The notes under the pieces: model-generated | Told to the model about the DNA's origin: nothing | Seen by the model: only the letters and a program-made list of their open reading frames with translations | Database searches by the model: none | Position numbers and translations under genes: made by a program | Part shown: positions 1 through 61,913 of the stretch, in pieces | Layout: every line of letters starts with the position of its first letter | How positions within the stretch are numbered: the stretch's first letter is position 1 | DNA from: a virus | DNA: 61,913 nucleotides | Reading direction: 5' to 3' (one strand) | IMG/VR virus record: IMGVR_UViG_3300048587_000154 | Location: 1 to 61,913 of that record

Positions 1-127
1 CATCAAGGTCTAGCACCTTTGCCTCAAGCGCGTTTTCGCCCATCGCCTCCTTCTTGGCGAGGATGGTGTTGTAGGTCTCGGTCAGCGTGTCGAGGAGGTC
101 TTGCTGTTCGGATGGCGTCAGCAACAT
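1..127. repeat. Left copy of the 127-bp terminal overlap
   Basis: Bases 1-127 are identical to bases 61787-61913. The length 127 is a common assembler k-mer size, and the reading frame of the giant minus-strand gene continues exactly across the join. The simplest reading is a circular or circularly permuted genome opened inside that gene, not a true direct terminal repeat. The non-redundant genome is then about 61,786 bp. Confidence 0.9.
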
Positions 128-3100
128 GATGCGCCCGGTCAAGCGCTGCATCGGGTTCTCTGTCGAGACCGCGCCCTTTTCGTTGAAGGCAACCGGCGTG
201 CCAAGGCGATCGTTCAGTTCGGCGTTGTCGCGCGCCCACTGAACGGCGGCAAGATCGCCATATTCGTTCATGAAATCGACGGCATCGGCGGTGAACGCGC
301 TCTTGCGGCTGGCTGTGGTGTTCGCCGACAAGGAGGCCATCTTCTTCATGAGGACGGCGGTTGGTCGCGCCTCTGCCGGGATATCGGCGGAAAGCTGCGT
401 ATAGGCCGGCGCAATCACCTGTCCGGTACGGTGGATGCGGCCAAGCATCTGCATGTGCGTATCAATGTTTCCGTCCGCCTGGGCGATGACCATGCGGCGG
501 CGCGAGCGATCCTTGTACTTGGATGACGCATGCAGCGAAACGCCAGTCGAGCCGGAGCGGTTGAGGATAACGACATCGAGACCGCCGTCGTTGAACTTCT
601 TGATGGTGACGCGCTTGCCCTCTGCGCCCCGCTCGGCGGAAGGCCGCGACGCCAGCGTGCCGGTCTTGTAGTCGATCATGGTCCCGCGCCCGGTGATCTC
701 GGCGACCTTGTGGCCGTCCTTGGTCAGTTCGTGGCGGATGTAGTCGATCGGGGAGGCAGGCAGGCCAGACAGGTCGGCTTCCTCGATCGCGGTTTGCGCG
801 GCCTCGTAGCCGGCCCGAAACTCGCCTGGCAAATCCGTTATCGGGATGAACACATGATCCTTTTCGTCCTCTCCATCCTTGATGGTGATGCGCAGCGTGC
901 GGTCGAGGTAGCGCTGCACCACATCGGCGAAGGTGATGTTGATCGGATCGCCGATCGATAGGCCCTTGTCCGCCGCATAGTCGGAAATGAACGACTCGTT
1001 GGTGAACGAAAGGGTGATGACCGGCTTCTCACCATCCGCCAGCGCCTGCTTGGCGCGCTCCACGGCGGCCTTGGCCTTGATGGAAAGCAACATCTGGTTG
1101 ATGATGTTGTGCATGATCGAGGCAAATTCGGTCGAGTTCGCCGCTAGTTCACCGATGCCGCTATCCATCCCCATAGCCGCGCCGTTTTCCTTAAGCCACG
1201 CCTCGATCCATTCCTTGCGGAAATCCTTGATGGATCGGTCGAAGTCGAAGATTGTCCGAATGGAGTTGGCGAAGTCGGCATAGGCTTCGTAATTGACCTC
1301 TGCAACGTCTAGGTCGTACTCGACACCCTCGAATGAACGCTCGCGCCTGGCGTACTGTCCAGCATCAGCCAGCATCGACGCCACCACCTGTTGCAGCGGC
1401 ACCTTGCCCTTGGTGATGAGTTCGGGGAGGTCTTTCGGATCATTGACCGCCTTGGCCATGTCGGTACGGCTGTACAGGTCCATGACGGTCGGGTTTTTGG
1501 CGTAGGTGGCAGAGGAATACATGACCGCCTTGGCGACTGAAATCCACTGCCGGAACTTCTGCGCACGCGGAACCGGGGCACCCTTGGCGGCGCGCTGCTT
1601 TTCGCCCTGACCGCCCGCATTGTGCGACTCGTCCATGATGAGGAAGGCGCGCGGGGCGATCTGGTTCATGAAGCGACGGCGCGAGGTCTCCAACCCCTTC
1701 ACCGTGTTCATCTGGTCGTAAGTGGTGAAGATCACATCCGGCTTGATCTTGCCAGACAGGATCGCCAGCATTTGTGCGTCCGCGTCCTTCGGCGATTGGG
1801 ACTTGGTGAATTGGCCGCGCTTCTTGGGGGCTTTAACGCCGTCTACCTTGGCCTGATCGCGCTCGATGAGCCAATCGACCGCCTCATCGTCCAGCGGAAC
1901 GGTGGTGTTTGAGTTGGTCATGAAGATGTACGGATCGCGACCAAGCGCCTTCGGCCACTGGATATCATTCAGGTCGCGGTACATGTCGCCGTAGAGGTCG
2001 GGCTTCTCCGTGACGAATACCGGCACCATGCCGCGCTTGTGGGCGAAGCGAATGGCAGCCGCGACGACACGGCCCTTACCGATGCCGGTCTGGTCTCCGA
2101 TGATGAAGGCGTCGCCCTTGGCAACGTTGTCGATCGCCAGCGCGATTGCGTCTATCTGCTCGGCGCTGAACACGTCCTCAAGCTCGGACGTGTCGTAGCC
2201 AAGGCTCTGCGCAACGAAGGCGTCGATGTCGCCGTGGGTCTGCTCGATCTTCGCCAGCGAAGCATCCATCGCCGCGCCAAGGGCGGCGGGAACAAGCGTG
2301 TTGAGCGACTGGCCTTCGCGCGAATAGGGCCGGTACGGCACTTGCCCGGTCGCGTTGGCCTCGCTGGTTACTCTAGCGTCTCGCGGCTTGGCATCAACGC
2401 GCTCACCAGTTCCTCCGGTGTCGTCGCGCCCTGCCAGGCCGCTTCGTCCCTGATCGCCATCCACCAATCCGTCAGGGCTTCGTTGTCCCCGATCATCTGG
2501 AAGGCTGCTTGGCGCGGGCTGGCGTCCGCCGACGGGCGCTGCATCAACAGGCCCTCGGCTTCCATCCTGTCCGCTGCGTCCGCTATCTCCTGCGGGGCGT
2601 TCTTCGACTGCTCCAACAGGGTTCTGAATTTCGCCTCGACCTTCGATAGAAACCGGCTCTCCTCGGTCTGCGGCACTTTCTGAACTACGGCTGCCATCGA
2701 GATATCCTTTCAGCGATGCCCATGAATTAATGTAGGCAGGAACGCGGGCTGCGGGAAGGGGTAGGCTTGATTTGCCCTTTCCGTCGATCACGATCACGTC
2801 AACCGGCCATGCCGCGCCTTGGCGCTGGTACATCTGACCGGACACGGTGAAGTGCTCGATCACGTTGTAGCTGTCGTAGAGGCGCTTGTAGAACTTGCGC
2901 TTTTGCGAGGTGTTGTAGTTGTCGCTGCGCTCGGCCTCTGTGCCATCCTTGACGCTGCCAACGATGAATACGGCTCGACCGTCTGGCGTCATGCCTTCCA
3001 GCGCCTTGAGCACGATCGCCTGATCTATCGCGGTGGTGCGGTGCTGGCCGACCTCGAACACGATCGACTCGCCATTCTTGCGCACGGCACCAAAAGGCGG

Positions 3101-6100
3101 GTTGCCAACGATGCGGTCGGCTCCGTGCGGGGTCTCCATGTCCAGCGCGTCGTTGTCGGTCACGCGGAAGCCCTGATTGCGCAAGGCTGCGGAGCGATCC
3201 TTGTTCAGTTCGTTGGCGTGAACCTGTTGGGTTTCGGGATCGGTGTCGATCAAGAGCGCGCCGTTGCCGGCTGTCGGCTCGTAGATGATCTTACCGCCTG
3301 CGACGTTCGCCAGGCGATCGACCACGTAGGCGAGCGGCATCGGCGTCGAATAGGCCTGCTCTGCGACGCTCTGCGATGTGCGGGTGGCAAGGCGCGGCTG
3401 GCGCTCGTAGAGGCTCACCAAGCGATCGTAGACCACTTCGCTACCGCGCTTCTTGCCGGCCTTGATGATGTCACGGGCAGCCAGCACAACGGCCTGCTCT
3501 ATGACCTCCTCGGCCTCCTTGTTGGCAATCTCCTCCTGCTTGGCCTTCCAGCCGTGATCCGCCAGCCACCTACGGGCCTGATTGATGGTCTCGAAGCGCG
3601 TATCAGGCGAAAGCAGATGGTCGCGAAGTTCTTCGACCACGGAAGCGGGCGTGTTAATTTTTTCGACCTCTTTTGCGGGCGTATTTTTTACCGGCTCGAC
3701 TGGCTTGGCCTCATCCGCGACCAGATAATCCTTGCTGCGGCCTTCCTTGTTGATCTGGATGCCGCCGCCCGGCACAAAGCCAACCGCTTCGGTCACACGC
3801 ACGTTGTTTTCCGTGTAGGACCGAACGCCCTTGTCATCCTCCCACACGGTGTTGCCGCGCGCATTGACGCCGATCTTGGTCCAGCGCCCGCTTTTCGTTG
3901 CCGGCGTCTCTGCCTTCGGCTCCGGTCTGGCCTTCTCGGCTGCGGCCTCGAAGGCGGCATCGGTGTATTCGTGCCCGCCCAACTCCGGCGTCTTTTCCTT
4001 GCCCAAATCGGCATGCAAGCGCGCCGCCTCCTTGGGCGATGTCATGCCGGTCGCATCGAGGCCGGGATAGTTGCGCGCGCCCTCCCAAAAACTCAACAGG
4101 TAGGGATGAATGGCCTTGCCGAAGTCGGCGGTCATAGCCTTGGCGAAATCGGCAAAACTTTTGACGCCAGACTCGATGTAAGCGCCGGCGATGGTCATGC
4201 CATCGACCAGCATTTCCGGGTCGATGCCGCTGTTGAGTTGCGACAGTTTCGAGCGAAGTCGGGCGCGGGCGGCTTCAACCTTGTCGGTGGTGAATATCTT
4301 GTTGCCGGCGAAACGATCGGTTGGCTTCTCCGTGGACTTGGCCTTCACCTGATTGTGCAGGTCCATGAGGTCGGTCTGCCTGGCATCGTCGCCGAACAGC
4401 CCGCCAACGTCCTTTTGCGGCTTGGCGGCCTTGAGCGGGGCATCGGCCTTGCGCTGGGCCATGGTAGCGTCGGAGGCGCGCTCTGCGCCGGGAATGACCG
4501 TCTGCGGCTTACCGTCGGCTCCGGCCTCGGTTTCCGGCTTACGGGCACGCAGCTTCAACAGCGCCAGGCGGGCAGTGCGCTTGTCGAAGGCCATGCCGTC
4601 AACAACGACGCCATCCTTGGAAGTCTGAATGCGGCGCTCGATGGTGGCGATCGCCGCATCGGCATTGCCGTTTTCACCAGCGAGCATGCGCTCGGCCATG
4701 ATTTCGGCCTCGGCGTTGTCGGCGCGCGGGGCTGGCTCGCTGCGGAGCGCGGCTAGTTCTTCGTCGGAGGCGAACGTGTCGCGTGCGCCGCCTTCTGTGC
4801 CCGTTCGAGCGCTTCCGCCGTCTGTTTCTTGGCCTGCACCTTGCGGCCCGCTCTCGCGGCCATCCGGTGCTTGTGCGCGGAAGTCTTGGCGATCTGCTTG
4901 CGCTTCGGATCGGTCGCTGCCTTGGCTTCCTGCTCGCGCTGCCGCGCCGTCCGCAAGTGCTGCTCCGGGGTGTACTTCATCGGACCCTACCTCATCGAAG
5001 AATGGAATAACCGGCGTTGCCTCGGCTTCGGGCTGCGGGTTGTCTGCGTCATAGCCCATCGCATCACGTTCAAGCGCATCGTCCACGCTCATCCCCCCAG
5101 TCATCAGGTCGATGACTTCTGCCATGCCAGCGGCATCGGGATCAATGCCCAATTCACGCAATTCAGCCATCGCGCGTTCGCGGGCGTTGACATGCTGACG
5201 TTCATCGGTGGCGCGGCTCTGATCTTCCCGCCAAGCCTGCGCCCAATCGTCGTCGTTGCGAGAGAACTGGTCGCGGCTGCCAATGTCGGTCGCAAGCGAT
5301 ACCAGCATGTCATCAATGGTCGAGGTGGAAAGCTCGCCATCCTCCGAGTCCTGCAAATAGCCGTTCTCGACCAGAAGCGCGCGGGCCTGATCGAGCGATC
5401 GGCCATTGGCGCGCACCAACTTGCCTACGCCTGGCACAAACACCTTGTCAGCGTCCATGTTGGCAAGCTCGCCCTTGTGATCGCGAACACCACCGCTGGC
5501 CGCAAGAAACTCGACCATCGACTGCGGGCGCTTCACACGGCCCTGTGCGTCTGCCGGCCAGCCTTCTTGCGTGGTTTTGACCTTGCCCATCGCATAGGGC
5601 GTGCGATGCGCCTTTGGCGTGGCGATCCAGTCGCGGAAGGCCTTCGGGGAAACCGACGTGATCGCGCCCACACGCTGGTTTCCCGATCCATCGGAGAACG
5701 CCTTGACGTACAGGTCGCGGGCCTGCGCGATGCTGTCTGCGCCAAGAATGACCTTATGCTCATCGAAGCGCCCGTTTTGCGTCGGCGCACGCTGGTCAAC
5801 GATGTAGATTTTCTTCGATTTCGGGTTGTCGCCCACGTACACATCGACGTGATCGCCGTCCGCGCCCGTGGTTTTCTTGATATACCCGTAATGCGCCGGA
5901 AGGACGGACTCCCATGCCGGCCCGTCGGGGTTCTTGTTGCGGCGCGTCGATCCCTTTGGGTTCTCGATCGTGATGTCTTGCCCGGCGATGCGAACATGCG
6001 CCTTCTTGTAGTTCCCAGCCTGCGCCTGTGCGTCCGACGGCTCGGCAACGCGCTGTCCAGCCGCTTCGAGGTCTTGCGAGGTCTCGATCGATGCCGGGCG

Positions 6101-7696
6101 CGCACGCGATGCGTCGGTCTCAAGCCCGCGTGCAGATGAGAGCGCGGCAGGCTGGGCTTCTTCCGGCTGCTGAATGACGGTCGGAGCCTCAAGGGCGGGT
6201 TCCTGCGCAACAGGCTGGGCTTCCGGTGCAACGGGTGCCGGTTCTTGTGCAACACCGTACTGCGCGGCGATGGCAATCTCGTCTGGCGTGGCTGGGTCGA
6301 TCGCCTGGCTCACCTCTGCGGCGGCTTCTTCCGGTGACATCGAGTCGATATCGGCGTCGGTCCACAGCATCTTGCGAAGCGTGGCACGGACTTCCGGGGG
6401 GACGCTGGTCGAGGGTGTGGCCGGAGGTGGCATGGAAGGCGCAATGGGCACTGCCGCCTCCTGCTCCACCTCCGGCGCGGCGGGAGCGGCGGCTTCTGGC
6501 GATCCGCGCTCAACCGCATCCGGCTCGGTCGAGGTCTCCAATGGCGCTCGCGCGTAACGCTCGGCAGGGTGCGTCACCACCTGCTGATTGTTAGCGTCCG
6601 CCGCACCGCCCTCGCCCTTGCCGAATATCGCGCGTCCGGTCTTGGACACGACTTGCTCGCCCACCTTCAAGCCACCGCCGACGATGCCGCCGATTGCAGC
6701 CGACTCGGCCACGCCATCCATGATGTCTTGATCGGGCTTGTAGACGTAGCGCGCAATGAGGTTCTGCGCCGCCTGCTGAACGGCTTCCTGACCGCCTTCG
6801 GCTGCCGCCTGTGCAAGCACCTTCCCGACGGCTCCGGCCAACTTGCCGGCGAACGGCAGCGGCACGCGCTCGAACAGCGTTTCGATCGGGATTTGCTCTG
6901 TGAGACCGGGATATCGGCCCAACCTGGCCGCTTGGATGATCTGCTCTTGCGTCGCGCCCTTGGAGATAGCGTCATCGATCTGCTGACCGCCCGTCGCCAG
7001 TGAGCCGCCGACAACGCCGGCAACCGGGCCAAGGCCGGGCACCGCGCCAGCCGCCATGAATGGAACGGTCGAGCCAAGCCCTTCCGAGATCGACCGCGAC
7101 CAAGTGTTCTCATAGTCCTCGGCTGCCGGGAAGTTCTCGGCGGCATAGTCCTGCATCGCCTGCCCTGCTTTGAACAGGGATGTGTCCTGAATTTTCTCCT
7201 CCGGCATGATGTCGGCGTTTTCGCCGAGTCCTGCCAGCGCCTTCACGCCACCATCGACCGTGAGCGTTCCGTTTCGCACCTGCGAAGCGACGGCCAGAAG
7301 AACGATTTCCTTCAAGCCGCGAATGCCCTTGTTGGCCTTGCGCTGCCAGTCCACCCATTCCGTGTTCGTCATGAGCGGGATGCGCTCGAAGTCGGTTACC
7401 AAGCTCTTGACGGCTTCGCGCTCTGCCGGCGAATTGGCCTGTTCCGGGGCAAGACCCTTGACCATGGAGCCGATGGCGTTGATCGCTCCGGCTGCGATGC
7501 CCTTGCCAACTTCGGGGAAGAACGATCCGCCTTCCTCCTCGGCGATCGGCTGGGCCGGCTTTACGCTCGGCGCGGCGTATTTCGCCCATGGGCCTGCGGC
7601 CTTTGCGCCGGGCGTCGGCGACGGGCTGGGCGTAACTGCATCGACCGTAGGGGCTGCATACTTCTCCCACGGGCCACGGATCGCGTTTTCAGCCAT
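1..7696 (-). CDS. Giant polyvalent protein, residues 1 to about 2565 (InPase-like, N6-adenine methyltransferase, SBNO-type helicase)
   Basis: The ATG at 7696 directly follows the TAA of the upstream gene. The frame stays open past base 1 and resumes at 61786, ending at 56316: 4,388 residues in all. The N-terminus has two PWxKYAAP motifs (about residues 9 and 36), then Gly/Ala-rich hydrophobic stretches (about 210-310). Residues 555-690 resemble the inorganic-pyrophosphatase-like domain of phage polyvalent proteins (ENPKGS, PAHYGYI, GADGDHVDVYVG). A methyltransferase has EPTAGNGAL near 1473 and NPPF at 1532-1535. A Strawberry-notch/SF2 helicase has GDQTGIGKG near 1867, DESH at 2022 and MLGRIHRTGQ at 2417. 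Between domains lie long Gly/Ser/Asp/Arg-rich linkers, two of which contain nested genes. By family precedent (N4-type virion giants, DarB-like proteins) it is probably packaged and ejected to protect or modify incoming DNA; that role is inference. Confidence 0.93.
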   Translation of the reverse strand, partial: MAENAIRGPWEKYAAPTVDAVTPSPSPTPGAKAAGPWAKYAAPSVKPAQPIAEEEGGSFFPEVGKGIAAGAINAIGSMVKGLAPEQANSPAEREAVKSLVTDFERIPLMTNTEWVDWQRKANKGIRGLKEIVLLAVASQVRNGTLTVDGGVKALAGLGENADIMPEEKIQDTSLFKAGQAMQDYAAENFPAAEDYENTWSRSISEGLGSTVPFMAAGAVPGLGPVAGVVGGSLATGGQQIDDAISKGATQEQIIQAARLGRYPGLTEQIPIETLFERVPLPFAGKLAGAVGKVLAQAAAEGGQEAVQQAAQNLIARYVYKPDQDIMDGVAESAAIGGIVGGGLKVGEQVVSKTGRAIFGKGEGGAADANNQQVVTHPAERYARAPLETSTEPDAVERGSPEAAAPAAPEVEQEAAVPIAPSMPPPATPSTSVPPEVRATLRKMLWTDADIDSMSPEEAAAEVSQAIDPATPDEIAIAAQYGVAQEPAPVAPEAQPVAQEPALEAPTVIQQPEEAQPAALSSARGLETDASRARPASIETSQDLEAAGQRVAEPSDAQAQAGNYKKAHVRIAGQDITIENPKGSTRRNKNPDGPAWESVLPAHYGYIKKTTGADGDHVDVYVGDNPKSKKIYIVDQRAPTQNGRFDEHKVILGADSIAQARDLYVKAFSDGSGNQRVGAITSVSPKAFRDWIATPKAHRTPYAMGKVKTTQEGWPADAQGRVKRPQSMVEFLAASGGVRDHKGELANMDADKVFVPGVGKLVRANGRSLDQARALLVENGYLQDSEDGELSTSTIDDMLVSLATDIGSRDQFSRNDDDWAQAWREDQSRATDERQHVNARERAMAELRELGIDPDAAGMAEVIDLMTGGMSVDDALERDAMGYDADNPQPEAEATPVIPFFDEVGSDEVHPGAALADGAAARAGSQGSDRSEAQADRQDFRAQAPDGRESGPQGAGQETDGGSARTGTEGGARDTFASDEELAALRSEPAPRADNAEAEIMAERMLAGENGNADAAIATIERRIQTSKDGVVVDGMAFDKRTARLALLKLRARKPETEAGADGKPQTVIPGAERASDATMAQRKADAPLKAAKPQKDVGGLFGDDARQTDLMDLHNQVKAKSTEKPTDRFAGNKIFTTDKVEAARARLRSKLSQLNSGIDPEMLVDGMTIAGAYIESGVKSFADFAKAMTADFGKAIHPYLLSFWEGARNYPGLDATGMTSPKEAARLHADLGKEKTPELGGHEYTDAAFEAAAEKARPEPKAETPATKSGRWTKIGVNARGNTVWEDDKGVRSYTENNVRVTEAVGFVPGGGIQINKEGRSKDYLVADEAKPVEPVKNTPAKEVEKINTPASVVEELRDHLLSPDTRFETINQARRWLADHGWKAKQEEIANKEAEEVIEQAVVLAARDIIKAGKKRGSEVVYDRLVSLYERQPRLATRTSQSVAEQAYSTPMPLAYVVDRLANVAGGKIIYEPTAGNGALLIDTDPETQQVHANELNKDRSAALRNQGFRVTDNDALDMETPHGADRIVGNPPFGAVRKNGESIVFEVGQHRTTAIDQAIVLKALEGMTPDGRAVFIVGSVKDGTEAERSDNYNTSQKRKFYKRLYDSYNVIEHFTVSGQMYQRQGAAWPVDVIVIDGKGKSSLPLPAARVPAYINSWASLKGYLDGSRSSESAADRGEPVSIEGRGEIQNPVGAVEERPAGDSGRSGQDGSRGPVDAAPVGGRQPAPSSLPDDRGQRSPDGLVDGDQGRSGLAGRDDTGGTGERVDAKPRDARVTSEANATGQVPYRPYSREGQSLNTLVPAALGAAMDASLAKIEQTHGDIDAFVAQSLGYDTSELEDVFSAEQIDAIALAIDNVAKGDAFIIGDQTGIGKGRVVAAAIRFAHKRGMVPVFVTEKPDLYGDMYRDLNDIQWPKALGRDPYIFMTNSNTTVPLDDEAVDWLIERDQAKVDGVKAPKKRGQFTKSQSPKDADAQMLAILSGKIKPDVIFTTYDQMNTVKGLETSRRRFMNQIAPRAFLIMDESHNAGGQGEKQRAAKGAPVPRAQKFRQWISVAKAVMYSSATYAKNPTVMDLYSRTDMAKAVNDPKDLPELITKGKVPLQQVVASMLADAGQYARRERSFEGVEYDLDVAEVNYEAYADFANSIRTIFDFDRSIKDFRKEWIEAWLKENGAAMGMDSGIGELAANSTEFASIMHNIINQMLLSIKAKAAVERAKQALADGEKPVITLSFTNESFISDYAADKGLSIGDPINITFADVVQRYLDRTLRITIKDGEDEKDHVFIPITDLPGEFRAGYEAAQTAIEEADLSGLPASPIDYIRHELTKDGHKVAEITGRGTMIDYKTGTLASRPSAERGAEGKRVTIKKFNDGGLDVVILNRSGSTGVSLHASSKYKDRSRRRMVIAQADGNIDTHMQMLGRIHRTGQVIAPAYTQLSADIPAEARPTAVLMKKMASLSANTTASRKSAFTADAVDFMNEYGDLAAVQWARDNAELNDRLGTPVAFNEKGAVSTENPMQRLTGRIMLLTPSEQQDLLDTLTETYNTILAKKEAMGENALEAKVLDLD
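2368..2697 (-). CDS. Nested out-of-frame gene inside the giant gene, 109 aa
   Basis: The ATG at 2697 follows GAAAGGATATCTCG, a good Shine-Dalgarno at proper spacing, and opens 109 codons in a different frame from the surrounding giant gene. The product has normal protein composition (Leu, Ile, Phe, Met, Trp spread through it; ends TPEELVSALMPSRETLE). I translated the giant frame across the same bases and it stays open but is Gly/Arg/Ser/Asp/Pro-rich linker. It sits between the methyltransferase and helicase domains. No family recognised; it looks soluble and helical. It is either a real overlapping gene or the relic of one engulfed by gene fusion. Confidence 0.6.
   Translation of the reverse strand: MAAVVQKVPQTEESRFLSKVEAKFRTLLEQSKNAPQEIADAADRMEAEGLLMQRPSADASPRQAAFQMIGDNEALTDWWMAIRDEAAWQGATTPEELVSALMPSRETLE
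4753..4980 (-). CDS. Nested out-of-frame gene inside the giant gene, 75 aa basic protein
   Basis: The ATG at 4980 is preceded by GAGGTAGGGTCCG, giving a GAGG-type ribosome binding site. The 75-residue product begins MKYTPEQHLRTARQRE and is helical, Lys/Arg/Gln/Ala-rich. It resembles the small 'PEQHLRxA...A.TDP..R' proteins common in alphaproteobacteria; that likeness is from memory. The giant frame is also open here (checked codon by codon, 4742-4980) but reads as low-complexity Gly/Ala/Ser/Asp/Arg linker. This is the second such nested gene in a linker of the same protein. Confidence 0.55.
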   Translation of the reverse strand: MKYTPEQHLRTARQREQEAKAATDPKRKQIAKTSAHKHRMAARAGRKVQAKKQTAEALERAQKAAHATRSPPTKN

Positions 7697-8581
7697 TTAC
7701 TTTTCCAGCGTCCAGTTGTTCGGGTCTGCGGGATCGCCGCCGTTGAAGCGGTATCCATCTTCTACCGTGCCGGCAGCCGGTGCGGATAGACCACCGCCTG
7801 TGGATAGGCCGGCTTGCCCGCCGCCCGTCACCTGCTTGGTCAGGCGCTCGCGGGTCTCATCAATCACCTTTTTGCGCTCATCCGGCGAATAGATGTTTTC
7901 TGCCGCCGCCTGCGCGATGCGCTCGATTTCGAGTTGCTGCGAGACTGATATGCCGTTCGTCTTGGCGAGGTTTTTGATTTCCATGGCCGTTTTCTGGTTG
8001 GAAAGCTCGGCGGAACGGTTAAGCCGCGACTCGGATGCGCGCCGCAACTCCATTTCCTGCGCGTCTTTTTCGTCGGCGCGCTTCATCTTCAAGGCGTCTT
8101 GGCTGCGGTCGTAGTTCACCTTCTCGGCGTCGGCTGCGGCCTTTGCCTCGGCCTGTTCCTTGGCGTCGTAATAGCCGCTCGCGCCGCCAAAGCCGCTCCC
8201 GAAGGCGAGGAAGGGATCGCCGCGCCCCGTCCTGATGTTGGCCGCGCCTGCACCGAAGGCGCGCACCATCGAGCGAAGATCGCGACCGCCAAACAATTGC
8301 GAGAGAGGATCGACCGGCGCTGCGCTTTGCGGGATGGCCGGCTCCTGCGCAACCGGAACGGCTGGTTCTTCCTGCGGCATGGCTGCGGGTGCGAATGATC
8401 CGCCTGGCAGTTGAGCCATGGGGCGATCGGGCGGGATCGGGCCAACCATAGGCAGCCTTATTTGCGGCATCGGCGGACCCTGTACCGGGCGTGGGGCTGC
8501 GGATGGCGTCTGCGCGGCGGCTGGGGAGCCTCCAAGCAACTGCATGAGCGTGTCTACGATCGAGGTGTTGGCGATGGGCAT
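7697..8581 (-). CDS. Probable internal virion/ejection protein, 294 aa with coiled coil
   Basis: The gene ends with TAA immediately followed by the ATG of the giant gene, so the two are translationally coupled. The first 110 residues are Pro/Ala-rich (QAPPxP-type). Then comes a short Gly-rich stretch (LAFGSGFGGASGYYDA) and about 100 residues of Lys/Glu/Ala-rich coiled coil with many heptads. The C-terminus is Gly/Ser-rich. No database family recognised. Its position between the tail genes and the giant polyvalent gene, with a coiled coil and a small hydrophobic patch, fits an ejection (pilot) protein; that is inference from context. Confidence 0.8.
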   Translation of the reverse strand: MPIANTSIVDTLMQLLGGSPAAAQTPSAAPRPVQGPPMPQIRLPMVGPIPPDRPMAQLPGGSFAPAAMPQEEPAVPVAQEPAIPQSAAPVDPLSQLFGGRDLRSMVRAFGAGAANIRTGRGDPFLAFGSGFGGASGYYDAKEQAEAKAAADAEKVNYDRSQDALKMKRADEKDAQEMELRRASESRLNRSAELSNQKTAMEIKNLAKTNGISVSQQLEIERIAQAAAENIYSPDERKKVIDETRERLTKQVTGGGQAGLSTGGGLSAPAAGTVEDGYRFNGGDPADPNNWTLEK

Positions 8582-8584
8582 TGG

Positions 8585-8995
8585 TTACCTCCCCGCCCCT
8601 TCGCGGCCCGGATTACGGATATTCGGAGCCTGATAACCCGGCCTCGTCGGCGTGACCGGCGCTGGCGTGACTGGTGTCGTGGGCGTTACCGGCGCTTCCG
8701 GCAGGGAGGTGACGCCAAGAAGCTGCTGGACAGGATCAGCGGTCGGTGCTTTGGGCTGATACCAGTACGGGGTTCCAGCGTTCGCCCCAAGGCTTGCCAT
8801 GCCAGATGTCGGCAGGAGACCGCCCTGCTGTGTGTTCATCCCCAAGTTCTGGCGCATGGCGTTCGAATAGCCCATCGGGCCATTGGTGATGATGTGCTGG
8901 ATGAGCTTGGCGAAGGCGTCGCCGCTGACCGGGTTGCTCGCCTTCCCGTCCTTCACGTCCGACCCCATGAGGGAGTTGAGAGCGTCGAGTGCCAT
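8585..8995 (-). CDS. Small virion-type protein, 136 aa with Pro/Thr-rich tail
   Basis: It starts MALDALNSLMGSD and ends in a Pro/Thr/Val-rich stretch with repeated PVTP units (about residues 100-118). A middle segment has many Gly/Asn/Gln. It lies 3 bp upstream of the 294-residue gene and 13 bp downstream of the 309-residue gene, so all belong to one transcript. No family recognised. Its place in the cluster feeding into the giant gene suggests a minor or internal virion protein. Confidence 0.75.
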   Translation of the reverse strand: MALDALNSLMGSDVKDGKASNPVSGDAFAKLIQHIITNGPMGYSNAMRQNLGMNTQQGGLLPTSGMASLGANAGTPYWYQPKAPTADPVQQLLGVTSLPEAPVTPTTPVTPAPVTPTRPGYQAPNIRNPGREGAGR

Positions 8996-9008
8996 GGGTT
9001 ACCCCTCC

Positions 9009-9938
9009 TTAACCGAACAACGCGCTGATGCCGGAGCCTAGCAGCCCCCACAAGCCATCGTTGGAGCTTTCCTTGCTGGTTGCCGTGGTGGAATACGGCG
9101 CACCGTTGATCGCGCCGAGAATGCGCATGGCGTCGTCGTACTTCTTGTTCTTGATCGCCTCTTGGAAGCTCTGAATGGCGACGCGCTTCTCCTCATCGGC
9201 CTCGCGCTGCACCTGCCCGGAGTTGAACAGGGCGTCGTTGACCGCGTTCCACTGGTCTTGATACTGCCGGCCAAGCCCGGCGACGCCTGACGCAGCGGTG
9301 AGTTTGTTGGCCTGCTGGGCGAAATCGTTTTGCGAGTTGGCCGTATCGACGCCGAACTTTGCCGATCGATCGCCTGCTCGGATAGCCATCGCCGTATCGA
9401 ACGCATCCTTGTACGCCTGGCCGGTCACATCGGCGACATTGCGCGCCGTGGTGTCGTAGATGTCGCCTTCGAGAACGCCGTGGCGGGCATCGCCGAAGGC
9501 TCCCGACATGGTGGCACCGTCGGCGAGGTCGCGCCGGCCAATCTGCGCCTGCTTGTTCAACTCCCTGATCTGCGGCTGCAAAATCTGCTCAAGATACGGG
9601 TTCATGTCGCCCGCGATCGAGCCAAGCCAGCCGCTTTCGTCGGTGAGCTTCGTCGTGTTGATGTCGGCAGGGTTGAAGCCGGCGACGCTATCGAGCAAGC
9701 CGCCCGCCTTGTTGATGCCGAACAACTCGGCCAAGTCCTGATCGGCCATCCAGTTGACGTTGCCGATCGCCTTGTTCTGGCCGTCGGAAAGCGGCGTGTA
9801 GAGCGACTCGCCCGGCTTCGAGCCGTAGACATAATTGTCGCCGCTCTTGGTCCAGTCGGTGATCCCCTTTAGCGCATCTTTAGTCGGCGTCTCGATGTAG
9901 GCCGGTACGGTGTTGCTGCTGGTTGTCGTGGTTGCCAT
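9009..9938 (-). CDS. Probable ejection/internal virion protein, 309 aa
   Basis: The protein begins with a Thr/Ser-rich MATTTTSSNTVPAYIETP, then is mostly helical and rich in Ala, Gln and Asp. It ends in a short hydrophobic LWGLLGSGISALFG helix that could touch a membrane. I recognise the type from podophage late clusters but cannot name a family. It precedes the 136- and 294-residue genes and the giant gene in the same orientation. Together these four are the likely set of proteins that leave the capsid with the DNA. Confidence 0.8.
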   Translation of the reverse strand: MATTTTSSNTVPAYIETPTKDALKGITDWTKSGDNYVYGSKPGESLYTPLSDGQNKAIGNVNWMADQDLAELFGINKAGGLLDSVAGFNPADINTTKLTDESGWLGSIAGDMNPYLEQILQPQIRELNKQAQIGRRDLADGATMSGAFGDARHGVLEGDIYDTTARNVADVTGQAYKDAFDTAMAIRAGDRSAKFGVDTANSQNDFAQQANKLTAASGVAGLGRQYQDQWNAVNDALFNSGQVQREADEEKRVAIQSFQEAIKNKKYDDAMRILGAINGAPYSTTATSKESSNDGLWGLLGSGISALFG

Positions 9939-9942
9939 GGTG

Positions 9943-10197
9943 TCAGCCTTTGACCACTTCCGCCGCCTTAAGGTCGGCGATCAGAGTTGCGAGGAAGTTT
10001 GCGATATCGCCCGCCGTCGCCGTCGAGGCGTCGAGCGTGCGGGTCTTGGTGTAGTTCGTGACGGTGTAGCCGGCCACAACGTCGATGAAGCGCTCGGCGT
10101 GCGATGCTTGTTCAATCTCGCGAAACGCCGCCAAGACGAACTTGTCGAACGGGTTTGAGGTGGCGGTGCGCGGCGCGCCAACGGTTACGGGCCTCAT
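9943..10197 (-). CDS. Small tail-cluster protein, 84 aa
   Basis: The gene starts with ATG at 10197, overlapping the end of the 608-residue tail gene by 4 bp, and ends 5 bp before the ejection-type gene, so it is tightly coupled. The sequence (FDKFVLAAFREIEQAS...) is mixed helix and strand without a signal peptide or membrane segment. No family recognised. The position suggests a minor tail or assembly protein. Confidence 0.75.
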   Translation of the reverse strand: MRPVTVGAPRTATSNPFDKFVLAAFREIEQASHAERFIDVVAGYTVTNYTKTRTLDASTATAGDIANFLATLIADLKAAEVVKG

Positions 10198-12020
10198 CCG
10201 ATCGATCCCCGCTTCTTGCCGGCTACGCTCACTTCAAGCCCCCACCTGCCAAGCCTAAAATCGCCGCCCAGCACGTTTGAGGTGATGGTCATGCCGAACT
10301 GGCGACCTGACACGCGCGCATCCACAAGCTTGTCTGTAGGCTCGCACGGTAGCGTCTCCTCATGCATGATATCGTCCCTCGGATGATCCTTCCCGTAGAT
10401 ATGTACCATGAGTGTGCCCGCCTGGCGCTTGCAGTCGGGGACAAAGCCAAAAATATCAACGGAAGTGTTGTCGCCGTCGATGTCGCTGGGAGCGAGTTCG
10501 ATCCATGCCGGCAGGATCGTGCCGTCATCGTCATGCGTTTCGTCAACGTCGTGAATGTAGATGGTGCCGTTGAGGCCGAACAGGATCGGGCGCGTTTCAC
10601 CTGACTGGTATCGAGCATGGGCGCTGCGATCCCATGTCCCGTTCACCCATGCGTAATTGTTGTCGATGCTGACCATCACGTACAGATTTGGTTCGGTCGA
10701 TCCTTGTGACGGATAGACGAACCACACCTCGTTGTAGGTCGGGTTGTAAAAGGCGAACGTCTTGGTGATGTGTTCCTTGTTGATGCTGCGAAACACATAA
10801 TCGCGCATGTCCTCTTGGTTCGGGATGTTCTGCACCGATCCGTCGTACATGAAGAAACCGCGCTCGCTCATCCAGAAGGCCGCGCCCTTGTCGGACGTGT
10901 GCGCATTCGGCCCGACCAGCCCGCAATTGTCGCCCACCGATCGCGAGGCGTAGGAGGTCGATCCGCCCGTGAATTGGAACATGAAGGCGTTGGTGTCGGA
11001 CCATACGATGTTGAGGCCACCGCCCAGCCTGCGCCCGCCCATCAAGCGGGTTCCACCTTGCAACTTGCGCTCGTTGGCGCGGTTGGTGTCGCTCGGCGTC
11101 CAATCCGTCGGGTCGAGAACATCCGGCCACCTGACCGTCATCGAGTCGAATGTGCCGGCGAGCGTGATGCAGCCCAGCGCCATGACGTAGCGCTCCTCCG
11201 TCACGTAGACGTATCGGACTTGCGTCGGCGCACCCGCGATCTGCGCCGGGCGCTGGTTGCCGGTCGAGGTGTCGTAGAGATACAAGCCGCCGTTCATCGG
11301 GTTGACGATCAAGTCCTCGCCATAGAGGTCCATCGACCAGTTCGACGGCTCTGTGATGATCGCGGACGCCAGCGAAGCATCCACGCCCCAGCCGCCAATA
11401 CCCCATCCGCCAACGCCCCAGCCCAACACGTATTCCGGGCTGTCGGAGCCGCAATTGAGTTCGTAGGACGCCAGCACGGAAGCGCCGCCGGTGGTCGAGT
11501 CGGTCGAGCTTGCCGGCGCTGAATGCTCGATCGTGTAGCTGTTCACGTCAATGATGGTCGCGACCTCGTATTCCCCGTCGATCGTGATCCCGCCGCCTGC
11601 GGTCGCGCCGGAGAATTTGACGATGGTGCCAACCTGCGTGATGCCGTGATTGTTGTCAGTCACCGTCACGGTGTTGTCGCCGCTGACGACGGCGAACGGG
11701 TCGGTCGCAAGCGCGATGTTGGTGGCGTCGGTGCGAAAGGGAGTGATCTTGGAGAGCGTGTTTTCGCGCAACAGGTAGAGCGAGCATGCCGTGCCGAACA
11801 CAAGGCACTGAACGCCGATGAAGGAAGCCCACGCCTTGGCCGTGCGAGCGATGCCGTCGAAGGCTCCGACGGCTGGTGCAAGCTTCGTGGTGCCGCCGAT
11901 CTTTTCCGGCCTGCCCTTGACGAAACGGACGTGGTTGCAGTCGAGCCAACGGCCCGTCGTAGCGTAATCGCTATCCGACTTGACGATGCCTGGCGGTATC
12001 TCGATTGCAACGAACGGCAT
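10194..12020 (-). CDS. P22 gp10-like tail hub / DNA-stabilisation protein
   Basis: At 608 residues this has the size and style of the beta-rich tail hub that closes the head-tail channel in P22- and T7-like podophages. It begins MPFVAIEIPPGIVKSDSDYA with the early GRWLDCNHVRFVKGRPEKIGG block typical of that family, followed by repeated beta blades (WSDTNAFMFQFTG, GFFMYDGS, VWFVYPS, VMVSIDNNYAWVNGTWDRS). A Gly-Trp repeat (GWGVGGWGIGGWG) lies near residue 200. It is followed by small tail genes and preceded by two small genes and the tail fibre. The hub assignment is by pattern and context. Confidence 0.82.
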   Translation of the reverse strand: MPFVAIEIPPGIVKSDSDYATTGRWLDCNHVRFVKGRPEKIGGTTKLAPAVGAFDGIARTAKAWASFIGVQCLVFGTACSLYLLRENTLSKITPFRTDATNIALATDPFAVVSGDNTVTVTDNNHGITQVGTIVKFSGATAGGGITIDGEYEVATIIDVNSYTIEHSAPASSTDSTTGGASVLASYELNCGSDSPEYVLGWGVGGWGIGGWGVDASLASAIITEPSNWSMDLYGEDLIVNPMNGGLYLYDTSTGNQRPAQIAGAPTQVRYVYVTEERYVMALGCITLAGTFDSMTVRWPDVLDPTDWTPSDTNRANERKLQGGTRLMGGRRLGGGLNIVWSDTNAFMFQFTGGSTSYASRSVGDNCGLVGPNAHTSDKGAAFWMSERGFFMYDGSVQNIPNQEDMRDYVFRSINKEHITKTFAFYNPTYNEVWFVYPSQGSTEPNLYVMVSIDNNYAWVNGTWDRSAHARYQSGETRPILFGLNGTIYIHDVDETHDDDGTILPAWIELAPSDIDGDNTSVDIFGFVPDCKRQAGTLMVHIYGKDHPRDDIMHEETLPCEPTDKLVDARVSGRQFGMTITSNVLGGDFRLGRWGLEVSVAGKKRGSIG

Positions 12021-12030
12021 TAGCGGGCCT

Positions 12031-12285
12031 TCACTCCGGCGTTTCGGGCGCGAGGATCACAGCGGGATCGAGGCCAAGAGCCTGCACCAAGCCGATAGCG
12101 TCAGGATCGTCGCAGTAGACAACCGGACGGTCAGGGGCGAACCAGCGGGCGAAATAGACCGCATTACTGTCGAGGGCGGCCTTGGCTTCGGCCATCTTCC
12201 CAGCCGCGATGATGCGGGTCTGCACGATGGATTTCGGCACCACCTGACGAACGGACGGCGCTGGCCGCACGATGATAACGCTCAT
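12031..12285 (-). CDS. Small tail-cluster protein, 84 aa
   Basis: The ATG overlaps the stop of the upstream 81-residue gene by 4 bp (ATGA), showing coupling. The sequence has a basic, Val/Pro-rich N-terminus and an acidic C-terminus (VYCDDPDAIGLVQALGLDPA). No family recognised. Genes of this size next to tail fibres are sometimes fibre chaperones; here that is only a possibility. Confidence 0.75.
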   Translation of the reverse strand: MSVIIVRPAPSVRQVVPKSIVQTRIIAAGKMAEAKAALDSNAVYFARWFAPDRPVVYCDDPDAIGLVQALGLDPAVILAPETPE

Positions 12286-12527
12286 TGTTCCTGCTCCTGT
12301 TCAGCGAACCACGCTTCAGCGCCGATGCCGTATCCGTCTGGCGTCGAGAAGTCCGCCGCCCATTGGCTGCGTTCGCTGCGATCCGCTGGAATGTCGCTCT
12401 CGTCTACGATCCTGTAGGGAACGCCGGCCGGTACGTCTTTGCGCGCGGCCTCTGCAATGTCCCAGCCCTTGCCGGGGATCAGAACGGCCACGCCTCCGTC
12501 ATCAGTTGGATGGATAATGCGCTGCAT
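12282..12527 (-). CDS. Small tail-fibre-linked protein, 81 aa
   Basis: The protein (MQRIIHPTDDGGVAVLIPG...) is acidic, with the YRIVDESDIPADRSER block seen in many small genes placed just after phage tail fibres. It lies 3 bp after the fibre gene and overlaps the next gene by 4 bp. I recognise the pattern from tail regions but not a named family. A role in fibre assembly or attachment is inferred from position. Confidence 0.75.
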   Translation of the reverse strand: MQRIIHPTDDGGVAVLIPGKGWDIAEAARKDVPAGVPYRIVDESDIPADRSERSQWAADFSTPDGYGIGAEAWFAEQEQEQ

Positions 12528-12530
12528 CGA

Positions 12531-13982
12531 TCAGTCTCCGTGAATGGCCACATGGGCATACGTCACATCGCGGGCTCCTGCCGAGACGTTTGTGTCCAGG
12601 TAGCGGCTGTTGAGCCTTACAGCCGTGGTGGATGGTGCCGTTGAGGCGTGGATGCCAGCGCTGACAGAGGCGAGGCCTGGCCCAGCCATGATCGGAACGT
12701 CTACCGTGAACGAAACGGCATAATTCGCGTTTGGCATGGCCGTCGCGAAGTTGACCGTATAGTCCCCAACGCCGTTGTCAGTGATCGATGAGACGTTGAA
12801 GCTGTCCCGAATGGCGATGGTTCCGCCGCCATTGAAATTGACCCACGCCTTGGCCATGCCTTGATGCCCATCGACGTACTGTTTAGGGGCAGCGTGCAAG
12901 GCGCTTGATGGATTGCCGGATAGCGTGAGCGCTCCGGTCATGACGCCGCCAATCAAAAGCAGCACGTCATCCGACCATGGCACCGAACGCCATGGCCCCC
13001 AGTCCGTGGCCGCGATGTTCCGCACCCATATGTTGCGCGAACTGATGCTTGAGTACGGGATGAGGATTTGCGTCAAGCGCGTGTCATTCGTCTTGATGAC
13101 CAGCGCATGATAGAGGCCTGCGGAGGGCGGCGCGTTGGCGATGGCTCCCGTCGTGAACTCGACGCGATGTTGCCACCCAGCCGTCAGGTACGTGTTCATG
13201 TTTGGATCGGTGACGTTCGCCGTGGACAGAGGCACCCACGGCGGCACCAGCATGGATGCTTGCACGGCGGCTTGGATGACTTCCAGCGAGGTCGATGTGA
13301 CCGCCCGGAAGGCCGTGCCTGTGCACACCACAATCGCGAACGATCCGTCTGGAATGACCAGCGTCGCAGCGCCATTGATGAGTTCGCTTGCGTCGGGGTT
13401 GATCGTGACCGCGCCGCCGTTCGCCATGACAAGGCAAACCCACTGGTCGCCAAGCAGGGCGGCGGGCTTGAACGCCAGCGTCAGCGTTGCCGAACATTCA
13501 AAAAAGGCCCCATCGTCTGATGGGACCGCTGTGTACCCTGATGCTTTCAGGGCGTACTTCGTTCGAGCGCCCGCGCCGCTGGCCCGCGTCAAGGTGATAG
13601 GAACGATATCGGTCCCGTTCGAAGTGACCAGCGCCGATCCGCCTTGCGGGATGACAACGCCCGCGCCCGCGTCGGTCTTGAACGTCACCGTGTAATCGCC
13701 GGTGCAGGCGTTCTTGACCATCCAGAAGCCCTTGCGGCCACTGGTCTCAACCGCGACGTTCGCAACCAGCGCGCCGGATAGCAGGATCAGGGACGAAAGT
13801 TCCTCGTCTGCGGTAAGCAGAACGTCCGAGCCGGTCAACGTCTTGGCTGTCACCTCGCCAAGCGCTTTTTCGAGGCGGCTGAAATTCCGGTCGGTCACGT
13901 CGCCCCAGTTGGTGTCATCGCCGTATGACGACTCGCCTTGGACAAGGTTCACCAGTTGCAGGATTGCACTTATCGTTGCCAT
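12531..13982 (-). CDS. Tail fibre protein, 483 aa
   Basis: The N-terminus (NLVQGESSYGDDTNWGDVTDRNFSRLEKAL) resembles the virion-attachment end of phage fibres. The body is beta-rich and Gly/Ala/Thr-rich. Near residue 345 is the fibre motif GGVMTGALTLSGNPS...APKQYVDGHQ, which in many phages ends the shaft. A C-terminal domain of about 120 residues (AKAWVNFNGGGTIAIRDSFN...YTVNFATAMPN) matches a receptor-tip module widespread in phages. It starts 1 bp after the gp4-like gene. It is the best receptor-binding candidate in the genome. Confidence 0.88.
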   Translation of the reverse strand: MATISAILQLVNLVQGESSYGDDTNWGDVTDRNFSRLEKALGEVTAKTLTGSDVLLTADEELSSLILLSGALVANVAVETSGRKGFWMVKNACTGDYTVTFKTDAGAGVVIPQGGSALVTSNGTDIVPITLTRASGAGARTKYALKASGYTAVPSDDGAFFECSATLTLAFKPAALLGDQWVCLVMANGGAVTINPDASELINGAATLVIPDGSFAIVVCTGTAFRAVTSTSLEVIQAAVQASMLVPPWVPLSTANVTDPNMNTYLTAGWQHRVEFTTGAIANAPPSAGLYHALVIKTNDTRLTQILIPYSSISSRNIWVRNIAATDWGPWRSVPWSDDVLLLIGGVMTGALTLSGNPSSALHAAPKQYVDGHQGMAKAWVNFNGGGTIAIRDSFNVSSITDNGVGDYTVNFATAMPNANYAVSFTVDVPIMAGPGLASVSAGIHASTAPSTTAVRLNSRYLDTNVSAGARDVTYAHVAIHGD

Positions 13983-14618
13983 TTACCGGGCCTCTCGCCA
14001 GTTGAAATCAAGTTCCATGCCGCGCATGTGAAGATCGCCCTCTTTCTTGACCTCCTCGACCTGTGCCATCGCCTTTATCTCGGCGCGGTCCATGGCGTCG
14101 TACTCCTTGCGCGCTTCTGCCGCGAACATCAGGCAGGCGCGGCGCAAGAGCGTTGGATAGCGATCGGTGAGGAAGTTGGTGGTGTTGGACGGCGAAAGCC
14201 TGTCAGGCGAGCCGTAATAGACGAACCTGCCGGTGTAGGCCATGTCGGCGCGGCTGTTGAATTGCAGCTTTTGGCCGAGGATGGAATAGGCCGTAGGCAT
14301 GGAGGCCTGCAACACGCCTGCGGTGTCGAGCGCCAGGCTCTCGCGAAAGCGATGTGTGTCGAGCAAGGGCATGTCGTTGATGTAGCCGGGGATCGCCAAC
14401 TGGATCGGATCGAGGAAGCCGGCTGGGGCTGTGACCTCACTGACCCCTTGGGCTATGGCAAGATCGCCCTCGCGGTGCATTTCGCGGATGCGTATCTTGC
14501 TGAAAATCCAAGACTGCGCCTCATCGAGAATGCCGGCACTATCGATGCGCTTGTAGTTGATCCAATACTTGATTGAACCTTCTACGTCGGCATCCGCGAT
14601 GAGGGTAGCATAGTCCAT
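13983..14618 (-). CDS. Head-tail adaptor, P22 gp4-like
   Basis: A 211-residue protein starting MDYATLIADADVEGSIKYWINYKRID with the WIFSKIRIREM and LPGYI-type segments of podophage adaptor proteins. It has no signal peptide and ends in a charged helix. It lies between capsid-side genes and the fibre and hub genes, where the adaptor that docks under the portal is expected. Family assignment is by pattern and position. Confidence 0.75.
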   Translation of the reverse strand: MDYATLIADADVEGSIKYWINYKRIDSAGILDEAQSWIFSKIRIREMHREGDLAIAQGVSEVTAPAGFLDPIQLAIPGYINDMPLLDTHRFRESLALDTAGVLQASMPTAYSILGQKLQFNSRADMAYTGRFVYYGSPDRLSPSNTTNFLTDRYPTLLRRACLMFAAEARKEYDAMDRAEIKAMAQVEEVKKEGDLHMRGMELDFNWREAR

Positions 14619-14627
14619 GTCGCCCCT

Positions 14628-15038
14628 TTATTTCGGCAGGACGCCGAGTTGCTTGAGAGACTGGATCAAGGCCTGCTTTCCGGAGGTGTCCACGTCGTCG
14701 CCGTACAGGGCGGCGGCTGCGGCTTTCACCTTGAACCATTCATATTTCTGTTCGCCAGATGCCCATAGCGTGAAGTCAACCGCGTTGGCGCTGTCATCCT
14801 TGCTGGGATCGGGCGCTTGCTGCTGTCCAGATGGTGGGGGCTGTTGGGTTTGCGACGCAACGGGGGCGGATTTCTCCGCCCCTATCGTGTAGCGCTTCCC
14901 GCTGCCCCGCTGACTGAACAGGTACGTGCCATTGCCGGCGAAAAAGTGCTCGCCGTCTTGATACTGCGCCCCGTCATATTCAGGCTGAATGTGCCCGATC
15001 GACGGCTTGTTCCTGTCCAGCTTTGGGATGTCGGTCAT
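14628..15038 (-). CDS. Hypothetical structural-region protein, 136 aa
   Basis: It has an N-terminal charged part (MTDIPKLDRNKPSIGHIQPE), a Gln/Pro/Ser-rich linker in the middle (QTQQPPPSGQQQAPDPS) and a C-terminal helical domain (FKVKAAAAALYGDDVDTSGKQ...) that looks like a small SAP/HeH-type fold. It sits 9 bp before the adaptor gene. No firm family. A minor head or connector protein is possible. Confidence 0.7.
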   Translation of the reverse strand: MTDIPKLDRNKPSIGHIQPEYDGAQYQDGEHFFAGNGTYLFSQRGSGKRYTIGAEKSAPVASQTQQPPPSGQQQAPDPSKDDSANAVDFTLWASGEQKYEWFKVKAAAAALYGDDVDTSGKQALIQSLKQLGVLPK

Positions 15039-15070
15039 TGTCGCTCTACTCCGTGGTGCCGTTGTGCGGC

Positions 15071-15262
15071 TTAGTCGTTCGGCACCCGGCCATCCTTGAT
15101 GGAATGGCTAAGATCGCCGACCGATCCTTTCATCTTCCCCGTGAGCGACTTCTTGTCGGCTCCTGCGTAGCTGGAATTGTCCAGCCCGGTGGAAGTCACG
15201 ATCTTGGTGCCGCGAGCGCCACCCTTCGTGTTGGTGTTTTCAGGCATGTCAGTAGTCTCCAT
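15071..15262 (-). CDS. Small polar protein, 63 aa
   Basis: It starts METTDMPENTNTKGGARGTK and is Thr/Gly/Lys/Ser-rich with no hydrophobic core, so likely disordered. An alternative start is the second Met (MPENT, 15247). Its start overlaps the end of the upstream 74-residue gene by 14 bp. No family recognised. Confidence 0.6.
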   Translation of the reverse strand: METTDMPENTNTKGGARGTKIVTSTGLDNSSYAGADKKSLTGKMKGSVGDLSHSIKDGRVPND

Positions 15263-15473
15263 AGAGGCTGCCGCTGTATTCCCGTTCGTTTTCGTCCATC
15301 AGCGACGGGCTGGCATAGTCCTCGCTGTAGTTCGAGCGGTTACGGCGGTCGAGCGGTTCACGATGACGGACGGTGTAGCCGTCCTCTGCGGCGTTCCCGC
15401 TCTCATCCGCGCTGATGCCCTTCGGCTTCTTTACGCAGTTGGGGGAGCGAGAGACGTAACGGCGCTTGTCCAT
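15249..15473 (-). CDS. Small basic/Tyr-rich protein, 74 aa
   Basis: The protein starts MDKRRYVSRSPNCVKKPKG and is rich in Arg, Ser, Glu and Tyr, ending YSGSLYGDY; probably disordered. It precedes and overlaps the 63-residue gene. No family recognised. The pair sits between the putative decoration protein and the connector genes. Confidence 0.6.
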   Translation of the reverse strand: MDKRRYVSRSPNCVKKPKGISADESGNAAEDGYTVRHREPLDRRNRSNYSEDYASPSLMDENEREYSGSLYGDY

Positions 15474-15527
15474 GCGGGCAAACTCCCTTGAGGTTGAGCC
15501 AGGCGCACGGATGCGCCCGGCGTTGGC

Positions 15528-15908
15528 TTAGTCGGCGTAGTCTACGACGATGGTGACGTAGCCTTGTCCGGTCGGCGTGCCGCCCGTCTTGACGAACACA
15601 ACCTCGATCTGTCCTGCGGGCAGATTGGCGTCGATGATGGCATCAGGATCGAGACCATCAGTTGCGCATGTCGTGTCGGTCGCGGCGAGCGTGCCAAGAT
15701 CGAAGCTGGCATAGGCATCAGGATCGGCGGAAGTGCCGACGTTGACCTTGCCGCCCGTGGTGAACACCTCGACGCCGGTCACGATGATATCGACAAGCGT
15801 GCCCTTCTTGCCCTTTGGGCCTTTGAAGGACGTGGCGATGTCGGCACCTGTGCCGAAGTCGATAAGGCCGAACGCGAAGTGGCGACGGTTGGGGTTGGAG
15901 TAAGACAT
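15528..15908 (-). CDS. Possible capsid decoration protein, 126 aa
   Basis: The product is beta-rich (VDIIVTGVEVFTTGGKVNVGTS, GQIEVVFVKTGG, GYVTIVVDYAD) with Thr/Gly/Ala turns and no membrane segment. It directly follows the capsid gene in the transcript. Small beta proteins at this position are often head-decoration or head-fibre subunits, so that is the tentative call. Confidence 0.7.
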   Translation of the reverse strand: MSYSNPNRRHFAFGLIDFGTGADIATSFKGPKGKKGTLVDIIVTGVEVFTTGGKVNVGTSADPDAYASFDLGTLAATDTTCATDGLDPDAIIDANLPAGQIEVVFVKTGGTPTGQGYVTIVVDYAD

Positions 15909-15992
15909 TTCCTTGTGTCTCCGTTACCGGCCTAGCCGGCATCATGTGTTGAGAGGTGGTAGGCCGGAGCGATCCGGCCTACCGGGATCGGA

Positions 15993-17012
15993 TTAAGCCG
16001 CCGAGTCCCACAGGATGATGCGCGCGTTGAGCGCGTCGGGATGGCACAGGCCAGCTTCGCCGAGATAGTAGTAGGCCACGCCGTTGTCGCGACCATAGTC
16101 CTGCGGCAGCTTCGAGCGGATTTCCTCGGGAACAGCCGGGCTTTCGATCACCGTGTCGGCACCGAAGAACAGTGCCCACGACGACTTGGCGTTGTTCCAC
16201 GGGTCTGCCGCCGCCTGGTAGATGTAGTTGGCGCTGGCCGCATTGGCTGCACCCGCTACAAAGGCGGCGTCATTCGCGTGGCCCTTCGGGATTTCGTTCT
16301 GCTCGATGAAGCGAGTCGACTCGTAACGCCCGATTTCACCAGCAAAGATCATGCTGATGCCGGTCTCCGTGTACTGATGAATGTCCTCAAGCTCGTTCTT
16401 GAAGCCACGGAAGGTGGTTGGGTGTGAGATAGCGCAATAATCGTCGCCGGCAAACGGCGGGATATTGCGCTCCTTGGCGGTGTCCACGATCGCCTTAACG
16501 TGGGCGGCGGTCATGGCGAGGTTGTTGGTGGTGGCCGTCGCGCCGTTCGTGGTGAGAACGATCGAGGCGACGTCGGTGCCAGATACAGGCGCAACGCGCA
16601 GCGGCGTGCGGAAGAACTGGTAGGCCGTCATACGGTCGAACACCTTGCGGGCGTCGTCGCGCAACGTCTGGTCGATCACGTCCTTAACATCGTGTTCGCC
16701 CAGCAACTCGACCTTCTTGGTGAAGGGCACGGAATTGCCGAACTCGCCGATGGTAAGCGAACGCTGCTGGATGGAGAACTGGGTCTCCGGCATGCGCTGG
16801 CCTTCGAGGATCGGGCCACCACGGGTCTCCAGCGTTGAGTACACGTTCCAATTGTACGTGTCCCCCTTGTGGAGACCAAGGGCGTCGTCTTTCGCGTCCG
16901 CGAGATTGCGGAATTTGGTGCGCGGCTGCAACTCCATGCGGAGGTATTCGGAGAGGTTATCCGAATACAGGAAGCCGCCGCTGGCATCAGAGGACCAAAG
17001 CTGTCCGGTCAT
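15993..17012 (-). CDS. Major capsid protein, N4-gp56-like
   Basis: At 339 residues it has the layout of HK97-fold capsid proteins of the N4-gp56 type. There is an N-terminal arm, then an extended-loop region (GDTYNWNVYSTLETRGGPILEGQRMPETQ), a helical spine (EHDVKDVIDQTLRDDARKVFDRM) and a beta-rich peripheral domain. The C-terminal end is GVAYYYLGEAGLCHPDALNARI. A purine-rich AAAGGAAATGAG lies before the ATG, as expected for a highly translated gene. The scaffold gene is immediately upstream. Confidence 0.88.
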   Translation of the reverse strand: MTGQLWSSDASGGFLYSDNLSEYLRMELQPRTKFRNLADAKDDALGLHKGDTYNWNVYSTLETRGGPILEGQRMPETQFSIQQRSLTIGEFGNSVPFTKKVELLGEHDVKDVIDQTLRDDARKVFDRMTAYQFFRTPLRVAPVSGTDVASIVLTTNGATATTNNLAMTAAHVKAIVDTAKERNIPPFAGDDYCAISHPTTFRGFKNELEDIHQYTETGISMIFAGEIGRYESTRFIEQNEIPKGHANDAAFVAGAANAASANYIYQAAADPWNNAKSSWALFFGADTVIESPAVPEEIRSKLPQDYGRDNGVAYYYLGEAGLCHPDALNARIILWDSAA

Positions 17013-17043
17013 AGTCTCATTTCCTTTGTGCTGCCGGGCACCC

Positions 17044-18309
17044 TCAACGGCGCTTGCCGCGTGCCGCCTGCATATTGCGGACGGCCTGCAATCGCACTTC
17101 TTGCCGCGTTTTCTCGGTCGCTGGCAGTTGTGAGGGCTGGATAGCCCGGCGTGGTTGTGACGTGATCTGCTGTTTGCGGTCAGCGCGGGCAGTCAGATCG
17201 GGCGTGTTGGGGTTGGCGACGGTGGCGCGGCGAAGCCCCAGTTGCTTCATGACGCTCTCACCGGCCCTTGTGACGACATCTGCACGGGAAGGTAGGACGT
17301 GTCCCAGCCTCTCCATTTCGTCGTAGCAGTAGCGTGCGGCCTGCAACTCGGACATGCCGTGTTCACGCTTCAAGCTCTCGACAAAGCCATCTTCTAGACC
17401 GGCCTCGCGCATGGCATCCCGCATGATGACGATGGACTCTTGGGCAATAGCCGTTCGACCAAGCGGGGTGTGCATGACTGGCACGTCGTTGACCTTCACG
17501 TCGTTGAAGGTGTTGAGCGCGTCGGAGACCTCTTGCGTGCGGCGGGTGTTCTCTTGGACGGTCGCCATGTGCTGGTCGATCACGTCATCGAGGTTGCCGA
17601 TCCTCTCACGCACTCGGTTTTCGATCTGCTCACCGAATTTAAGCATGGCCTCTTTGGCCTGCTCCTTGTCGCCGACCTGAATGCGATCGACAATTTCGTC
17701 AAGGTCAACGTCGCCCGGTGTGGCTGCCGGTTCGCGTCCCCTGACGGCTTCCGAATTGGTCTCGACGGCGGGTGTGGCTGCCCGCAACGCTTTGACTTCC
17801 TCCAAGAATTTCGCGGCCTCGTCTCGCGACTGCTTGGCCTTCGACAAAATGTCGTCGCTGGCAAGCGCGCGGCTGGCGTGGGCAAGAAGATCATCCTCGG
17901 TGACCGTCACATCACGCCCATTGATCTTGAGCGTGCGGGTCTTGGGAGCGTCTTGCTGGTTTTGCTCTACGTTCGGATCGCCGGCCTGCCTGGCTTCGGC
18001 GATGCGATCGGAGCGGGTTCGGGTGTTTTCCCCAAAGAACTGTTTCTCGCGATCGGGCGGGACGATGGCGAACTCGTTTTCGCCCTCACGGGCCTCGCGA
18101 TTGGCCTTGGCCTTGGCGTAGATGTCGCCGCGCTTCTTGTCGAAGGGCGATCCGACTACGATTTCCTTCTTTTCGGTCTCGGCCTCGATCGGCTTCTCGC
18201 GCTCTATGACCGTCTCGGCGCGCGATGTCACATCTTCGACGCCGGCTTGACGCTGCGCTTCCTCGATCTGCTGGTTTTCAGTCCGTACAGTGTCGTTTTC
18301 GGTGCCCAT
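17044..18309 (-). CDS. Scaffolding protein
   Basis: A 421-residue, highly charged, Glu/Lys/Arg/Gln-rich protein with long predicted helices and almost no aromatic core except a short segment near residue 310 (EHGMSELQAARYCYDEM). The C-terminus is basic (ATEKTRQEVRLQAVRNMQ...), as in scaffolds that bind the capsid lattice. It sits 31 bp upstream of the capsid gene, the usual place. Assigned by composition and position. Confidence 0.8.
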   Translation of the reverse strand: MGTENDTVRTENQQIEEAQRQAGVEDVTSRAETVIEREKPIEAETEKKEIVVGSPFDKKRGDIYAKAKANREAREGENEFAIVPPDREKQFFGENTRTRSDRIAEARQAGDPNVEQNQQDAPKTRTLKINGRDVTVTEDDLLAHASRALASDDILSKAKQSRDEAAKFLEEVKALRAATPAVETNSEAVRGREPAATPGDVDLDEIVDRIQVGDKEQAKEAMLKFGEQIENRVRERIGNLDDVIDQHMATVQENTRRTQEVSDALNTFNDVKVNDVPVMHTPLGRTAIAQESIVIMRDAMREAGLEDGFVESLKREHGMSELQAARYCYDEMERLGHVLPSRADVVTRAGESVMKQLGLRRATVANPNTPDLTARADRKQQITSQPRRAIQPSQLPATEKTRQEVRLQAVRNMQAARGKRR

Positions 18310-18313
18310 TGGA

Positions 18314-18685
18314 TCAATAGTCCTTCTGTTGCTGGTCAGCTTCGCCCAAAAGCTTCTGCATTTCCGCCTGCTCCTCGACGCTCAAATCCTCGACGGCTGC
18401 CGCACCGTTTTCGAGGATTTCATCGAAGTAGGAGACCAGCGCCCAAAAACGACGCACGCGCCACTGCAACTCGCGGATGATGGCTGCCTTGGTTGGGTCG
18501 CACTTGATGAGCGCTGCGTTGGCCGCGATTGCCTGTTCGCGGGCGCTGTCAAACACGGTTCGGATCGCACTACCCGGCTGCGCATACGTGCGCTTGAGGT
18601 CGAAGTAGGGCGCAAGAACGGACACGCGCTCCTGCTCCTCGCGTGAAACATCGTCCTCGTTGGTGTCTCGATCGAGCATGTTCAT
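18314..18685 (-). CDS. Hypothetical protein, 123 aa, head cluster
   Basis: A helical, acidic protein (SREEQERVSVLAPYFDLKRTYAQPGSAIRTVFDSA...) with a central RELQWRVRRFWALVSYFDEI helix. It has no clear Shine-Dalgarno; a second ATG lies 6 bp in. It lies 4 bp upstream of the scaffold gene. No family recognised. A minor head protein is possible. Confidence 0.72.
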   Translation of the reverse strand: MNMLDRDTNEDDVSREEQERVSVLAPYFDLKRTYAQPGSAIRTVFDSAREQAIAANAALIKCDPTKAAIIRELQWRVRRFWALVSYFDEILENGAAAVEDLSVEEQAEMQKLLGEADQQQKDY

Positions 18686-18730
18686 GCTTTTGGCTGTAGC
18701 CTATTCGTGCAAAAGGCGTAAGTGGCGTGC

Positions 18731-21040
18731 TTAAGCGATCAACAGCAAGGCGATGGCAATGTCCTCATCGCTCCATTCCGGTTCGGGCTGGGGAAGATTG
18801 GCGGCAAGGCCCTGATGCAGCGCCAATTTGCGCGCCTGCTCGGCTGCGGCCTGCGCCTCGCGGCCATAGGCCTCGATCTGTTGCGCCGTCATCGTGGCGC
18901 GCATCAAGTCGGCGTTGTCGATCGGCGGGATGAACGGCTCAAGCGCCGGGTCGGGCTGATTGTCCTCGATCTTGGGCCGATAGATATCCGCCACAATGTC
19001 CCGAACGGTCGGGATCGGTTTACGCTTGGTCTTGTCGCGCTTGGGCTTCGGTTTTCCGCCACCGCCGCCGCCCAGCGTATGACGCTTGAGCGTTGCCGGC
19101 GTGCCATCTACCAGATAGACGCCGCTGTCGAGCGACATGCGCATGTTCGGCGTGCGGAAGATCAGCGCCGCGTCCGTGCCGACAACGGTATAGCTGCCGC
19201 CATTGGCTGCAAGGAGCCGTGTGGCGCGCATTCCTGCCGCCTGGCCGGTGTGCCCGTATGTCCCGCCTGATGCTCCCAGCTTGCGGGCGCAACGCAACGT
19301 GGCAGTCTGCCCGGTTACGTCATATGCACCCGATCCTGCGGCAAGGAAGCGATCCGTGCGCTTGACCAACGTCGCGTCGGTGCCGGTAACGGCATAGGTT
19401 CCGCTCGCGGCTGCCAGCTTGCGCACCGTGCGCAGCGTCGCAGCCGTGCCCGTTACTGCGTATGATCCAGCCTGCCCAGCGACCTTAAGCGCACGCCGTA
19501 GCGTCGTTGCAGTCCCTGAAACGGCATAGCCGCCACCTGATGCCGTGAGGCGGTAAGCGGCGGCGGGTGGCGTGACCGAAAGCGTTGCTTCCGGGGTATT
19601 TGTCCAATCCGTCTGCGTGTAATTGTATGTGTCGGTCGTTACCCAGTCGATGCCGTCATAGGAATATTGGACTTCGATCTTTGATGGGCCGGGTTCGGCG
19701 GCATTGCGCAACACCTTCATTTCGGCGATCAGCGTTGGAGCGCCGAAATTCTGGCCTACCCAGCTTTTCGCGCCGGCAGCCTGAAAGGTCGAATACCAGT
19801 TGCTCGCGGTGTTGTTGTCAAAGACGTTCGAGGCGGCGTTCGAGGTGCCGTTGAACTGCGTCGAGTAGATCGTGTTGGCCGTCGAGGTGAGATCAGCCCC
19901 GCCCGATGATGCCGCCATCGATACTTCCGCAAGGCTCATGTAGCTTGCGTTTTCGTGCGTGCAGAGAATGCGCCAATAGGCCGGTGTCGATCCTCCGACA
20001 TAGACAAGCGACGCCGCGCTGCCGGTGACCAGATAGCTTGCCGACGACATGAGGAGCTTGCGGGTGCGCGAAAGCGTCGCCGACGATCCGGTAACGGCAT
20101 AGCTGGCCGTGTCCGCAGCCAGCTTGCGGGCTGTCTTGAGTGTCGCGGCGGTCCCAGTCACGCCATATGATGCGGTCGCGGCTGCCAGGCGCTTGTTCGA
20201 GCGGAGCGTCGCAGCCGTTCCGGTCAACAGGTATGCGGCGGTCGATCCAACCACCTTGTAGCCGCGCCGGAGCGTCGCAGCGGTGCCAACGACCGAATAG
20301 GCCGCGCTTGCCATCGCCAGCTTGCGGGAGCGCTTGAGGATGGCTGCGGTGCCGGTGACGGCGTAGGACGCTCCGGAAGCCGTCAGGCTGTATGCCGTGC
20401 CGCCCGTCGCCACCTTGAGCGAAATTAGCATCGCAGAGCGCGACTGACTATCGTCCGGGATAGTGCCGGTGGTGTTGTAAGCCGTCGATCCGTTGGCCGT
20501 TACTGCAAGCTGGGCGCAACCGATGAAGTCTGAATTGTTTACGAGGCTCGGGCCAGATGAAACGACGTGGGTGAAACTATTGGAGGCAGATAGGTTGCCG
20601 GTAAAATCCGAATGAGGTCCATCACTCGAAGCACCAAAGAAGGCAAGGATTAATCGGTCGCCCGCAGTAGGAGTAAGGTTACTGGACGCTAGCGTGGTTG
20701 CGTACGACTGCACGAAATTGCCGACCGATACGTCATAATAGCTCGCATCCAGCCCGGAGATTTCGAGCAACACCCACGACGAGTTTGTGGCGCTGCCTAT
20801 CGTGTATTGGAACGAATTGCCGCCACCCGACTGAACGCGATCCCAAACATACCCGCCGTGGTACGTCTGTTGCTCCATATCGGTGCGCTGGTTCCAACCA
20901 GCGTTCGGCGTGCCGTTGTAGTCGTCGGCAGCGAAGGCGAGGATAACAACGTTGCCGTTTGTCGGCGCGGTCGCAAACGCCGCTGTGACCGTGGCAAGGG
21001 TCGAGGTGCCCTTGGCAGTTTGGACAATTGTTGCAGCCAC
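18731..21040 (-). CDS. Repeat-rich virion protein with an F5/8C (discoidin) domain, 769 aa
   Basis: It starts with GTG at 21040. Residues 1-215 form a beta-sandwich-like domain (LAFAADDYNGTPNAGWNQR..., SWVLLEISGL). About six tandem 22-residue repeats follow, of the form LAxxxASYxVTGTAATLRRxRK. Next is one discoidin-like domain (YWRILCTHENASYMSLAEVS, NASNVFDNNTASNWYSTF, IEVQYSYDGIDWVTTDTYN). About seven more repeats follow. A Gly-run and Lys/Pro-rich linker (GGGGGGKPKPKRDKTKRK) leads to an acidic helical tail. Discoidin domains usually bind sugars. The protein is probably exposed on the virion and binds glycans; function inferred. Confidence 0.85.
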   Translation of the reverse strand: MAATIVQTAKGTSTLATVTAAFATAPTNGNVVILAFAADDYNGTPNAGWNQRTDMEQQTYHGGYVWDRVQSGGGNSFQYTIGSATNSSWVLLEISGLDASYYDVSVGNFVQSYATTLASSNLTPTAGDRLILAFFGASSDGPHSDFTGNLSASNSFTHVVSSGPSLVNNSDFIGCAQLAVTANGSTAYNTTGTIPDDSQSRSAMLISLKVATGGTAYSLTASGASYAVTGTAAILKRSRKLAMASAAYSVVGTAATLRRGYKVVGSTAAYLLTGTAATLRSNKRLAAATASYGVTGTAATLKTARKLAADTASYAVTGSSATLSRTRKLLMSSASYLVTGSAASLVYVGGSTPAYWRILCTHENASYMSLAEVSMAASSGGADLTSTANTIYSTQFNGTSNAASNVFDNNTASNWYSTFQAAGAKSWVGQNFGAPTLIAEMKVLRNAAEPGPSKIEVQYSYDGIDWVTTDTYNYTQTDWTNTPEATLSVTPPAAAYRLTASGGGYAVSGTATTLRRALKVAGQAGSYAVTGTAATLRTVRKLAAASGTYAVTGTDATLVKRTDRFLAAGSGAYDVTGQTATLRCARKLGASGGTYGHTGQAAGMRATRLLAANGGSYTVVGTDAALIFRTPNMRMSLDSGVYLVDGTPATLKRHTLGGGGGGKPKPKRDKTKRKPIPTVRDIVADIYRPKIEDNQPDPALEPFIPPIDNADLMRATMTAQQIEAYGREAQAAAEQARKLALHQGLAANLPQPEPEWSDEDIAIALLLIA

Positions 21041-21053
21041 GGTCTATCCGTTC

Positions 21054-21293
21054 TTAGAGGTCGGGAACGATGACGTATGTGCCCGTCGTCCAGATTTCTT
21101 CATCGCCCTTGGGGTAAAACGCGCGGGCAGGCCAGCCGTCGCCGTCAGTGCTTTCCTCGGACGTAACGTCCACGTCCTCCCCGAAGATCGGCTTGATTTC
21201 GGTGGCGATGAACGTCGCCATGGAGCCGTGGAACTCGACTTCGCGATGCTCGATCGGCTCGCCTGGCCGGTAGATGGAGAGGAGGCGCACCAT
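21054..21293 (-). CDS. Hypothetical protein, 79 aa
   Basis: The ATG at 21293 is shared with the upstream stop (TGATG), so I chose this start. A longer upstream extension would overlay the neighbouring gene in another frame and reads as non-protein-like. The product (MVRLLSIYRPGEPIEHREVE) is acidic, with alternating strands and a WTTGTYVIVPDL end. No family recognised; it belongs to the head cluster. Confidence 0.7.
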   Translation of the reverse strand: MVRLLSIYRPGEPIEHREVEFHGSMATFIATEIKPIFGEDVDVTSEESTDGDGWPARAFYPKGDEEIWTTGTYVIVPDL

Positions 21294-21568
21294 CAGCGCA
21301 CCTCCCACCAAGGCCGAACATCGCCCGCGCCCACCATGAAGCGCCGATGCTTGCGCCCGCATGTGCAGTAGAAGATGTAGATATCGGGCATCGTCTCGTT
21401 GTCGCTCGACCGGAACGCCTCGATGTCGTGGTTCTCCGGGTGGCGGCAGCATGAGTCGATCTTCTGGTTCTGTTCGAGCGCGTCGAAGAACTTCTGCGGC
21501 AGCATGCCATCGGGCAGCTTGGAGACCGCAATGCGTGGGCATTCGGGGATCGGGCCTGTTTCCTGCAT
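21293..21568 (-). CDS. Small zinc-binding-type protein, 91 aa
   Basis: Contains CC...HPENH and a C-terminal FYCTCGRKHRRFMV, giving several Cys/His that could hold a metal. It starts 3 bp after the stop of the 75-residue gene and shares its stop with the next start (TGATG). No known family. It is in the run of small genes between portal and repeat protein. Confidence 0.72.
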   Translation of the reverse strand: MQETGPIPECPRIAVSKLPDGMLPQKFFDALEQNQKIDSCCRHPENHDIEAFRSSDNETMPDIYIFYCTCGRKHRRFMVGAGDVRPWWEVR

Positions 21569-21571
21569 GGA

Positions 21572-21799
21572 TCACCTGCGGCCAGACACGATGATGGAAT
21601 TGCCCCTACGGCCTTGGATCGTGCCTCGCGACACGGCTTCATAGACGGCAGCCGCATACAAGCCGGGATCGTCGGGGCGCAAAGTGGGAATGTCTATGCC
21701 GTCAACCTTCGTCTCCGGTAGGTCGGCAAATGTTGGAAATCCTTCGAGTGTGCGGGCTGCCGCTTCAACTACGGCGTCGCGTTCCTGTGATGACTTCAT
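21572..21799 (-). CDS. Hypothetical protein, 75 aa
   Basis: A strong GGAGG sits 7 bp before the ATG. The acidic product (MKSSQERDAVVEAAARTLEG...) has a Pro/Asp-rich centre and a basic C-terminus (GRRGNSIIVSGRR). No family recognised. Confidence 0.7.
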   Translation of the reverse strand: MKSSQERDAVVEAAARTLEGFPTFADLPETKVDGIDIPTLRPDDPGLYAAAVYEAVSRGTIQGRRGNSIIVSGRR

Positions 21800-21811
21800 A
21801 AGGGTGCCTCC

Positions 21812-22234
21812 TTAGCTGAACGTGTGGATTGAAGCGCCGAAATCGAGCGTAAACGTCTCGCCCGATGCCAGCGTTATCGAGGAGCCGTAATCCCAGTTGG
21901 AAATCAAGGGATCAGCCGGCGACGTAGGCGTGTCGTTGTACAAGATGGCATAGCGGAGCGGGCCGACCGCGCCCGATGCCGTCCAAGTGATATCGACGCC
22001 GGTCATCGTCACGGTGCCGCCCGATCGCGTCGAGTCGTTTTGCGTGTCCTCGCCGCCTGACGTGTAGCCGTTGGCGGTCGAAAGCTCCGTGGTGTCGGCG
22101 CGAACGGTGTGCGTCGAGGTGTTGGGCGCGGTGTTGGAAAGCAGGGCCTTCAACGTGTCGGTGGTGCCGAACAGGTCATGGACCTTATTCCACATGTCCT
22201 CGGCGAACTTTTCGTATTTCACATATGATGCCAT
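21812..22234 (-). CDS. Probable structural protein, 140 aa, with the AATACGAAA motif at its start
   Basis: The sequence (MASYVKYEKFAEDMWNKVHDLFGTTDTLKALLSNTAPN...) matches a small family found in head/tail clusters of many phages, beta-rich in its second half (LRYAILYNDTPTSPADPLI, DFGASIHTF). The start region is AAGGAGCAATACGAAATG. One copy of the 9-mer AATACGAAA ends on the start codon's A, and a second lies at codons 6-8. That points to operator control at the start. Confidence 0.78.
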   Translation of the reverse strand: MASYVKYEKFAEDMWNKVHDLFGTTDTLKALLSNTAPNTSTHTVRADTTELSTANGYTSGGEDTQNDSTRSGGTVTMTGVDITWTASGAVGPLRYAILYNDTPTSPADPLISNWDYGSSITLASGETFTLDFGASIHTFS

Positions 22235-22242
22235 TTCGTATT
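22210..22242. repeat. Paired TTTCGTATT motifs flanking a start codon
   Basis: TTTCGTATT occurs at 22210-22218 and 22234-22242, 24 bp apart, on either side of the start codon of the 140-residue gene. The copy at 22234 extends as TTTCGTATTGCT. The same pairing is seen at 30980/30998 and 32593/32613. Likely a protein-binding operator; inference. Confidence 0.6.
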
Positions 22243-22247
22243 GCTCC

Positions 22248-22394
22248 TTAGCGCAATGGGTTGGTGGTGAAGGTTCTGCCGTCGGGCATGGTGACGGTCT
22301 TAGGAGCCGTCAACGTGCGCATGAGAAGCACCAACGCCTGTTGCGTCTGCGCCTCTTGTTGCAGGATGAGCTTGGCTATCTCCTCGAACGTCAT
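22248..22394 (-). CDS. Micro-gene duplicating the portal C-terminal tail, 48 aa
   Basis: The ATG at 22394 lies 11 bp after the portal stop, with GAAGGGCC as ribosome binding site. The 48-residue product ends PKTVTMPDGRTFTTNPLR. The portal ends PKSVTMPDGRVFTAKPSTMN, and the preceding QAQTQAL / EAQTQQAL segments also match. It therefore looks like a tandem duplication of the portal's last 45 codons that became a separate gene. Function unknown; it could bind where the portal tail binds. Confidence 0.7.
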   Translation of the reverse strand: MTFEEIAKLILQQEAQTQQALVLLMRTLTAPKTVTMPDGRTFTTNPLR

Positions 22395-22405
22395 CGCCTG
22401 GCCCT

Positions 22406-24772
22406 TCAATTCATGGTCGATGGCTTGGCGGTGAACACCCGGCCATCCGGCATCGTCACGCTCTTGGGCTGGTTGAGCGTTTCGATCATCTTGGCGATCA
22501 GCGCTTGTGTCTGCGCCTGCATCTGCATCACCTGTTCCACAAGCTTGTCGGTGTCGCCGTCATCGATCGGCGGTAGACCGACCTCGCCGCGCTTTTGGTT
22601 GTGCGCCGCGATCGCTTCGGAACGCCGGGAGCGGAGCGCCATTTCATGCTCCTCGCGCTTCCAGTCGTGTTCCTGCTTGGCGCGCTCCGACTCGGCCTGC
22701 ATTTCCTGCATCTTGAAGTCGTGTTCCTGCTCGCGCGCCTTGGCTTCGGCTGCGGCCTTGACCTCCTCCGGGTCGGGCTTTGGCTGTTGCTGCTCCGGGG
22801 TCAGCTTCTTGATGAAGCGCGACACGTCCTTATACCCCAGCAAGCCCCAAAGCTCTGTTGCGATGCCAACAGCATCGGGGCGGCATCCGTCGGCAGCAAG
22901 GATGGGCGTCATTTCCATGGTGGACTTCGCGCCCGCCATGAGCTTTTCGACCTTCTGCTTCGAGTCCAACGCGCCTATGCCGACATCAACGCGGACAGTG
23001 ACGGGCAGCGCCTCGAATGACTGCATGACCTCCTCAAGCGTCACCTGCGGCTGTGCCTGTTGCTCTTGCGGGTCGCTGTCCTCGATACCGGGCTTGGGAA
23101 CGACGCCGCCGATGACAAGGCCGGCGTTCTCGCCTGCCACGGCCATGATAAGTTCGTCGCTCTCGTAATACTGGATCAGGCGCACCAACTGGCGCAACAC
23201 AGGCTCCACCCACGTCTCAACCCACACGCGAAGGTCAAACTCGGTCAGCGCGTTCGATGACTGCGACATGAGGTTCATGCCGCCCACGGTCTCGTTAAGC
23301 TGGCGGTTGGTCTGCACCGATCCCGTGGAGAACACGCCGGCAAGCTCATCGAAATCAACGGCCAGGTTGTTCATGTCCTGTTGCGCGCCGCCATCGGGGC
23401 CGGGCGCGCGGTCGAACGTCACATCGTCCTCATCCTCGACCATCAGCGTCGAGTCGGGGCCACGGTTCTGCACTTGCTTGAGGTCGATGTTGCGCCCGCG
23501 CTTGACCTTGGTGATGGGCGAGATTGCCATCTTGCGGGCGTCCAGCGTCAGGTTGACGTTTTCGTTCATTTCCTGCTGTAGCTGCTGCCACGTCTCGACT
23601 GGAGCGGCTGGGAACGCCTTGTGCGCCTCGACGGCGGCGACGCCGCGCACATAGGGACGATCGCCTCTCTGCTCTGGATAGGCCTCACGGGTCGGGCGCG
23701 GATCGGACAGGATGATATGCTCGCCCAGCATCCACCAAGTGTAATCCTCGCCGTCGTAGCGGTAGAACACCTCGTAGAGCCAAAGGATGTCGCTGTCCTT
23801 CGAGGCGTGCCGGCTCTCGTACCGATCGATCCCCGATGTCTCACGCGCCCGGCGCACGCCTTGCGTGTCGCGCTGCTGGTTGGTCTTGCCGGCGCTCTTG
23901 ATCTTGGCAAGGTCGATGTCGTCACGCCATTTGCCGCCGCCAAGGCGCGGTCGCGATGCCTCTCGGCTTACCCACGACTCCAAGTCGCCCTCATTGACCG
24001 GGTAGCCGGCGACGAAATACGCGCCGCGCTGGATCGGATCGCGCCAGTCTGCCGTCGGGTCGATGAACGACTGTTCCGGGGGAATGTTGTCGATCATGAT
24101 GCGATCGGCCTTGATGATCTTCTTCGGCACAATCTCGGATCGCGTGAGCGGCTTGCCATCCTCGCCCGGCAGCGGGAAGCCCGTCGCTTCGTCCGTAACC
24201 GGTTGTGTGACGATGCTATCGACGGTCAGTTCCTCGTACTCCCAGTATTGCTTGGAGACGCATATCCCCTGCAACTGGGCGTCTTGGTGCGCGCCGACAA
24301 CGGTCATGAAGAACGGCGGGCCTGCCTCGTTGCCGCGATCGAGGCGATAATTCAGCACTTCGTGCAGGAAGCGCGCGCCCATGCTCTGCACTGGGTCGCT
24401 CGATCGGGTGGCCGTGATGTTGACCACATCGTTTGTCGAAAACAGCGCTGCGGCTGCCGTGGCGTCGTTCTTGCGAACGGCCATGCGCGTCTTGGGTTTG
24501 AACAGCTTCGAGCGGTTGCGGTACTTCGGCGTATCGTACTTGGTGCCGTTCGGGTGCTTCGACTGGTAGGCGCGGAGGTTGCGCGACCATTGCGCGCGCA
24601 GCGAATTGTTCTGGTACTCGGAAGCCGCATCCAGCGCGCCCTTGAAGAACTTCTTCCAGTCGGCGTCATCCAGCATGTCGGGAGAGGCTGCGGCCTCGTT
24701 GTCATTGACGGCCTTTGAGGCCTCAAGCCCATCTTCGAGCGCGGAGCGTGTGTCAGGCGATGAGAGGGGCAA
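22406..24772 (-). CDS. Portal protein
   Basis: A 788-residue portal of podophage type, with RNRSKLFKPKTRMAVRKND near residue 85, a DPTADWRDPIQRGAYF stretch and the TGSVQTNRQLNETVGGMNLM block near residue 510. A long Gln/Glu/Lys coiled coil at 640-740 (barrel-like) and a short PKSVTMPDGRVF tail follow. It starts with TTG at 24772 after GAGG; the first ATG is at 24676 (residue 33), so the exact start is uncertain. It forms the dodecameric DNA gate and lies downstream of the large terminase, as usual. Confidence 0.88.
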   Translation of the reverse strand: MPLSSPDTRSALEDGLEASKAVNDNEAAASPDMLDDADWKKFFKGALDAASEYQNNSLRAQWSRNLRAYQSKHPNGTKYDTPKYRNRSKLFKPKTRMAVRKNDATAAAALFSTNDVVNITATRSSDPVQSMGARFLHEVLNYRLDRGNEAGPPFFMTVVGAHQDAQLQGICVSKQYWEYEELTVDSIVTQPVTDEATGFPLPGEDGKPLTRSEIVPKKIIKADRIMIDNIPPEQSFIDPTADWRDPIQRGAYFVAGYPVNEGDLESWVSREASRPRLGGGKWRDDIDLAKIKSAGKTNQQRDTQGVRRARETSGIDRYESRHASKDSDILWLYEVFYRYDGEDYTWWMLGEHIILSDPRPTREAYPEQRGDRPYVRGVAAVEAHKAFPAAPVETWQQLQQEMNENVNLTLDARKMAISPITKVKRGRNIDLKQVQNRGPDSTLMVEDEDDVTFDRAPGPDGGAQQDMNNLAVDFDELAGVFSTGSVQTNRQLNETVGGMNLMSQSSNALTEFDLRVWVETWVEPVLRQLVRLIQYYESDELIMAVAGENAGLVIGGVVPKPGIEDSDPQEQQAQPQVTLEEVMQSFEALPVTVRVDVGIGALDSKQKVEKLMAGAKSTMEMTPILAADGCRPDAVGIATELWGLLGYKDVSRFIKKLTPEQQQPKPDPEEVKAAAEAKAREQEHDFKMQEMQAESERAKQEHDWKREEHEMALRSRRSEAIAAHNQKRGEVGLPPIDDGDTDKLVEQVMQMQAQTQALIAKMIETLNQPKSVTMPDGRVFTAKPSTMN

Positions 24773-25238
24773 GGTGGCCTCGTCCGGTTAGTCGCGCCTG
24801 CGCGGGCATGGCATTGAGCGCCATCCGCCAGTCATCGACGTTGAACTTGTTGCGGGGCAGGTTGTAGCGCTCAAGCAACTCGCCAGCGCCCTTCAAGACC
24901 GTGCGCTTTCCGCCCGGATCGGTCAGCGTGTCGGAGAGCTTGACCACGTACCAGCGATTGGCCGGCATGATGCCGTTCAGCCTAAGCTTGATGATGCCGT
25001 TGCGACCGTGCTGGCCGATCTGCGCTTCAACGTGCCAGGCGTGGCCGGGATAGCTGCGCTCCAACAGCGCGCCGACCCATTTGACGATTGCCATGTTCGC
25101 GCGCGCCATCGGATCGGGGCGCGGATCGTCGCCAAGGTCCGGGTGTTCGTAGTGCGCCTTGAGATTGAAGCGCGGTGCGCCATTGCGATTGAGGCGCGGT
25201 GCGGCAGGCTTTTTCAGGAACGGCAAGATGTCGGACAT
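24753..25238 (-). CDS. Hypothetical protein, 161 aa, between terminase and portal
   Basis: I use ATG at 25238 (MSDILPFLKKPAAPRLNRN); a longer extension to 25340 overlays another gene in a non-natural frame. The fold looks mixed alpha/beta (NRWYVVKLSDTLTDPGGK). It overlaps the portal start by 20 bp. No family recognised. Confidence 0.75.
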   Translation of the reverse strand: MSDILPFLKKPAAPRLNRNGAPRFNLKAHYEHPDLGDDPRPDPMARANMAIVKWVGALLERSYPGHAWHVEAQIGQHGRNGIIKLRLNGIMPANRWYVVKLSDTLTDPGGKRTVLKGAGELLERYNLPRNKFNVDDWRMALNAMPAQARLTGRGHLAPLIA

Positions 25239-25245
25239 TGCGGCC

Positions 25246-25419
25246 TCATTCGTCGGGATAGGCGGTGTTAACCCGGTTCGGGTCTCCCCGGAAAGTCTTG
25301 CCGGTGAACTCGTAGAGCTTTTCCTTCTTGCGATTGGCATAGAAATCCGGCTCCGACTTCAAAATCTGCGAAAGCAGGGTGAACGTGACGTTCTTCACGT
25401 TGCCGTCGGCTAGTGACAT
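25246..25419 (-). CDS. Small protein, 57 aa
   Basis: The ATG at 25419, preceded by GAAGGAAGGATCC, overlaps the end of the upstream zinc-finger gene by 10 bp. The stop is 7 bp before the next ATG, so the gene fits the operon exactly. The product begins MSLADGNVKNVTFTLLSQIL and is polar with a Lys-rich centre (ANRKKEKLYEFTGKTF). No family recognised. Confidence 0.72.
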   Translation of the reverse strand: MSLADGNVKNVTFTLLSQILKSEPDFYANRKKEKLYEFTGKTFRGDPNRVNTAYPDE

Positions 25420-25814
25420 TTGGAGGATCCTTCCTTCAACACGGCGCGGGTGGCGTCATCCATCTTCAAGCGCGCCCAATTGGTCTGCTCGGCCTCGCCC
25501 TTCTCGATCATGCTCCACGTCACTTGCCGGCCCGATCCGTACTGGATGACCGCAAAGACGACTTCGCCAATGTTCTTGATTGCTGATTGCAGGGTGAACA
25601 GCGGAGACGAGTTGTTCCGCTCGATGACGTACGTACTCGCCTCGACTTGCGTGTTCGTGGTGAGGTTCGGCACCCAGCCGCCCGCATCGGCTTCCTTGTG
25701 GCAGGACATGCAGCGGGCGCAACTGTCATTGTGCAGCGAGAACGACGTGCAGCCGCAACTGCACACCCAAATCATCGGCTCTGGCTTTTCGGGAAACTCT
25801 ACAACGTCGGCCAA
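25410..25814 (-). CDS. Zinc-ribbon protein, 134 aa
   Basis: The N-terminal CSCGCTSF...CARCMSC gives a Cys-rich metal site (residues about 18-38), followed by a beta-rich domain (QVEASTYVIERNNSSPLF, GEVVFAVIQYGSG). It starts with TTG after GGGGAG; the nearby ATG is in another frame. A hairpin TGCGC-cgtaaa-GCGCA lies just upstream. The fold suggests nucleic acid binding; no specific role known. Confidence 0.72.
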   Translation of the reverse strand: MADVVEFPEKPEPMIWVCSCGCTSFSLHNDSCARCMSCHKEADAGGWVPNLTTNTQVEASTYVIERNNSSPLFTLQSAIKNIGEVVFAVIQYGSGRQVTWSMIEKGEAEQTNWARLKMDDATRAVLKEGSSKCH

Positions 25815-25902
25815 CTGCTCATGCTCCCCTGCGCTTTACGGCGCAAGATGTAGCATTATTCGCGGGGCAGCGCGCCACCACCGCCCCAGCGATACCCAGC
25901 TT

Positions 25903-26232
25903 TCATGCTGGCGGGTTCTTGATGCCGATCTTCTCGAACGCAATCGCCCGCATGTCATTCAGGTGGCGAAGCTGCGCCTTCTCCATGTCCATCATCGGCT
26001 TCAAGCCTGATGGCCGCATGCCGGCATCCCAAAAGGCGTCCAGCATGGCTTGGAAGAACATCGTATCGTTCTCTTGCAAGAACGGCTCCTCTGGCGCTTT
26101 CCCGAATGCGTCTATGCTCTCGATGCTCAACACTGCGGGCCGCAGGACGTGCAGCGAGCTACCGATGCTTTCGGCCATGAACAGCTTCTTGCCGCGCCCG
26201 TAGTCGTCATCGCGAACGAACGCCTTCCACAT
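25903..26232 (-). CDS. Hypothetical protein, 109 aa
   Basis: It begins MWKAFVRDDDYGRGKKLFMAE, is acidic and helical in the middle (NDTMFFQAMLDAFWDAGM) and ends KIGIKNPPA. It lies 1 bp after the 82-residue gene. The 88 bp that follow (25815-25902) hold no gene. No family recognised. Confidence 0.72.
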   Translation of the reverse strand: MWKAFVRDDDYGRGKKLFMAESIGSSLHVLRPAVLSIESIDAFGKAPEEPFLQENDTMFFQAMLDAFWDAGMRPSGLKPMMDMEKAQLRHLNDMRAIAFEKIGIKNPPA

Positions 26233-26233
26233 G

Positions 26234-26482
26234 TCACAGTCTCCTGTTGAGCAGGTTGCGGAAGCCGCACAGCGCTCGAACGAACAGGCCTGCGCCTGGC
26301 ACTGCCGGCACTTCCGCGATCAGTTCGCCGTCGATCCTCCCGTTGATGCCAATGCAGCGTATGCGGTTGCTGGCCTCAATCTCGTTGCGCGCCGGGATGG
26401 TGAAGGCGTATTCGCGATCCTGATATCTGTATGAGCAGGCGTAGCGCTTCCACTTCTCTGCGGTTTCGTTCTGTTCGCCCAT
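26234..26482 (-). CDS. Hypothetical protein, 82 aa
   Basis: It starts MGEQNETAEKWKRYACSYRYQDREYAF, a small beta domain (DREYAFTIPARNEIEASNRI) with a short hydrophobic C-terminal part. It starts 9 bp after the terminase stop. No family recognised. Confidence 0.7.
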   Translation of the reverse strand: MGEQNETAEKWKRYACSYRYQDREYAFTIPARNEIEASNRIRCIGINGRIDGELIAEVPAVPGAGLFVRALCGFRNLLNRRL

Positions 26483-26491
26483 TGTCGACTC

Positions 26492-29400
26492 CTAGTCCAC
26501 GGTTGCAGGGGTTTCCGGCACTTCGTCATTGGTCGAGGCCGGAAGCGCTTCGATGTCGTAGATGCGCGACGTGGCGTCCACCAAGTCATCCCGCGTGCCG
26601 AACGGGAAATACAGCATTTCCTCCATAAGAGCGCGGGTCAGGTCGTACACCTTGTCCAACTCATCCTTGCGCATGAGCGGCTTGGCATTCAGGTACTCTT
26701 GCCCGCGATCCTTCGCCATCTTCTGCACCTTCAACTCGCCGTCGAGGGGAGTGAAGCTCATGTAGCCCTTCTCGATGTCAGGCTCCCACAGGCAGGTTTT
26801 GCCGTTCGCGTAGACCAAGCCGGGGAAAAAGAAGGTCGAGTATTGCACGTCCGGTTGCAGGCGCTCGACACGATCGCGTTTCGAGTTGCCGCCCTCGCGC
26901 GGCCATGCAAGCTCATGAATGGCGAAGTTGTACTTCTCGGCGCGCATGCGCTCTTGGAAATACTCATCGTCCGATTGCTGGCCGAAGCGCTCGTATCCGA
27001 CCTTCACCAGCATGACGCCCGGCATCTTCGACCATTTCTTGTGGTAGTGCTTCAACTGGTCCCAGCGCTGCGAGAGCTTCATGCGGTGCCTGGCACCGTC
27101 GAGGAAGTATTTGTTGCCCTGCGCATCCACGCCAATGACCGCGATGGCCGTGTTGTCGGACTTGGCCGTGCGCCCGCGCGAAGGATCGGCGAGGATATAC
27201 ACGTTCAGCGCGGCAGGCCGAACGAACCACGGTTTCATCCATTCGGCATGGAACGTCTTTGCCGTGCCGCCCAGCGGGTTTTGAAGCATCTGCGCGTTGA
27301 CGGTCGATAGCTGCTTGACCTTGGCCTTGTCCCATTGCGCTTGCGTCATCATGACCGGCTTGCCGTCCAGCTTGCCATTGTGCGTTGCCGGGTAAAGGCG
27401 CGGCTTGACGATCCCGCGCCCGATCAGGTCGCCATAGGTGTCAGCAAAACTATTCGAGGAGCAAAAGCCCTCAACCACGTAGTTGCCTGTTTCCGTCTCA
27501 AGCCAATGCACGTCGGCAACACCGGCAGCCTCGACCTTGCTTAGCTTGATGCGCCTTGTGGTCAATTGGCCGTACAATGTCTGTGCCAGCTTCTCAAAGC
27601 GTGCCGGGGCGATCTGCGCGAGGAAGCGATAGCGCTCTCGCCATCCTCCGTTGATGAGGAACACACAGCGGTCGTTCCAATGCTTGGCGCTCGGCTTGTG
27701 CCACGCCTCCGACCACTCGAAGCCCAGTTCCGACAAGACGCGGCGGGTTTCGTTGATCAATTCCGGGTGCGCCATCGTTTGCGTGATGGTGACCGCTCCG
27801 CTTGGGTGGTGTTTGTTCTTCTTGATGCTGCCTTCGCCGTCGAAGAAGCCGGCCAGCCAGCCGGCATCGCGGCCTTGATCCTCCTCGATCGGATCAACCA
27901 GTTCGCGCAATGCGATGAGCCTGCCGTCGCATTTCTTGTTGAGGAATGCTCGATCCTTCCTGACGTGCGCAGAAAGGCCGAGCGGAGCGTATTCCGGGCC
28001 ACCGCCATGCGGCCCGCGCCACCATTTGTGATCATCCGTGCAAACGACGGAACGGCCATTGTCCAGATGGTAGCGGTTGACCGCCTGGCAGAAGTGAACG
28101 CCACGGTTCACAACCTTCGCAGGGCGCAGCCAGCGCTTGCCGTCTCGAAGCTCCCAGCCAACGACTGTATCGCCTATGCGAACGTCTGCGATCGGCTTGT
28201 GCGACCAATCTCCCATCAAGATGCGCTGGTCGCCGCGCGTGCAATAGCGCGTGCCCACCATCCATTCCCGGCCCTCTGCGGTGCCAAGGTTGGTCGATAG
28301 CTCGTAGCTCGATGTGGTCTTTGCCACCTGCTCCGGGGTCGTCACCGACTCGCGCGTCACCATGTCGTCGTAGTTGCGCAGCGCAAAGTGCTTCGATGTC
28401 GGTTGCCCATCGACCACGCCCCAGCCTTCAACCGTGGCTTCCTTGGGGTTGCCCTTGCGCCGGATCGTGAAAGCCTGCTCCGACCAGATGGGAGCCTCGC
28501 CCTTGGGCTTCATCCAGCAGATGTCCGGGTAGATCATCCGCATTTCCGATGTCTCGAACTCGCGCCTGATCTGCGCGACGAACTTCTTTGCGATGGCTGC
28601 CGTGTGGGCAAAGATGCCGATCGTTATCTCCGGGTCATTGATGATTTCCTGCACACACCCGGCAAGCGTGATGATGGTCGAGTTGTGGGTGGTAATGTGC
28701 TGGCGACCGGTAAGGTATAGGCCATCGGTGCGCGCCACCTGAATACACCGCACCGGGACGCTGGCTACCGGCTCAACGCTGATGATGGCGTGTCGCCCGG
28801 AGCGTGTGCGTTTGGCATTCGACGCCCGCGCCTGTTTTCTTGGCAGGTGAAACACGGCTGGACCGTCGGCCTGCACTTGGAAGCTCACCTGATAGTACGG
28901 GTAGTCATCGCCCTTATATTGCCCAACTGGGCGACGGATCGACGGCTTGAGGCCGAGACCGGCAGCTAGGTCGAATACGTCATTTGCGAGCCGTTCCGTC
29001 GCATTGCAAAATGTCGCCGTTCCCCGTCCATCGCAGTGGCCGTCCGTGTCCATGAGACCGCGCAACAACTCCCAACGATCCTCTATCGATGCGCATTGGT
29101 AGGGGCCTGGGATGTGCTTGTTGGTGAACGTTCCCGCCTCACGAAGAAGGGCCGCAAGACCATAGATGCCGACCGCAATACCCCTGCCGCGCCGACGACG
29201 GGTCCGGTGCCCAAGCGCCTCGATCCTTTCGATGATCGCGTTGTCGAAAGGATCGTTGGCTATAGCCGCCGCGCCGCGCGCTCCATCCCCAAGCCATGCG
29301 CCGAGCACATAGGGATGGAGCGGCAATGGCGATGATGATGCGCCAAAGTCCAGCGCAGCAGCCACGGGTACGCTAGGCCACACCGCGCCCTTGATGAGCC

Positions 29401-30010
29401 GCGCATGATCGACCTTCTTCATCAGCGTCCGCGTATCGATAGTAACCCTGGCTCGACCGGCTCTCTTGTTGCCGCTCACCCGCGCGCGGTTGGCGATGTC
29501 CACTGTCCACAGGTGATCGCCGCTGCACACGATGCTCTCACCCTTGTCGAAGGTCACGCGGTAGCAGTCGGCGTCGGTGAAGATCGGCGTTTGGGCCACA
29601 ATGCGGGTTGGCTTCCCGTCGGGGCCGAACACCTCATCGCCAACCTTGAGGTCGCCGAAAGGTCGCCATCCGAGCGGTGTTATCGTCGGTGTTTCAAGAC
29701 ATTCGGCTTTGTAATGGTAGCGCGCCCATAGGTCCAAGTGGCCGTCGGGATCGCCCTCGACCTCGCGGCAGCGATCGTAGAGCCATGGGTGGAAGGCGTC
29801 TGTGCGCGCCAAGATGTTTGTCAGCAGGAAATATCGATCGACCGCGCCGAGGTAGGCGATATCCCCGATCGCGCCCACCTCGGCAATTTGTGTGTAGAAG
29901 TCCACGGCCTCCATGAAATCCATGGCGTGCAGTTCGCCAATCTCGGCATAGCGCACAAGATCGGGGCTGGCGGATGCACGGTACAGGGTGCCTTGGTACT
30001 TCTCGAACAT
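26492..30010 (-). CDS. terL: Large terminase subunit interrupted by two inteins
   Basis: The ATG at 30010 (MFEKYQGTLYR) gives 1,172 residues. Removing two in-frame inteins (residues 104-443 and 590-853) leaves 568, a normal TerL size. The mature ATPase has the P-loop region RYHYK...STIITLAG, rebuilt only after intein 1 leaves, and NYDDMVT as a Walker-B-like site. GTRY|SFADTYGD is the coupling region, rebuilt after intein 2 leaves. The nuclease half has ILADPSRG and DDLVDATSRI acidic residues. No clear Shine-Dalgarno; the start is 10 bp after the upstream stop, so reinitiation is likely. The upstream extension to 30154 is Arg/Ser-rich and not natural. It packages DNA through the portal. Confidence 0.93.
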   Translation of the reverse strand: MFEKYQGTLYRASASPDLVRYAEIGELHAMDFMEAVDFYTQIAEVGAIGDIAYLGAVDRYFLLTNILARTDAFHPWLYDRCREVEGDPDGHLDLWARYHYKAECLETPTITPLGWRPFGDLKVGDEVFGPDGKPTRIVAQTPIFTDADCYRVTFDKGESIVCSGDHLWTVDIANRARVSGNKRAGRARVTIDTRTLMKKVDHARLIKGAVWPSVPVAAALDFGASSSPLPLHPYVLGAWLGDGARGAAAIANDPFDNAIIERIEALGHRTRRRRGRGIAVGIYGLAALLREAGTFTNKHIPGPYQCASIEDRWELLRGLMDTDGHCDGRGTATFCNATERLANDVFDLAAGLGLKPSIRRPVGQYKGDDYPYYQVSFQVQADGPAVFHLPRKQARASNAKRTRSGRHAIISVEPVASVPVRCIQVARTDGLYLTGRQHITTHNSTIITLAGCVQEIINDPEITIGIFAHTAAIAKKFVAQIRREFETSEMRMIYPDICWMKPKGEAPIWSEQAFTIRRKGNPKEATVEGWGVVDGQPTSKHFALRNYDDMVTRESVTTPEQVAKTTSSYELSTNLGTAEGREWMVGTRYCTRGDQRILMGDWSHKPIADVRIGDTVVGWELRDGKRWLRPAKVVNRGVHFCQAVNRYHLDNGRSVVCTDDHKWWRGPHGGGPEYAPLGLSAHVRKDRAFLNKKCDGRLIALRELVDPIEEDQGRDAGWLAGFFDGEGSIKKNKHHPSGAVTITQTMAHPELINETRRVLSELGFEWSEAWHKPSAKHWNDRCVFLINGGWRERYRFLAQIAPARFEKLAQTLYGQLTTRRIKLSKVEAAGVADVHWLETETGNYVVEGFCSSNSFADTYGDLIGRGIVKPRLYPATHNGKLDGKPVMMTQAQWDKAKVKQLSTVNAQMLQNPLGGTAKTFHAEWMKPWFVRPAALNVYILADPSRGRTAKSDNTAIAVIGVDAQGNKYFLDGARHRMKLSQRWDQLKHYHKKWSKMPGVMLVKVGYERFGQQSDDEYFQERMRAEKYNFAIHELAWPREGGNSKRDRVERLQPDVQYSTFFFPGLVYANGKTCLWEPDIEKGYMSFTPLDGELKVQKMAKDRGQEYLNAKPLMRKDELDKVYDLTRALMEEMLYFPFGTRDDLVDATSRIYDIEALPASTNDEVPETPATVD
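27452..28243 (-). mobile_element. Intein 2 of the large terminase (264 aa, LAGLIDADG type)
   Basis: Begins at Cys (CTRGDQRILMGDWSHKPIAD) after GTRY and ends VVEGFCSSN before Ser of SFADTYGD. Block-A-like and block-B-like (SVVCTDDHKWW) motifs are present. A homing-endonuclease motif, WLAGFFDGEGSI, lies in the middle. The penultimate residue is Ser rather than the usual His, so splicing may use a variant branch-resolution step. It interrupts the coupling motif after the ATPase. Confidence 0.88.
28682..29701 (-). mobile_element. Intein 1 of the large terminase (340 aa, LAGLIDADG type)
   Basis: Begins Cys (CLETPTITPLGWRPFGDLKV) and ends ITTHN before Ser of STIITLAG, the classic Cys1 ... His-Asn | Ser+1 layout. 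The block-B-like motif GESIVCSGDHLW is present. Two LAGLIDADG-type helices, YVLGAWLGDG and LLRGLMDTDG, mark a homing endonuclease. It sits inside the P-loop, so unspliced terminase should be inactive. Confidence 0.92.
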
Positions 30011-30020
30011 CGCGTCGCGT

Positions 30021-30998
30021 TTACACGATGTGCGGCGGCGACGACATGATCGCAAAGATGCGGTGGATCGCCATATCCACCTGCTCAAGCCCCTTCTGGC
30101 CGGCATACCAGTCTTTGTTCGACAATACCCAGCCGCACAGTTCGGAAATGGCAATGCGTGCCGCTGCGAGATTGCCCAGCATGTGGATATTGCGCAGATC
30201 GCGCTCCTTCTCCGACCAGTAGCCGATCGCTTCCGCCTTGCCGTCGCCGGTCTCCTCCTTCATGCGCTTTTCGAAATCCTTGGCGCTGCGCTTCATCACT
30301 TCCTCACGGAGTGCGGCGGCTGCACCGTCCTCTGCGGCTTGGGTCTTGGGGCTGTCGATCCTCCCCGCCATGAGCGCAAGAATGTCAGCGAGCGCTGTGA
30401 ATGCTTCATCCGGGTCCGGGTCTGCCCCAACCTTTGACTTGGCTTGGAACTCCATCAGGACCGCCAGCGCGGATGACAAGGCCGCGTCGAGTTCATCCCT
30501 GATGTGCCTCTTGCTGGCCTGGCGGTTGTCACGATCCATCTGCACGTCATCGCGACCGCCGTTGAGAACTCGGTTGATGGCTGCGTCGAGGTCGTTGAGG
30601 CATTCTTCGTCAAGGTCGGGCACACCCTCGCCAAGCGAGACTTTGATGGTGATGCAGCCGGGCGGCACCTCGATGTCGTCCCACGCCTGCTCGTAGTGCG
30701 CCCGCTTGCCGTCGTCGGTATCGGCGATGGCCTCGTTGTGGGCGTCGATCGCCTCGCTTATGGCCTTGGCGAAGCCGGGGAACAATGCGCCCGTGCTGGC
30801 CGCACCGCCGCCGCCATCCATGGTGTTTGGGGCGGCGCTCATCACGACGATGCCGTTCTTGATGTAGCTCTCAAGCTGCGTCGCCTGCGCGATGATGTCG
30901 GCGGTCTGCATGCCGTATCCGTGAGCGTCCAAAAGCTGCCCGATCAGTTGCGCCCGGATCGCGACCGCTTCATTCGCCTTTTCGTATTTCTTGCCCAT
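30021..30998 (-). CDS. Hypothetical protein upstream of terL, 325 aa
   Basis: The start is AGGAGAAATACGAAATG, with AATACGAAA ending on the start codon and a second copy at 30980-30988. The protein is helical and acidic, with a Gly-run (DGGGGAASTG) near residue 62 and a long middle part full of Asp/Ala. The end is IHRIFAIMSSPPHIV. No family recognised. Its position before terL might suggest a packaging partner, but a different gene (40025-40492) looks more like a small terminase. Confidence 0.8.
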   Translation of the reverse strand: MGKKYEKANEAVAIRAQLIGQLLDAHGYGMQTADIIAQATQLESYIKNGIVVMSAAPNTMDGGGGAASTGALFPGFAKAISEAIDAHNEAIADTDDGKRAHYEQAWDDIEVPPGCITIKVSLGEGVPDLDEECLNDLDAAINRVLNGGRDDVQMDRDNRQASKRHIRDELDAALSSALAVLMEFQAKSKVGADPDPDEAFTALADILALMAGRIDSPKTQAAEDGAAAALREEVMKRSAKDFEKRMKEETGDGKAEAIGYWSEKERDLRNIHMLGNLAAARIAISELCGWVLSNKDWYAGQKGLEQVDMAIHRIFAIMSSPPHIV

Positions 30999-31035
30999 TT
31001 CGTATTTCTCCTAGTGTGTTTGCCCATTTCGTATT
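30980..31035. repeat. Three TTTCGTATT motifs around the start of the 325-residue gene
   Basis: Exact copies at 30980-30988, 30998-31006 and 31027-31035. The second ends on the start codon, the first is 18 bp into the gene and the third is 29 bp upstream. Two of them sit in a near-repeat, AATACGAAATGGGCAA, found twice here. Same pattern as at 22210/22234 and 32593/32613. Confidence 0.6.
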
Positions 31036-31235
31036 GCTATGCCAGTGTCGCGCCACGCCTGCGACGGTGCGGTGCGGTAGGGCGACGGCTGGGTGGTAAA
31101 GTCAAGCTCGCGCTCCCATGCCCTCGCCCGGTTCACCCGGCGCAGCGCTTCGGCCTCATGAATGCGGAGACGCGCCGCAATCTCAAGGGTATCGTGCCCC
31201 GCTTTGAACAGGGTGTAGGCGTCCTTCTCTTTCAT
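31011..31235 (-). CDS. Small HTH-type protein, 74 aa
   Basis: The ATG at 31235 overlaps the stop of the tiny membrane gene upstream (ATGA). The N-terminal KEKDAYTLFKAGHDTLEIAARLRIHEAEALRRVNRAR has the spacing of a helix-turn-helix (IAxRLxIxEAEALRR). The tail is Thr/Pro-rich. A DNA-binding role is likely; target unknown. Confidence 0.72.
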   Translation of the reverse strand: MKEKDAYTLFKAGHDTLEIAARLRIHEAEALRRVNRARAWERELDFTTQPSPYRTAPSQAWRDTGIAIRNGQTH

Positions 31236-31327
31236 TTGCGATGCCTTTCGATCAACTCGAACACCAGCACGACGGCAAAGAAGGCCAGCCAGATTGTCAC
31301 GTCGATCAGTGATATCGATTGTTCCAC
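31232..31327 (-). CDS. Single-pass membrane micro-protein, 31 aa
   Basis: It starts with GTG at 31327 after GGAG at 7 bp. The 31 residues contain one clear transmembrane helix (VTIWLAFFAVVLVFELI) with a basic end (ERHRK). The stop overlaps the next ATG by 4 bp. Real translation is plausible because of this overlap; function unknown. Confidence 0.5.
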   Translation of the reverse strand: MEQSISLIDVTIWLAFFAVVLVFELIERHRK

Positions 31328-31428
31328 GCCGTCGCTCCGGTGTCCGCTTATTTTCGTATTCGTATTGCCGCTATCTGTCCAGCGCGGTAAATGCTTCCAA
31401 TTCGTATTGCTGCCATGGAGCGAAGGAT
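31328..31428. promoter_or_regulatory. Divergent control region with TTTCGTATT copies
   Basis: This gap separates the leftward GTG at 31327 from the rightward gene at 31429. It contains TTTCGTATT at 31352-31360, overlapped by a second near-copy at 31358-31366, and another near-copy at 31400-31408 (ATTCGTATTGCT). No other strong element is visible. Probably an operator region for the plus-strand gene. Confidence 0.45.
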
Positions 31429-31734
31429 ATGGCCATCAAGATCGCCTCTACGGTCGATGAGACCGCCGCTAAGCCCGTCAAGCGGGCGCGCCGTGCGCCA
31501 CAGGCCTCAAAATCAAAGCTCGCAAAGCTGCAAAAACCGGCAGAAACGCCCGTTGCGGCCAAAACGCAATCGGAAGCCCCAGCCGAAAAGCATGGGCGCG
31601 GCAGGCCAGCGACCGGCAAAATCATCGTCACGCTGCGCCTCGATCCCGATGTGGTGGAGGCCTTGAAGGCGGGTGGTGCGGGCTGGCAGCCGCGCGCCAA
31701 TGCTCATCTGCGCAAGGCGCTGGGCCTCAATTGA
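31429..31734 (+). CDS. BrnA-like antitoxin/DNA-binding protein, 101 aa, without a toxin partner
   Basis: I chose ATG at 31429 with GGAG at 8 bp; an earlier in-frame extension lies over the control region. The N-terminal 55 residues are basic and disordered (KPVKRARRAPQASKSKLAK). The C-terminus, GRPATGKIIVTLRLDPDVVE..., PRANAHLRKAL, matches the ribbon-helix-helix of BrnA antitoxins. No BrnT-like toxin is next to it. It is the only rightward gene in this leftward region. Likely an autoregulated repressor; inference. Confidence 0.8.
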   Translation: MAIKIASTVDETAAKPVKRARRAPQASKSKLAKLQKPAETPVAAKTQSEAPAEKHGRGRPATGKIIVTLRLDPDVVEALKAGGAGWQPRANAHLRKALGLN

Positions 31735-32008
31735 GCTTGCCATCCTTGGCCCGCATCGCCTCGATATAGGCTGCTGCCTTCCCGGCAGCGTGCAGGCTCA
31801 ACGTCTTGATGTTCGTCAAGACGGCCTCCTGATCGTGATGACCTCCCGCCAGATTGACGGCGAACATGCCGAGCAGATCGGACATGGCGCTTATGCTGAT
31901 CGCCACGTCCTGCCCATTGAAATGCTGCATCATTTCGTTCGCCAGCTTGAATGACGCCTGGCGCTCCTCCGGCGTGTTGTCGAGCCTGTACTTCCTTGCG
32001 TCGCTCAT
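31727..32008 (-). CDS. Hypothetical protein, 93 aa
   Basis: I use ATG at 32008 (MSDARKYRLDNTPEERQASF), which overlaps the upstream stop by 4 bp; the longer form would overlay that gene. The product is helical, with a conserved-looking YRLDNTPEERQ start. Its 3' end overlaps the BrnA-like gene end-to-end by 8 bp. No family recognised. Confidence 0.75.
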   Translation of the reverse strand: MSDARKYRLDNTPEERQASFKLANEMMQHFNGQDVAISISAMSDLLGMFAVNLAGGHHDQEAVLTNIKTLSLHAAGKAAAYIEAMRAKDGKLN

Positions 32009-32235
32009 CCTGCCAATCCCAATGCTTCGGCCTTCCACTCCATGAGGCGGAAGGTGTGCCGGGTGCCGTTCCGTCCGATCGTCAGACTGTCCAGCTTCAA
32101 ATCATCTGCCGCATGGATCAGGGAGCGCGGGATCGAAGTCTCGCCCGGCCCGTGTGGGCGCTCGATGAAAATCGAATTGGCACGGACTCCGGTCACGCAA
32201 GCCGTGACAGTCCGGTATTCGTCGGTGTTTTGCAT
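32005..32235 (-). CDS. Hypothetical protein, 76 aa
   Basis: ATG at 32235 (MQNTDEYRTVTACVTGVR) was preferred over an upstream extension of low quality. It is a small beta-rich domain (NSIFIERPHGPGETSIPRSLI), perhaps an OB- or SH3-like fold. It overlaps the next start by 4 bp. No family recognised. Confidence 0.72.
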   Translation of the reverse strand: MQNTDEYRTVTACVTGVRANSIFIERPHGPGETSIPRSLIHAADDLKLDSLTIGRNGTRHTFRLMEWKAEALGLAG

Positions 32236-32415
32236 GGTTTTCCTCGTTGGACTGCTGTGGTTTGGCGCTTGCAGGGCATCGTGCATTCTCAAAATGTATC
32301 ATTTTTGTGTTGACGGTCGTTGGTGCTTGGTTGATTGCTGGTGTTGCGCTTCCTGTTTACGGGGAGCCAAAACCTGCGGGTAGCGCGCATGGTGAGGAGG
32401 GGTGGTGCGATCTTG
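32236..32415. promoter_or_regulatory. 180-bp gap with an operator-like dyad
   Basis: No convincing gene. It contains AAAATG-TAT-CATTTT at 32291-32305, a perfect 6-bp inverted repeat about 55 bp upstream of the ATG at 32235. Such a dyad could be an operator for the leftward pair 31727-32235. No clear -10/-35 pair recognised. Confidence 0.35.
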
Positions 32416-32613
32416 TCAATCGCGCTGCCCCTCTTTCTGTTGCTGGGCTTTCTGGCGAACCTTGTCAGCGAAGTAGCGGCCTTTGACCACCTCGTACCAG
32501 TCGTGGAACGCGCCGGCGCGGCACCGTGAGCATGGGCGCAGTTCGAAGTCTGCGGAGAGGACGGTGCCCTTTCCGCCACATGCCGCGCATGTTTTCGTAT
32601 TGCTGTCCGTCAT
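32416..32613 (-). CDS. DnaJ-type zinc-finger protein, 65 aa
   Basis: MTDSNTKTCAACGGKGTVLS followed by LRPCSRCRAG gives the CxxCxGxG...CxxC pattern of DnaJ-like zinc fingers. Start AAGAGAAATACGAAATG: an AATACGAAA copy ends on the start codon (32613-32621) and a second lies at codons 4-7 (32593-32601). The tail is Gln/Lys-rich. Possibly an RNA- or protein-binding adaptor. Confidence 0.78.
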   Translation of the reverse strand: MTDSNTKTCAACGGKGTVLSADFELRPCSRCRAGAFHDWYEVVKGRYFADKVRQKAQQQKEGQRD

Positions 32614-32621
32614 TTCGTATT
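32593..32621. repeat. Paired TTTCGTATT motifs flanking a start codon
   Basis: TTTCGTATT at 32593-32601 and 32613-32621, 20 bp apart, around the zinc-finger gene's start. This is the same arrangement as at 22210/22234 and 30980/30998. Confidence 0.6.
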
Positions 32622-32837
32622 TCTCTTGATGGCGTTGCCGCTGGTGATGGTGCGGTGGCCGTCCTCGAACTCCAACAGGATCGAGTTGAAGTTCTTGGGC
32701 GCTGGCGGGGTGCCGACGATGGCAATGCCCGGATCGACCGGCTGCGCCGGCATGCGGCGACTGCGGGCGAGGACTCGGCACGCCTGGCCTTTGCGGTCGC
32801 CTTCGTTCCAGCGGTAGACGTAGCGAAAATCAGTCAT
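32610..32837 (-). CDS. Hypothetical protein, 75 aa
   Basis: ATG at 32837 (MTDFRYVYRWNEGDRKGQACRV). The C-terminus (NSILLEFEDGHRTITSGNAIKR) reads as a small beta-barrel. It overlaps the zinc-finger start by 4 bp and the upstream gene end by 8 bp. No family recognised. Confidence 0.72.
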   Translation of the reverse strand: MTDFRYVYRWNEGDRKGQACRVLARSRRMPAQPVDPGIAIVGTPPAPKNFNSILLEFEDGHRTITSGNAIKRNTK

Positions 32838-33363
32838 CGGCCTTGTTTGCGATCTTGCGCAACTCCTCGACCTGTTCGAGCGTGACGCGGGGAATGGCGG
32901 CAAAAGCCTCCCTAGCGCGCGCCGTGGCTGCTCTCTCCTCTGCCAAAAACACAAGAAAGGCCTCATGTGCGGCGTGCGCCTCCGGCGTATCCGGCATCAG
33001 TTCTTTCAGTTCGGCGTCTCGACGCGAAGCGCGTGAGGAGCCGGGGCGCTGGGCGACCACGGCTACAACGTGATCGATCGATACGACTTCGTTGCTGTGG
33101 TACTTCTTGTTCTCGACCTTCTTCACATACTCCACGATCTGCGCTTCGGTCTTGGACTGGGAAAAGGTGGATGAGTGGGCTTTCCCTATCTCGAAGCACT
33201 TGACGGCGCTGGCCTTGCGCACGGCCAGCAACATCGTGTCGATCCGGGCGCGTACCTTCGCCAACGATGGCGAGGTGTAATAATTGCCAACGTCGGCGCA
33301 ATACCATTCGTCCGCGTTCTCGTTGAACGTGATCTTGTATCCCCGATGATCGACCTCAATCAT
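32830..33363 (-). CDS. Hypothetical protein, 177 aa
   Basis: ATG at 33363 (MIEVDHRGYKITFNENADEW) overlaps the upstream stop (ATGA). An earlier in-frame start would overlay that gene. The N-terminal half is a mixed alpha/beta domain (YKITFNENADEWYCADVGNYY). The C-terminal half is a charged helix ending VEELRKIANKADD. No family recognised. Confidence 0.75.
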   Translation of the reverse strand: MIEVDHRGYKITFNENADEWYCADVGNYYTSPSLAKVRARIDTMLLAVRKASAVKCFEIGKAHSSTFSQSKTEAQIVEYVKKVENKKYHSNEVVSIDHVVAVVAQRPGSSRASRRDAELKELMPDTPEAHAAHEAFLVFLAEERAATARAREAFAAIPRVTLEQVEELRKIANKADD

Positions 33364-33590
33364 GACTTCCACCTCAAATAGCGCTTCGTTGACTTGTCGT
33401 ATGTGCATCGGTTCGGAAACCGATCCTGATACTTGGTGAGGTCCAGCGATGCCTGCGGCATGCTTATCTCGAACTTGCGAATGATGTGGTCGCGGTTGAT
33501 GAAGCCGTAGATATCCAGCATTTCATCGATCCACATCAGGCGGCGGCGCTGAAACCATGGAAGATCGGCTATGCGCTCCGCGTCCGTCAT
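33360..33590 (-). CDS. Small HTH (WYL-regulator N-terminus-like) protein, 76 aa
   Basis: MTDAERIADLPWFQRRRLMWIDEMLDIYGFINRDHIIRKF followed by MPQASLDLTKYQDRFP looks like the winged HTH that begins WYL-domain regulators, here without the WYL part. It overlaps both neighbours by 4 bp. Likely a DNA-binding accessory regulator. Confidence 0.75.
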   Translation of the reverse strand: MTDAERIADLPWFQRRRLMWIDEMLDIYGFINRDHIIRKFEISMPQASLDLTKYQDRFPNRCTYDKSTKRYLRWKS

Positions 33591-33790
33591 GACCGCGCCT
33601 GCTTGCGAAGCATGTAGCCCGACCCCTTGCCGGGACCGGACAGGATGCGCCAGCCTTCATCCTTCAACGCGCGCACGTCGCGGTAGACCGTGCGAACACA
33701 CACGCCCGTCTTGGCCGCTATCGTCTCGCTGCCTACCATCGTGCCTGCGATCATCAGGATGATGGTCCTGTGCCGTTCTTCTCGCGTCAT
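33587..33790 (-). CDS. DeoR/HTH_11-type small regulator, 67 aa
   Basis: ATG at 33790. MTREERHRTIILMIAGTMVG, then SETIAAKTGVCVRTVYRDV and ALKDEGWRILSGPGKGSGYML form a complete winged helix-turn-helix of HTH_11 type. There is no ligand domain. It overlaps both neighbours by 4 bp, so three DNA-binding-type genes are translated in series. Confidence 0.82.
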   Translation of the reverse strand: MTREERHRTIILMIAGTMVGSETIAAKTGVCVRTVYRDVRALKDEGWRILSGPGKGSGYMLRKQARS

Positions 33791-34374
33791 GCCTTTGCCT
33801 CCTGCATGGTGGATGGATCGGCCAGGCGGTCGATATACGTGCCCTTGTCGTGGCCGGGAATGGGCGCGTCGAGGGAAAGCGTGGACCATGTGTCCATCAG
33901 CTTGTTGAAGCGCCTGTAGGCGTCCTTCACCAGCTTATCCATGTCTCCCAGCTTCGCGCGGCCTTCGAGGATATCGAGGCAGATCATGCCGGCGATGTCG
34001 TCACGCAATGATTTCTGCCAGCCGCGCGGGATCGCCTTCACGATGTCGCGGTATATCGCGTCCGGGTTCATGGCGATGGCGCTCTTGACTTTCAGCCGGG
34101 CGCAGTAGGCCCGGTTGGCCGCGTTCCGCCTGTCGTTGTTGGCCGTACTCCACGCCTTGTACCAAGCGCGGTAGCGTTCGATCTTCTCCGGTGTTGATCG
34201 GCTGCGCTGATAGGCACGACGGCTCAATTCCTTGAGCTTTTCGGGGTCAAGTTCCTTGAGGCGCTGACGATAGAGGCGACGCCTGAAATTGTGCTTCTCC
34301 TTGGCGCTCATGGCTGCCCATTTCTTGAACGGCACACCGTAGCTGTTTGCGCCGTATGTACCTGCCCGCGCCAT
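33787..34374 (-). CDS. Sigma-like or DNA-binding protein, 195 aa
   Basis: ATG at 34374. The N-terminal 90 residues are very basic and helical (KHNFRRRLYRQRLKELDPEK). The C-terminal part (YRDIVKAIPRG...LRDDIAGMICLDILEGRA..., TWSTLSLDAPIP) resembles sigma-factor region 2-like proteins that recur in alphaproteobacterial phages, with the SLDAPI end. If right, it could redirect host RNA polymerase. This is a resemblance from memory, not a search. Confidence 0.65.
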   Translation of the reverse strand: MARAGTYGANSYGVPFKKWAAMSAKEKHNFRRRLYRQRLKELDPEKLKELSRRAYQRSRSTPEKIERYRAWYKAWSTANNDRRNAANRAYCARLKVKSAIAMNPDAIYRDIVKAIPRGWQKSLRDDIAGMICLDILEGRAKLGDMDKLVKDAYRRFNKLMDTWSTLSLDAPIPGHDKGTYIDRLADPSTMQEAKA

Positions 34375-34583
34375 CACGTCACCTCGTCGGATAGAGCGGC
34401 GCGACCGGCTTCGGTGATGGTCCACACAGGTCGGAGAGCGCTCCCTTCTGTCTCGAAGAATTTTAGCACCATGCCGCGCTCAACTAGCCGGCTGACGGAT
34501 CGCTCGTCCGTAATGTCGAATACGCCATTGGGCTGCGAGCTAAGCCAGTCCAGAACCCGCAGCTGTGCCTTCGTCAGCTTCAT
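34374..34583 (-). CDS. Winged-helix protein, 69 aa
   Basis: ATG at 34583 (MKLTKAQLRVLDWLSSQPNG) overlaps the upstream stop (TGATG). The FDITDERSVSRLVERGMVLKF and VWTITEAGRAAL segments match a PadR/MarR-like winged helix without an effector domain. The stop shares its last base with the next gene's start. Regulator of unknown target. Confidence 0.78.
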   Translation of the reverse strand: MKLTKAQLRVLDWLSSQPNGVFDITDERSVSRLVERGMVLKFFETEGSALRPVWTITEAGRAALSDEVT

Positions 34584-35134
34584 CACTCACCCCCTTGCTG
34601 TGGAGCGGCGGGGAGATAGTTTGATGGCAGCCAATGCGTCATGCGGCCGTGTATCCAGCCACCCTTGGTTGAGCCATACAGGCCGTATTCGACAACCCAC
34701 TGGTTGCGCGGCCAACTTTCCCAACAACCCATCAGGACTTCGACATCATTCGGCGGTCTGTCATCTTCGGTGATTTCCCGCCACCTGGATACAGACTCGG
34801 ATAGTGCTGCGCGGGCGTCGCGAAAGTCAGCAACCTTGAAATGATGGAAAAGGTGATCTTCGTAGAGAAGGTCGAACTCGTCGGTGTCCGCGAAGCCTTC
34901 CGTCTCGCTATCGAGGTAGTCTGCCATGTCCGCAAATGGTCGCAGCGCCTCGCTCAACCGCGCCTTGTCCGCCTCGGCGGTACGGATACGTTCAAGCAGC
35001 GCGTCCAGTTCGGTCACCCAAAGTTCGGCTTTGCCAACGGTTTTCTTGCGTCGGTCAGAGCGCACCGTGCGCTCATTGCGCTCGAAGATTTCTTTGATTT
35101 GCGCGTTGGTGGCTGCCTCAACCATTTTGGCCAT
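34583..35134 (-). CDS. DUF551-type protein, 183 aa
   Basis: The N-terminal coiled-coil half (TELDALLERIRTAEADKARL) is followed by a C-terminal WREITEDDRPPNDVEVLMGCWE..., TKGGWIHGRMTHWLPSNYLP. The latter is the DUF551-type module common in small phage genes. It overlaps the upstream gene by 17 bp; a second ATG at 35125 would shorten that. Function unknown. Confidence 0.78.
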   Translation of the reverse strand: MAKMVEAATNAQIKEIFERNERTVRSDRRKKTVGKAELWVTELDALLERIRTAEADKARLSEALRPFADMADYLDSETEGFADTDEFDLLYEDHLFHHFKVADFRDARAALSESVSRWREITEDDRPPNDVEVLMGCWESWPRNQWVVEYGLYGSTKGGWIHGRMTHWLPSNYLPAAPQQGGE

Positions 35135-35441
35135 CCTTCGCAGCGAGGGCGGCGCGGGCGGAGTGCGCAGTCTTGAACATACCGCGTGTTAAGACGAATG
35201 GCTTTCCAGCGCCCTCAATGGTGACCATAGGGGTGTCGTCAGGCAAATCGCGAGCGAAAAGCCATTGTCCGATCCATGCAAAAGGCTCAAGGGCAGCATC
35301 CTTCAGCGCCAGATCGGCGTCACGCTCTGCTAGCTGGCGCTCAAGGTCTTCGTAGTCGGAAAAGCGAACCCACGCGCCGCCGGGGGAAACTTCCATTTCA
35401 GGGCCTTCGTAGGCGAATGGCAGTATCCAGCGCTCAACCAT
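35118..35441 (-). CDS. Hypothetical protein, 107 aa
   Basis: MVERWILPFAYEGPEMEVSPGGAWVRFSDYEDLERQLAERDADLAL... combines a short WVRFSDYEDLE motif, seen in many phage accessory proteins, with a helical region. The same motif (EWVRYSDHVAAL) is in the 35700-36929 protein. Overlaps neighbours on both sides. Function unknown. Confidence 0.75.
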   Translation of the reverse strand: MVERWILPFAYEGPEMEVSPGGAWVRFSDYEDLERQLAERDADLALKDAALEPFAWIGQWLFARDLPDDTPMVTIEGAGKPFVLTRGMFKTAHSARAALAAKDGQNG

Positions 35442-35697
35442 TGCGGCTTTCTCCCTGTGCGAGAGCAGCTTCTAGACCGGCTAGGACTTCGCAAAGGGCC
35501 TGCCTTGAAACTCCGACCATTACGCCATCTATATCGAGTTGCGTCTGGTGGTGGTTAAGATCATCGATTGCCCCTTTATAGATGCCGTCAATGTGGGCAA
35601 GCCTAGCCTCAAGTCGTTCGATAACGGCTCCGCGCCTGTCCATTTCGGCGGCGATTTCATCAATGCTGGTGGGGCGTGTAGTGTGGGTAACGCTCAT
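35434..35697 (-). CDS. Hypothetical helical protein, 87 aa
   Basis: MSVTHTTRPTSIDEIAAEMDRRGAVIERLEARL... is a coiled-coil-like protein with no membrane segment. It starts 2 bp after the stop of the upstream gene and overlaps the next by 8 bp. No family recognised. Confidence 0.72.
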   Translation of the reverse strand: MSVTHTTRPTSIDEIAAEMDRRGAVIERLEARLAHIDGIYKGAIDDLNHHQTQLDIDGVMVGVSRQALCEVLAGLEAALAQGESRNG

Positions 35698-35699
35698 GG

Positions 35700-36929
35700 T
35701 TATTCGGCTCCTGTTGGACCGTCAAAGCCGTCAGGTCGCAAATCGGAAAGAACGGGTGCAACCAGCGGAGCGGGAAGCGGCATCCATCCGTAGCAAGAAT
35801 GCAGGGACGGCTTGCCTGTATCGACCCACGTCCAGACTTGCTCGCCGGTATCTTCGTCGCGAAGCATGATCGCCTCACATACCCAACCCCCGGCAGTAGC
35901 GAGGATAACGCGACAATCTTCCGGTGCGGTATCGATGGACCGCCAGCCGTTCCAGTTCGGCAGCGCCTCCACCACCGTCTCATCGTCCTTGACGGCTGGC
36001 TTCGTGGCGAGGGCGCGTTCGCGAAGGAATGTGTCTATGCTGGATTGGCGGGGAAACCGGCCAATCTTCATGTCGTGCGCTATGTGATCTCGCGACGATA
36101 CGCCAGCAGGATACTTCGTCACGTCGCTCGACGTTGCACTTGCAAGCGCGTCTCGCAGGTTCGGCATGTCTTCGCCGATACCTTCAAATGAATACCCGGC
36201 CTGTAGCTTGCTTAAGAATGCCGACATATGTTCGATATGGTCGATTGCAGTACGCAAAGCGCCGACTAGGCGATCTTTCGTGTCGAAACTTATGCAATTC
36301 GCCGGTTCGGCGTCCGCCTCCACCACCCGCTCGGCTGGCGGGGTGGCCCGCTGGGCGGCAAGGGCGGCGACGTGATCGGAATACCGCACCCATTCTCCAT
36401 CTGGAGTCGGCTTTAGCCCGCAACCGTCAAGCGCCCACATGATGGCCGAAGTGCTGAACCTTTTCACAGGATCATTGCTGACGCGGCTGACGCTGATAAA
36501 TCCATCGCGGAGTATCTTTATGGCCTCACGAAGCTTGGCGCGACCGTTGCCGACGTTGTTGTACGCGAGCGCGGTGTGCAACTCACCCAACAGGCTGATG
36601 ACGCTATCGATGACGGCGGGTGCGGGCTTCTCCGAAGGCTCATTTGCTGGAGCGTCTGGCGCTGGCTTGCCGATCGCGTACACGGCGCGGATTTCCTGCC
36701 CTTGATTGCGGTAATAGTCGCGATCTTCATCGCGTACCGTCAGCCATCCTTCCGTCGGGTGCTTGCGCTGATATCCGATCGGCTGCGCGGTCGCCTGCGC
36801 GTCCAGAAGCCCAATGGCCCGGTCCATTGCCTCAACCTGATCGTCGGCATCAGGTATGCGGCCATTGCGAATGGCGTTCCTGATGGCGCGGAGCGTGTTT
36901 GTGGTGGCGTTGAGGGATGGAGTGGGCAT
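35700..36929 (-). CDS. Accessory protein with C-terminal DUF551-type module, 409 aa
   Basis: I use ATG at 36929 (MPTPSLNATTNTLRAIRNAI); a longer in-frame form overlays the Cys-rich gene. It has a repeated-looking N-terminal region and a WLTVRDEDRDYYRNQGQEIRAVYA block near residue 60. EWVRYSDHV is near 225. The C-terminal NWNGWRSIDTAPEDCRVILATAGG..., SCYGWMPLPAP is a DUF551-type module. No known role. Confidence 0.75.
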   Translation of the reverse strand: MPTPSLNATTNTLRAIRNAIRNGRIPDADDQVEAMDRAIGLLDAQATAQPIGYQRKHPTEGWLTVRDEDRDYYRNQGQEIRAVYAIGKPAPDAPANEPSEKPAPAVIDSVISLLGELHTALAYNNVGNGRAKLREAIKILRDGFISVSRVSNDPVKRFSTSAIMWALDGCGLKPTPDGEWVRYSDHVAALAAQRATPPAERVVEADAEPANCISFDTKDRLVGALRTAIDHIEHMSAFLSKLQAGYSFEGIGEDMPNLRDALASATSSDVTKYPAGVSSRDHIAHDMKIGRFPRQSSIDTFLRERALATKPAVKDDETVVEALPNWNGWRSIDTAPEDCRVILATAGGWVCEAIMLRDEDTGEQVWTWVDTGKPSLHSCYGWMPLPAPLVAPVLSDLRPDGFDGPTGAE

Positions 36930-36930
36930 G

Positions 36931-37122
36931 TCATGCGTCCTTTGTCTCGATGCACTGGAAGGCGGTCGCCCGGCAGCAAGCGAAGCAGTAGTAATCGGGA
37001 TCGTCCATGTCGCCGTCGTCGTCATCTTCGTCCGACCAGCAATCCGGTTCGTCGCAGCCGTCACAGCCGCACCCGTAGAACTCATCCGATCCACAGCACA
37101 CGTTGCCGCAAGCGTTGCACAT
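36931..37122 (-). CDS. Cysteine-rich metal-binding protein, 63 aa
   Basis: MCNACGNVCCGSDEFYGCGC..., DEPDCWSDEDDDDGDMDD, YYCFACCRATAFQCIE: thirteen cysteines in 63 residues with a long acidic run. It probably binds zinc or another metal. It lies between two accessory genes in the operon, 9 bp after the upstream stop. Function unknown. Confidence 0.7.
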   Translation of the reverse strand: MCNACGNVCCGSDEFYGCGCDGCDEPDCWSDEDDDDGDMDDPDYYCFACCRATAFQCIETKDA

Positions 37123-37131
37123 GGTCGCCTC

Positions 37132-37665
37132 CTAGAACGGGATGTCGTCTGGATCGATCGCCGGCTTGATCGGCTTCGGATCGATGATGCCGACGGCCTG
37201 CGGGTCGAGGACTGGCGAAATGAAGGCATCAACGGCCTCCAAGATCACGAACAACTGCGCCGGGCTCAAAGCAGCCAGGCGCTTACCCTCGGTCGATGCA
37301 CTGGTTTTGTCCTTGTGCTTGTGCGTTGGGCTTGCCGATTTTTGTATGTTCCACACCATCCAAAAGCGCTCGATCGGCTTTTGCTGGTGAAGCTCGGGGG
37401 CAGGTGGCGGCGGCTCTGACGCGGGCGGCTGCCGGGATGCTGGTTGGCGGCTTTCGATATAGGCGAACAGGCGCTCGAAATTGGCGTCTGGCATCCGCAA
37501 AGCTTCCATTACGGGGTCAATTATGAAAGCCCCGATCTGGTCGCGCGGCGATGCCTCTGGCGTTCCCCAGTTTTCATCGCAAATGCCAGCTTCTTTCAGT
37601 TTGTGCGCGTCGATGCCGTGCAAAATGCGCAAGGCGTTGTGAAAGCGTGCTGCGGCTTCGTTCAT
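37132..37665 (-). CDS. Hypothetical protein, 177 aa
   Basis: ATG at 37665 (MNEAAARFHNALRILHGIDAHKLKE). The first half is helical; a Pro/Gln-rich linker (QPASRQPPASEPPPPAPE) precedes a C-terminal LSPAQLFVILEAVDAFISPVL segment. It overlaps the upstream stop by 4 bp. No family recognised. Confidence 0.73.
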   Translation of the reverse strand: MNEAAARFHNALRILHGIDAHKLKEAGICDENWGTPEASPRDQIGAFIIDPVMEALRMPDANFERLFAYIESRQPASRQPPASEPPPPAPELHQQKPIERFWMVWNIQKSASPTHKHKDKTSASTEGKRLAALSPAQLFVILEAVDAFISPVLDPQAVGIIDPKPIKPAIDPDDIPF

Positions 37666-37865
37666 CTTCTTCCCTTTCCTTGGTGCCAGTCGGCGAGGTC
37701 CGCCGTGTCCATGCCTGTCATTTCCTCCATCATCGCCCAATAGGCACCGTCTGGAAGATCGTCGTCTATGAGGTCGAAGGCGTCGCCCGGATCGAGGCGT
37801 GGGCCTTCCTGCTCCTGTCGCTGCCGTTGACGCTGGTTGCGCTTTTTCTTGCTGGGCTTGCCCAT
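37662..37865 (-). CDS. Small basic/acidic bipartite protein, 67 aa
   Basis: MGKPSKKKRNQRQRQRQEQEG is strongly basic, while the rest (DAFDLIDDDLPDGAYWAMMEEM) is acidic. ATG at 37865 starts 4 bp after the upstream gene ends. A longer in-frame start is possible at 37898 but overlaps that gene. May bind nucleic acid; no family. Confidence 0.68.
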   Translation of the reverse strand: MGKPSKKKRNQRQRQRQEQEGPRLDPGDAFDLIDDDLPDGAYWAMMEEMTGMDTADLADWHQGKGRR

Positions 37866-37869
37866 GTGG

Positions 37870-38136
37870 TTATTCCCTTTTTCCGTACAGTGCCTCACTC
37901 ACACGGCCCTGATTGACGCCAAAGTGAACACCAACGTCGAGTTGAGACATGTTGGGGTGCTTGCGCGCGAACTTGCGTATTTTCTCTGCGAGCTTTTCGG
38001 TCATCTTGTTGGATGATATCGGCGCTCTGGTCGCCAACTGCCTGCGGCCAAGCTCGTCGGCCAGTTGGCTTAGACGGGGTATGCCGTGCTTGACGGCAAG
38101 CTCTCGAAGCTCCTTGGCTACCTCTGGTATCCTCAT
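37870..38136 (-). CDS. Small HTH protein, 88 aa
   Basis: The C-terminal half, KLAEKIRKFARKHPNMSQLD, then VGVHFGVNQGRVSEALYG, is a helix-turn-helix of the kind seen in many phage and plasmid regulators (the VxxxFGVxxGRVSEAL helix). The N-terminal half is helical. It overlaps the upstream gene by 4 bp. Likely a DNA-binding regulator. Confidence 0.78.
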   Translation of the reverse strand: MRIPEVAKELRELAVKHGIPRLSQLADELGRRQLATRAPISSNKMTEKLAEKIRKFARKHPNMSQLDVGVHFGVNQGRVSEALYGKRE

Positions 38137-38534
38137 GACCGTTCCCGCTTGTTGTCGCGCTCGACGGCGTTGTTGTAATCGTCGGTCGCAAGGTTCTGTC
38201 GCGCAGCCATATAGCCAAGGTTTTGCGCGCAGAAGCCCTTGCAGAAGTATTTATCGGCGTAGCTTTCGCCGTCCCACGTCGTCACCTGACTGATGTAGTC
38301 AAAGCCGGGATCGTATGATCCGCGCACATATCCATCTTTCGGTGGTTCGGTGCGAAACCACTTCACTGATACGATCGGCTGGTCGAGAAGGGCTTGCGCC
38401 TCATCCTTGTTGCAGGGCATTTCCTCGCGGTAGCTCCACCACTTAGATGATGATGTTTTCTGCGATGAACCAAAGAAGGTGGTTTGCGTGCGCTTGGGGA
38501 TCGGCTTCGCGCAATACCGGCAACGGCGGGTCAT
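38133..38534 (-). CDS. Zinc-ribbon protein, 133 aa
   Basis: N-terminal CRYCAKPIPKRTQTTFFG is a CxxC-type ribbon, and a second pair, FCKGFC, lies near residue 105. The centre is Trp/Tyr-rich (SSSKWWSYREE). It overlaps neighbours by 4 bp on each side. No known role; single-gene homologues occur in rhizobial phages, by memory only. Confidence 0.7.
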   Translation of the reverse strand: MTRRCRYCAKPIPKRTQTTFFGSSQKTSSSKWWSYREEMPCNKDEAQALLDQPIVSVKWFRTEPPKDGYVRGSYDPGFDYISQVTTWDGESYADKYFCKGFCAQNLGYMAARQNLATDDYNNAVERDNKRERS

Positions 38535-38839
38535 GACGATCTACCCTCCGAGTCGGCGATCAGGGCGTCCAGCATGGCGATCTTGATATCCTTCAAGCGC
38601 AAGCCTTCGTCGTCGGATGGATCGTCCACCTCTTGCTTGAGGCGGTAATACTGGACGGCGCGGCGGAACTCCTTGACCTCATCCAGCAATTGCGGGGCGG
38701 TCGCGATCAGCGCGGCGTCCGCCACCTGCTGTTCGCGGCTGCGGTTGGTGTTGATGTACGCAATCGTCTTGCGAACGCGCGGTGCCAGCGTCTCGATGCG
38801 CCACGTCTTGCCGTCGAATATCTTGACCCAGTAGGACAT
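38531..38839 (-). CDS. Hypothetical protein, 102 aa
   Basis: MSYWVKIFDGKTWRIETLAPRVRKTIAYINTN begins with a short beta-hairpin. A helical region (ATAPQLLDEVKEFRRAVQYYRLKQE) typical of small phage accessory proteins follows. It lies 1 bp after the previous stop. No family recognised. Confidence 0.72.
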   Translation of the reverse strand: MSYWVKIFDGKTWRIETLAPRVRKTIAYINTNRSREQQVADAALIATAPQLLDEVKEFRRAVQYYRLKQEVDDPSDDEGLRLKDIKIAMLDALIADSEGRSS

Positions 38840-38840
38840 G

Positions 38841-39041
38841 TCAGCGCCTCACACTGAACTTGCCGACGCCATAGGGTTCTCTGTTGCGCCCCCATGCCAT
38901 TTCATCCCGCTTGCTCTGCTTGCCCTCTCCGAACATTTCCAAATACTGGATGCTGTTCCAAACGGCGTAGCGAGCCTCCTTGGCGGTCAACGGCGCGTCG
39001 AAGCGGGCGGTTATCGTGATCGTGTGCGTTTTCTGTCTCAT
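38841..39041 (-). CDS. Hypothetical protein, 66 aa
   Basis: ATG at 39041 (MRQKTHTITITARFDAPLTAKEARYAVWN) was chosen over a longer overlapping form. It is a small alpha/beta protein with a basic C-terminus (GRNREPYGVGKFSVRR). It starts 7 bp after the upstream gene. No family recognised. Confidence 0.7.
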   Translation of the reverse strand: MRQKTHTITITARFDAPLTAKEARYAVWNSIQYLEMFGEGKQSKRDEMAWGRNREPYGVGKFSVRR

Positions 39042-39048
39042 GGCTCCC

Positions 39049-39525
39049 TCACGCGCCTCGAACGATCGCGGCAAAGCGCAATATCTGGTCATCGGAAAAC
39101 GCGGCGATTTCCGCCTTGAGGTGCGCCGGAAGAACGTCCTCGGCAGCTTCTTCTATCACCACACGAAAGCGCGTTGCCCGCGCCCGCTTCTCCGTTTGAA
39201 GCCTCTGACGCTCGACCGCCTCGGCCTCGGCATACGCCTTGTCCACGTTGTTCTTGGTGACGATCCGGTTCAGTTCCTCAACGACCACATCGTGTACTTG
39301 GGCGTTGGCGTTAAGTGCCTTGTGGCCGCTGGCCTTAAGGTCGAGGGGGTTCTTGTGGATGATGTCGTCAAGCTTGATCGGGTTTGTCCTGATCCACATG
39401 TGGTAGCGGAATTTATCGTCCTTCCAATGCGCGCACAGGCCGTGGCGCATCGCCTCGCCTGCCTCGTCTCCGATGATCGAAACGCGGGCTTCGAGGGTGA
39501 TGACGGGGATCGGCTTCTTGCTCAT
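39049..39525 (-). CDS. Hypothetical protein, 158 aa
   Basis: MSKKPIPVITLEARVSIIGDEAGEAMRHG..., HMWIRTNPIKLDD is a mixed alpha/beta domain. A helical acidic C-terminus (VIEEAAEDVLPAHLKAEIAAF) follows. It overlaps the next gene up by 4 bp. No family recognised. Confidence 0.72.
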   Translation of the reverse strand: MSKKPIPVITLEARVSIIGDEAGEAMRHGLCAHWKDDKFRYHMWIRTNPIKLDDIIHKNPLDLKASGHKALNANAQVHDVVVEELNRIVTKNNVDKAYAEAEAVERQRLQTEKRARATRFRVVIEEAAEDVLPAHLKAEIAAFSDDQILRFAAIVRGA

Positions 39526-39716
39526 GACTTTTCCCCTTCGATGATGGCCGGCTGCTTGTGTTCGGCCACGTAGGCATCAGCGATACGCGCCATGCGCTTC
39601 AATTCCGCGATGGCCGTCGCGCGGCCCTTGGTGTCGCCGTTCTCGATCAAGAGGACGAATATGTTGACGCTCTGCTCCCATGTCGGCGTCACATCGATGT
39701 ATTGAGGTCCAGCCAT
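39522..39716 (-). CDS. Hypothetical protein, 64 aa
   Basis: MAGPQYIDVTPTWEQSVNIFVLLIENGD..., a small helical protein ending HKQPAIIEGEKS. The 'TPTWEQSVNIFVLLIENG' pattern is typical of a short gene found early in many alphaproteobacterial phages. It lies 3 bp after the previous stop. Function unknown. Confidence 0.7.
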   Translation of the reverse strand: MAGPQYIDVTPTWEQSVNIFVLLIENGDTKGRATAIAELKRMARIADAYVAEHKQPAIIEGEKS

Positions 39717-39719
39717 GGA

Positions 39720-39920
39720 TCAGCCCTCCTTCTCGACGCGCAGCATCAGCGCAGTGATCGAGTCGACCACGCGACCGGCGTTGGCGGCAAAGGTCTCGCG
39801 TTTCTCAAGGCTGGTGTAGTCGAGCTTGGCCAGAAGGAATGCCGTCTCCAACGCGCTGTTGGCGATGCCGGAGAACTCCATAAAGCGCGGATGCGCCATT
39901 TGCTTTTCGCTTAAACCCAT
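39720..39920 (-). CDS. First gene of the accessory operon, 66 aa
   Basis: MGLSEKQMAHPRFMEFSGIAN..., helical with an acidic end. Its leader is AACTGGGGAGTT 6 bp before the ATG, the same 12-mer that precedes the rightward operon at 46579. It is the gene closest to the promoter at 39972-40000. No family recognised. Confidence 0.72.
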   Translation of the reverse strand: MGLSEKQMAHPRFMEFSGIANSALETAFLLAKLDYTSLEKRETFAANAGRVVDSITALMLRVEKEG

Positions 39921-39965
39921 TGCTCAAACTCCCCAGTTCGCAATGTTTAATGTGTGATACCTGTA

Positions 39966-40000
39966 AATACGAAAATAGCGCCAGAAAGCGCTATCGTCAA
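39966..40000 (-). promoter_or_regulatory. Leftward promoter with dyad operator
   Basis: On the minus strand there is TTGACG (39995-40000), a 17-bp spacer and TATTTT (39972-39977), a good sigma-70-type pair. Spacer and -10 are covered by a perfect inverted repeat, ATAGCGC-N6-GCGCTAT (39975-39994). Immediately after the -10 is a copy of the AATACGAAA motif (39966-39974). Transcription would start about 45 bp before the gene at 39920. Repressible by a dimer; the repressor is unknown. Confidence 0.7.
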
Positions 40001-40024
40001 CAACTTTATTCCGGGGGCATCGCG

Positions 40025-40492
40025 TTATTTGCCAGCCTTGATTTCCCTCATCTTTGCCAACGCCTTGTTCAAAGGCACCACGTTGCCCTTGTTGTCGTCT
40101 CGATCGAGCGACGGTTCTGGCGGGGCTTCCTGCTTGCCGTGCAGGCTCTCATGCGTGAGCGTCGGGCTATCCTTGAAGCCCAAGCATTCGGCGATGAACT
40201 TCTCCGCTTCGATCGCGGCCTTGTGGTCGCCTGCCTCGGCGGCGGCGTCGGCGCGGTTTATCATGCGGGAAAAAATCTGCTGGGCGCTGAACGCCGTCGT
40301 CTCGACCGTCTTGTTGACCGCCTGGCGCTGCAAGTCTCGAAGGAACTCTTTGATGTCCGGGGAAGCCGCGAGCCGGAGAGCGTTGGGATGATGCCTCTTG
40401 TAGCCTGCGTATGCGTAGGCGTCTTGGATCGTCATCCCGTCGAAGATCGCTAGCGCGAACTTCTTGTGCTTGTCGCTTAGCTCTTTTTTCAT
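40025..40492 (-). CDS. Small terminase subunit candidate, 155 aa
   Basis: MKKELSDKHKKFALAIFDGMTIQDAYAYAGYK..., NALRLAASPDIKEFLRDLQRQ is the helix-turn-helix start of small-terminase proteins, followed by a helical middle (AQQIFSRMINRADAAAEAGD) and a Pro/Glu-rich tail. The upstream 190 bp hold three inverted repeats, as might be found near a packaging site. It lies about 10 kb from the large subunit, which is unusual. Confidence 0.75.
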   Translation of the reverse strand: MKKELSDKHKKFALAIFDGMTIQDAYAYAGYKRHHPNALRLAASPDIKEFLRDLQRQAVNKTVETTAFSAQQIFSRMINRADAAAEAGDHKAAIEAEKFIAECLGFKDSPTLTHESLHGKQEAPPEPSLDRDDNKGNVVPLNKALAKMREIKAGK

Positions 40493-40507
40493 GGCTCTTT
40501 GTGGGGT

Positions 40508-40635
40508 GCCGGGCCAACAGGTGCATGACTACCCATCGGCCCGGCAAGCGGAACATCGCTACTGCACCGCAGTTCTGGATGATTTGGCCCAGCCTGTAAA
40601 GAGACCCCCGGCAATCCTGCTGTGGACGCCGGGGG
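40508..40635. other. Two hairpins in the gap beside the small terminase
   Basis: GCCGGGCC at 40508-40515 pairs with GGCCCGGC at 40538-40545 (perfect 8 bp, 22-nt loop). CCCCCGGC at 40605-40612 pairs with GCCGGGGG at 40628-40635 (perfect 8 bp, 15-nt loop). The 192-bp gap 40493-40684 contains no credible gene. They may be a terminator, an RNA leader or part of a packaging site. No U-tract follows either, so a standard intrinsic terminator is not supported. Confidence 0.5.
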
Positions 40636-40684
40636 CCAAGTGGATCGTCGGGAGGCGTTGACGATCATGGGAACGCGATGGGCG

Positions 40685-41011
40685 TTAAGCTCGCCAAGGT
40701 ACTGCGTCAGGCGGCATGTAAAGATCGGCGGCTATGCGCCATGGCTGCCCGACTTGATTGGAGCGATTGAAATCGGCATTCGCCTGCTTGCCGCATTTCC
40801 TACACCCGTCCCTGATCGTCTCGCGCACAGCGGCGCGGATATCTGCGACCGGATGGAGGGCGACAAGCTGATAGACCGCGACCGGCTCGACGGTCAGGGA
40901 ACCGACCACTTCGCCAGGCGGTTTGACCACATAGGCGATGGCTAACGTGCAAAGCGCCGTGAGCGTCATGAGGCCAAGAGTGTAGAGGGATGCTCGATAG
41001 AAAGTTGCCAT
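40685..41011 (-). CDS. Membrane-anchored protein, 108 aa
   Basis: ATG at 41011. MATFYRASLYTLGLMTLTALCTLAIAYVV gives an N-terminal membrane helix, so the rest (EVVGSLTVEPVAVYQLVALHPV..., CRKCGKQANADF) faces the periplasm or cytoplasm. A CxxC pair lies near residue 71. No family recognised. Its neighbours are packaging and regulatory genes. Confidence 0.7.
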   Translation of the reverse strand: MATFYRASLYTLGLMTLTALCTLAIAYVVKPPGEVVGSLTVEPVAVYQLVALHPVADIRAAVRETIRDGCRKCGKQANADFNRSNQVGQPWRIAADLYMPPDAVPWRA

Positions 41012-41043
41012 GATGGATTGCTCCGTTTTGTGCAGGCCTTGGA

Positions 41044-41080
41044 AGCGCCGCGTCCAAATCATGGCATTGTTCGCGGCGCT
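41044..41080. terminator. Hairpin between 41090 and 41011
   Basis: AGCGCCGCG (41044-41052) and CGCGGCGCT (41072-41080) form a perfect 9-bp stem with a 19-nt loop in the 78-bp gap between two leftward genes. There is no T-rich tail on either side, so it may be a Rho-dependent pause site, a processing site or a structural DNA element. Terminator is the nearest label only. Confidence 0.35.
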
Positions 41081-41089
41081 TTACAGTGG

Positions 41090-41452
41090 CTATTTGAGCG
41101 GTTCGAGCTTGTATCCACCAAGCGTGGAAACAATCTTCCACCCGTAAGGCGCGATCTTGCGCCGCATGCGCATGATGGCCTGCTTGACGTTGGCTGGCGG
41201 GTCGCGCGGTGCCCGTCCTTCCGGCCACATCTTGGCGATCAAATCCGCCGTCTGGACGCTCCCCGGATAGCTATCAACCAGCGACGTGATGAGGATGCGC
41301 ACCACGAAGCCCAGCCGCAAGGCCGGCAGGACGCCGATAGGCACTCCCATGTGTACTTGGAGGGTCTGACGGCAGGCTGGGCAGCGTTGGGCCTTGAAGC
41401 GCGGGTAGCGCTCGCCGTGGGCGTTGTAATGACCATCGGTGAGTCCTCTCAC
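41090..41452 (-). CDS. Winged-helix DNA-binding protein with a CxxC, 120 aa
   Basis: The start is GTG (overlap GTGA with the upstream stop). An N-terminal RCPACRQ and a C-terminal domain (VQTADLIAKMWP..., NVKQAIMRMRRKIAPYG, IVSTLGGYKLEPL) match the OmpR-type winged helix, with the recognition helix and the GYxL hairpin. A DNA-binding regulator, possibly for late or packaging genes. Confidence 0.8.
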   Translation of the reverse strand: MRGLTDGHYNAHGERYPRFKAQRCPACRQTLQVHMGVPIGVLPALRLGFVVRILITSLVDSYPGSVQTADLIAKMWPEGRAPRDPPANVKQAIMRMRRKIAPYGWKIVSTLGGYKLEPLK

Positions 41453-42009
41453 GGCAGCCTCTCGTCTTGCGGGCCTTCAACCAGTCCTTCGGGGATCGGC
41501 AGGTTGTATTCCAACGCCTTCTCGATGTACGGCATCAGCCCGCCCTTTTTCATGCACTCTGCCGCCACGTCAGGCCCGCAATGGCTCAAGACTGCCATCT
41601 TGAGCTTCATGCGGTTGCGATGCTCGTCGGTCATTCGACTCGGCGGTCCAAGCTCCTGCTCGTCGCGCCGCCGCCTGGCGGCTTCGGCCTGCCGCTTGGT
41701 CTCCTCGGCGATGATCGGGGCCAGTTCAGCCCGGATCGCCTCGCACAGTTCGGGCGGCTTCGGCGCAAACTTCTTCGAGGAGCCGACGATGGTCCCGTCG
41801 AGGAATTTCAGGATGGCCGCGTGCAGCGCCCATGCTGGGTATTGCTGCAACGGCAGCACGTAGCCGACCATCGAGTTTTCGGCTTCCTTCTGGCTGTCCT
41901 TTCGCACCTCGAACACGGAGAACAGGACTTCCAGTTCTTTCGTGATTTCATCGACGGTGGCCGGCGTCAGGCGCGGGTCGCGGGTCTCGACCTTACTGAT
42001 TTCGCCCAT
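41449..42009 (-). CDS. Replication-associated protein, 186 aa
   Basis: The protein has a helical charged start (MGEISKVETRDPRLTPATVDEITKELEVL), a WALHAAILKFLDG central part and a C-terminal CxxK-type segment (SHCGPDVAAECMKKGG). Genes like this, next to a DnaD/O-like protein, occur in replication modules of alphaproteobacterial phages. Overlaps neighbours by 4-17 bp. A helicase-loader-like role is possible but not established. Confidence 0.65.
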   Translation of the reverse strand: MGEISKVETRDPRLTPATVDEITKELEVLFSVFEVRKDSQKEAENSMVGYVLPLQQYPAWALHAAILKFLDGTIVGSSKKFAPKPPELCEAIRAELAPIIAEETKRQAEAARRRRDEQELGPPSRMTDEHRNRMKLKMAVLSHCGPDVAAECMKKGGLMPYIEKALEYNLPIPEGLVEGPQDERLP

Positions 42010-42301
42010 AGCGGCCTCCGCTCAAGTCTGCCGCCAGCCCGGCCATGCTGACGCCTCGGTTTTGCACCTGCGCCGGCACGTTCTGCCATTCGTCATCCCA
42101 GCATTCTTGGTTGAGCCACGTCGAGGGATGCTTGAAATCGATCCGCTCCGGCTTGTGTTGGATATACGCCTTGATGGCGTTCAGCATCGTTTCCAGCGTC
42201 GTTTTCTTGATCGCCTTGTCGAAGGCCTTTCGGGCGGCTCCCTTAGCGATGCGACGCGGGTACGCGGACCAAAACACGGAAAAAGCCTCGTCCTTTGTCA
42301 T
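41993..42301 (-). CDS. Replication O/DnaD-type C-terminal protein, 102 aa
   Basis: MTKDEAFSVFWSAYPRRIAKGAARKAFDKAIKKTTLETM..., FKHPSTWLNQECWDDEW is the C-terminal module of phage replication initiators, here as a separate small gene. It probably binds the partner 41449-42009 and recruits the host helicase. Family pattern is familiar from O-like proteins; not searched. Confidence 0.78.
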   Translation of the reverse strand: MTKDEAFSVFWSAYPRRIAKGAARKAFDKAIKKTTLETMLNAIKAYIQHKPERIDFKHPSTWLNQECWDDEWQNVPAQVQNRGVSMAGLAADLSGGRYGRNQ

Positions 42302-42861
42302 GCCGTTATCCCCCTGTCTGTGTAGCCGAACTCTCTCTCCTTTTCGCTGCGCCAGCGTTCCACGACTGATCTGTCTTTGGAGTATTTGGAAAGATTTTTC
42401 CCATTAAGATCGTGAATGCGCGCGCACCATCCGTCCGACTGACCGTGCTTGTAGACGCCCTTTCTGCCACTGGTGTTGGTGGTGGGAAGTTTCGTATTGC
42501 GCTGATTTAGACGCCTCGATCCATTTCTAAGGTTGCGCTTCTTGTTATCGCCAGATGTGCCGTTGAAGTGGTCGATTATGGTTGGGTCACTCCCATTCAC
42601 GATCTTCCAGATGATCCGATGCGCATAATAGGAACGACCGTCCAGCGTGCCTTTGATGTGGCCATGCGTGTTGGGTGAGCCAAATTCTTTCCCCGCCATA
42701 GTTGAGTTGCGGCGGCGCATTTCCCATTGCGAGTCCCGTTTGCAGTTTTGGAAATGCGATAGAGGGCGCGCGCGCCACCTAAGCGATCCAGATTTGGGAT
42801 CGTAATCGAAACATTCCCTCAAATAGTCAGCCGAAGGGAGCGGCGTTGGCTTACGTGTCAT
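42298..42861 (-). CDS. HNH homing endonuclease with AP2-type domain
   Basis: The HNH core is YYAHRIIWKIVNG, IIDHFNGTSGDNKKRNLR and RLNQRNTKL. A C-terminal GRKGVYKHGQSDGWCARIHDL..., a small AP2/ERF-like DNA-binding domain, follows. It overlaps neighbours by 4 bp on one side and starts 3 bp after RusA's stop. Freestanding homing endonucleases insert between phage genes in this manner. The gene contains one internal AATACGAAA copy (42489-42497). Confidence 0.9.
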   Translation of the reverse strand: MTRKPTPLPSADYLRECFDYDPKSGSLRWRARPLSHFQNCKRDSQWEMRRRNSTMAGKEFGSPNTHGHIKGTLDGRSYYAHRIIWKIVNGSDPTIIDHFNGTSGDNKKRNLRNGSRRLNQRNTKLPTTNTSGRKGVYKHGQSDGWCARIHDLNGKNLSKYSKDRSVVERWRSEKEREFGYTDRGITA

Positions 42862-42864
42862 GCT

Positions 42865-43284
42865 TCATCCCTCATTGACGGGCGTAAGAAAAACCACGCA
42901 TGGAAGCCCGTCGTCCCGCCATGCGTATTTCAGGTCTCGAACGTACTTGTTCGAGTCGTCGGTGATGACGCGGTTCTTTACCAGCGCATCCATGACGGAT
43001 TTGTCGCAGTTGCCGGCGTCGCGCTCGCGCTTGTCCGGGGCGACGAGTCGAACGGTTACACTAACCCGTTCTGGAAGCAATATGCCTGCGGCATTCTTCT
43101 TCATGCCGCGTGTCTGCAAGAAGATCATCCGCTCGGCCTTCTTCTGCCAATCCTCGTAGCGTGATGTCGGAGCGCGCGTGTGTATCCAGCGGAACGGCGG
43201 CGATTTGCTGCGAAAGCTCACATCCTTGAAGCAAGCCGAAAGAGGGATCGGGAATGGAAGCTCAAGGCGCAGTTGATCGGTCAT
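42865..43284 (-). CDS. rusA: RusA-type Holliday-junction resolvase, 139 aa
   Basis: ATG at 43284. The central RDAGNCDKSVMDALVKNRVITDD motif with the invariant Asp residues is the RusA signature, and the C-terminus (DDGLPCVVFLTPVNEG) matches the family length of about 120-140. It resolves branched DNA to allow packaging. It lies between two HNH genes and overlaps the upstream one by 4 bp. Confidence 0.9.
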   Translation of the reverse strand: MTDQLRLELPFPIPLSACFKDVSFRSKSPPFRWIHTRAPTSRYEDWQKKAERMIFLQTRGMKKNAAGILLPERVSVTVRLVAPDKRERDAGNCDKSVMDALVKNRVITDDSNKYVRDLKYAWRDDGLPCVVFLTPVNEG

Positions 43285-43874
43285 GGCGTTGCCTTGTCGA
43301 ATTTGGTCGCGACACGCCGGCACATTTCGATGAACTCTGCCATCGGCAGACTTTGCTTTGCGAAATTAACCTGCTTCGTGACAAGATGAACGTTGCCGGG
43401 AACATACCCGTGAGCGCTGTCGATCCGATCTATGGAAGCGTTTCCACGCCCATGCTTTTCACCTCGGAAAAAATAAAGCGGATCGCCCGTCATGGCGCAT
43501 TTTCCACCCTGATCGTCATACATCTTGGCAACAAATTCGATGGTCAATTTCCATTCGATCCCGCGTCGCTCTGCCTGGGCGACGAAGTTGCGATAGGCGG
43601 TGCCTGTCACGGCTCCGCACCCCCGCCAGCCGGGACTATTCACCCCTCTCGCGACGCCGCGCGCGCATAATTTGCAGGAATTGGCCATTCCTCGCATCAG
43701 AAGCGAGGCCGCTACCTCATCTTCTTGCCCGCAATCACAACGCATGATCCACATCTGGTTACCACGCCGACGGGCTATCTTCTTAACTACGATGCGCGTA
43801 CCAAAGCGATGACCAACATAATCAGCGATCTTGTATTTCGATCGCTCCGGCAACTTCTTGTTAAGCGTTCCCAT
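43281..43874 (-). CDS. HNH endonuclease, 197 aa
   Basis: ATG at 43874 (MGTLNKKLPERSKYKIADYVGHRF). N-terminal CDCGQEDEVAAS...CKLCARG forms a zinc site. Then GGKCAMTGDPL..., SIDRIDSAHGYVPGNVHLVTKQ is a complete HNH domain. It overlaps the MT-A70 end by 14 bp and RusA by 4 bp. A second freestanding homing-type nuclease next to RusA. I rejected the longer start, which overlays the methyltransferase. Confidence 0.88.
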   Translation of the reverse strand: MGTLNKKLPERSKYKIADYVGHRFGTRIVVKKIARRRGNQMWIMRCDCGQEDEVAASLLMRGMANSCKLCARGVARGVNSPGWRGCGAVTGTAYRNFVAQAERRGIEWKLTIEFVAKMYDDQGGKCAMTGDPLYFFRGEKHGRGNASIDRIDSAHGYVPGNVHLVTKQVNFAKQSLPMAEFIEMCRRVATKFDKATP

Positions 43875-44463
43875 CGAATTTACCCGCCTCATTTCCCCAA
43901 GTTGTCCATCCGGCCCTGCTCTGCCGTGAGAAAAGTTCCAGATAAGGACCGTCGCAATATCGCTCCACACGCCTGAAAAATTCATCTGGTTTGCGCGAAT
44001 GCTGCCTGACAGGGGACAGCATGACTTCGGGAACGTCTTTCGCCTTTCGGCGTGCGCTTCCGCGACGCCCCAAGATTGCAAATTCTGCATTTTTTCTTGT
44101 GGTCATTCCTAAGCCCAAATGCAGATCGGTCTCCATCAGCGGGTTGAACGTGGCCGCGTCGAAGTTGCGGCGAAGCTTGATCCAGACAAAGCCCGACGCC
44201 GACGGCTTGAAGCCCCATGCCCGCATGATCGGCAGGTGCGCGCCGATGACCAGCAACGGGCCGGGAACCCACATCATCAGGTGACACGCCTTGTCGGCGA
44301 TCGTCTTGACCGGCATGGCCTCGATTTCCTCAAGGCTCATTGTCTCGTAGTGGCGGTCAGGGTTGCGCACCTCTTTGTGCTCCTTGCGAACACGAAAGCG
44401 CCATGGCGGATCGGCCACGATACACCCGAATTTCTGGCCTTCCAGACTGGAAAAATCGACCAT
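43861..44463 (-). CDS. MT-A70-type N6-adenine DNA methyltransferase, 200 aa
   Basis: ATG at 44463 (MVDFSSLEGQKFGCIVADPPWRF). DPPW is the catalytic motif of the MT-A70/beta adenine methyltransferases, and later GLGMTTRKNAEFAILGRRG is a typical target-binding segment. It transfers a methyl group from S-adenosylmethionine to adenine. It follows the GcrA-like gene by 1 bp, suggesting that the phage methylates DNA and reads the mark with the same operon. Confidence 0.9.
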   Translation of the reverse strand: MVDFSSLEGQKFGCIVADPPWRFRVRKEHKEVRNPDRHYETMSLEEIEAMPVKTIADKACHLMMWVPGPLLVIGAHLPIMRAWGFKPSASGFVWIKLRRNFDAATFNPLMETDLHLGLGMTTRKNAEFAILGRRGSARRKAKDVPEVMLSPVRQHSRKPDEFFRRVERYCDGPYLELFSRQSRAGWTTWGNEAGKFDGNA

Positions 44464-44464
44464 G

Positions 44465-44932
44465 CTATTCCTTGATGCCCCGCAACGCCGCGCGCTCCTG
44501 CGCGGTGCCTTGTCCCTTCGACCAGCCGGCATGTTCACAACAGTAGGACTTGCCCGGCTCGGTCGGATTTCCGCAAAACAGGTATTCGCCGTCAAGCCGG
44601 GTGGTGTCGCCGATCGTGGGAACATCATTGATCGGCCATCGGCATTCGTTGAGTTTTAAGTCAACAAGGCACACCGCGCGGCACTCGAACGTTGTCTGAC
44701 GAACTTTCGGGAGAGGTTTCGGCTCTGGCTCCGGCGCTGATTTCTTCGGAGGATGATTGCGCCGCATCTTCTCGGATGGCCGGTTCTCCCCCAGTTTCAG
44801 GGAGAGGCGTAGGCAGCGGCCCACGACGGCGTTGACGGACCTTCCGACCTTACAGGAAATGGCGCGGGCGGTTAGATCGTCCGCCACCATTTCCCGAAGC
44901 ATTTTATCCTCGGTTTCTGTCCACGCTTTCAC
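44465..44932 (-). CDS. gcrA: GcrA-family cell-cycle regulator, 155 aa
   Basis: Start GTG at 44932. The N-terminal WTETEDKMLREMVADDLTAR, ISCKVGRSVNAVVGRCLRLS matches the GcrA HTH (tests for GANTC methylation state in alphaproteobacteria). The C-terminal ECRWPINDVP..., YLFCGNPTEPGKSYCCEHA carries the conserved Cys/His zinc-like signature. Host GcrA activates cell-cycle genes by binding methylated promoters with sigma-70. A phage copy beside a methyltransferase could steer host or phage transcription. Function by family, target not known. Confidence 0.9.
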   Translation of the reverse strand: MKAWTETEDKMLREMVADDLTARAISCKVGRSVNAVVGRCLRLSLKLGENRPSEKMRRNHPPKKSAPEPEPKPLPKVRQTTFECRAVCLVDLKLNECRWPINDVPTIGDTTRLDGEYLFCGNPTEPGKSYCCEHAGWSKGQGTAQERAALRGIKE

Positions 44933-44950
44933 GTCCCCCGCACCCGAAGC

Positions 44951-45682
44951 TTAGTGAAGCGCTGCCCCGGCATCCTTTTCGGGGTCAAGCTCCGCGCCGG
45001 GGTCTGCTGCATCGAACTCGGCGTGTACTTGGTCTACGTCCTCGCCATCGGCGTCAGGATTTGGCGCGGCTCCGGCCTCCGTGTCCTCGGTATCCGTGTC
45101 AACCACGTCATCCTCGCCGTCCTGTTCGCCCTTGATGAGCGTTTCGTCGCCGACCGCCGCATCCATTTCCAGAATGCGCTTGTACTCATCCATACCGTTT
45201 CGGAAGGCTTCAAGCCAGGCTTGGCCCTGCTTGCTCTCGACGGCGTAGGGGATCGATCCTTCGCCCTCACCGCGTAGCGCCGCCATGCGCCCATTGTGTG
45301 CGGCGGTCTCGATTGCCGGTGTGCGCCCATCGACGTAGGCGAACAGGTCGAGTTGCTTCTTCTCGATCGCAAAGCCCAAGATCGCCAGATATTCGAGGGT
45401 CTTTACCAGTTCGACAACAAGTTCGTCGCGGTCGATGCTCGACTTGATCGCCAGCGCCCGCTTGGCTGCCTTGATGTGCAGGCCCTTGGCCTCGACGTGC
45501 TTCACGACATTGCGATAGCTGCCGGTCTCACTCTCCAACCGGGTCTTGGCGCGCGCCAGCTTGCCAAGCTGGACGGCAGCTATGGCGCGATCTTCCGGGC
45601 CGTTGTGCAGCGGGCCGGGACGATCGCCTTCATCTTCTTCGGGTTGCTGCGCGCGAGCAGCCTTCTTTGGCGCTTTCACCAT
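44951..45682 (-). CDS. GapR/RMF-like protein with acidic tail, 243 aa
   Basis: ATG at 45682. The first 120 residues (RLESETGSYRNVVKHVEAKG..., IKAAKRALAIKSS, VKTLEYLAILGF) resemble GapR/DUF2312-type DNA-binding helices. Then GRMAALRGEGEGSIPYAVES..., WLEAFRNGMDEY resembles ribosome-modulation-factor repeats. The tail is a run of Asp/Glu (DGEDDVVDTDTEDTEAG). The two resemblances are from memory and need a search. It lies 22 bp after the repressor. Confidence 0.65.
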   Translation of the reverse strand: MVKAPKKAARAQQPEEDEGDRPGPLHNGPEDRAIAAVQLGKLARAKTRLESETGSYRNVVKHVEAKGLHIKAAKRALAIKSSIDRDELVVELVKTLEYLAILGFAIEKKQLDLFAYVDGRTPAIETAAHNGRMAALRGEGEGSIPYAVESKQGQAWLEAFRNGMDEYKRILEMDAAVGDETLIKGEQDGEDDVVDTDTEDTEAGAAPNPDADGEDVDQVHAEFDAADPGAELDPEKDAGAALH

Positions 45683-45704
45683 AGGTTTCAGTCTCCGTTG
45701 TGGT

Positions 45705-45971
45705 TTAGGTCGAAAGGTCGTTGCGGATGATGGCAAGGAGCTTGTCCAGCGGCTCATCACCTGTTGCCAGGCTAAGCGCTTCGGAAACCGTGATCTTTCC
45801 AGTCTTGATGAGGAGGAAGATTTTCAGCGCGCCGTCGGCGGTGCGTGTCCCGGCTTCCAGCTTCGATAGCTGGCCCTGTGTGATCCCGCAAAAATCGGCC
45901 ATTTCGCGTTGGCTCATGCCGTTCTGTGTGCGGAACAAGCGGATATCTTCGGAAGTCAGGATTTGTGTCAT
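45705..45971 (-). CDS. XRE-family repressor, 88 aa
   Basis: ATG at 45971 (MTQILTSEDIRLFRTQNGMSQ). REMADFCGITQGQLSKLEAG is a classical HTH_3 recognition helix. The C-terminus (VSEALSLATGDEPLDKLLAII) is short, without a protease or dimer domain. No clear Shine-Dalgarno. Position at the edge of the leftward and rightward operons suggests a lysogeny-type or timing regulator, though no integrase is present. Confidence 0.85.
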   Translation of the reverse strand: MTQILTSEDIRLFRTQNGMSQREMADFCGITQGQLSKLEAGTRTADGALKIFLLIKTGKITVSEALSLATGDEPLDKLLAIIRNDLST

Positions 45972-46357
45972 ACCCAAGCGATGCCGGCAGAATGCGATCT
46001 AGTCAATGCCCTTGGAATGTTCTGCACCGCTGATGCTGACAATCGATCCGGTTTTTTGCTGCTCTACTTCCTTCTTCCTTGGTTCTTAATCCTTAAGGCT
46101 TGACCTTGAGAGGAGGGAAGCGAGGGGGTTAAAGACCCCCTACCCAAGCAGACAAATCAATGTCCACAAGGGGAGGAGGATCGCTTGCACAAACTTGACC
46201 TCTCGTTTCGGTCGCTCGTTCGGCAGGGTGCCTTTCGGAAACCCGTCCTCTGTTTCAGGCTGCACCGTAGGACTTTCGACCCCCGCGCACGCGGCTACGC
46301 CTGCCAGATTTGCACTGGTCTGCCGCACAAAACGAACGGGAGGGGACGCATCGGGAC

Positions 46358-46386
46358 TTGAGGGGACAGTTGGGAGACGCTATGTA
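46358..46386 (+). promoter_or_regulatory. Candidate rightward promoter
   Basis: TTGAGG at 46358-46363, a 17-bp spacer and TATGTA at 46381-46386 form a plausible sigma-70-type promoter. Start point about 46393. It precedes the hairpin at 46436-46462, so its transcript could end early or be antiterminated into the early operon. Confidence 0.5.
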
Positions 46387-46392
46387 TTGGCC

Positions 46393-46473
46393 TCACTGTC
46401 CGATATCGGCTGCGACACCTCTCGGATAGTTCTCACGCCTCGGTCTTTGCAGGACCGGGGCGTTACCTTTTTA
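46393..46473 (+). ncRNA. Candidate short RNA or attenuated leader, about 80 nt
   Basis: The RNA from the promoter at 46358-46386 would end in CGCCTCGGTC-TTTGCAG-GACCGGGGCG (46436-46462, 10-bp stem with one G-U) followed by TTTTT (46468-46472). It contains no open frame of note. It could be a free small RNA, or a leader whose terminator is bypassed to express 46579 onward. Confidence 0.4.
46436..46472 (+). terminator. Intrinsic terminator before the early operon
   Basis: Stem 46436-46445 / 46453-46462, loop TTTGCAG, followed by TTACCTTTTT. It is oriented to stop rightward transcription about 105 bp before the first early gene. That is unusual for a plain operon start and suggests regulation. 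Confidence 0.65.
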
Positions 46474-46510
46474 GAGCGCGACTCCCCGCACATCGTCAAT
46501 CGAAATTATT

Positions 46511-46519
46511 TTTCGTATT
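46511..46519. repeat. TTTCGTATT motif copy upstream of the early operon
   Basis: Exact TTTCGTATT at 46511-46519, extended as TTTCGTATTGCTAT as at 31027. The surrounding CGAAA-TTATT-TTTCG forms a small inverted repeat (46501-46515). It lies about 60 bp before the ATG at 46579. Confidence 0.55.
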
Positions 46520-46578
46520 GCTATCGCGCGATGCCCGTGGCATTGTTCCACACGGCATAGCAACTGGGGAGTTCAAGA

Positions 46579-46983
46579 ATGCCTAAGCAAATGTTCACGC
46601 CACAAGGCCATCTAACCCGCCGCATGAAGCGGTTTTTGAAGCGCGTCGTGGTCGAAAACCATCATCCCGAAACGCCACTTATCCACGGAATTATCAACAG
46701 GCGCGCGGAAATCGTTGCAGCTTGGAAATACTACGCCGTCGGCGGTCGTATCGACATCCACCGCGAGGGTCGCGACTGCGACCATACCGCCTATCATTCG
46801 GTCTACAGCATCGATGTTCCAATCTCTGTTGTCGCTTGGGTGCGCGATGAGGCGGAACATCGTTCATGGCTCGATGGGCCGGAGCGGGTCTGGTTTGCCG
46901 CACCAAGCGGTCTATGCGAAACCGGCAAGAGCATTGCCATTTTCTCGCGTCCCTCATTCGTGCAGGGCGACGGCTGGCGCTGA
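46579..46983 (+). CDS. First gene of the early operon, 134 aa
   Basis: ATG at 46579 after AACTGGGGAGTT-caaga, shared with the leftward operon leader. The basic N-terminus (MPKQMFTPQGHLTRRMKRFLKRVV) is followed by a Trp/His/Arg-rich domain (VWFAAPSGLCETGKSIAIFSRP). No family recognised. It shares its stop with the next start (TGATG). Confidence 0.75.
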   Translation: MPKQMFTPQGHLTRRMKRFLKRVVVENHHPETPLIHGIINRRAEIVAAWKYYAVGGRIDIHREGRDCDHTAYHSVYSIDVPISVVAWVRDEAEHRSWLDGPERVWFAAPSGLCETGKSIAIFSRPSFVQGDGWR

Positions 46984-47357
46984 TGCGTACCTTTACCCCC
47001 GAATACCTGCGGCTGATCGAGTCGCGCGACAAGGCACGGCCTGCCGGCGCTGATTATGGTCTCTCGCGCCCGCATGGTGGGCCGAGCTTCCCGACCATCA
47101 TTGAGGCGCTGGACATGTGGAGCGAGTGGCACGCCGACCACCCCTTTGACGGGTCGCGCGGCAACCTTTTGCTCGATCTGGCGCTGGGCGATGCCTTTCG
47201 TATGTTGATCCAGTTGACCGACAACAAGGCGCGCATGCGTTGGATCGAGCGCCAGATGCCGATCGACCACATGGGGTTGCCGCCCTATCACGCCGCCTTG
47301 GCGCGGTGGTGGATGGCGCTCTACGATTTTCAACAAGGAGACAAGACGAATGGCTAA
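46983..47357 (+). CDS. Hypothetical early protein, 124 aa
   Basis: ATG at 46983 (MRTFTPEYLRLIESRDKARPAG). Helical with a WSEWHADHPF and a WMALYDF at the end. Earlier in-frame start rejected because it overlays the previous gene. It overlaps the next gene by 8 bp. No family recognised. Confidence 0.72.
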   Translation: MRTFTPEYLRLIESRDKARPAGADYGLSRPHGGPSFPTIIEALDMWSEWHADHPFDGSRGNLLLDLALGDAFRMLIQLTDNKARMRWIERQMPIDHMGLPPYHAALARWWMALYDFQQGDKTNG

Positions 47358-48438
47358 AAACCCGCGCTGGGCGTGGTGGGAAAAGGCTCTCACGGCTCGC
47401 GACAAAGGCACGCTCGAAAGGCTGCTTGGAACCCCGGAACTGCCGCTGCATGGCGATGAGTACCAGATTGGTTACTTCCGCATGCTCGACAAGGAAAAAA
47501 AACGCTGGGTGCCTGTCGGCATCTACAAGTTGGGCAGCGTCGATGTCGCCATGGTGGACAACGAGGAAAGCGATCGTGATCTGGTCGAGCTTTTCCATTG
47601 GTGCTGCAAGCATCCGGTCACCTTTGCGGCCTACAACGCCGCGATCAAGGGTGGCGGTTGGGCTGATGAGCCGGCGATTTCCCCGCAAGACGACAACACC
47701 AAGAACATGTCGGAGTTCGAGCGCCTTAACCTCGAATACCAAGGCGAAAAGGAAATGTGCGAGGAGTTTCTTAAAACTCCAATCACCACGCAAGAACAGG
47801 CCGACAAGGTGGCGATCTGGAAAAACCGCCTGACCAAGATCAAGGGCAAGGCCGAGACGTTCCACAAGGTCGAGAAGCAACCTCACCTCGACGCCGGGCG
47901 CGCGGTCGATGACAAGTGGCGCGACCTTAAGGAAGAACCCGACAAGCTCAACAAGCGGCTCCTCGCCCACATCAAGCCATTCCTCGACAAGAAGCAGCGC
48001 GAGGCCGATGAAAAGGCCCTCAAGGCGCGCGAGGAGGCCAAACGCATCGCCCGCGAGAAGGCGGACGCGGATCGGCGCGCGCAGGCCGAACAGGATCGCA
48101 TCGCTACACAAGCGGCATCGGAGGCCGAACGCGAGCTTGCATCCCGCCAGGCGCATGAGCGCGCCGAACAGGAGAAGGCCGATCTTGAGGCGCAAGAGGC
48201 TGCCGTCAAGGAGGAGGCTAAGGGCGAAAAGGTTTCTGCCGGTCGTACCGGCGCGAAGGTATCCAGCCGGAAAAGGCGCTACGGCAAGGTGAACGACTAC
48301 AAGGCGGCTGCGGTCGCTCTTGTGGAGTTGAAGAACAGCGAGTTGATCGAGCTTATCGACAAGATCGCGAACCGCGCTGCAACCGATGAAATGCCGTTCG
48401 ACGGCATGACGATTGAAACGGAGACTGTCTATGTCTGA
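47350..48438 (+). CDS. Coiled-coil early protein, 362 aa, upstream of RecT
   Basis: MAKNPRWAWWEKALTARDKGTLERLLG, then EMCEEFLKTPITTQEQADKV and a very long Ala/Glu/Lys/Arg coiled coil (about residues 190-300), ending in a small domain (YKAAAVALVELKNSELIELI). Proteins of this kind often precede RecT in alphaproteobacterial phages. Probably acts with the annealing protein. No family name. Confidence 0.75.
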   Translation: MAKNPRWAWWEKALTARDKGTLERLLGTPELPLHGDEYQIGYFRMLDKEKKRWVPVGIYKLGSVDVAMVDNEESDRDLVELFHWCCKHPVTFAAYNAAIKGGGWADEPAISPQDDNTKNMSEFERLNLEYQGEKEMCEEFLKTPITTQEQADKVAIWKNRLTKIKGKAETFHKVEKQPHLDAGRAVDDKWRDLKEEPDKLNKRLLAHIKPFLDKKQREADEKALKAREEAKRIAREKADADRRAQAEQDRIATQAASEAERELASRQAHERAEQEKADLEAQEAAVKEEAKGEKVSAGRTGAKVSSRKRRYGKVNDYKAAAVALVELKNSELIELIDKIANRAATDEMPFDGMTIETETVYV

Positions 48439-48667
48439 TGAAAATCCCATCACGTTCCCAGCCATCGCGCGTTGCGCCTTCAAGGAAGGTGGCAAGCTCT
48501 ACGACTACATCGCGCCATTTCCCGTTTTGGTCGGGCAGCGCGTTTGGATCGACGGGCGCTACGGCAAGACCAAGCTGATTGTCGGCGAGGTCATTCAGGA
48601 GTCCGAGAAGGCCACGGCTTCCCTGATCGGCATTGTCGAGGAAGAACAGGAAAACGCCGATGAATGA
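48431..48667 (+). CDS. Small beta protein, 78 aa
   Basis: ATG at 48431 (MSDENPITFPAIARCAFKEGG). An OB-like beta domain (VGQRVWIDGRYGKTKLIVGEVI) with an acidic tail. It overlaps the preceding gene end and the RecT start by 8 bp each. Could be an SSB-like partner of RecT; not certain. Confidence 0.68.
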   Translation: MSDENPITFPAIARCAFKEGGKLYDYIAPFPVLVGQRVWIDGRYGKTKLIVGEVIQESEKATASLIGIVEEEQENADE

Positions 48668-49811
48668 TCACAATCGAAGCGGCGGCGGCAACAATGCCGT
48701 CGCCACCATCGAACCATCCCGCCTTGCGCTACCACCTGCCATCGCCAAGGAGTTCAGCGTCGAGGCGGCAGACTGGCGCGTGCTGGTCGATCAGATATTC
48801 CCATCGGCCAAGACGGTTGGCTCTGTGCTTTTGGCTCTGTCCTACTGCCGTCGGCGCAACCTCGATATCTTCAAGAAGCCGGTTCACATCGTCCCTATGT
48901 GGTCAACGGCCAAGGGACAAATGGTCGAAACCGTCTGGCCGGGCATCGCTGAAATCCGCACCACTGCCGCCAGAACCGGGAAATACGCCGGCATCGACGC
49001 GGTAGAGTTCGGTCCCATGATCCCGCGTGAGTTCGTGGGTGAAACCACGCAATGGGAGGAGGACGAACAGACCGGGCGAAAGCACAAGAAGAAGGTCACC
49101 ATCACCAAACAGGTGCTTTACCCGGAATGGGCTTCCGTCGTCGTTTACAAGATGCTCGACGGGCAGCGGTGCGCCTACCACGCCAAGGTCTACTGGGAGG
49201 AAGCTTACGCCACCATCGGCAAGACCAACGTGCCGAACGAAATGTGGGAGAAGCGCCCGCGCGGCCAGTTGGACAAATGCGTTGAAGCTGCCGCGCTGCG
49301 CAAGGCCTTCCCCGAAGAACTGGGCAACACCTATGCGGCGGAAGAAATGGAGGGCCGCACGATCGATCACGCTGCATCTGACGCGCCTGCCACCGCCAGC
49401 GCCGCCCCTCCTGATCCGCATGCAGGGGATAAGGCCGAAGAAAACCACGGCGGCGAAGTGGAAGATGCAGAGTTCGAGGAAGTGAACGAAGATGAGGAGG
49501 TCGAGGACAAGAAAGCCGCCGATCCCAAGTCTAAACCTAAGCCCGTCGATAAAGCGAAGCCTGCGCCGTCTGGCGGCGCTCCCAATCCCGACGATGACGA
49601 TGACGATGACGACGGCGACGGCAGCGAAGGCGATAGCCACTTCTTTGCCCTCCTACGTGAAACCATCCGCAAAGCCGACACGGAGGAGGAGGTGGAAGAA
49701 GTCTGGACCGACGCCGATCCCATGGCGCGCTTCGAGGGCAACGAAGTCATGCAAAAGACCGCGCTCGCCATCAAGAACGTGCGATTGAAACAACTGCAAA
49801 AGGCGCAATGA
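48660..49811 (+). CDS. recT: RecT/Bet-type single-strand annealing protein, 383 aa
   Basis: ATG at 48660. The Bet/RecT core spans residues 15-215: PPAIAKEFSVEAADWRVLVDQ, SYCRRRNLDIFKKPVHIVPM, MVETVWPGIAEIRTTAARTG, YKMLDGQRCAYHAKVYW, WEKRPRGQLDKCVEAAALRKAFP. An acidic linker with a run of Asp (about residue 310) and a C-terminal helical domain follow. Anneals single strands during recombination and replication. The exonuclease usually paired with it is not seen next to it. Confidence 0.9.
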   Translation: MNDHNRSGGGNNAVATIEPSRLALPPAIAKEFSVEAADWRVLVDQIFPSAKTVGSVLLALSYCRRRNLDIFKKPVHIVPMWSTAKGQMVETVWPGIAEIRTTAARTGKYAGIDAVEFGPMIPREFVGETTQWEEDEQTGRKHKKKVTITKQVLYPEWASVVVYKMLDGQRCAYHAKVYWEEAYATIGKTNVPNEMWEKRPRGQLDKCVEAAALRKAFPEELGNTYAAEEMEGRTIDHAASDAPATASAAPPDPHAGDKAEENHGGEVEDAEFEEVNEDEEVEDKKAADPKSKPKPVDKAKPAPSGGAPNPDDDDDDDDGDGSEGDSHFFALLRETIRKADTEEEVEEVWTDADPMARFEGNEVMQKTALAIKNVRLKQLQKAQ

Positions 49812-50632
49812 CCATGGCTCCCAAGCCGCACAATGACGATTTCCCCGCCCTGACCATGAAGGTTGAGAACGGCAAGCTTGTCTGCTTGTCGGCTTGGGAC
49901 GCCGAACGCCTCGCCAGCTTTAGCCACCGCCCGGTTGTGTTCGTGAAGATCACAGCCGACCAGCATCCGGCCAGGCGCAAGTTCGAGGCGATACTGAACA
50001 AGCTCATCAAGGGCGGCAACGTGCCTTGGAGCAACCGCGAAACGGCGCTGGACGCGCTTAAGATCGCGCATGGGTGCGTCGATGTGGTGAAGCGCAAGGG
50101 CGAGCTTATTACCAAGCCTGCCAGCCTCACGACGCTTGACGATGAGGCCTTTCTAGATTTCTACGAGACGGCCATGGCGATCTTGAGTGAATTGACCGGC
50201 ATGGACCCCGAAACCATGGGGCGAGAAGCCACCGACACAGGATCATACGAATACCCCAAATCGTCCGGGTCACCCCCCCCCGACTCGGACGATCAGGGCG
50301 ACGATGCACCTCCCCAGTCGTCGTCGCCCGACCATTCACCCCCAGCGGGTGAGGTGGCGGCGACTGTCAATAGGCCCGAACAGTCAGAGTTGACGGTTGC
50401 CGACCGCCCGCTGGCGCTTGAGTGCATCATGAAGTGCATGCGCGTTGCGCTCGATCCGACCGTTCCCGATCCCACCGATAGGCAAGACGTTCTGCGGGTA
50501 ACAAAGGATCATTGGAAGGGGAAAGTCCCCAACGCTTTCCTTAAGCAAGTGATCGATCGATGCAACGAATTGATAACCGGCAAGGCGCGCGAGGCCGATG
50601 TGCGCCGTTTCCTTGGAGCTTTGATCCCATGA
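49808..50632 (+). CDS. Early protein with C9 tract, 274 aa
   Basis: Starts ATGACCATG overlapping the RecT stop. N-terminal domain (residues 1-150: KVENGKLVCLSAWDAERLASF, HRPVVFVKITADQHPARRKFEAIL), then a Ser/Pro/Asp linker, then a C-terminal domain (VADRPLALECIMKCM...RFLGALIP). The linker is coded by nine consecutive C at 50273-50281, a slippage-prone tract. Frameshifting there would give the N-terminal domain alone. No family recognised. Confidence 0.75.
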   Translation: MTMAPKPHNDDFPALTMKVENGKLVCLSAWDAERLASFSHRPVVFVKITADQHPARRKFEAILNKLIKGGNVPWSNRETALDALKIAHGCVDVVKRKGELITKPASLTTLDDEAFLDFYETAMAILSELTGMDPETMGREATDTGSYEYPKSSGSPPPDSDDQGDDAPPQSSSPDHSPPAGEVAATVNRPEQSELTVADRPLALECIMKCMRVALDPTVPDPTDRQDVLRVTKDHWKGKVPNAFLKQVIDRCNELITGKAREADVRRFLGALIP

Positions 50633-50817
50633 GAACCTTTACGAACGACGAAAAGTACAAGGCGGCGTCGCGCGAGGTCGATCAACGCGGGCGCGTCTAC
50701 AAGCGGCTGGTCGAGACCGGCAAGATGACGCAACAGAAGGCCGACTATGAAATCGAGATCATGGAGGCCATCGCCAGCGACTATGCAAAGCTCAAGGCGA
50801 AGGACTTGCTTGTCTGA
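50629..50817 (+). CDS. Small helical protein, 62 aa
   Basis: ATG at 50629 (MRTFTNDEKYKAASREVDQRGRVY) overlaps the previous stop by 4 bp and shares a base with the next start (TGATG). The sequence (RLVETGKMTQQKADYEIEIME) matches small phage proteins often found beside recombination genes, of unknown function. Confidence 0.72.
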   Translation: MRTFTNDEKYKAASREVDQRGRVYKRLVETGKMTQQKADYEIEIMEAIASDYAKLKAKDLLV

Positions 50818-51185
50818 TGGGCTTGGTATCGCAGCGTTTGAGAGAGTCCGCCAAAGGCCAGCCGTGCATGTTCCGCCTGTCCTACTGTTGCAACCACGAT
50901 CCCGCGACCACCGTGCTTTGCCACGCCCCTTCCGAAATCAAGGGGACCGGCAACAAGTCGCACGACTTCCACGCCGCGTTCGGATGCTCCCAGTGCCATG
51001 AGGCGATGGACCAACGCCGGCTCGCGGCGTGGCCATGGGAGAACGCCTGGCGCTTGGCGCTGATGCGCACATGGGAATGGTGGGTCGAGAACGGCTACAT
51101 CAAGATCGTGGGCGATGACGAGAAGGTCGCGCGCCGGGCAAAGCCGCTGAACAAGATCGTTCCAAGGCGCGGTATCGGCGGATGA
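50817..51185 (+). CDS. DUF1364/YbcO-type nuclease, 122 aa
   Basis: RLRESAKGQPCMFRLSYCCNH, TVLCHAPSEIKGTGNKSHDF, AAFGCSQCHEAMDQRR is the DUF1364/YbcO HNH-fold nuclease pattern, with the paired Cys sites and the central His. It may process recombination intermediates. It overlaps the next gene by 4 bp. Confidence 0.85.
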   Translation: MGLVSQRLRESAKGQPCMFRLSYCCNHDPATTVLCHAPSEIKGTGNKSHDFHAAFGCSQCHEAMDQRRLAAWPWENAWRLALMRTWEWWVENGYIKIVGDDEKVARRAKPLNKIVPRRGIGG

Positions 51186-51379
51186 CACTCCTCGAAATCT
51201 TCATCGCCGCCGAAATCATCCTGATCTTCGGTGTCACGCCGCTACTTCATCCGAACGTCCAGCATGTGCCGCTTGTCGCGGCGCTGCTTATGGCGGGAAT
51301 GGGCTTGGCCGGTTTTGTTGGCATGGTGGCGGCCTTTGCCGCGTTCATCTGGTTGGAAATACGGGAGGAGAAGGAATGA
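51182..51379 (+). CDS. Two-helix membrane protein, 65 aa
   Basis: MTLLEIFIAAEIILIFGVTPLL and HVPLVAALLMAGMGLAGFVGMVAAFAAFIW form two membrane segments with a charged end (EIREEKE). It overlaps both neighbours by 4 bp. In the early block rather than the lysis block, so a holin is less likely. Function unknown. Confidence 0.75.
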   Translation: MTLLEIFIAAEIILIFGVTPLLHPNVQHVPLVAALLMAGMGLAGFVGMVAAFAAFIWLEIREEKE

Positions 51380-51879
51380 AGGCTTTTACGATCTGGCAGC
51401 CGTGGGCCTCGCTCATCATGATCGGGGCCAAGCCATACGAGTTTCGTAGCTGGAAGCCGCCCGCGTGGCTGGTCGGCCAGCGCATGGCCATCCATGCCGG
51501 CGCGCGTCCGGTAAGGGCGAGGGAGGTCAAGGCCCTGATCGACGCTCTGAACGGGCGCACAAGCGAGCAACCGTGCCTGCGCAAGGATATCGCCCTGCCG
51601 ATGCTCGAACGTGTGCTGGTGGCGCTCTCTAAGTCGCCTGATACCCTTTGGGGCACCGATGAGGCTCTTACCCTTCCGCTATCGCACATCCTCGGCACGG
51701 TTCGAGTTGGTGAGCCGAAGCGCGGCGATCTGTGCGCTGCGGAGTTCGGGGAGGATGCCGGCAACGACAGTGATCGCGCCGGCACCTTCAACTGGGGCTG
51801 GCCTATGCTCGATATCCAGCACTTCGAGCCGCCACGCCATGCCAAGGGCGCGCAAGGCCTGTGGGACACTACTGCTTAA
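51376..51879 (+). CDS. ASCH/PUA-type domain protein, 167 aa
   Basis: MKAFTIWQPWASLIMIGAKPYEFRSWKPP is the N-terminal signature of phage ASCH-fold proteins (FxIxQPWASxIxxGxKxxExRxW). This fold binds RNA or modified bases. The last gene of the rightward block; it overlaps the end of the leftward gene 51869-52276 tail to tail by 11 bp. Confidence 0.82.
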   Translation: MKAFTIWQPWASLIMIGAKPYEFRSWKPPAWLVGQRMAIHAGARPVRAREVKALIDALNGRTSEQPCLRKDIALPMLERVLVALSKSPDTLWGTDEALTLPLSHILGTVRVGEPKRGDLCAAEFGEDAGNDSDRAGTFNWGWPMLDIQHFEPPRHAKGAQGLWDTTA

Positions 51880-52276
51880 GCGATCGCACGATCCACGCGA
51901 GGAAATCGCCCCAGTAATACCAAAGTGTCGACGTGATGGCCGAAGCGGTGATCCCCGAAGCGGCCATAGCCCCAACGCCCATCTGCTTCCAGCGCTTGAT
52001 TTCGGCTGCCGCTGCCTGTCCGTCCTTCACCTCGACCTTCAACACATCGACCGCGCCGACGACGACGGCAACGCTTGTTGCCACCTCGCCCATATCCTCG
52101 ACTATCCTGTCTACTCGCTCATGCAGCGCCTTGCGGCTGCGATCGGCGTGTTCAACGTTGTCGGCGTGAGCCTTTTCAACGCGCTCGAAGTCCCGGCGCA
52201 AGCCCTTGACCTCCGCACCAAGCGCGCCGATCGCCTCATAGATTTGCTGGTTGCTGGTCGCAGTCACGGCACCCAT
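51869..52276 (-). CDS. DUF1515-type membrane protein, possible holin, 135 aa
   Basis: A long helical Glu/Val region (EKAHADNVEHADRSRKALHER), then a C-terminal membrane helix (MAASGITASAITSTLWYYWGDFLAWIV) with a basic tail. This type (DUF1515) is common in rhizobial phages. It closes the leftward lysis block after the spanin pair, overlapping it by 13 bp. Holin or antiholin is inferred. Confidence 0.72.
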   Translation of the reverse strand: MGAVTATSNQQIYEAIGALGAEVKGLRRDFERVEKAHADNVEHADRSRKALHERVDRIVEDMGEVATSVAVVVGAVDVLKVEVKDGQAAAAEIKRWKQMGVGAMAASGITASAITSTLWYYWGDFLAWIVRSLKQ

Positions 52277-52587
52277 TCCTCTCGAAGTGTATCGTAGAAG
52301 CCGCCAGCGCCGTTGCAGCGGCGAATGCGGGCGTTGGCGCGGGCTGTAGCGCGTCGCTCGGCCTTGATGACGATGGTCGGCTCCAAACCGACGTAGAGGG
52401 GCGCGTGCGGCTCCTCTACGCTACAATCGGCAGGCATGGGCGGTAGTTCCGCCTTCATCTGCCCTTGCGCCTCTCCCTGCCGCGCTGCGGCCTCGTCCAG
52501 CTTCGCTTGCTGGTTAGCGCAAGATGTAATCGATATCGTCGCCATTAAGAGGGCAGCGACGCCCCAGTTCCCCAAGCCGCTTTTCAT
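52264..52587 (-). CDS. Rz1-like spanin lipoprotein, 107 aa
   Basis: ATG at 52587. MKSGLGNWGVAALLMATISITSC is a lipoprotein signal with the Cys at residue 23. The mature part is Gln/Ala/Pro-rich. It starts inside the Rz-like gene and runs past it in another frame, as Rz1 genes do. Outer-membrane half of the spanin. Confidence 0.78.
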   Translation of the reverse strand: MKSGLGNWGVAALLMATISITSCANQQAKLDEAAARQGEAQGQMKAELPPMPADCSVEEPHAPLYVGLEPTIVIKAERRATARANARIRRCNGAGGFYDTLREEWVP

Positions 52588-52954
52588 AGTTATGATCCTC
52601 AATGCGATCTTGCTCGACCAAGGCGCGCTCGCTCGACTGGGCGTCTCGAAGCAAGATGGCGTATCCATCCGTGGCCTTGCGCGAGGCGTCGAAACGCTTC
52701 TGCAAGGCCTCCAACTCGGCTCTCGCCGCTACCAACTCGACTTGCTGGACATACCCCTTCAACGCTTCCTTGCGCTCTCGATCGATCCGCCCATCTGTGA
52801 TGGTCTCGATAACCGGGCCAATCAGGGGAATGGCCTTGAGCGCGTTGAATGGTCCCAGCGGGATACCCTCGTAGACCAGCACCGCGAGCGCGATGCCCAC
52901 GATGCCGCCCACGATGGCCGCAACCGCCTGGCGTATGTCGTTAATAGGAAACAT
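52514..52954 (-). CDS. Rz-like inner-membrane spanin, 146 aa
   Basis: ATG at 52954 (MFPINDIRQAVAAIVGGIVGIALAVLVYEG), one membrane helix, then a coiled coil (YVQQVELVAARAELEALQKRFDASRK) reaching the C-terminus. Overlaps the small membrane gene upstream by 14 bp and the Rz1-like gene downstream by 74 bp. Together they would disrupt the outer membrane at the end of lysis. Confidence 0.8.
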   Translation of the reverse strand: MFPINDIRQAVAAIVGGIVGIALAVLVYEGIPLGPFNALKAIPLIGPVIETITDGRIDRERKEALKGYVQQVELVAARAELEALQKRFDASRKATDGYAILLRDAQSSERALVEQDRIEDHNYEKRLGELGRRCPLNGDDIDYILR

Positions 52955-53054
52955 TGCCAAGCAACAGGTAACCGATCAGGCCAATGAGGATCATGGCGCT
53001 GATCGCGCCGGCTGCGAGGCCGGAGAGGAAGAACAGAATTTCCTTGCTCATCAT
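52941..53054 (-). CDS. Holin-like micro-protein, 37 aa
   Basis: The ATG at 53054 overlaps the endolysin stop (ATGA). The product is MMSKEILFFLSGLAAGAISAM and more, one membrane helix of about 25 residues. A second ATG lies at 53051. It sits between endolysin and Rz, the usual holin place. It is very small for a holin, but similar short ones exist. Confidence 0.65.
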   Translation of the reverse strand: MMSKEILFFLSGLAAGAISAMILIGLIGYLLLGNVSY

Positions 53055-53890
53055 GCCCTCACGCGATCGAGCGCATCAGCAAGGTGCTTTTCGCGCTGTT
53101 TGGCCCAAGCCCTGTAGGCGATGCCGCAAAGGGCGATGACGACGCCGGCAACCGTGAGTGCCGCAACGATGTTCGCGATGAACTCGATGTTACTCAACGG
53201 GGTAAGCTGGTCGGACGCCTGCGCAATGACGCCGGAGACGATGCCGCCACTTGTGGCCATGTCGCCCGGAGCCTTCGACGGTGAAGGCTTGCCGTCCTCG
53301 ACAAAGGCCTTGGCGTCGCCACCTGCGGCAAAGAACGCCATGGGAGCCATGCCACTGCCCGTGGCCCAAGCCTGCGCGGTCGCCTCGACGCTGGCAACGC
53401 GGGCCGTCCAGCCCTTGCGATAGGTCGGCCAGTGCTTGAGCGCCTTCAAGAACAGCATCCGGCGCTCGGCAATCCGCTCGATCAGTTCGTCGTGGTTCGG
53501 ATGATCCTCGATCGCAGCGAGAGTCGACTCGCCCATGACGCCATCAATGCGGCCCGTGTAGTACGACCCAAGGGCGCGCTGGACCCATTTGACGGACTGG
53601 ACATTGCCGGAGTTCACGGAGCCGTCGAAGATCATGTAATCGATGCCCGCTGGAAGCTGGTCGCCCTTGATGACGTTCCAATAGCGCTGGCGATAGATTT
53701 CGTCGCGCTCGGCGTTTTCCATGTCGTACACGTCGCGCGCCGCAAGCTTCTTTGTCTTGCGATACATGTCATAGACACGCTGGGTAACGCCTTGATTGGT
53801 GCGCCCGCCCGGATCGCGCGGATCGTCTACCTTGCCGCCCTCATGAACCAACAGTCGCTTGAGCGACGGTGCAAAATTCGCCTTCGTCAT
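53051..53890 (-). CDS. GH108 endolysin with C-terminal membrane helix, 279 aa
   Basis: The N-terminal domain has HEGGKVDDPRDPGGRTNQGV (catalytic Glu in HEGG), the mark of glycoside hydrolase family 108 muramidases. A PG-binding-3-type segment (ALGSYYTGRIDGVMGESTL..., RRMLFLKALKHW, KGWTARV) follows. Near the end is one membrane helix (AALTVAGVVIALCGIAYRAW) with a basic tail. Degrades peptidoglycan; membrane tether suggests control of release. Confidence 0.9.
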   Translation of the reverse strand: MTKANFAPSLKRLLVHEGGKVDDPRDPGGRTNQGVTQRVYDMYRKTKKLAARDVYDMENAERDEIYRQRYWNVIKGDQLPAGIDYMIFDGSVNSGNVQSVKWVQRALGSYYTGRIDGVMGESTLAAIEDHPNHDELIERIAERRMLFLKALKHWPTYRKGWTARVASVEATAQAWATGSGMAPMAFFAAGGDAKAFVEDGKPSPSKAPGDMATSGGIVSGVIAQASDQLTPLSNIEFIANIVAALTVAGVVIALCGIAYRAWAKQREKHLADALDRVRA

Positions 53891-53908
53891 GTCCCCGCCT
53901 TTCTTGGG

Positions 53909-55993
53909 TTAGTACAAGCCGCCTTGGCCTCGACCGATGGCGGCGGCTGCGCCAGGCGATATGCCACGCATACCTTCCGCCGAGTTGTTCGATTGTTTTC
54001 CGCCAAGAGCGCCCGTTGTGCCCGTCGGTGCGCTGGGGAAGCCGTACCCGCCACGGGGAGCGGCTGCCGTAAGTTTTCCAAGTGCAGGGGTGTTGTATTG
54101 CACTGTACCCATTTTCTTGCCCAAGCCCGATCCTATCCTTGCGCCGGCAATTGCGCCCGGCACACCGCCAACAAGACCGCCAAGGATTGCGCCGGCAATC
54201 GTTCCCTTGGCCTGCGGTGTATCGAGACCCTTGATCCCGCTGGTGATCTTGCCGCCGATCCCCTTCGACAAGCCCGACATGGAAAGGCCTGATGTCGCCT
54301 TCTGGCTTTCCTCCGGCGCTCCGATCGACGGCGCTGCCGGCATGCCGCGCGATGTCGTGGAAAAGCCTTGCGGGCTTGTCGTCGTCGTCACGCCGTAGGA
54401 GTTCGTTACGCTGATGTTTCCCAGCGCGTCGCGGGTGACGGTGTTCTTACCGGTGTTGTCGATCCCCTGCGCCGCCTTGCCGCTGTAAACGTCCATCGCG
54501 CTCGCGCGGGGCGCTGCCGGCGTCGAGGCCGTCTTTGTGGATCGGTCTACAGCGGGCGGAGAGATGGCTACAGCGGCCTTTGGGGCTTTGGGGGCAGAAA
54601 CGGTCACCGAAGGCGCTACCGTCGCTGCTGGGGCAGCCTTGGCCGGCGCAGCGGGCATTCCGGGCTGCGAGGGAGGCGCACCCACGTAAAGACCGCCAGG
54701 CCCGCCCAATCCGACCGGGTTGGACATGGTGACGCCGCCAAGCTGGCCGGGGTTGGACGGGTTGACCGACTTGTCCACATAGCCGGCTGCCGGCGACGCC
54801 TTCGAGGCGGGTGCGGAAGGCTGGCCGAGTCGATCGGTTTTCGCCGCTGCGGGAGCGGAGACCGGCCCGGAAGGACTGACCATGCCCTTTGCCGTAGTGT
54901 CGTAGCCGAAACGTGCCGCTGCCGGCTCCGGCGCACTGTACCCGAAGCGTGATGCCGACGGCTGCGAGGCAGGCGCGGAAGGTGTTGCGCGCGAGGCAGG
55001 CGATCCGAGTCGATCGGCCTTGGCTGCGGCTGGGGATGAAACCGGCCCGGATGGTGCCGCGCTCGGCGCGTACCCGAAGCGCTCGGGGGAAGGCATGGAC
55101 GGTGCCGCCTTGGTGTAGCCGAAGCGCTCGGCAGATGGCATCGAAAGCGCCGATCGGCTGGCCGGCGCTGCGGGCGAGACTGGCCCGGAGAAGTTGACGG
55201 CGGCTGCCGGTGCGTATCCGAAGCGCTCCGGCGACGGCATAGACAAGCCTGGCGCTGCGTACCCGAAGCGTGCGGCGCTCGGCGCGGCAATGCTCACCTT
55301 GTCTTTCGAATAGGGCGTTCGCCCGTCGAGGCCGATCAAGCCGGCTGCGCTCAAGCTCTCGGCCATCTGCGCGTAGCTTTGCTTCGTCGTCTCGTTCATG
55401 CCGATGGGCGAGGTCGGCGCGGCGTTGCGCGAGAATGAGGCCTCGGCATAGGCCGCGAAGGCCGGATCGACGTAGCTTGGCCGCGATGTCGGCGTTGGCG
55501 GGTTGAGGTTCGCAAACATGCGCGCCTCTTGCAGTTTTGTAAGCATCCCGCGCTCTGTGCCAAACACATGAGGGCCGATTTTCGTCTGGTTGTCTATCTT
55601 CTTCGCCCACGACGGCGCGGCCCGCTGCTTGTTGGTGATTGCCAGCATGCCGACGGGCGACCAATAGTGCGTGGCGTTCGGTACGGGCGACGTGAGGGTT
55701 CCGGCCTCGTAGGCGGCTATCGCCTCATCGATCGCGGCCTTGTTCTGCGCGTAGTTGGCCTTGGCGATGCTCTGCCCCTTGACCGTGTTCCACGTCGAAA
55801 ACTGGTTGGGAGCGCGAACCGTCTGCGAAATCGACTTGTTCGAAAGCATCGAACGGTTTTCAACCACGCCCATGATGCCAGCCATTTCCTGCCGCGCGGC
55901 CTCGGTGCCGTAAGCAGTCAAACCGGGGTCAATCTCGCCTGCGATGGTGAGGCCAAGATTTTGACGGTCTTGCGGAGACAATGCCAACGGCAT
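53909..55993 (-). CDS. SleB-like virion hydrolase with RFGY repeats, 694 aa
   Basis: N-terminal residues 1-160 match the SleB/cell-wall hydrolase fold: LTIAGEIDPGLTAYGTEAAR, MGVVENRS, VRAPNQFSTWN, THYWSPVGM, GPHVFG. Then come about 300 residues of Pro/Ala/Ser with six RFGY-containing repeats (PSPERFGYAPAA-like, 230-370). A Val/Ala/Pro part and a glycine-rich hydrophobic stretch (GTIAGAILGGLVGG) near residue 595 follow. Its size and repeats fit a virion-associated peptidoglycan hydrolase rather than the endolysin. Confidence 0.78.
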   Translation of the reverse strand: MPLALSPQDRQNLGLTIAGEIDPGLTAYGTEAARQEMAGIMGVVENRSMLSNKSISQTVRAPNQFSTWNTVKGQSIAKANYAQNKAAIDEAIAAYEAGTLTSPVPNATHYWSPVGMLAITNKQRAAPSWAKKIDNQTKIGPHVFGTERGMLTKLQEARMFANLNPPTPTSRPSYVDPAFAAYAEASFSRNAAPTSPIGMNETTKQSYAQMAESLSAAGLIGLDGRTPYSKDKVSIAAPSAARFGYAAPGLSMPSPERFGYAPAAAVNFSGPVSPAAPASRSALSMPSAERFGYTKAAPSMPSPERFGYAPSAAPSGPVSSPAAAKADRLGSPASRATPSAPASQPSASRFGYSAPEPAAARFGYDTTAKGMVSPSGPVSAPAAAKTDRLGQPSAPASKASPAAGYVDKSVNPSNPGQLGGVTMSNPVGLGGPGGLYVGAPPSQPGMPAAPAKAAPAATVAPSVTVSAPKAPKAAVAISPPAVDRSTKTASTPAAPRASAMDVYSGKAAQGIDNTGKNTVTRDALGNISVTNSYGVTTTTSPQGFSTTSRGMPAAPSIGAPEESQKATSGLSMSGLSKGIGGKITSGIKGLDTPQAKGTIAGAILGGLVGGVPGAIAGARIGSGLGKKMGTVQYNTPALGKLTAAAPRGGYGFPSAPTGTTGALGGKQSNNSAEGMRGISPGAAAAIGRGQGGLY

Positions 55994-56022
55994 ATCTATG
56001 AGCCTATCAGGGAGGAACGTTC

Positions 56023-56322
56023 ATGTTGAAATTTGCCGCCGCATTCTATGCGTTGTTCGTTTGTAGTGCGACCGCCTGCGATATCTTTACTGGGGAAGGC
56101 TCCGAGTTCGTCCCCGGAGCAACGCTTACATGGCATCCCGACGGGATATTCACACTCGCCGACTCGGATGGGTCGAAGGACTATGTTTTCCAGTCCACGG
56201 GAATGACTGATGTTCCCTACTCCATGGGCGTCTCGACCAAGGATAAAAACGATGTCGTCTTGATCCGCGAGCTTGATGGCAAGTGGATCATCGACATGGT
56301 GGTTTTCACCTGCGCTCATTGA
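56023..56322 (+). CDS. Secreted small protein on the plus strand, 99 aa
   Basis: A strong GGAGGAA precedes the ATG. MLKFAAAFYALFVCSATACD is a signal peptide (cleavage near ATA/C, or lipidation at C19). The mature part is a beta-rich domain (GATLTWHPDGIFTLADSDGS, DVVLIRELDGKWIIDMVVF) with two further Cys. It is transcribed against both neighbours and overlaps the end of the giant gene by 7 bp. It may be a lysogenic-conversion or superinfection-exclusion gene; inference. Confidence 0.78.
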   Translation: MLKFAAAFYALFVCSATACDIFTGEGSEFVPGATLTWHPDGIFTLADSDGSKDYVFQSTGMTDVPYSMGVSTKDKNDVVLIRELDGKWIIDMVVFTCAH

Positions 56323-59300
56323 CGGCTGGCCTTGACGTAGGCCTTGCGCGCCTCGCGCATGGCGTCCAACTCGGCCTTTTCCAGTTCATCAAGCCGCTTC
56401 TTCTTCTGCGCCGCCGCCATGCTGTCGTCAGCTTCGAGTCGGCGGCGCTCTTTGTTCAGTGCCTTGCGCTGCTTTTCTGCCGCCTTGAACGCACCTGCCG
56501 CCTCAAGCTCTGCCGTGTGCGACTTCCGATAGGCATCTGCCTTTGCCGTCTGGCCGCTCTCGTTGTAGGTTTTCAGATACCCCTCTGACGCCATGACGGC
56601 CTCGCGCTCGCGGTAGTATTCGGTGCGCTGCGAATTTTCATCAATCTCGCCATAGAAGTTGCGCACCCACGGCGTCTTGCCCGGCTCAAACTCGCCCACA
56701 AGCGCGTTTTCCGCCGTCTGCTCGACACCAGTAACGAAGCGGCCAAGCCCGCCGACGAAGTATCCCCACAGATGCTCCAACGTGTCGGGGTGGATATCGA
56801 CCGCGCCTGGCACCACCTCATCACCGCCGCTTGTCCAGTTGATGAGTTCGGCCAACTTCCTGAATGCCGGGTGCGTGGTCGAGAACGCTTGCGAGCTTTC
56901 CGGCGCTGGCGATCGATCGAACGGATTGCTGTCCGGGTAGATCGGTGATCCCGCGAAGTTCTCGTTGCTGATGATATCAACAGCGGGATCGCCAATAGTC
57001 GGCGTCACCATGGAAGCCATGGAGCCGGAGCCGATCGGGTTGAAGGCGTCGAAAGCAACGCGGATCGCTGACAAGATGCCCGTCATCGGGTCTTGCGCGC
57101 CCGAAGCGATGGCCGCGCCCTGCAAGCCCAAGTGATGGAAGGCGTTGTAGCCATAGGCCATCGGGAACGAAACGTATTTCTCGGTGCCGGGGATGAAGAA
57201 CACATACTGGCGTTCGAGCTTGTAAGGCTCGTTTTTCAGCATCTTCTCATAGTACGACTCGCCGTCGTCATCCGTGCCGGAAAACAGCATGTTCCAAACG
57301 TGCTGCATCATCCCGCCAAATATGAACGTGGCGATCGCCGCGCGCACCGCCTTTGAGCGCACCGCCCTCGATCCGACGTTGTAAGCGCCCTGCGCAGCCG
57401 CGTTGAAGAACACGAACCATGCGTTCATCGCCGGGCCAAGCTCGCCATGCTTCTTGAAGTCCACGGTCAGGTCGCGCGCCATGAACGCGGCTTCCTTGGC
57501 CGTGCGGCCCTGAATGTTGCGGGCTGCCGCATAAGAGGCCAGGCGGATGCCGTTTTCGCCAGCATCGTTCAAATCGCCAACGAATTTGGTGACGGCGCGG
57601 TACGCCGCTTTCATGGGCGTGACGCCGTTGACGGCCTCGGTCATCTGCTTTTGCAGCTTGTGCAGGTTTTCTTCCAGCGTGGCGTAACCGTGGAACGTGA
57701 TCTTGCCGCCTGCCTCGACATACTCTGCGGCCATCTTGTCCCAAACACCGTCGCCAGCCTTCTTGCGCGACAAACGCCACAATGCGCCCATCGCCTGCGG
57801 GATGTTCTTCGTGATGGTGGCGATCTGCTTGACCGAAAAGCCTTCGTCCAGCAGGTGCGTTGTGCCTGTCTGAATGTCCCTGATGATGTTGATCGGGGTG
57901 AAGGCCGGGTTGGCGCGGGTGTTGACGATCGACTGCCACACGGTAAGCGGGCGCACGATCTTGGAGAGTGTTCCCAGTTCGGCCATACCCATCTTGCGCA
58001 GCGCGAGGCCGATCTTCGGATCGCGGAAGCGGATATAGAACGTCCGTCCGCCCACCTTCGCGGCCAACACGTCATCAAGGTTCGAGAACGGGTTGGGCAC
58101 GCGGCGATAGGTGACAAGACCATCCTTGCCGATCACGCGCTTGAACACGTCCGGGGCTTTGGTGATGTCGCCAAGGAACTTGTCATCGCCCGACCAGTAG
58201 ACTTGCGCGATATGCTCGCCTTCCGGGTCGAACTCGTTGATGAAGCGCGCCATGGCCTTGCCGACGGCGTTCTTGTGCTGGCGCAAGATCGATTGCTCGT
58301 TTTGCGTGATCGCATGCGCAAGGATGTTCTCGGCCTCGGAAAAGCGGCCCATGGCAACCTTGAACTCATCACCGCGCACATCGAAGCCGCCAGCGCCGTG
58401 ATTGTGCCAGAAGCCGTCCGATGTCATGCCCTCCATGCCCTTGAGGGGCACGTAGTTCTTCCACTGCGTCGTCAATAGGTCGAAGGTCTCGGCGCTGATG
58501 AGACCGGCCTTGCGCTGGTTCTTCAATTCGGCATCGATCATTTCCCTGATGGAGCCGGCAGCGATGCGCAAGGCGCGGTGCTTTTCCGGGTCGCTGCGGG
58601 CGTCCGCGATGATTTCGCGCACCTGATCGATTGACATGCCGGAAGCGCCGACAACCGACGAGTCGAAGATCGCCCGGTAGAACTGGCTTTCCTGCGGGTG
58701 GCGCATGCCGACGACGCGGTTCCGCTCCTCGGCGTGCAGGGCGTAGAGGTACTTGTGCAAATCCTCCAAGCTCGCGCCACCATCCGCCAGCGCTTTCACT
58801 GCCGGCGCGACATAGGTGTCGTGCATGCGCTCGATCTGCGGCAGCGCCCGATCTTCCATCAGGCGGGCGTTCAGATAGGCGTCGTTCAACTCGGACAGCT
58901 TGTAGCCGCCGCGCTCCTGCATCATGCGCAGCGGGTGAAGATAGTCGATCCACTTGCGGGTCAGGTAATCGCCAAAGCTCTCGCCGTCATCCTTGTGACT
59001 GCGATCCTTGGTCGTTGATATGCCCTTGAGCGTGGCCGTAGTGTTGCGAAGCATTTTGGCAATGCGCTGGCCCACCAATGCGCCAGGCGCTTTGCTCGGC
59101 TCGATCTTCGGCGGCACAAACTCGGCCTTGTCTGGCATCTGCATTTCTGCGGTGATGGAAATACGGTTATCGTCATAGATGACGTAATTGTACGTGCCCT
59201 TGCCGTCTGAACGCGATCCCCGATCGAGATAACGATGGCCGGGGATGCCAGCCGCACGCAAAGCTTCGGATGCGGCGCGATCGTTTGGAACAGTCTCACG

Positions 59301-61913
59301 CGGATTAACCCTTGCCATCAACGATCCGGCAGGAGGGGGGGAGCCAAGATCAACGGTCAAATACTTGTAGAGGCTGGAGAAGGAAACATCCCCCAGCGAT
59401 CCAGACGAAAGCAAATTCGACACGTTGGTTCCGAGTGATTTCAATTTCTCCACAAGGGCGGGTGGCTGCTCGGACATTTTCTTGTCCCAGTCCAGCAATT
59501 CATGATCTTCGGGGAGGTTGACGGTATAGAGCTTGCCGAAGGTCTTGACCTCTCCCTTGCTCCACTCGCGCAACAGCGCTGCGGCGGCACGCAACGTCTT
59601 GAAGTCTCCCCAGCCGGCTTCCTTCTGGAATGATGTCAATTCGCCCGGCGAAAGCTCTGCCGACCTCGCTTGGTTTTCCACCCAGCGCGCCTTGTCGGTC
59701 AGGCTCATCCCGCTATCAAGCGCCTGACGGGCGAAGATCGCGGCTCGTTCCTCGGCATTGGTGTTGGCGATGTCTTTACTGCCAACAGCAATTCGTTTGC
59801 CGTTTACCTCTATCGAAGCATGGCGCGATGCCAGCGTGTCGCGGTAATACTCTGCGACATCGCGCCGGCCAGCGAAGTAGAGACCCCAGCCGAACGACTG
59901 GTTGCCCTCACCTGTACCGATCTTGTCGGTCGAGAAACGGCCAACCTTGTGCGGCGTGCCGTGGTAAGCCGGCTGATAATCGAAATCGCTGTCACGGATC
60001 GGGTTCACAGGCCGGGTTTTCATTTCGCCGCTGCGCGCCTTGTCGAAGATATCTTCGGCGGTGCGGTAGCCGTGACCGGCAAGCAGGTTCTTGGCGCGGC
60101 GGATCGCTGCCCTGATCTTGTCCCACACCCTGCGAAGCCCGATGTGCAGGCCGCGAACTTCGCGATTGTCATCCATGCGGGTCGAGTAGATGGCGAACGC
60201 CTCGGCCTCCAATTCCTTTTGGCTCATCTTTTCCGGGCGGCGGAACGGGTTCGAGGCGACCAACTCGCGCAGGCGGGCGTTCTCGCGCTGCAACAGGAAG
60301 CGCTCGTCCTTGGTCAAGAACAGCGATTGCAGCCGGTGGAAGGCCTCATGATAGGCGGTGCTGTCGTTGAACGTGTCCAGCGCCAGCGCAATGATGTCAA
60401 TCGCCGGATCGTAATAGCCCGCCGCGTTCCTTGGTCCGTCATCCAGATGCGCGCCCCACGCCTTAAGCGCCGGATGATCTGCCGGGATGGGGATCACGTC
60501 ATGCAATTGCGTCTTGATGCCAGCCACACGGGAGACGATTTCAAGCGCCTTGTGAACCTCGGCTTGCGTCCTGACGATTGGCTCCGGCCCGCGATCCGAA
60601 ACGACGGTGCCGTTCGGCTCCTGCCGGATCGACATTTGCCGGGTGTCCTTCTTCGGAAAGACGATCGACTGGGCAAGCTCGGCCTCACCCGGAGCGACCC
60701 AGCGCACGCCAGCGGTTTGCAGGGCTGCGAGGAGCTTCTTGGCGGTGTCGGCGTTGACCGTCGCCTCCATCTGCCCAAAGCGCTCTGTCCATAGGTCGTA
60801 GACCTTGCGCACGGCGTCGTCTGTGACCAGCTTCTTCGCCTTACGGGAAACGCTAAATTCGAAGCCCCTGTAGGTGTTCTCGACTCTCACCGTATCCTTG
60901 TCGTTGACAAGCGTCTTTTCCTCCGACTCGGCAAGGAAGCGCATGGCCTGATCGGCGTTCTGGAAGCGAATGCGCCGCTCGCGCTGCCAATCTCCCAAGT
61001 CGAACACGCGCGGCATGAGAATGCCGGGCTTGATGTTGCCCTGCTTGTCGGTGAACTGGATGATCTGGCCCTTGCCGTTCAGCCCGTCGAAGGCTGCCAA
61101 CAGATTGCCCGTGGCGATGAAACGCTCGGAACGGCCCTCGGTCGCGGCTTTGGTGAACATAGGCTCCAAGGCTTCGAGCTTGTCGTTCCATCCAGCGCCG
61201 CGAAACTGGGTGATGGCTCCGGCGTCCTCGCCTTCCTTCGGCTTTTCGAACGTGATCTGCGAGAATGGCAGAATGATCGTGCGCGAGGAGTCGGGGATCG
61301 CGATTTCAACCGACCATGAGGAGAGCGCCGTCGGGGATTTGGCCTTCTTGCTGGCGCGGATATCCAGCACGATTGCCGGCATTTCCGTATCCCCCACCAA
61401 GATCACCTGCTTGCCGATCGACATCGACCGGATGATGTTCGACCACTTCTGCAACTGCTCACGCGCCTTTGTCTGCGCGTTTTCCTTCGCCTTCGGGTCT
61501 TTGAGGCTGTCCACGGTCCACTTCGCCCAAGCCTCATGCTCGGTGCGCATGCGCTCGATGGTGCGTTCGGCCTTGATTGCGCCGATCCGCTCCAACTGGC
61601 GAAGCGCCTGCGGGAAGTTCCATGTGTCGGGGCGATGACCAAGCGAGTCGGCAACGCGATCCACCACATCACGCGGCTTCATGGCGAGGCCGACGGACTT
61701 GACCGACATACGCTCCATGTTGGCCGAAGCCTCGAACGGCGACGGGCCGAGCGACGGCTTGATTTCGGTCGATCCCAAGCTTTCGGCATCAAGGTCTAGC
61801 ACCTTTGCCTCAAGCGCGTTTTCGCCCATCGCCTCCTTCTTGGCGAGGATGGTGTTGTAGGTCTCGGTCAGCGTGTCGAGGAGGTCTTGCTGTTCGGATG
61901 GCGTCAGCAACAT
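56316..61913 (-). CDS. Giant polyvalent protein, residues about 2524 to 4388 (zincin, ART-like, LPD38-like)
   Basis: Continuation of the gene that starts at 7696. The frame enters from base 1/61786 without a break; the apparent start at 61913 is only the window end. After the helicase C-terminal region, YHEAFHRLQSL places the HExxH zincin at residues 3045-3049. YHGTPHKVGRF (3173) and GQSFGWGLYFAG-like sequence near 3197 match ADP-ribosyltransferase domains of polyvalent proteins. The last 900 residues (MMQERGGYKLSELND..., NPAFTPINIIRDIQTG, FNAAAQGAYNVGSRAV, GYNAFHHLGLQG) fit the LPD38 C-terminus. A charged coiled coil ends it. It would act in the new host cell. Confidence 0.93.
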   Translation of the reverse strand: MLLTPSEQQDLLDTLTETYNTILAKKEAMGENALEAKVLDLDAESLGSTEIKPSLGPSPFEASANMERMSVKSVGLAMKPRDVVDRVADSLGHRPDTWNFPQALRQLERIGAIKAERTIERMRTEHEAWAKWTVDSLKDPKAKENAQTKAREQLQKWSNIIRSMSIGKQVILVGDTEMPAIVLDIRASKKAKSPTALSSWSVEIAIPDSSRTIILPFSQITFEKPKEGEDAGAITQFRGAGWNDKLEALEPMFTKAATEGRSERFIATGNLLAAFDGLNGKGQIIQFTDKQGNIKPGILMPRVFDLGDWQRERRIRFQNADQAMRFLAESEEKTLVNDKDTVRVENTYRGFEFSVSRKAKKLVTDDAVRKVYDLWTERFGQMEATVNADTAKKLLAALQTAGVRWVAPGEAELAQSIVFPKKDTRQMSIRQEPNGTVVSDRGPEPIVRTQAEVHKALEIVSRVAGIKTQLHDVIPIPADHPALKAWGAHLDDGPRNAAGYYDPAIDIIALALDTFNDSTAYHEAFHRLQSLFLTKDERFLLQRENARLRELVASNPFRRPEKMSQKELEAEAFAIYSTRMDDNREVRGLHIGLRRVWDKIRAAIRRAKNLLAGHGYRTAEDIFDKARSGEMKTRPVNPIRDSDFDYQPAYHGTPHKVGRFSTDKIGTGEGNQSFGWGLYFAGRRDVAEYYRDTLASRHASIEVNGKRIAVGSKDIANTNAEERAAIFARQALDSGMSLTDKARWVENQARSAELSPGELTSFQKEAGWGDFKTLRAAAALLREWSKGEVKTFGKLYTVNLPEDHELLDWDKKMSEQPPALVEKLKSLGTNVSNLLSSGSLGDVSFSSLYKYLTVDLGSPPPAGSLMARVNPRETVPNDRAASEALRAAGIPGHRYLDRGSRSDGKGTYNYVIYDDNRISITAEMQMPDKAEFVPPKIEPSKAPGALVGQRIAKMLRNTTATLKGISTTKDRSHKDDGESFGDYLTRKWIDYLHPLRMMQERGGYKLSELNDAYLNARLMEDRALPQIERMHDTYVAPAVKALADGGASLEDLHKYLYALHAEERNRVVGMRHPQESQFYRAIFDSSVVGASGMSIDQVREIIADARSDPEKHRALRIAAGSIREMIDAELKNQRKAGLISAETFDLLTTQWKNYVPLKGMEGMTSDGFWHNHGAGGFDVRGDEFKVAMGRFSEAENILAHAITQNEQSILRQHKNAVGKAMARFINEFDPEGEHIAQVYWSGDDKFLGDITKAPDVFKRVIGKDGLVTYRRVPNPFSNLDDVLAAKVGGRTFYIRFRDPKIGLALRKMGMAELGTLSKIVRPLTVWQSIVNTRANPAFTPINIIRDIQTGTTHLLDEGFSVKQIATITKNIPQAMGALWRLSRKKAGDGVWDKMAAEYVEAGGKITFHGYATLEENLHKLQKQMTEAVNGVTPMKAAYRAVTKFVGDLNDAGENGIRLASYAAARNIQGRTAKEAAFMARDLTVDFKKHGELGPAMNAWFVFFNAAAQGAYNVGSRAVRSKAVRAAIATFIFGGMMQHVWNMLFSGTDDDGESYYEKMLKNEPYKLERQYVFFIPGTEKYVSFPMAYGYNAFHHLGLQGAAIASGAQDPMTGILSAIRVAFDAFNPIGSGSMASMVTPTIGDPAVDIISNENFAGSPIYPDSNPFDRSPAPESSQAFSTTHPAFRKLAELINWTSGGDEVVPGAVDIHPDTLEHLWGYFVGGLGRFVTGVEQTAENALVGEFEPGKTPWVRNFYGEIDENSQRTEYYREREAVMASEGYLKTYNESGQTAKADAYRKSHTAELEAAGAFKAAEKQRKALNKERRRLEADDSMAAAQKKKRLDELEKAELDAMREARKAYVKASRQ
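61787..61913. repeat. Right copy of the 127-bp terminal overlap
   Basis: Identical to bases 1-127. See the left copy. Confidence 0.9.

What the first reader, a model, noticed from the sequence alone, without database searches (positions are those of the whole stretch)
2368..2697. A 109-codon gene with its own ribosome binding site is embedded out of frame in the giant gene
The nested frame has an ATG, a good GAAAGGA at correct spacing and natural protein composition. The giant frame over the same bases is open but is Gly/Arg/Ser/Asp linker between its methyltransferase and helicase domains. One idea is that two or more former genes were fused and the small gene between them was read through in another frame to become a linker while remaining translated.
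Basis: partly seen in the sequence, partly recalled or inferred. Interest (0 to 1): 0.85.

Follow-up and report, generated by a model that had tools for sequence, protein, structure and literature searches.

The report
Conserved gene hidden inside giant gene
A small protein gene is written in a second reading frame inside the stretch of a giant phage gene that links its DNA-methyltransferase and helicase parts, and the same hidden gene, with its own ribosome binding site, occurs in about 160 related phages, plasmids and bacterial genomes from several phyla, so it is almost certainly real and belongs to an undescribed protein family.

Summary
In detail: window 2368-2697 (-) is an ATG-started 109-codon ORF in the +1 frame of the giant gene, with AAGGA 7 nt upstream. 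In this window alone the open frame is not surprising (P about 0.48 given the giant-frame amino acids). Comparative evidence decides. A profile from relatives' nested ORFs, window excluded, picks out only this ORF (E=2e-10); a profile of their giant-frame linkers does not find the giant frame. Of 172 methyltransferase-helicase loci (phages, plasmids, several bacterial phyla), about 160 carry the nested ORF in the same frame and place. At the Shine-Dalgarno site the Lys-Glu codons are AAG-GAG in 73/84 loci (6.4 expected). Selection is strong on the nested frame (omega about 0.12-0.20) and weak on the giant-frame linker (about 0.6-0.9). AlphaFold gives confident folds (pLDDT 92 and 86) with no match in PDB or BFVD. 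No stand-alone copy turned up in about 1,180 genomes sampled. So this is an embedded, largely unannotated gene family, probably translated by internal initiation; the giant frame over it is a passive linker. Function is inferred only: probably an acidic partner or inhibitor of the methyltransferase-helicase (about 0.35).

The parts
2368..2697 (-). Nested 109-aa gene, +1 frame relative to the giant gene (stop codon included)
   Evidence: profile of relatives' nested ORFs excluding the window hits only this ORF of all six-frame ORFs, E=2.2e-10; AlphaFold2 pLDDT 86.4, pTM 0.75
2705..2709 (-). Shine-Dalgarno AAGGA, 7 nt before the nested ATG, inside the giant-frame codons for Lys-Gly after the MTase part
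   Evidence: in relatives the site is AAGGAG in 73 of 84 Lys-Glu cases against 6.4 expected
2..7696 (-). Giant polyvalent-protein gene, first 2565 codons; continues across the terminal repeat to 56316 (about 4388 aa in all)
   Evidence: PHROG DarB-like antirestriction match
56316..61913 (-). 3' part of the same giant gene (LPD38 domain near its end)
   Evidence: 127-bp direct terminal repeat 1-127 = 61787-61913 and frame continuity; Pfam LPD38
2960..3355 (-). N6 adenine methyltransferase match (giant aa 1448-1579), upstream of the nested gene
   Evidence: Pfam PF02384, E=7e-4, just under the curated cut-off; supported by homology to fused MTase-helicase proteins
1292..2179 (-). Strawberry-notch-like helicase first domain (giant aa 1840-2135)
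   Evidence: Pfam PF13872, E=5e-19
35..712 (-). Strawberry-notch-like helicase C-terminal domain (giant aa 2329-2554)
   Evidence: Pfam PF13871, E=1e-24

Best explanation
The 109-aa ORF is a real protein-coding gene embedded out of frame (+1) in the linker between the MTase and Strawberry-notch-like helicase parts of a giant polyvalent (DarB-like) gene. Ribosomes start it internally on the same mRNA at its own Shine-Dalgarno and ATG, while other ribosomes read through in the giant frame and make a low-complexity linker from the same bases. It is one member of an old protein family found, in everything searched here, only in this embedded position. Shown computationally: conserved frame, position, start, ribosome binding site, purifying selection on the nested frame, a confident predicted fold. 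Inferred: actual translation. Most likely function (about 0.35, inference only): a small acidic, non-enzymatic partner of the MTase-helicase made from the same message, probably an inhibitor, chaperone or DNA-mimic-like regulator that occupies its DNA-binding surface until the machine is deployed. The confidence given is for the gene and its internal initiation, not for the function.
For: About 160 of 172 loci carry it. Starts: 139 of 145 non-identical chosen starts are ATG; SD match of at least 5 nt in 107 of 145 against 8.5% of other +1-frame ATGs (the start was chosen partly by SD score, so the independent codon control matters more): Lys-Glu codons at the SD site are AAG-GAG 73/84, expected 6.4. 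Most Bacteroidota loci lack the motif, in line with established knowledge that Bacteroidota use it little. Substitution peak moves from giant codon position 3 in the flanks (0.55, 0.50) to giant position 1, the nested wobble position, in the nested region (0.33/0.24/0.19 at giant positions 1/2/3). Change classes relative to opportunity: nested-synonymous 2.43 and 4.19, nested-nonsynonymous 0.48 and 0.51, giving omega about 0.12-0.20 nested and 0.58-0.94 giant. Window-specific profile test, E=2.2e-10 for the nested frame, giant-linker profile does not detect the giant ORF. Folds: L121 member pLDDT 91.7, pTM 0.87; window member 86.4, 0.75. No stand-alone copy in about 1,180 genomes sampled. For the function guess: median pI 4.44, 87% below 5; the few conserved columns (W, P, V, R, N, FP, L-W) suggest no catalytic set.
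Against: No ribosome profiling, proteomics or phenotype was available. The acidic composition may partly be a by-product of the overlapping frame. The family evolves fast (mean identity 19% where the flanking domains are 45-55% identical). Nine loci lack the gene (outgroup plasmids L015-L020 and L022; Bacteroidota L167, L168), so the MTase-helicase can exist without it. Stand-alone search sensitivity is limited: three phyla were sampled evenly rather than exhaustively, and the profile missed the embedded copy in 3 of 10 genomes that hold a locus from this set.
Confidence: 0.85

Rival explanations
1. The nested frame is reached by programmed frameshifting from the MTase frame, giving an MTase-nested fusion instead of (or besides) a free small protein.
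For: A Shine-Dalgarno-like AAGGAG inside a coding region can stimulate frameshifting (established knowledge); the nested frame is open a few codons upstream of the ATG in some loci, e.g. 4 codons in the window.
Against: The chosen start is ATG in 139 of 145 loci, mostly at typical initiation spacing of about 7-10 nt, which frameshifting does not need; in many loci (e.g. L008) the nested frame has a stop directly before the ATG. ATG conservation is partly a result of how the start was chosen.
Confidence: 0.05
2. Chance ORF: the composition of the giant linker in a 60% GC genome leaves the +1 frame open, and the nested ORF is not a gene.
For: In this window alone P(open) is about 0.48, and longer out-of-frame ORFs exist in the same gene.
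Against: Conserved frame, position, start, SD codons, omega about 0.12-0.20 in the nested frame, profile hit E=2e-10 in the window, confident fold, and 60/60 presence in loci below 50% GC against 1/2554 open flank windows.
Confidence: 0.02
3. The nested gene is an independent effector with its own target (for example a DNA-mimic anti-restriction protein of the Ocr or ArdA kind), embedded only for compact co-expression.
For: Strongly acidic (median pI 4.44); sits in a DarB-like antirestriction gene; fast evolution.
Against: No fold match: Ocr appears only at E=7.6 with TM 0.16. Found only with the MTase-helicase, also on plasmid loci without phage context (Picosynechococcus), which points to a cis partner.
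Confidence: 0.2
4. The nested ORF is a selfish or homing insertion, like the out-of-frame HNH endonucleases of the ShiLan type.
For: Same anatomy: an out-of-frame gene in a phage methylase whose host frame stays open (PMC11855218).
Against: No HNH or other nuclease family match in Pfam, NCBIfam or PHROGs; carried across one large clade rather than in a scattered pattern; nested and giant identities correlate (Spearman 0.57), which suggests mostly vertical descent.
Confidence: 0.03

Closest known systems
ShiLan-type out-of-frame HNH endonuclease insertions in actinobacteriophage DNA methylases (PMC11855218)
   Same: A small gene read out of frame inside a phage methylase gene whose host frame stays open; the host-frame version has no recognisable fold.
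   Different: ShiLan is a mobile HNH homing endonuclease with a GTG start, no detectable ribosome binding site and a patchy distribution; this one has a conserved SD and ATG, no nuclease match, a near-universal distribution in a large clade, and sits between MTase and helicase.
Polyvalent proteins and the DarB-like methylase-helicase dyad (PMC5512222)
   Same: The host gene is of this kind: MTase plus Strawberry-notch-like ATPase plus LPD38 and other domains in one giant phage protein.
   Different: In the passages read with term searches that paper does not mention a gene embedded between methylase and helicase.
comS inside srfA of Bacillus subtilis (from memory; not found in the paper library)
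   Same: A short regulatory gene embedded out of frame in a giant multidomain gene and translated separately.
   Different: comS encodes a short anti-adaptor peptide confined to Bacillus; this is a 90-230 aa predicted globular family spread over several phyla. No sequence relation claimed.
Ocr/ArdA DNA-mimic anti-restriction proteins
   Same: Small, acidic, in an anti-restriction setting.
   Different: No fold or sequence match; never found stand-alone here.

Membership tests
Out-of-frame nested (overlapping) protein-coding gene | ORF wholly inside another gene in a different frame | tested here: met
Out-of-frame nested (overlapping) protein-coding gene | Purifying selection acting on the nested frame | tested here: met
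   (relatives); window-specific profile test
Out-of-frame nested (overlapping) protein-coding gene | Own translation initiation signal selected at DNA level | tested here: met
Out-of-frame nested (overlapping) protein-coding gene | Protein product detected | not testable with these tools
   needs ribosome profiling or mass spectrometry
ShiLan-type hidden homing endonuclease | HNH (or other) nuclease domain in the hidden frame | tested here: not met
   no family match for diverse members in Pfam, NCBIfam, PHROGs; no PDB fold match
ShiLan-type hidden homing endonuclease | Patchy, mobile distribution in host genes | tested here: not met
   present through a group of 154 sampled rows with one internal absence pair, L167/L168 (retrieval favours carriers)
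Ocr/ArdA-like DNA mimic | Strong negative charge | tested here: met
   median pI 4.44, 87% below 5; composition partly constrained by the overlapping frame
Ocr/ArdA-like DNA mimic | Structural similarity to a known DNA mimic | tested here: not met
   Foldseek best E 0.33; Ocr at E=7.6, TM 0.16
Polyvalent protein / DarB-like dyad (host gene) | Adenine MTase fused to SWI2/SNF2-type (Strawberry-notch-like) helicase in a giant phage protein | tested here: met

The most novel reading that the evidence does not exclude
An undescribed protein fold encoded only out of frame inside a methyltransferase-helicase gene, carried by phages, plasmids and bacterial genomes of several phyla for a very long time, and serving as a dedicated regulator (inhibitor or DNA-mimic partner) of that anti-restriction machine, so that each message encodes both a machine and its own control subunit in overlapping frames.
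Probability: 0.35. Interest if true: 0.9.

Novelty: new variant of a known kind. Interest (0 to 1): 0.82.

Why it matters
Long same-strand overlapping genes in prokaryotes are usually lineage-specific or disputed (general knowledge). Here the nested frame is the better conserved one, its ribosome binding site is selected at codon level, and the family spans several phyla, so it is a strong case that conserved protein families can hide from annotation inside other genes. It also adds an unrecognised component to DarB-like methylase-helicase systems, and it can be tested in a laboratory cyanobacterium (Picosynechococcus PCC 7002, plasmid pAQ6), where the gene table shows one CDS and no nested gene.

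Tried and rejected
Direct tblastn of the 109 aa in the phage and plasmid collections and a pattern scan of IMG/VR found nothing: the protein evolves too fast for single-sequence search. Lessievirus-type relatives (DC1 and others) match only at giant aa about 1126-1230 and gave no MTase/helicase match in the fetched stretches, so they were not informative. Openness of the frame as evidence was rejected for this window. A weak cyanobacterial hit (L198, E=3e-4) is a false positive, DUF2887. A giant-frame ATG near the nested stop (40/152, mostly cyanobacteria, some overlapping ATGA) might mean re-initiation of the helicase, but only 10 have an SD of 5 or more nt; not pursued. IL-6 hits of the profile in the PDB (E about 0.04) were taken as chance.

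Full report
What is there. The window is a phage genome of 61,913 bases with a 127-bp direct terminal repeat, so it is probably a circularly closed assembly. A giant gene on the minus strand starts at 7696, runs off the left end and continues from 61913 to 56316, about 4388 aa. It carries an inorganic pyrophosphatase-like domain, an N6 adenine methyltransferase region, a Strawberry-notch-like helicase and LPD38, matches the PHROG 'DarB-like antirestriction', and lies near virion and DNA-ejection genes. It is a polyvalent protein in the sense of PMC5512222. Between methyltransferase and helicase, window 2368-2697 (-) holds the reported 109-codon ORF in the +1 frame, ATG at 2697, AAGGA at 2709-2705.

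Is it more than chance in this window? Not by openness alone. Synonymous reshuffling of the giant frame leaves the nested frame open in 48% of trials; the converse test (giant frame open given the nested protein) gives 2.6%. Single-sequence searches found no homologue.

Relatives. IMG/VR contig L008 (49% identity over methyltransferase to helicase) has a 111-aa ATG ORF in the same frame and place, and far relatives do as well: plasmids of Thalassospira, Picosynechococcus, Chroococcidiopsis and Gloeobacter, and a Bacteroides phage. With an alignment of the giant-frame region, 160 loci were fetched from IMG/VR and GTDB genomes. Of 172 loci analysed, 169 have methyltransferase and helicase fused without a stop. 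The +1 frame covers more than 80% of the linker in 158 loci, the +2 frame in one. Inspection removes five unrelated outgroup frames and adds back loci with longer linkers or slightly lower coverage, giving about 160 carriers. Three loci are damaged: L171 and L172 look decayed, L142 has giant-frame stops.

Controls. In the flanking domains only 0.9-1.3% of 330-nt windows are open in +1; in loci below 50% GC all 60 with a called nested ORF have it over most of the linker, while 1 of 2554 flank windows is open (64 loci in all are below 50% GC). Starts are ATG in 139 of 145 non-identical cases and an SD match of at least 5 nt precedes 107 (8.5% at other +1-frame ATGs), with the caveat that starts were chosen partly by SD score. 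The codon control is less open to that objection: where the giant frame has Lys-Glu at the SD site, it is AAG-GAG in 73 of 84, against 6.4 expected from the same genes. Most Bacteroidota loci have no SD there; that Bacteroidota use SD little is established knowledge.

Selection. Over 576 pairs, differences at giant codon positions 1/2/3 are 0.25/0.17/0.55 in the methyltransferase part, 0.17/0.10/0.50 in the helicase part and 0.33/0.24/0.19 in the nested region: the variable position becomes the nested wobble position. Pairs share ancestry, so these are not independent events. Classifying isolated changes in 104 close pairs against opportunity gives nested omega about 0.12-0.20 and giant-linker omega about 0.58-0.94. 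For the window itself, a profile from 14 relatives' nested ORFs (window excluded) finds window 2371-2709 (-) at E=2.2e-10 and nothing else below 0.5; the profile from 151 members gives 1.9e-5; a profile of the relatives' giant-frame linkers has no significant hit.

The protein family. Members have about 90-230 aa with a loose pattern W-P...V.P...YL..L..R...N...FP...L..WL; the window member lacks the N-terminal strand region. No Pfam, NCBIfam, PHROG or PADLOC family fits the members tested. AlphaFold2 gives pLDDT 91.7, pTM 0.87 for the L121 member and 86.4, 0.75 for the window member. Foldseek finds no credible match in the PDB for either, nor in BFVD for the L121 model. Members are acidic, median pI 4.44.

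Only embedded. Profile searches in 386 Cyanobacteriota genomes (phylum of L121), 398 genomes of the phylum of Paracoccus (L109) and 395 of the phylum of Phocaeicola (L157) found only copies inside the methyltransferase-helicase gene, apart from one false positive. The profile misses some embedded copies (3 of 10 genomes with a known locus), so rare stand-alone copies cannot be excluded. In one Acidobacteria MAG contig (L169) the gene is kept although no helicase follows.

History. In a tree of the flanking domains the loci without the gene (L015-L020, L022) fall outside, carriers form one large group, and L167/L168 lack it inside a Bacteroidota-rich group. With the midpoint root this means one gain inside an already fused gene and one later loss or replacement. 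Rooting and sampling are the weak points.

Mechanism. Best supported: one mRNA, two products; internal initiation yields the small protein, read-through in the giant frame yields a low-complexity linker from the same bases. Shown by comparison: conserved start signal and selection. Not shown: the product. Function is inference: acidity, absence of an obvious catalytic set, and exclusive association suggest a partner or inhibitor of the methyltransferase-helicase (about 0.35); an independent DNA-mimic effector is the main rival (about 0.2).

Known work. PMC5512222 describes the methylase-helicase dyad; term searches of it show no embedded gene. PMC11855218 is the closest precedent, a hidden out-of-frame HNH endonuclease in a phage methylase, from which this differs in signal, content and distribution. 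Literature searches found no report of this family, within the held open-access library.

Noticed in passing
window 26492-30154 (-): A 1220-aa ORF matches terminase large subunit in separated stretches (140-534 and 946-1205) and also LAGLIDADG, Hom_end-associated Hint and homing-endonuclease families: the terminase gene probably carries one or two inteins.
   Followed up: partly
window 1-127 and 61787-61913: 127-bp direct terminal repeat, so the giant gene is split over the two ends of the record and totals about 4388 aa.
   Followed up: yes
L012:1859-2308 (NZ_CP063846.1, Gloeobacter morelensis plasmid): The record annotates the nested frame as a separate hypothetical protein (WP_230844304.1) and starts the helicase after it, although the giant frame is open throughout.
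   Followed up: partly
L169:1858-4305 and 3866-4291: Acidobacteria MAG contig in which the MTase frame ends just after the nested gene and no helicase follows; the nested gene is still recognised at E=4e-20.
   Followed up: partly
L167, L168 (Bacteroidota): Linker without the nested gene; in L168 the giant frame there resembles a MutS-I-like segment by eye, a different filling of the same place.
   Followed up: no
L011, L012, L137, L144 and many cyanobacterial loci, nested stop region: A giant-frame ATG at or just after the nested stop (ATGA overlap in four loci, 40/152 overall) may allow separate re-initiation of the helicase half.
   Followed up: partly

What the first reader, a model, noticed from the sequence alone, without database searches (positions are those of the whole stretch)
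4753..4980. A second nested gene in another linker of the same giant protein
The 75-aa basic product follows a GAGG ribosome binding site and resembles stand-alone small alphaproteobacterial proteins, while the giant frame here is Gly/Ala/Ser/Asp-rich filler. Two independent cases in linkers of one protein suggest that swallowing small genes is a route by which polyvalent proteins grow.
Basis: partly seen in the sequence, partly recalled or inferred. Interest (0 to 1): 0.8.

Follow-up and report, generated by a model that had tools for sequence, protein, structure and literature searches.

The report
Conserved small gene inside giant gene
A phage gene for a giant multi-part protein carries, hidden in another reading frame of one of its linkers, a small gene for a helical basic protein that other phages and prophages keep at the same place.

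Summary
The ORF exists as described (minus strand, 4980 to 4753, 75 aa, +1 to the giant frame, GAGGT 8 nt before the ATG). Its length is unremarkable; its codon usage and conservation are not. Codon statistics switch frame exactly at the ATG. Homologues lie at the same spot, always +1, in 15 other fetched loci (14 recovered by held-out profiles, one resting on codon usage and position). Against Pseudohoeflea the nested protein is 56% identical, the giant frame there 31%; shuffling synonymous codons with the giant protein fixed never reproduces this (0 of 20,000). The enclosing frame looks like filler but stays open in all 16 loci. So this is very probably a real, independently started gene, a conserved passenger of a polyvalent-protein module. 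No free-standing homologue was found: "swallowed from a stand-alone gene" is unproven, and the cases at this linker share one origin. Codon usage favours the small gene as the older frame. A helical hairpin is predicted; the function is unknown, and a helper of the giant is my guess.

The parts
4753..4980 (-). nested ORF, 75 aa, ATG start, TAG stop, +1 frame of the giant; predicted helix 5-21, turn, helix 25-69
4989..4993 (-). Shine-Dalgarno-like GAGGT, 8 nt before the ATG
4987..4989 (-). TAG in the nested frame, two codons before the ATG (closes the nested frame upstream)
4757..4979 (-). giant-frame linker (filler) overlapped by the nested ORF; atypical codon usage, low conservation, kept open
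4982..5524 (-). giant residues 725-905: conserved domain (GGVRD..GEL .. IPFF) directly upstream of the nested ORF
2..7696 (-). 5' part of the giant polyvalent protein gene (InPase 555-691, N6-MTase-like 1448-1579, AAA_34 1840-2135, Helicase_C_4 2329-2554); runs on at 61913
56316..61913 (-). 3' part of the same giant gene, continuing through the 127-bp terminal repeat
2368..2697 (-). the first nested ORF (109 aa), +1 frame, methylase-helicase linker; homologue nested in the same way in L033

Best explanation
A genuine overlapping gene. A small basic two-helix protein is translated by internal initiation (own SD and start codon) from the message of a giant polyvalent phage protein, in the +1 frame, entirely inside a linker. 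Selection keeps the nested protein's sequence; in the enclosing frame it keeps little more than an open, flexible linker. The nested gene is a fixed part of a module (upstream GGVRD..GEL..IPFF domain plus linker) found in giants and mid-size proteins of several phages and prophages. Shown by computation: frame, start, codon usage, cross-phage conservation, dual constraint. Inferred: that the protein is made; that it works together with the neighbouring domain or the giant (for example as a co-made assembly, packaging or nucleic-acid-binding helper), because it was found only beside that domain (this functional step about 0.4). Origin, inferred: the small gene is the older frame and the giant frame was extended through it (about 0.45).
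For: Codon-usage frame switch starting exactly at the ATG. Nested codon score above every other +1 window of its own giant in 12 of 16 loci, and above the enclosing frame in 14 of 16. Window against L058: nested identity 56%, giant frame 31%; 0 of 20,000 synonymous shuffles with the giant protein fixed reach the nested score, whereas with the nested protein fixed the giant score is reached by 1,860 of 20,000. In 18 locus pairs the nested score lies 3.1 to 12.5 SD above the null; 0 of 2,000 shuffles reach it in 17 pairs, 1 of 2,000 in one. L088 against L091: 30/12/40 differences at nested codon positions 1/2/3, so the giant's third positions change least. Held-out profiles: the expected ORF is the top six-frame hit of its own locus in 15 of 16 loci. 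SD match of 4 bases or more in 16 of 16. An in-frame stop directly before the start or two codons before it in 4 of 16 (window, L087, L088, L089). Giant frame open in 16 of 16 with P 0.008-0.50 each, third frame closed in 16 of 16. AlphaFold2 hairpin, mean pLDDT 88.4.
Against: No expression data. No stand-alone homologue and no known family: Pfam, NCBIfam, PHROGs and PDB gave only weak or no hits. L090 is not recovered by the held-out profile; L079 (E 0.034) and L112 (0.018) are weak. In L061 codon usage does not favour the nested frame, and the window+L058 profile alone does not find it. Start codons in L061, L090, L092, L093, L095, L096 and L098 were chosen partly by their SD, so 16 of 16 is generous. 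Control windows reach z 8.2 (L092-L093) and 6.7 (L061-L093), and L088-L089 is too close to discriminate. Of 25 loci brought in by the upstream domain, 13 show no recognisable nested ORF; 9 of those 13 match the domain only up to residue 113 of 181 or less. The functional step is a guess.
Confidence: 0.86

Rival explanations
1. Chance open frame: in a GC-rich gene out-of-frame ORFs are common, and this one means nothing.
For: Seven ATG ORFs of 75 aa or more lie out of frame on the same strand in this giant; no stand-alone homologue.
Against: Codon-usage switch, conservation beyond what the giant frame imposes, held-out recovery in 15 of 16 loci.
Confidence: 0.03
2. Programmed +1 frameshift: ribosomes leave the giant frame at the linker, and the nested frame is the C-terminal tail of a shortened giant, not a separate protein.
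For: Always +1 and always just after the same domain; the nested frame is open upstream of the start in 12 of 16 loci.
Against: A stop lies two codons before the start (window) or directly before it (L087, L088, L089); no shared slippery string was seen by eye; a start with SD is present in all 16.
Confidence: 0.07
3. Overprinting: the small gene arose de novo inside an existing linker of the giant; nothing was swallowed. (A rival to the origin step only, not to the gene being real.)
For: No free-standing relative in any collection searched; the +1 frame is the commoner one for de novo internal overlaps (passage of PMC8227390).
Against: Codon usage is closer to the genome in the nested frame than in the enclosing one in 14 of 16 loci, which under the criterion described in PMC8227390 marks the enclosing frame as the newer; the same source says old de novo genes can acquire typical codon usage, so this is not decisive.
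Confidence: 0.4
4. The constraint is on the RNA or DNA (a structure or signal), not on a protein.
For: Not tested by RNA folding here.
Against: Codon-position pattern 30/12/40, conservative replacements at protein level, SD plus start plus stop, and a coherent helical hairpin prediction.
Confidence: 0.03

Closest known systems
Same-strand overlapping (overprinted) genes of viruses
   Same: Two proteins from one stretch of DNA, +1 internal overlap, internal initiation inferred; a review of such genes was seen in passages (PMC8227390).
   Different: Here the enclosing frame, not the nested one, looks like the newer or filler frame, and the host is a polyvalent phage giant. A family kept at one spot in proteins of very different size was not met in the passages read.
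Hepatitis B virus P/S overlap, as described in PMC8227390
   Different: Another virus class; the resemblance is in the proposed history, not in sequence.
Polyvalent proteins and DarB-like methylase-helicase giants (PMC5512222)
   Same: The window's giant has InPase, N6-MTase-like and Strawberry-notch-type helicase parts and matches a PHROG called DarB-like antirestriction.
   Different: In that paper the words overlapping, frameshift and linker do not occur, and the two uses of nested concern a beta-hairpin (passages only).

Membership tests
Overlapping protein-coding gene (same strand, nested) | Both frames open over the overlap | tested here: met
   (16 of 16 loci)
Overlapping protein-coding gene (same strand, nested) | Selection on the nested protein beyond what the other frame imposes | tested here: met
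   (18 pairs)
Overlapping protein-coding gene (same strand, nested) | Own translation start | tested here: met
   sequence level only: start and SD in 16 of 16, some starts chosen partly by SD
Overlapping protein-coding gene (same strand, nested) | Protein detected | not testable with these tools
   no expression data
Swallowed stand-alone gene | Free-standing homologue exists | tested here: not met
   none in phages or plasmids, viral contigs, genome contigs (the only hit is itself nested), 396 other genomes of the order and 384 others of the class (four weak hits at E 0.003-0.008, ignored); the searches are limited for so short a protein
Swallowed stand-alone gene | Non-fused gene order in some relative | tested here: not met
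   0 of 16 loci with the nested ORF; L061 shows a frame break just after the linker relative to L092, read as a frameshift, not as an unfused state
Swallowed stand-alone gene | Nested frame has the more genome-like codon usage | tested here: met
   14 of 16 loci; old de novo genes can show this too
DarB-like / polyvalent giant (host gene) | Several conflict-type domains in one ORF incl. methylase and Strawberry-notch helicase | tested here: met
   (the N6_Mtase Pfam hit is just under its cut-off, 19.4 against 20.4 bits)

The most novel reading that the evidence does not exclude
Polyvalent phage giants grow by running their reading frame through small genes that once lay between domain genes: the small gene stays functional and becomes nested, and its out-of-frame translation becomes the linker. 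The window's giant carries two such marks of fusion that are still live genes, and linkers of other giants could be searched for more.
Probability: 0.45. Interest if true: 0.85.

Novelty: new variant of a known kind. Interest (0 to 1): 0.74.

Why it matters
It gives a conserved, fully nested, same-strand gene family in phages that ordinary gene calling would tend to miss, with constraint visible in both frames. It turns the question of where the linkers of giant polyvalent proteins come from into something that can be tested: scan their linkers for frame switches in codon usage. It also hands the experimenter a concrete microprotein, with predicted start sites in many phages, whose role beside a virion-type giant is unknown.

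Tried and rejected
Stand-alone relatives: tblastn of the nested protein in phages and plasmids (one plasmid hit at E 0.2 inside an annotated ABC-transporter gene, ignored), of two other members in phages (only E 0.9 hits in one phage), pattern scans, genome scan, profiles in 397 and 385 genomes (weak hits at E 0.003-0.008 ignored). PHROG 1545 matched two or three members weakly (E 0.006) but rings in 4 of 14 control genomes, and its other place in one prophage is no clear small gene: dropped. An L071 hit (E 6e-4, 29 residues) was taken as a chance helix match. All-frames BLAST between giants without composition correction was uninformative: out-of-frame translations of biased composition match everywhere. 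Foldseek against PDB: no match at E 0.001 or better, only generic helices. Scans that brought nothing for this question: 14, 15, 45, 52, 87. MT835618.1 (L114) carries the upstream domain, but the family profile finds no nested ORF in it.

Papers: searches (listings only); passages read in PMC5512222 and PMC8227390. None of those listed was seen to report this nested gene; the library is open-access only, so absence there is weak.

Full report
WHAT IS THERE. The ORF is on the minus strand, 4980 to 4753, 75 codons, in the +1 frame of a giant ORF that runs 7696 to 2. The contig carries an exact 127-bp terminal repeat, and the ORF 61913-56316 begins with the last 42 residues of the first piece, so the giant continues across the contig ends and has about 4,390 residues. 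Pfam finds InPase, an N6-methylase-like stretch just under its cut-off, AAA_34 and Helicase_C_4; PHROGs calls it DarB-like. The nested ORF follows directly on a conserved domain (giant residues 725-905, ending in IPFF). It has GAGGT 8 nt before the ATG and a TAG two codons before the ATG.

IS IT MORE THAN CHANCE. By length, no: seven ATG ORFs of at least 75 aa lie out of frame on this strand in the giant. By codon usage, yes. With a codon model trained on 14 other long ORFs of the window, the nested frame scores 0.43 bits per codon and the giant frame in the same place -0.09. The strongest frame-switch segments over 15 long ORFs are 2709-2371 (the first nested ORF), then 30152-30024 (where ORF 30021-30998 overlaps the start of a longer ORF, so probably a start taken too far upstream), then 4980-4804, which begins exactly at the ATG.

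RELATIVES. The genome scan gave one relative, in Pseudohoeflea sp. (L058), and it is also nested, +1, at the same place of a homologous 3,466-aa giant. In the ungapped overlap the nested proteins are 56% identical (66 codons), the giant frames 31% (65 codons); differences by nested codon position are 20/20/32. With the giant protein of L058 held fixed and synonymous codons redrawn, the nested score (181) was never reached in 20,000 trials (mean 35.5, SD 15.6, max 105). With the nested protein held fixed, the giant score was reached in 1,860 of 20,000, and three quarters of those trials had a stop in the giant frame.

The upstream domain and the giant's N-terminal part then brought in more loci. 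Of ten loci, L079 carries the nested ORF. Of 25 viral loci (one, L103, the same contig as L079), 12 carry it (L086-L093, L095, L096, L098, L103; L090 by codon usage and position only) and 13 do not visibly; 9 of these 13 match the domain only up to residue 113 of 181 or less. Of the ten matches, L058's genome and L061 carry it; of the three, L058's genome and L112 do. In all, 16 loci including the window were used: W, L058, L061, L079, L086-L093, L095, L096, L098, L112. L088 and L089 are near-identical there and L091 is close to them; L095, L096 and L098 are close to each other; one search treats them as 12 groups.

TESTS ON THE 16. Profiles built without the locus and its near relatives rank the expected ORF first among that locus's six-frame fragments in 15 of 16; L090 fails, L079 (E 0.034) and L112 (E 0.018) are weak. 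The pairwise shuffling test over 18 pairs gives z 3.1 to 12.5, with 0 of 2,000 in 17 pairs and 1 of 2,000 in one (L086-L112). Control windows have mean z of -0.6 to 2.5 except L088-L089 (8.0, too close); single controls reach 8.2 (L092-L093) and 6.7 (L061-L093), unexplained; several pairs had only 1 to 4 control windows. The nested codon score exceeds all other +1 windows of the same giant in 12 of 16, and the enclosing frame in 14 of 16 (not L061, L079). A start with an SD match of at least 4 bases is present in 16 of 16; other out-of-frame starts of the same giants reach the same length in 0 to 28%, with the caveat that some nested starts were chosen partly by SD. The giant frame is open in 16 of 16 although the nested proteins, with random synonymous codons, would leave it open with P 0.008 to 0.504; the third frame is closed in 16 of 16. 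So both frames are constrained: the nested one in sequence, the giant one in staying open.

THE OTHER NESTED ORF. P0005 (2697-2368, 109 aa) also has a homologue nested +1 in the methylase-helicase linker of L033: 61 ungapped codons, nested identity 34%, giant 31%, z 6.8, 0 of 5,000; codon score in L033 0.55 nested, -0.17 giant. It was found in that one relative only, and no ATG with a good SD was seen near the aligned start in L033.

MECHANISM. Best reading: internal initiation on the giant's message makes a separate basic two-helix protein (AlphaFold2 on 13 sequences: helices 5-21 and 25-69, mean pLDDT 88.4). A frameshift product is unlikely, since in 4 of 16 loci a stop lies directly before, or two codons before, the start. 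What the protein does is not known; because it was found only beside this domain, I guess a partner of the giant. Origin: the codon-usage criterion described in PMC8227390 (passages) makes the enclosing frame the newer one, which favours extension of the giant through an older small gene; that review also reports that old de novo genes gain typical codon usage. The cases at this linker share one origin, because the module carries the nested gene; they are not repeated swallowings.

KNOWN OR NEW. Overlapping genes in viruses are a known kind. In the polyvalent-protein paper PMC5512222 the words overlapping, frameshift and linker do not occur (passages only). My paper searches (listings) showed none that reports this gene.

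Noticed in passing
window 1-127 and 61787-61913: Exact 127-bp terminal direct repeat: the contig, classed linear, looks like a complete permuted phage genome, and the giant gene spans its ends.
   Followed up: yes
window 2368-2697 (-): The first nested ORF is conserved, nested and +1 in L033, between methylase and helicase; homologue seen in one locus only.
   Followed up: partly
L061 about 2190-2260: Relative to L092 the giant frame of L061 breaks just after the linker; the downstream conserved part continues in the nested ORF's frame. Real frameshift or sequencing error.
   Followed up: partly
L092/L093 and L061/L093, outside the nested region: Control windows with +1 conservation z of 8.2 and 6.7: possibly another overlap in these mid-size proteins.
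   Followed up: no
window 30016-30152 (-): Strong frame switch at the 5' end of ORF 26492-30154: its TTG start is probably too far upstream, overlapping ORF 30021-30998.
   Followed up: no
L075 (IMGVR_UViG_3300048588_000147, 4559 bp): Encodes giant residues 1-486 at 100% identity: a second record of the same or a nearly identical phage.
   Followed up: no

What the first reader, a model, noticed from the sequence alone, without database searches (positions are those of the whole stretch)
43861..44932. GcrA-family regulator directly followed by an adenine methyltransferase
In alphaproteobacteria GcrA reads N6-adenine methylation at GANTC sites. A phage that carries a GcrA-like reader, a methyltransferase writer next to it, and a second methyltransferase in the giant protein may shape host cell-cycle transcription or time its own promoters by methylation.
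Basis: partly seen in the sequence, partly recalled or inferred. Interest (0 to 1): 0.7.

Follow-up and report, generated by a model that had tools for sequence, protein, structure and literature searches.

The report
Phage GcrA-like regulator beside MT-A70 methyltransferase
[quoted passage not shown] this pairing recurs across many unrelated phages, but nothing in the sequence shows that the enzyme writes the GANTC mark that GcrA is known to read.

Summary
gcrA (44465-44932, -) has both GcrA domains by profile and predicted fold. One base downstream lies an intact MT-A70 gene (43861-44463, DPPW). A DarB-like giant protein (4388 aa across the circular junction) carries another, sub-threshold N6-MTase segment.

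The pairing is more than chance. Among 67 independent phage gcrA groups, MT-A70 is the commonest neighbour family (13 within five genes, 7 adjacent). In records holding both genes, 15 of 16 lie within about 1.5 kb, allowing circularity. On the MT-A70 tree the pairing is scattered, so it was assembled repeatedly. Most gcrA phages lack MT-A70 and vice versa, so it is not obligate.

The enzyme is neither CcrM-like nor like the phage GANTC enzymes of phiLM21. The genome has no GAWTC site (62 expected) and only 54 GASTC sites, not enriched between genes. This GcrA also lost a near-invariant recognition-helix arginine (R33 to V).

Best reading: an early-operon host-takeover module, in which a GcrA-like sigma-70 cofactor is co-expressed with an orphan adenine MTase. 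Direct epigenetic coupling, or a GcrA-MT-A70 holoenzyme, remain open. Phage gcrA and phage orphan MTases are known; the recurrent pair is not described in the library searched.

The parts
44465..44932 (-). gcrA-like gene (GTG start), 155 aa: Myb/homeodomain-like HTH (res. 1-45), linker, cysteine-rich sigma-interacting-type domain (res. ~84-140)
   Evidence: PF07750 E 9e-16; PDB GcrA 7ye1/5yix/5yiu by sequence; AF model matches 5yiv and 5yix
43861..44463 (-). MT-A70 family adenine methyltransferase, 200 aa, DPPW motif intact
   Evidence: PF05063 E 6.9e-26; PHROG 359 DNA methyltransferase E 4e-60; AF model Z ~17-19 to MTA1 and METTL3
43281..43874 (-). HNH/endonuclease VII-like gene overlapping the MTase 3' end; same operon
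   Evidence: PHROG 3322/1035; overlap
42865..43284 (-). RusA-like Holliday junction resolvase
   Evidence: PHROG 34 E 1.3e-14
41993..42301 (-). replication-initiation-protein-like gene
   Evidence: PHROG 270 E 2.9e-23
44951..45682 (-). unknown acidic protein upstream of gcrA
   Evidence: no PHROG; sub-threshold RMF hit
45705..45971 (-). HTH_3 (Cro/XRE-like) regulator, first gene of the leftward operon
   Evidence: PF01381 E 4e-9
45972..46578 (.). divergent intergenic control region with a terminator-like hairpin at 46435-46463 and one GASTC site at 46480
1..7696 (-). upstream (N-terminal) part of the 4388-aa polyvalent protein: InPase, N6_Mtase-like (NPPF), AAA_34 and Helicase_C_4 (Strawberry notch)
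56316..61913 (-). C-terminal part of the same polyvalent protein (LPD38, weak ART-PolyVal)

Best explanation
An early-operon host-takeover and modification module. Inferred: the GcrA-like protein is made early, binds region 2 of the host sigma-70 through its C-terminal domain and DNA through its Myb-like HTH, and biases host RNA polymerase toward a subset of promoters, phage or host. The co-translated MT-A70 enzyme puts N6-methyladenine on phage nucleic acid (most likely DNA, as an orphan anti-restriction or marking enzyme) while the replication genes of the same operon work. The two genes are kept together because both are wanted at the same early time, not because one strictly needs the other. 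Shown: gene identity, both GcrA domains, intact catalytic motif, operon layout, recurrent same-strand pairing. Inferred: sigma binding, methylation of DNA, timing.
For: Both proteins are intact family members. Genes are 1 nt apart in an operon with RusA, HNH and replication genes. In a set of 80 phage gcrA loci found by GcrA alone (67 groups), MT-A70 is the commonest neighbour (13 groups within 5 genes, 7 adjacent; next 8 and 7). Reciprocally, gcrA is the top neighbour of MT-A70 (15 of 84 groups) beside DnaB-like helicase (14) and a resolvase-like family (12). In records with both genes 15 of 16 lie within about 1.5 kb, counting one across record ends. The pairing is scattered over the MT-A70 tree (21 changes for 23 linked rows; at least 10 forced by well-supported branches). 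Only 16 of 50 gcrA records have MT-A70 and only 4 of 80 MT-A70 loci in bacterial genomes have gcrA nearby, so neither needs the other.
Against: Repeated adjacency in both gene orders, sometimes with overlapping stop/start codons (L004, L030, L158), is what a direct partnership would also give. No promoter was recognised. The GcrA here departs from the family at R33, G102, P104, A138 and Y139, so it may no longer bind sigma or DNA as Caulobacter GcrA does. No host is known, only inferred: relatives of the MTase sit mainly in alphaproteobacterial genomes.
Confidence: 0.48

Rival explanations
1. Reader-writer pair: the MT-A70 enzyme writes m6A at a motif in phage or host promoters, and the phage GcrA reads it and recruits sigma-70 RNA polymerase, timing phage genes or host cell-cycle genes.
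For: Recurrent, repeatedly assembled pairing; Caulobacter GcrA binds methylated GANTC and RNA polymerase (PMC3667746, PMC7403470); alphaproteobacterial phages carry GANTC methyltransferases in their replication modules (PMC5537653).
Against: The enzyme is not related to the proven phage GANTC enzyme p027 or to CcrM; GAWTC is absent and GASTC is not enriched between genes; R33 lost; most gcrA phages lack MT-A70. A host CcrM would already supply GANTC methylation.
Confidence: 0.2
2. Holoenzyme: the GcrA-like protein is the nucleic-acid-binding subunit that gives the MT-A70 catalytic subunit its activity or target, as PNB-2 does for phage M.EcoPA8 and (from general knowledge, not checked here) accessory DNA-binding subunits do in ciliate MTA1c.
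For: A phage MT-A70 enzyme needs a winged-HTH partner encoded directly upstream (PMC10810198). The model's best structural match is MTA1 of the multi-subunit MTA1c complex. gcrA is the immediate upstream neighbour in 10 of 92 MT-A70 loci with a close upstream gene.
Against: In most MT-A70 loci the upstream gene is something else (weakly RHH-like, RusA, VRR-NUC, unknown). No gcrA-MT-A70 fusion ORF was found. Gene order is not fixed.
Confidence: 0.12
3. The MT-A70 enzyme methylates RNA (for example 16S rRNA), not DNA, and has no link to GcrA beyond the operon.
For: A prophage MT-A70 enzyme with its partner prefers 16S rRNA (PMC10810198); the model is equally close to METTL3, an mRNA enzyme.
Against: PHROG and PADLOC relatives are annotated as DNA methyltransferases (annotation, not proof); the top structural match, tied with METTL3, is the ciliate DNA enzyme MTA1.
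Confidence: 0.12
4. Chance neighbours: both are common accessory genes of the early or replication region, shuffled together by mosaicism.
For: DnaB-like helicase and resolvase families are near MT-A70 almost as often as gcrA is; linkage is no more clustered on the tree than in shuffles; the nearest capsid relatives (G085, G088) have no match to either family.
Against: In records with both genes 8 of 10 coarse families lie within 1.7 kb; p about 8e-5 even if placement is confined so that 20% of places count as near.
Confidence: 0.08

Closest known systems
Caulobacter crescentus GcrA / CcrM circuit
   Same: Two-domain GcrA (HTH + SID) with matching predicted folds; an adenine methyltransferase accompanies it.
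   Different: The partner enzyme is MT-A70, not CcrM; it is adjacent; the GcrA is far below the equivalog cut-off (35.7 vs 280 bits) and lacks R33; GAWTC sites are absent.
phiCbK-like phage GcrA homologues (gp222; PMC3556154) and Agrobacterium phage Atu_ph08 (gp5 GcrA plus DarB-like protein; PMC6630229)
   Same: Phage-encoded PF07750 protein; Atu_ph08 also has a DarB-like giant with methyltransferase and helicase domains.
   Different: An adjacent MT-A70 gene is not mentioned in the passages read.
phiLM21-type phage GANTC methyltransferases (PMC5537653)
   Same: Small orphan m6A enzyme in the replication module of alphaproteobacterial phages.
   Different: NPPW/F/Y type, proven GANTC specificity; no detectable similarity between p027 and this enzyme, and no gcrA found in the first 50 kb of the phiLM21 record.
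Phage MT-A70 enzyme M.EcoPA8orf6770P with PNB-2 (PMC10810198)
   Same: Phage MT-A70 (DPPW) directly downstream of a small nucleic-acid-binding protein gene.
   Different: PNB-2 has a predicted winged HTH and steers the enzyme to 16S rRNA; here the upstream protein is GcrA-family.
Ciliate MTA1c / human METTL3-METTL14
   Same: Same catalytic fold (Z 17-19).
   Different: Eukaryotic multi-subunit complexes; catalytic relationship only.

Membership tests
GcrA family (PF07750) | Profile match over both domains above curated cut-off | tested here: met
   59.1 vs 26.9 bits, residues 3-139
GcrA family (PF07750) | DBD fold and SID fold | tested here: met
   5yiv Z 6.7 (0.8 A over 44); 5yix Z 5.2 (3.0 A over 48, weaker)
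GcrA family (PF07750) | Invariant C-x-W-P ... C ... Y-C-x-x-H of the SID | tested here: met
   C97, W99, P100, C120, Y130, C131, H134 kept
GcrA family (PF07750) | Basic residue at HTH position 33 (R in 33, K in 2 of 35 homologues); a conserved trait seen here, not a published criterion | tested here: inconclusive
   V33 in the alignment; the gap nearby leaves a register shift (R31) possible
GcrA orthologue (NCBIfam sig70cofacGcrA equivalog) | Score above equivalog cut-off 280 | tested here: not met
   35.7 bits
GcrA family (PF07750) | m6A-GANTC-dependent DNA binding and sigma-70 region 2 binding | not testable with these tools
   needs EMSA, pull-down, transcription assay
MT-A70 methyltransferase | Profile, DPPW motif, METTL3-like fold | tested here: met
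   PF05063 E 6.9e-26; DPPW; Z 17-19 to METTL3 and MTA1
CcrM / N6_N4_Mtase (PF01555) | PF01555 profile | tested here: not met
   only PF05063 found at E 0.01
phiLM21-type phage GANTC methyltransferase | Homology to p027 (NPPF) | tested here: not met
   no hit of p027 to the MT-A70 profile; BLAST only chance segments
GANTC-specific writer | Methylates GANTC | not testable with these tools
   indirect only: GAWTC 0 of 62 expected, GASTC 54
DarB-like polyvalent protein | MTase plus Strawberry-notch helicase in one giant protein | tested here: inconclusive
   AAA_34 and Helicase_C_4 above cut-off, LPD38 above cut-off; N6_Mtase 19.4 vs cut-off 20.4 bits, with NPPF
DarB-like polyvalent protein | Packaged in the virion and injected | not testable with these tools
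   needs virion proteomics

The most novel reading that the evidence does not exclude
Phages have many times independently assembled their own two-gene epigenetic device, with an MT-A70 enzyme writing m6A at a phage-chosen motif and a GcrA-family sigma-70 cofactor either reading that mark or steering the enzyme, so that transcription of phage (or host cell-cycle) genes is tied to phage DNA modification.
Probability: 0.22. Interest if true: 0.85.

Novelty: new variant of a known kind. Interest (0 to 1): 0.47.

Why it matters
Phage GcrA homologues have been noted since phiCbK, with function only speculated; phage orphan methyltransferases are usually filed as anti-restriction. A recurrent, repeatedly assembled gcrA/MT-A70 operon gives a concrete, cloneable two-gene unit with which to test whether phages run their own methylation-dependent transcription, and whether GcrA-family proteins can work with marks other than CcrM's GANTC.

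Tried and rejected
(1) GANTC as the phage's own mark: rejected as unsupported (no GAWTC, no intergenic enrichment, unrelated enzyme family). (2) Fusion of GcrA and MT-A70 as Rosetta stone: none found in 14,901 ORFs. (3) gcrA proteins next to MT-A70 being more divergent than others: the apparent difference is a selection effect of the search pattern that brought in the unlinked set, so no claim. (4) Enrichment of CGAGTCG (32 vs 10-13 expected) as a GcrA motif: it ranks only about 20th among 5,476 7-mers and is not enriched in other GcrA phages, so not used. (5) TCGA methylation as protector of GANTC: flanks outside C..G show no strong T/A preference and SalI/XhoI sites (which contain TCGA) are themselves avoided. 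(6) Promoter scan of 43000-47400: no sigma-70 consensus site. (7) Profile scan with the diverse GcrA alignment failed for lack of a conserved stretch. (8) The 2018 GcrA structure paper, which would name DNA- and sigma-contacting residues, is not held. (9) Upstream neighbours of MT-A70 as general HTH partners: mixed, no consistent pattern.

Full report
What is there. The window is a virus record of 61,913 bases with an exact 127-bp direct repeat at its ends (1-127 = 61787-61913), so it closes to a 61,786-bp circle. At 44465-44932 on the minus strand lies a 155-aa GcrA-family protein (PF07750, E 9.1e-16, both domains). One base after its stop codon starts the ATG of a 200-aa MT-A70 methyltransferase (44463-43861; PF05063, E 6.9e-26). 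The enzyme belongs to the MT-A70 (METTL3-like) family with an intact DPPW motif, not to the CcrM (PF01555) family.

Surroundings. The pair sits in a leftward early operon: HTH_3 regulator, unknown acidic protein, gcrA, MT-A70, endonuclease VII/HNH-like protein (its start overlaps the MTase end), RusA-like resolvase, HNH, replication-initiation-like protein. A divergent rightward operon starts about 600 bp away and carries exonuclease and RecT-like genes. Its upstream half has an inorganic-pyrophosphatase domain, a Strawberry-notch helicase and an N6_Mtase match just below cut-off with an NPPF motif; its end carries LPD38. This is most likely a DarB-like polyvalent protein, as also reported in the GcrA-carrying Agrobacterium phage Atu_ph08 (PMC6630229).

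Structure. AlphaFold models from alignments of locus proteins give a GcrA with a confident HTH that superposes on Caulobacter GcrA-DBD bound to methylated DNA (5yiv, Z 6.7, 0.8 A over 44 residues), and a C-terminal part that aligns, more weakly, to the sigma-interacting domain (5yix, Z 5.2, 3.0 A over 48). The methyltransferase model matches ciliate MTA1 and human METTL3 at Z 17-19. In an alignment of 36 phage GcrAs the window protein keeps the invariant C97, W99, P100, C120, Y130, C131, H134 and R42. It has V at position 33, where 33 of 35 others have R and 2 have K, and it departs at G102, P104, A138 and Y/F139. It scores 35.7 against the orthologue cut-off of 280. It is a family member, but a divergent one. 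A local register shift (R31 taking the place of R33) cannot be excluded.

Is the pairing more than chance? A scan of IMG/VR keyed on GcrA alone gave 80 phage loci, 67 independent groups at 80% identity. MT-A70 is the single most frequent neighbour family: 13 groups within five genes, 7 adjacent. The next families reach 8 and 7. Of 50 of these records searched whole, 16 hold an MT-A70; in 14 the two genes lie within about 1.5 kb, in a fifteenth they face each other across the record ends, and in one they are 10 kb apart. Collapsed to 10 coarse families, 8 are near without using circularity; the chance of this is about 8e-5 even if a fifth of the possible places counted as near. The reverse scan keyed on MT-A70 gave gcrA as the top neighbour (15 of 84 groups), level with DnaB-like helicase (14) and a resolvase-like family (12). 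On a tree of 102 MT-A70 proteins the pairing is scattered: 21 changes for 23 linked rows, at least 10 forced by well-supported branches, no clustering beyond shuffles. So the pair has been put together repeatedly within a replication/early module rather than inherited as one cassette. Gene order varies. In L004, L030 and L158 the stop and start codons overlap. No fusion protein was found. The nearest relatives by capsid protein gave no match to either family (the MT-A70 search had no positive control in that run), so the pair is accessory. Relatives of the enzyme in bacterial genomes are mostly alphaproteobacterial, but only 4 of 80 have gcrA within about 5 kb.

Does the GANTC idea hold? Proven phage GANTC enzymes in this host group are of the NPPW/F/Y type (PMC5537653); the phiLM21 enzyme shows no similarity to this one. 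The window genome contains no GAATC or GATTC at all (62 expected by Markov, about 70 by synonymous-codon shuffling), whereas GACTC/GAGTC sites are near expectation (54 vs 70). Only 3 of the 54 lie in called intergenic sequence, which is 4% of the genome; a fourth, at 46480, lies in the divergent control region inside a doubtful 37-aa ORF. GANTC is also depleted in other GcrA phages (GAWTC 455 vs 829) and less so in the MT-A70-centred set (832 vs 1030). It is known to be depleted in alphaproteobacterial genomes (PMC3973325). The window is the extreme of that trend, together with complete avoidance of CTSAG and of several six-base palindromes, which looks like restriction avoidance. If the phage enzyme protected GANTC there would be little reason to purge half of these sites; this is an inference, not a proof.

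Mechanism. I commit to an early host-takeover and modification module (0.48): a GcrA-like sigma-70 cofactor is co-expressed with an orphan MT-A70 methyltransferase that modifies phage nucleic acid, the two being co-selected for timing. Shown: identity, domains, catalytic motif, operon, recurrent pairing. Inferred: sigma binding, DNA as substrate, timing. Rivals: reader-writer (0.20), GcrA as targeting subunit of the MT-A70 enzyme (0.12; precedent PNB-2 in PMC10810198), RNA as substrate (0.12), chance (0.08). Against any obligate partnership: about two thirds of gcrA records lack MT-A70 and most MT-A70 loci lack gcrA. For some partnership: repeated, same-strand, often overlapping assembly.

Novelty. 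Phage GcrA homologues (PMC3556154, PMC6630229) and phage orphan methyltransferases, even CcrM mimics (PMC5537653), are known. No paper in the searched library holds both 'GcrA' and 'MT-A70', and the recurrent pair appears not to have been described there. I rate it a new variant of a known kind, interest 0.47, with a reader-writer or holoenzyme reading at 0.22 that would deserve 0.85.

Noticed in passing
window 1-61786 (whole genome): Complete absence of GAWTC (0; 62 expected) and CTSAG (0; 57 expected), and of GGCGCC, CTCGAG, CCGCGG, CTGCAG, CCCGGG, CACGTG, GAATTC; GATC is not avoided. Extreme restriction-site avoidance; its nearest relatives by capsid show it only partly or not.
   Followed up: partly
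window, 32 sites such as 6341, 11142, 61644: GASTC survives mostly in the context CGASTCG (32 of 54; 10-13 expected), which matches the YGAKTCG motif of Caulobacter GcrA-activated promoters but lies mostly inside genes; rank about 20 of 5,476 7-mers.
   Followed up: partly
L044-L203 pooled: CGATTCG/CGAATCG is strongly depleted in GcrA-carrying phages (31 vs 103) but not in MT-A70-only phages (82 vs 98); may reflect host range.
   Followed up: no
L125, L126, L128, L141, L145: A clade of MT-A70 proteins near gcrA with DPPT in place of DPPW; other phage MT-A70 proteins show DPAW, DPAT, DPPL: possibly non-catalytic, METTL14-like members.
   Followed up: no
window 46435-46463 (+): Strong terminator-like hairpin (13 pairs, T run) in the divergent intergenic region upstream of the rightward operon; possible attenuator.
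   Followed up: no
window 47350-49811 (+): Exonuclease and RecT/single-strand annealing genes, a recombination pair opposite the gcrA operon.
   Followed up: no
L219 (Synechococcus phage Ssp-JY42), L292 (contig titled Burkholderiales): gcrA homologues in a phage recorded from Synechococcus and in a contig binned as Burkholderiales, outside the usual alphaproteobacterial range; host labels or binning may be wrong.
   Followed up: no
L220 (Rhizobium phage RHph_Y1_10): A cultured rhizobial phage with gcrA, RusA, a replication gene and a DNA methylase gene in one stretch; that methylase is not MT-A70.
   Followed up: partly
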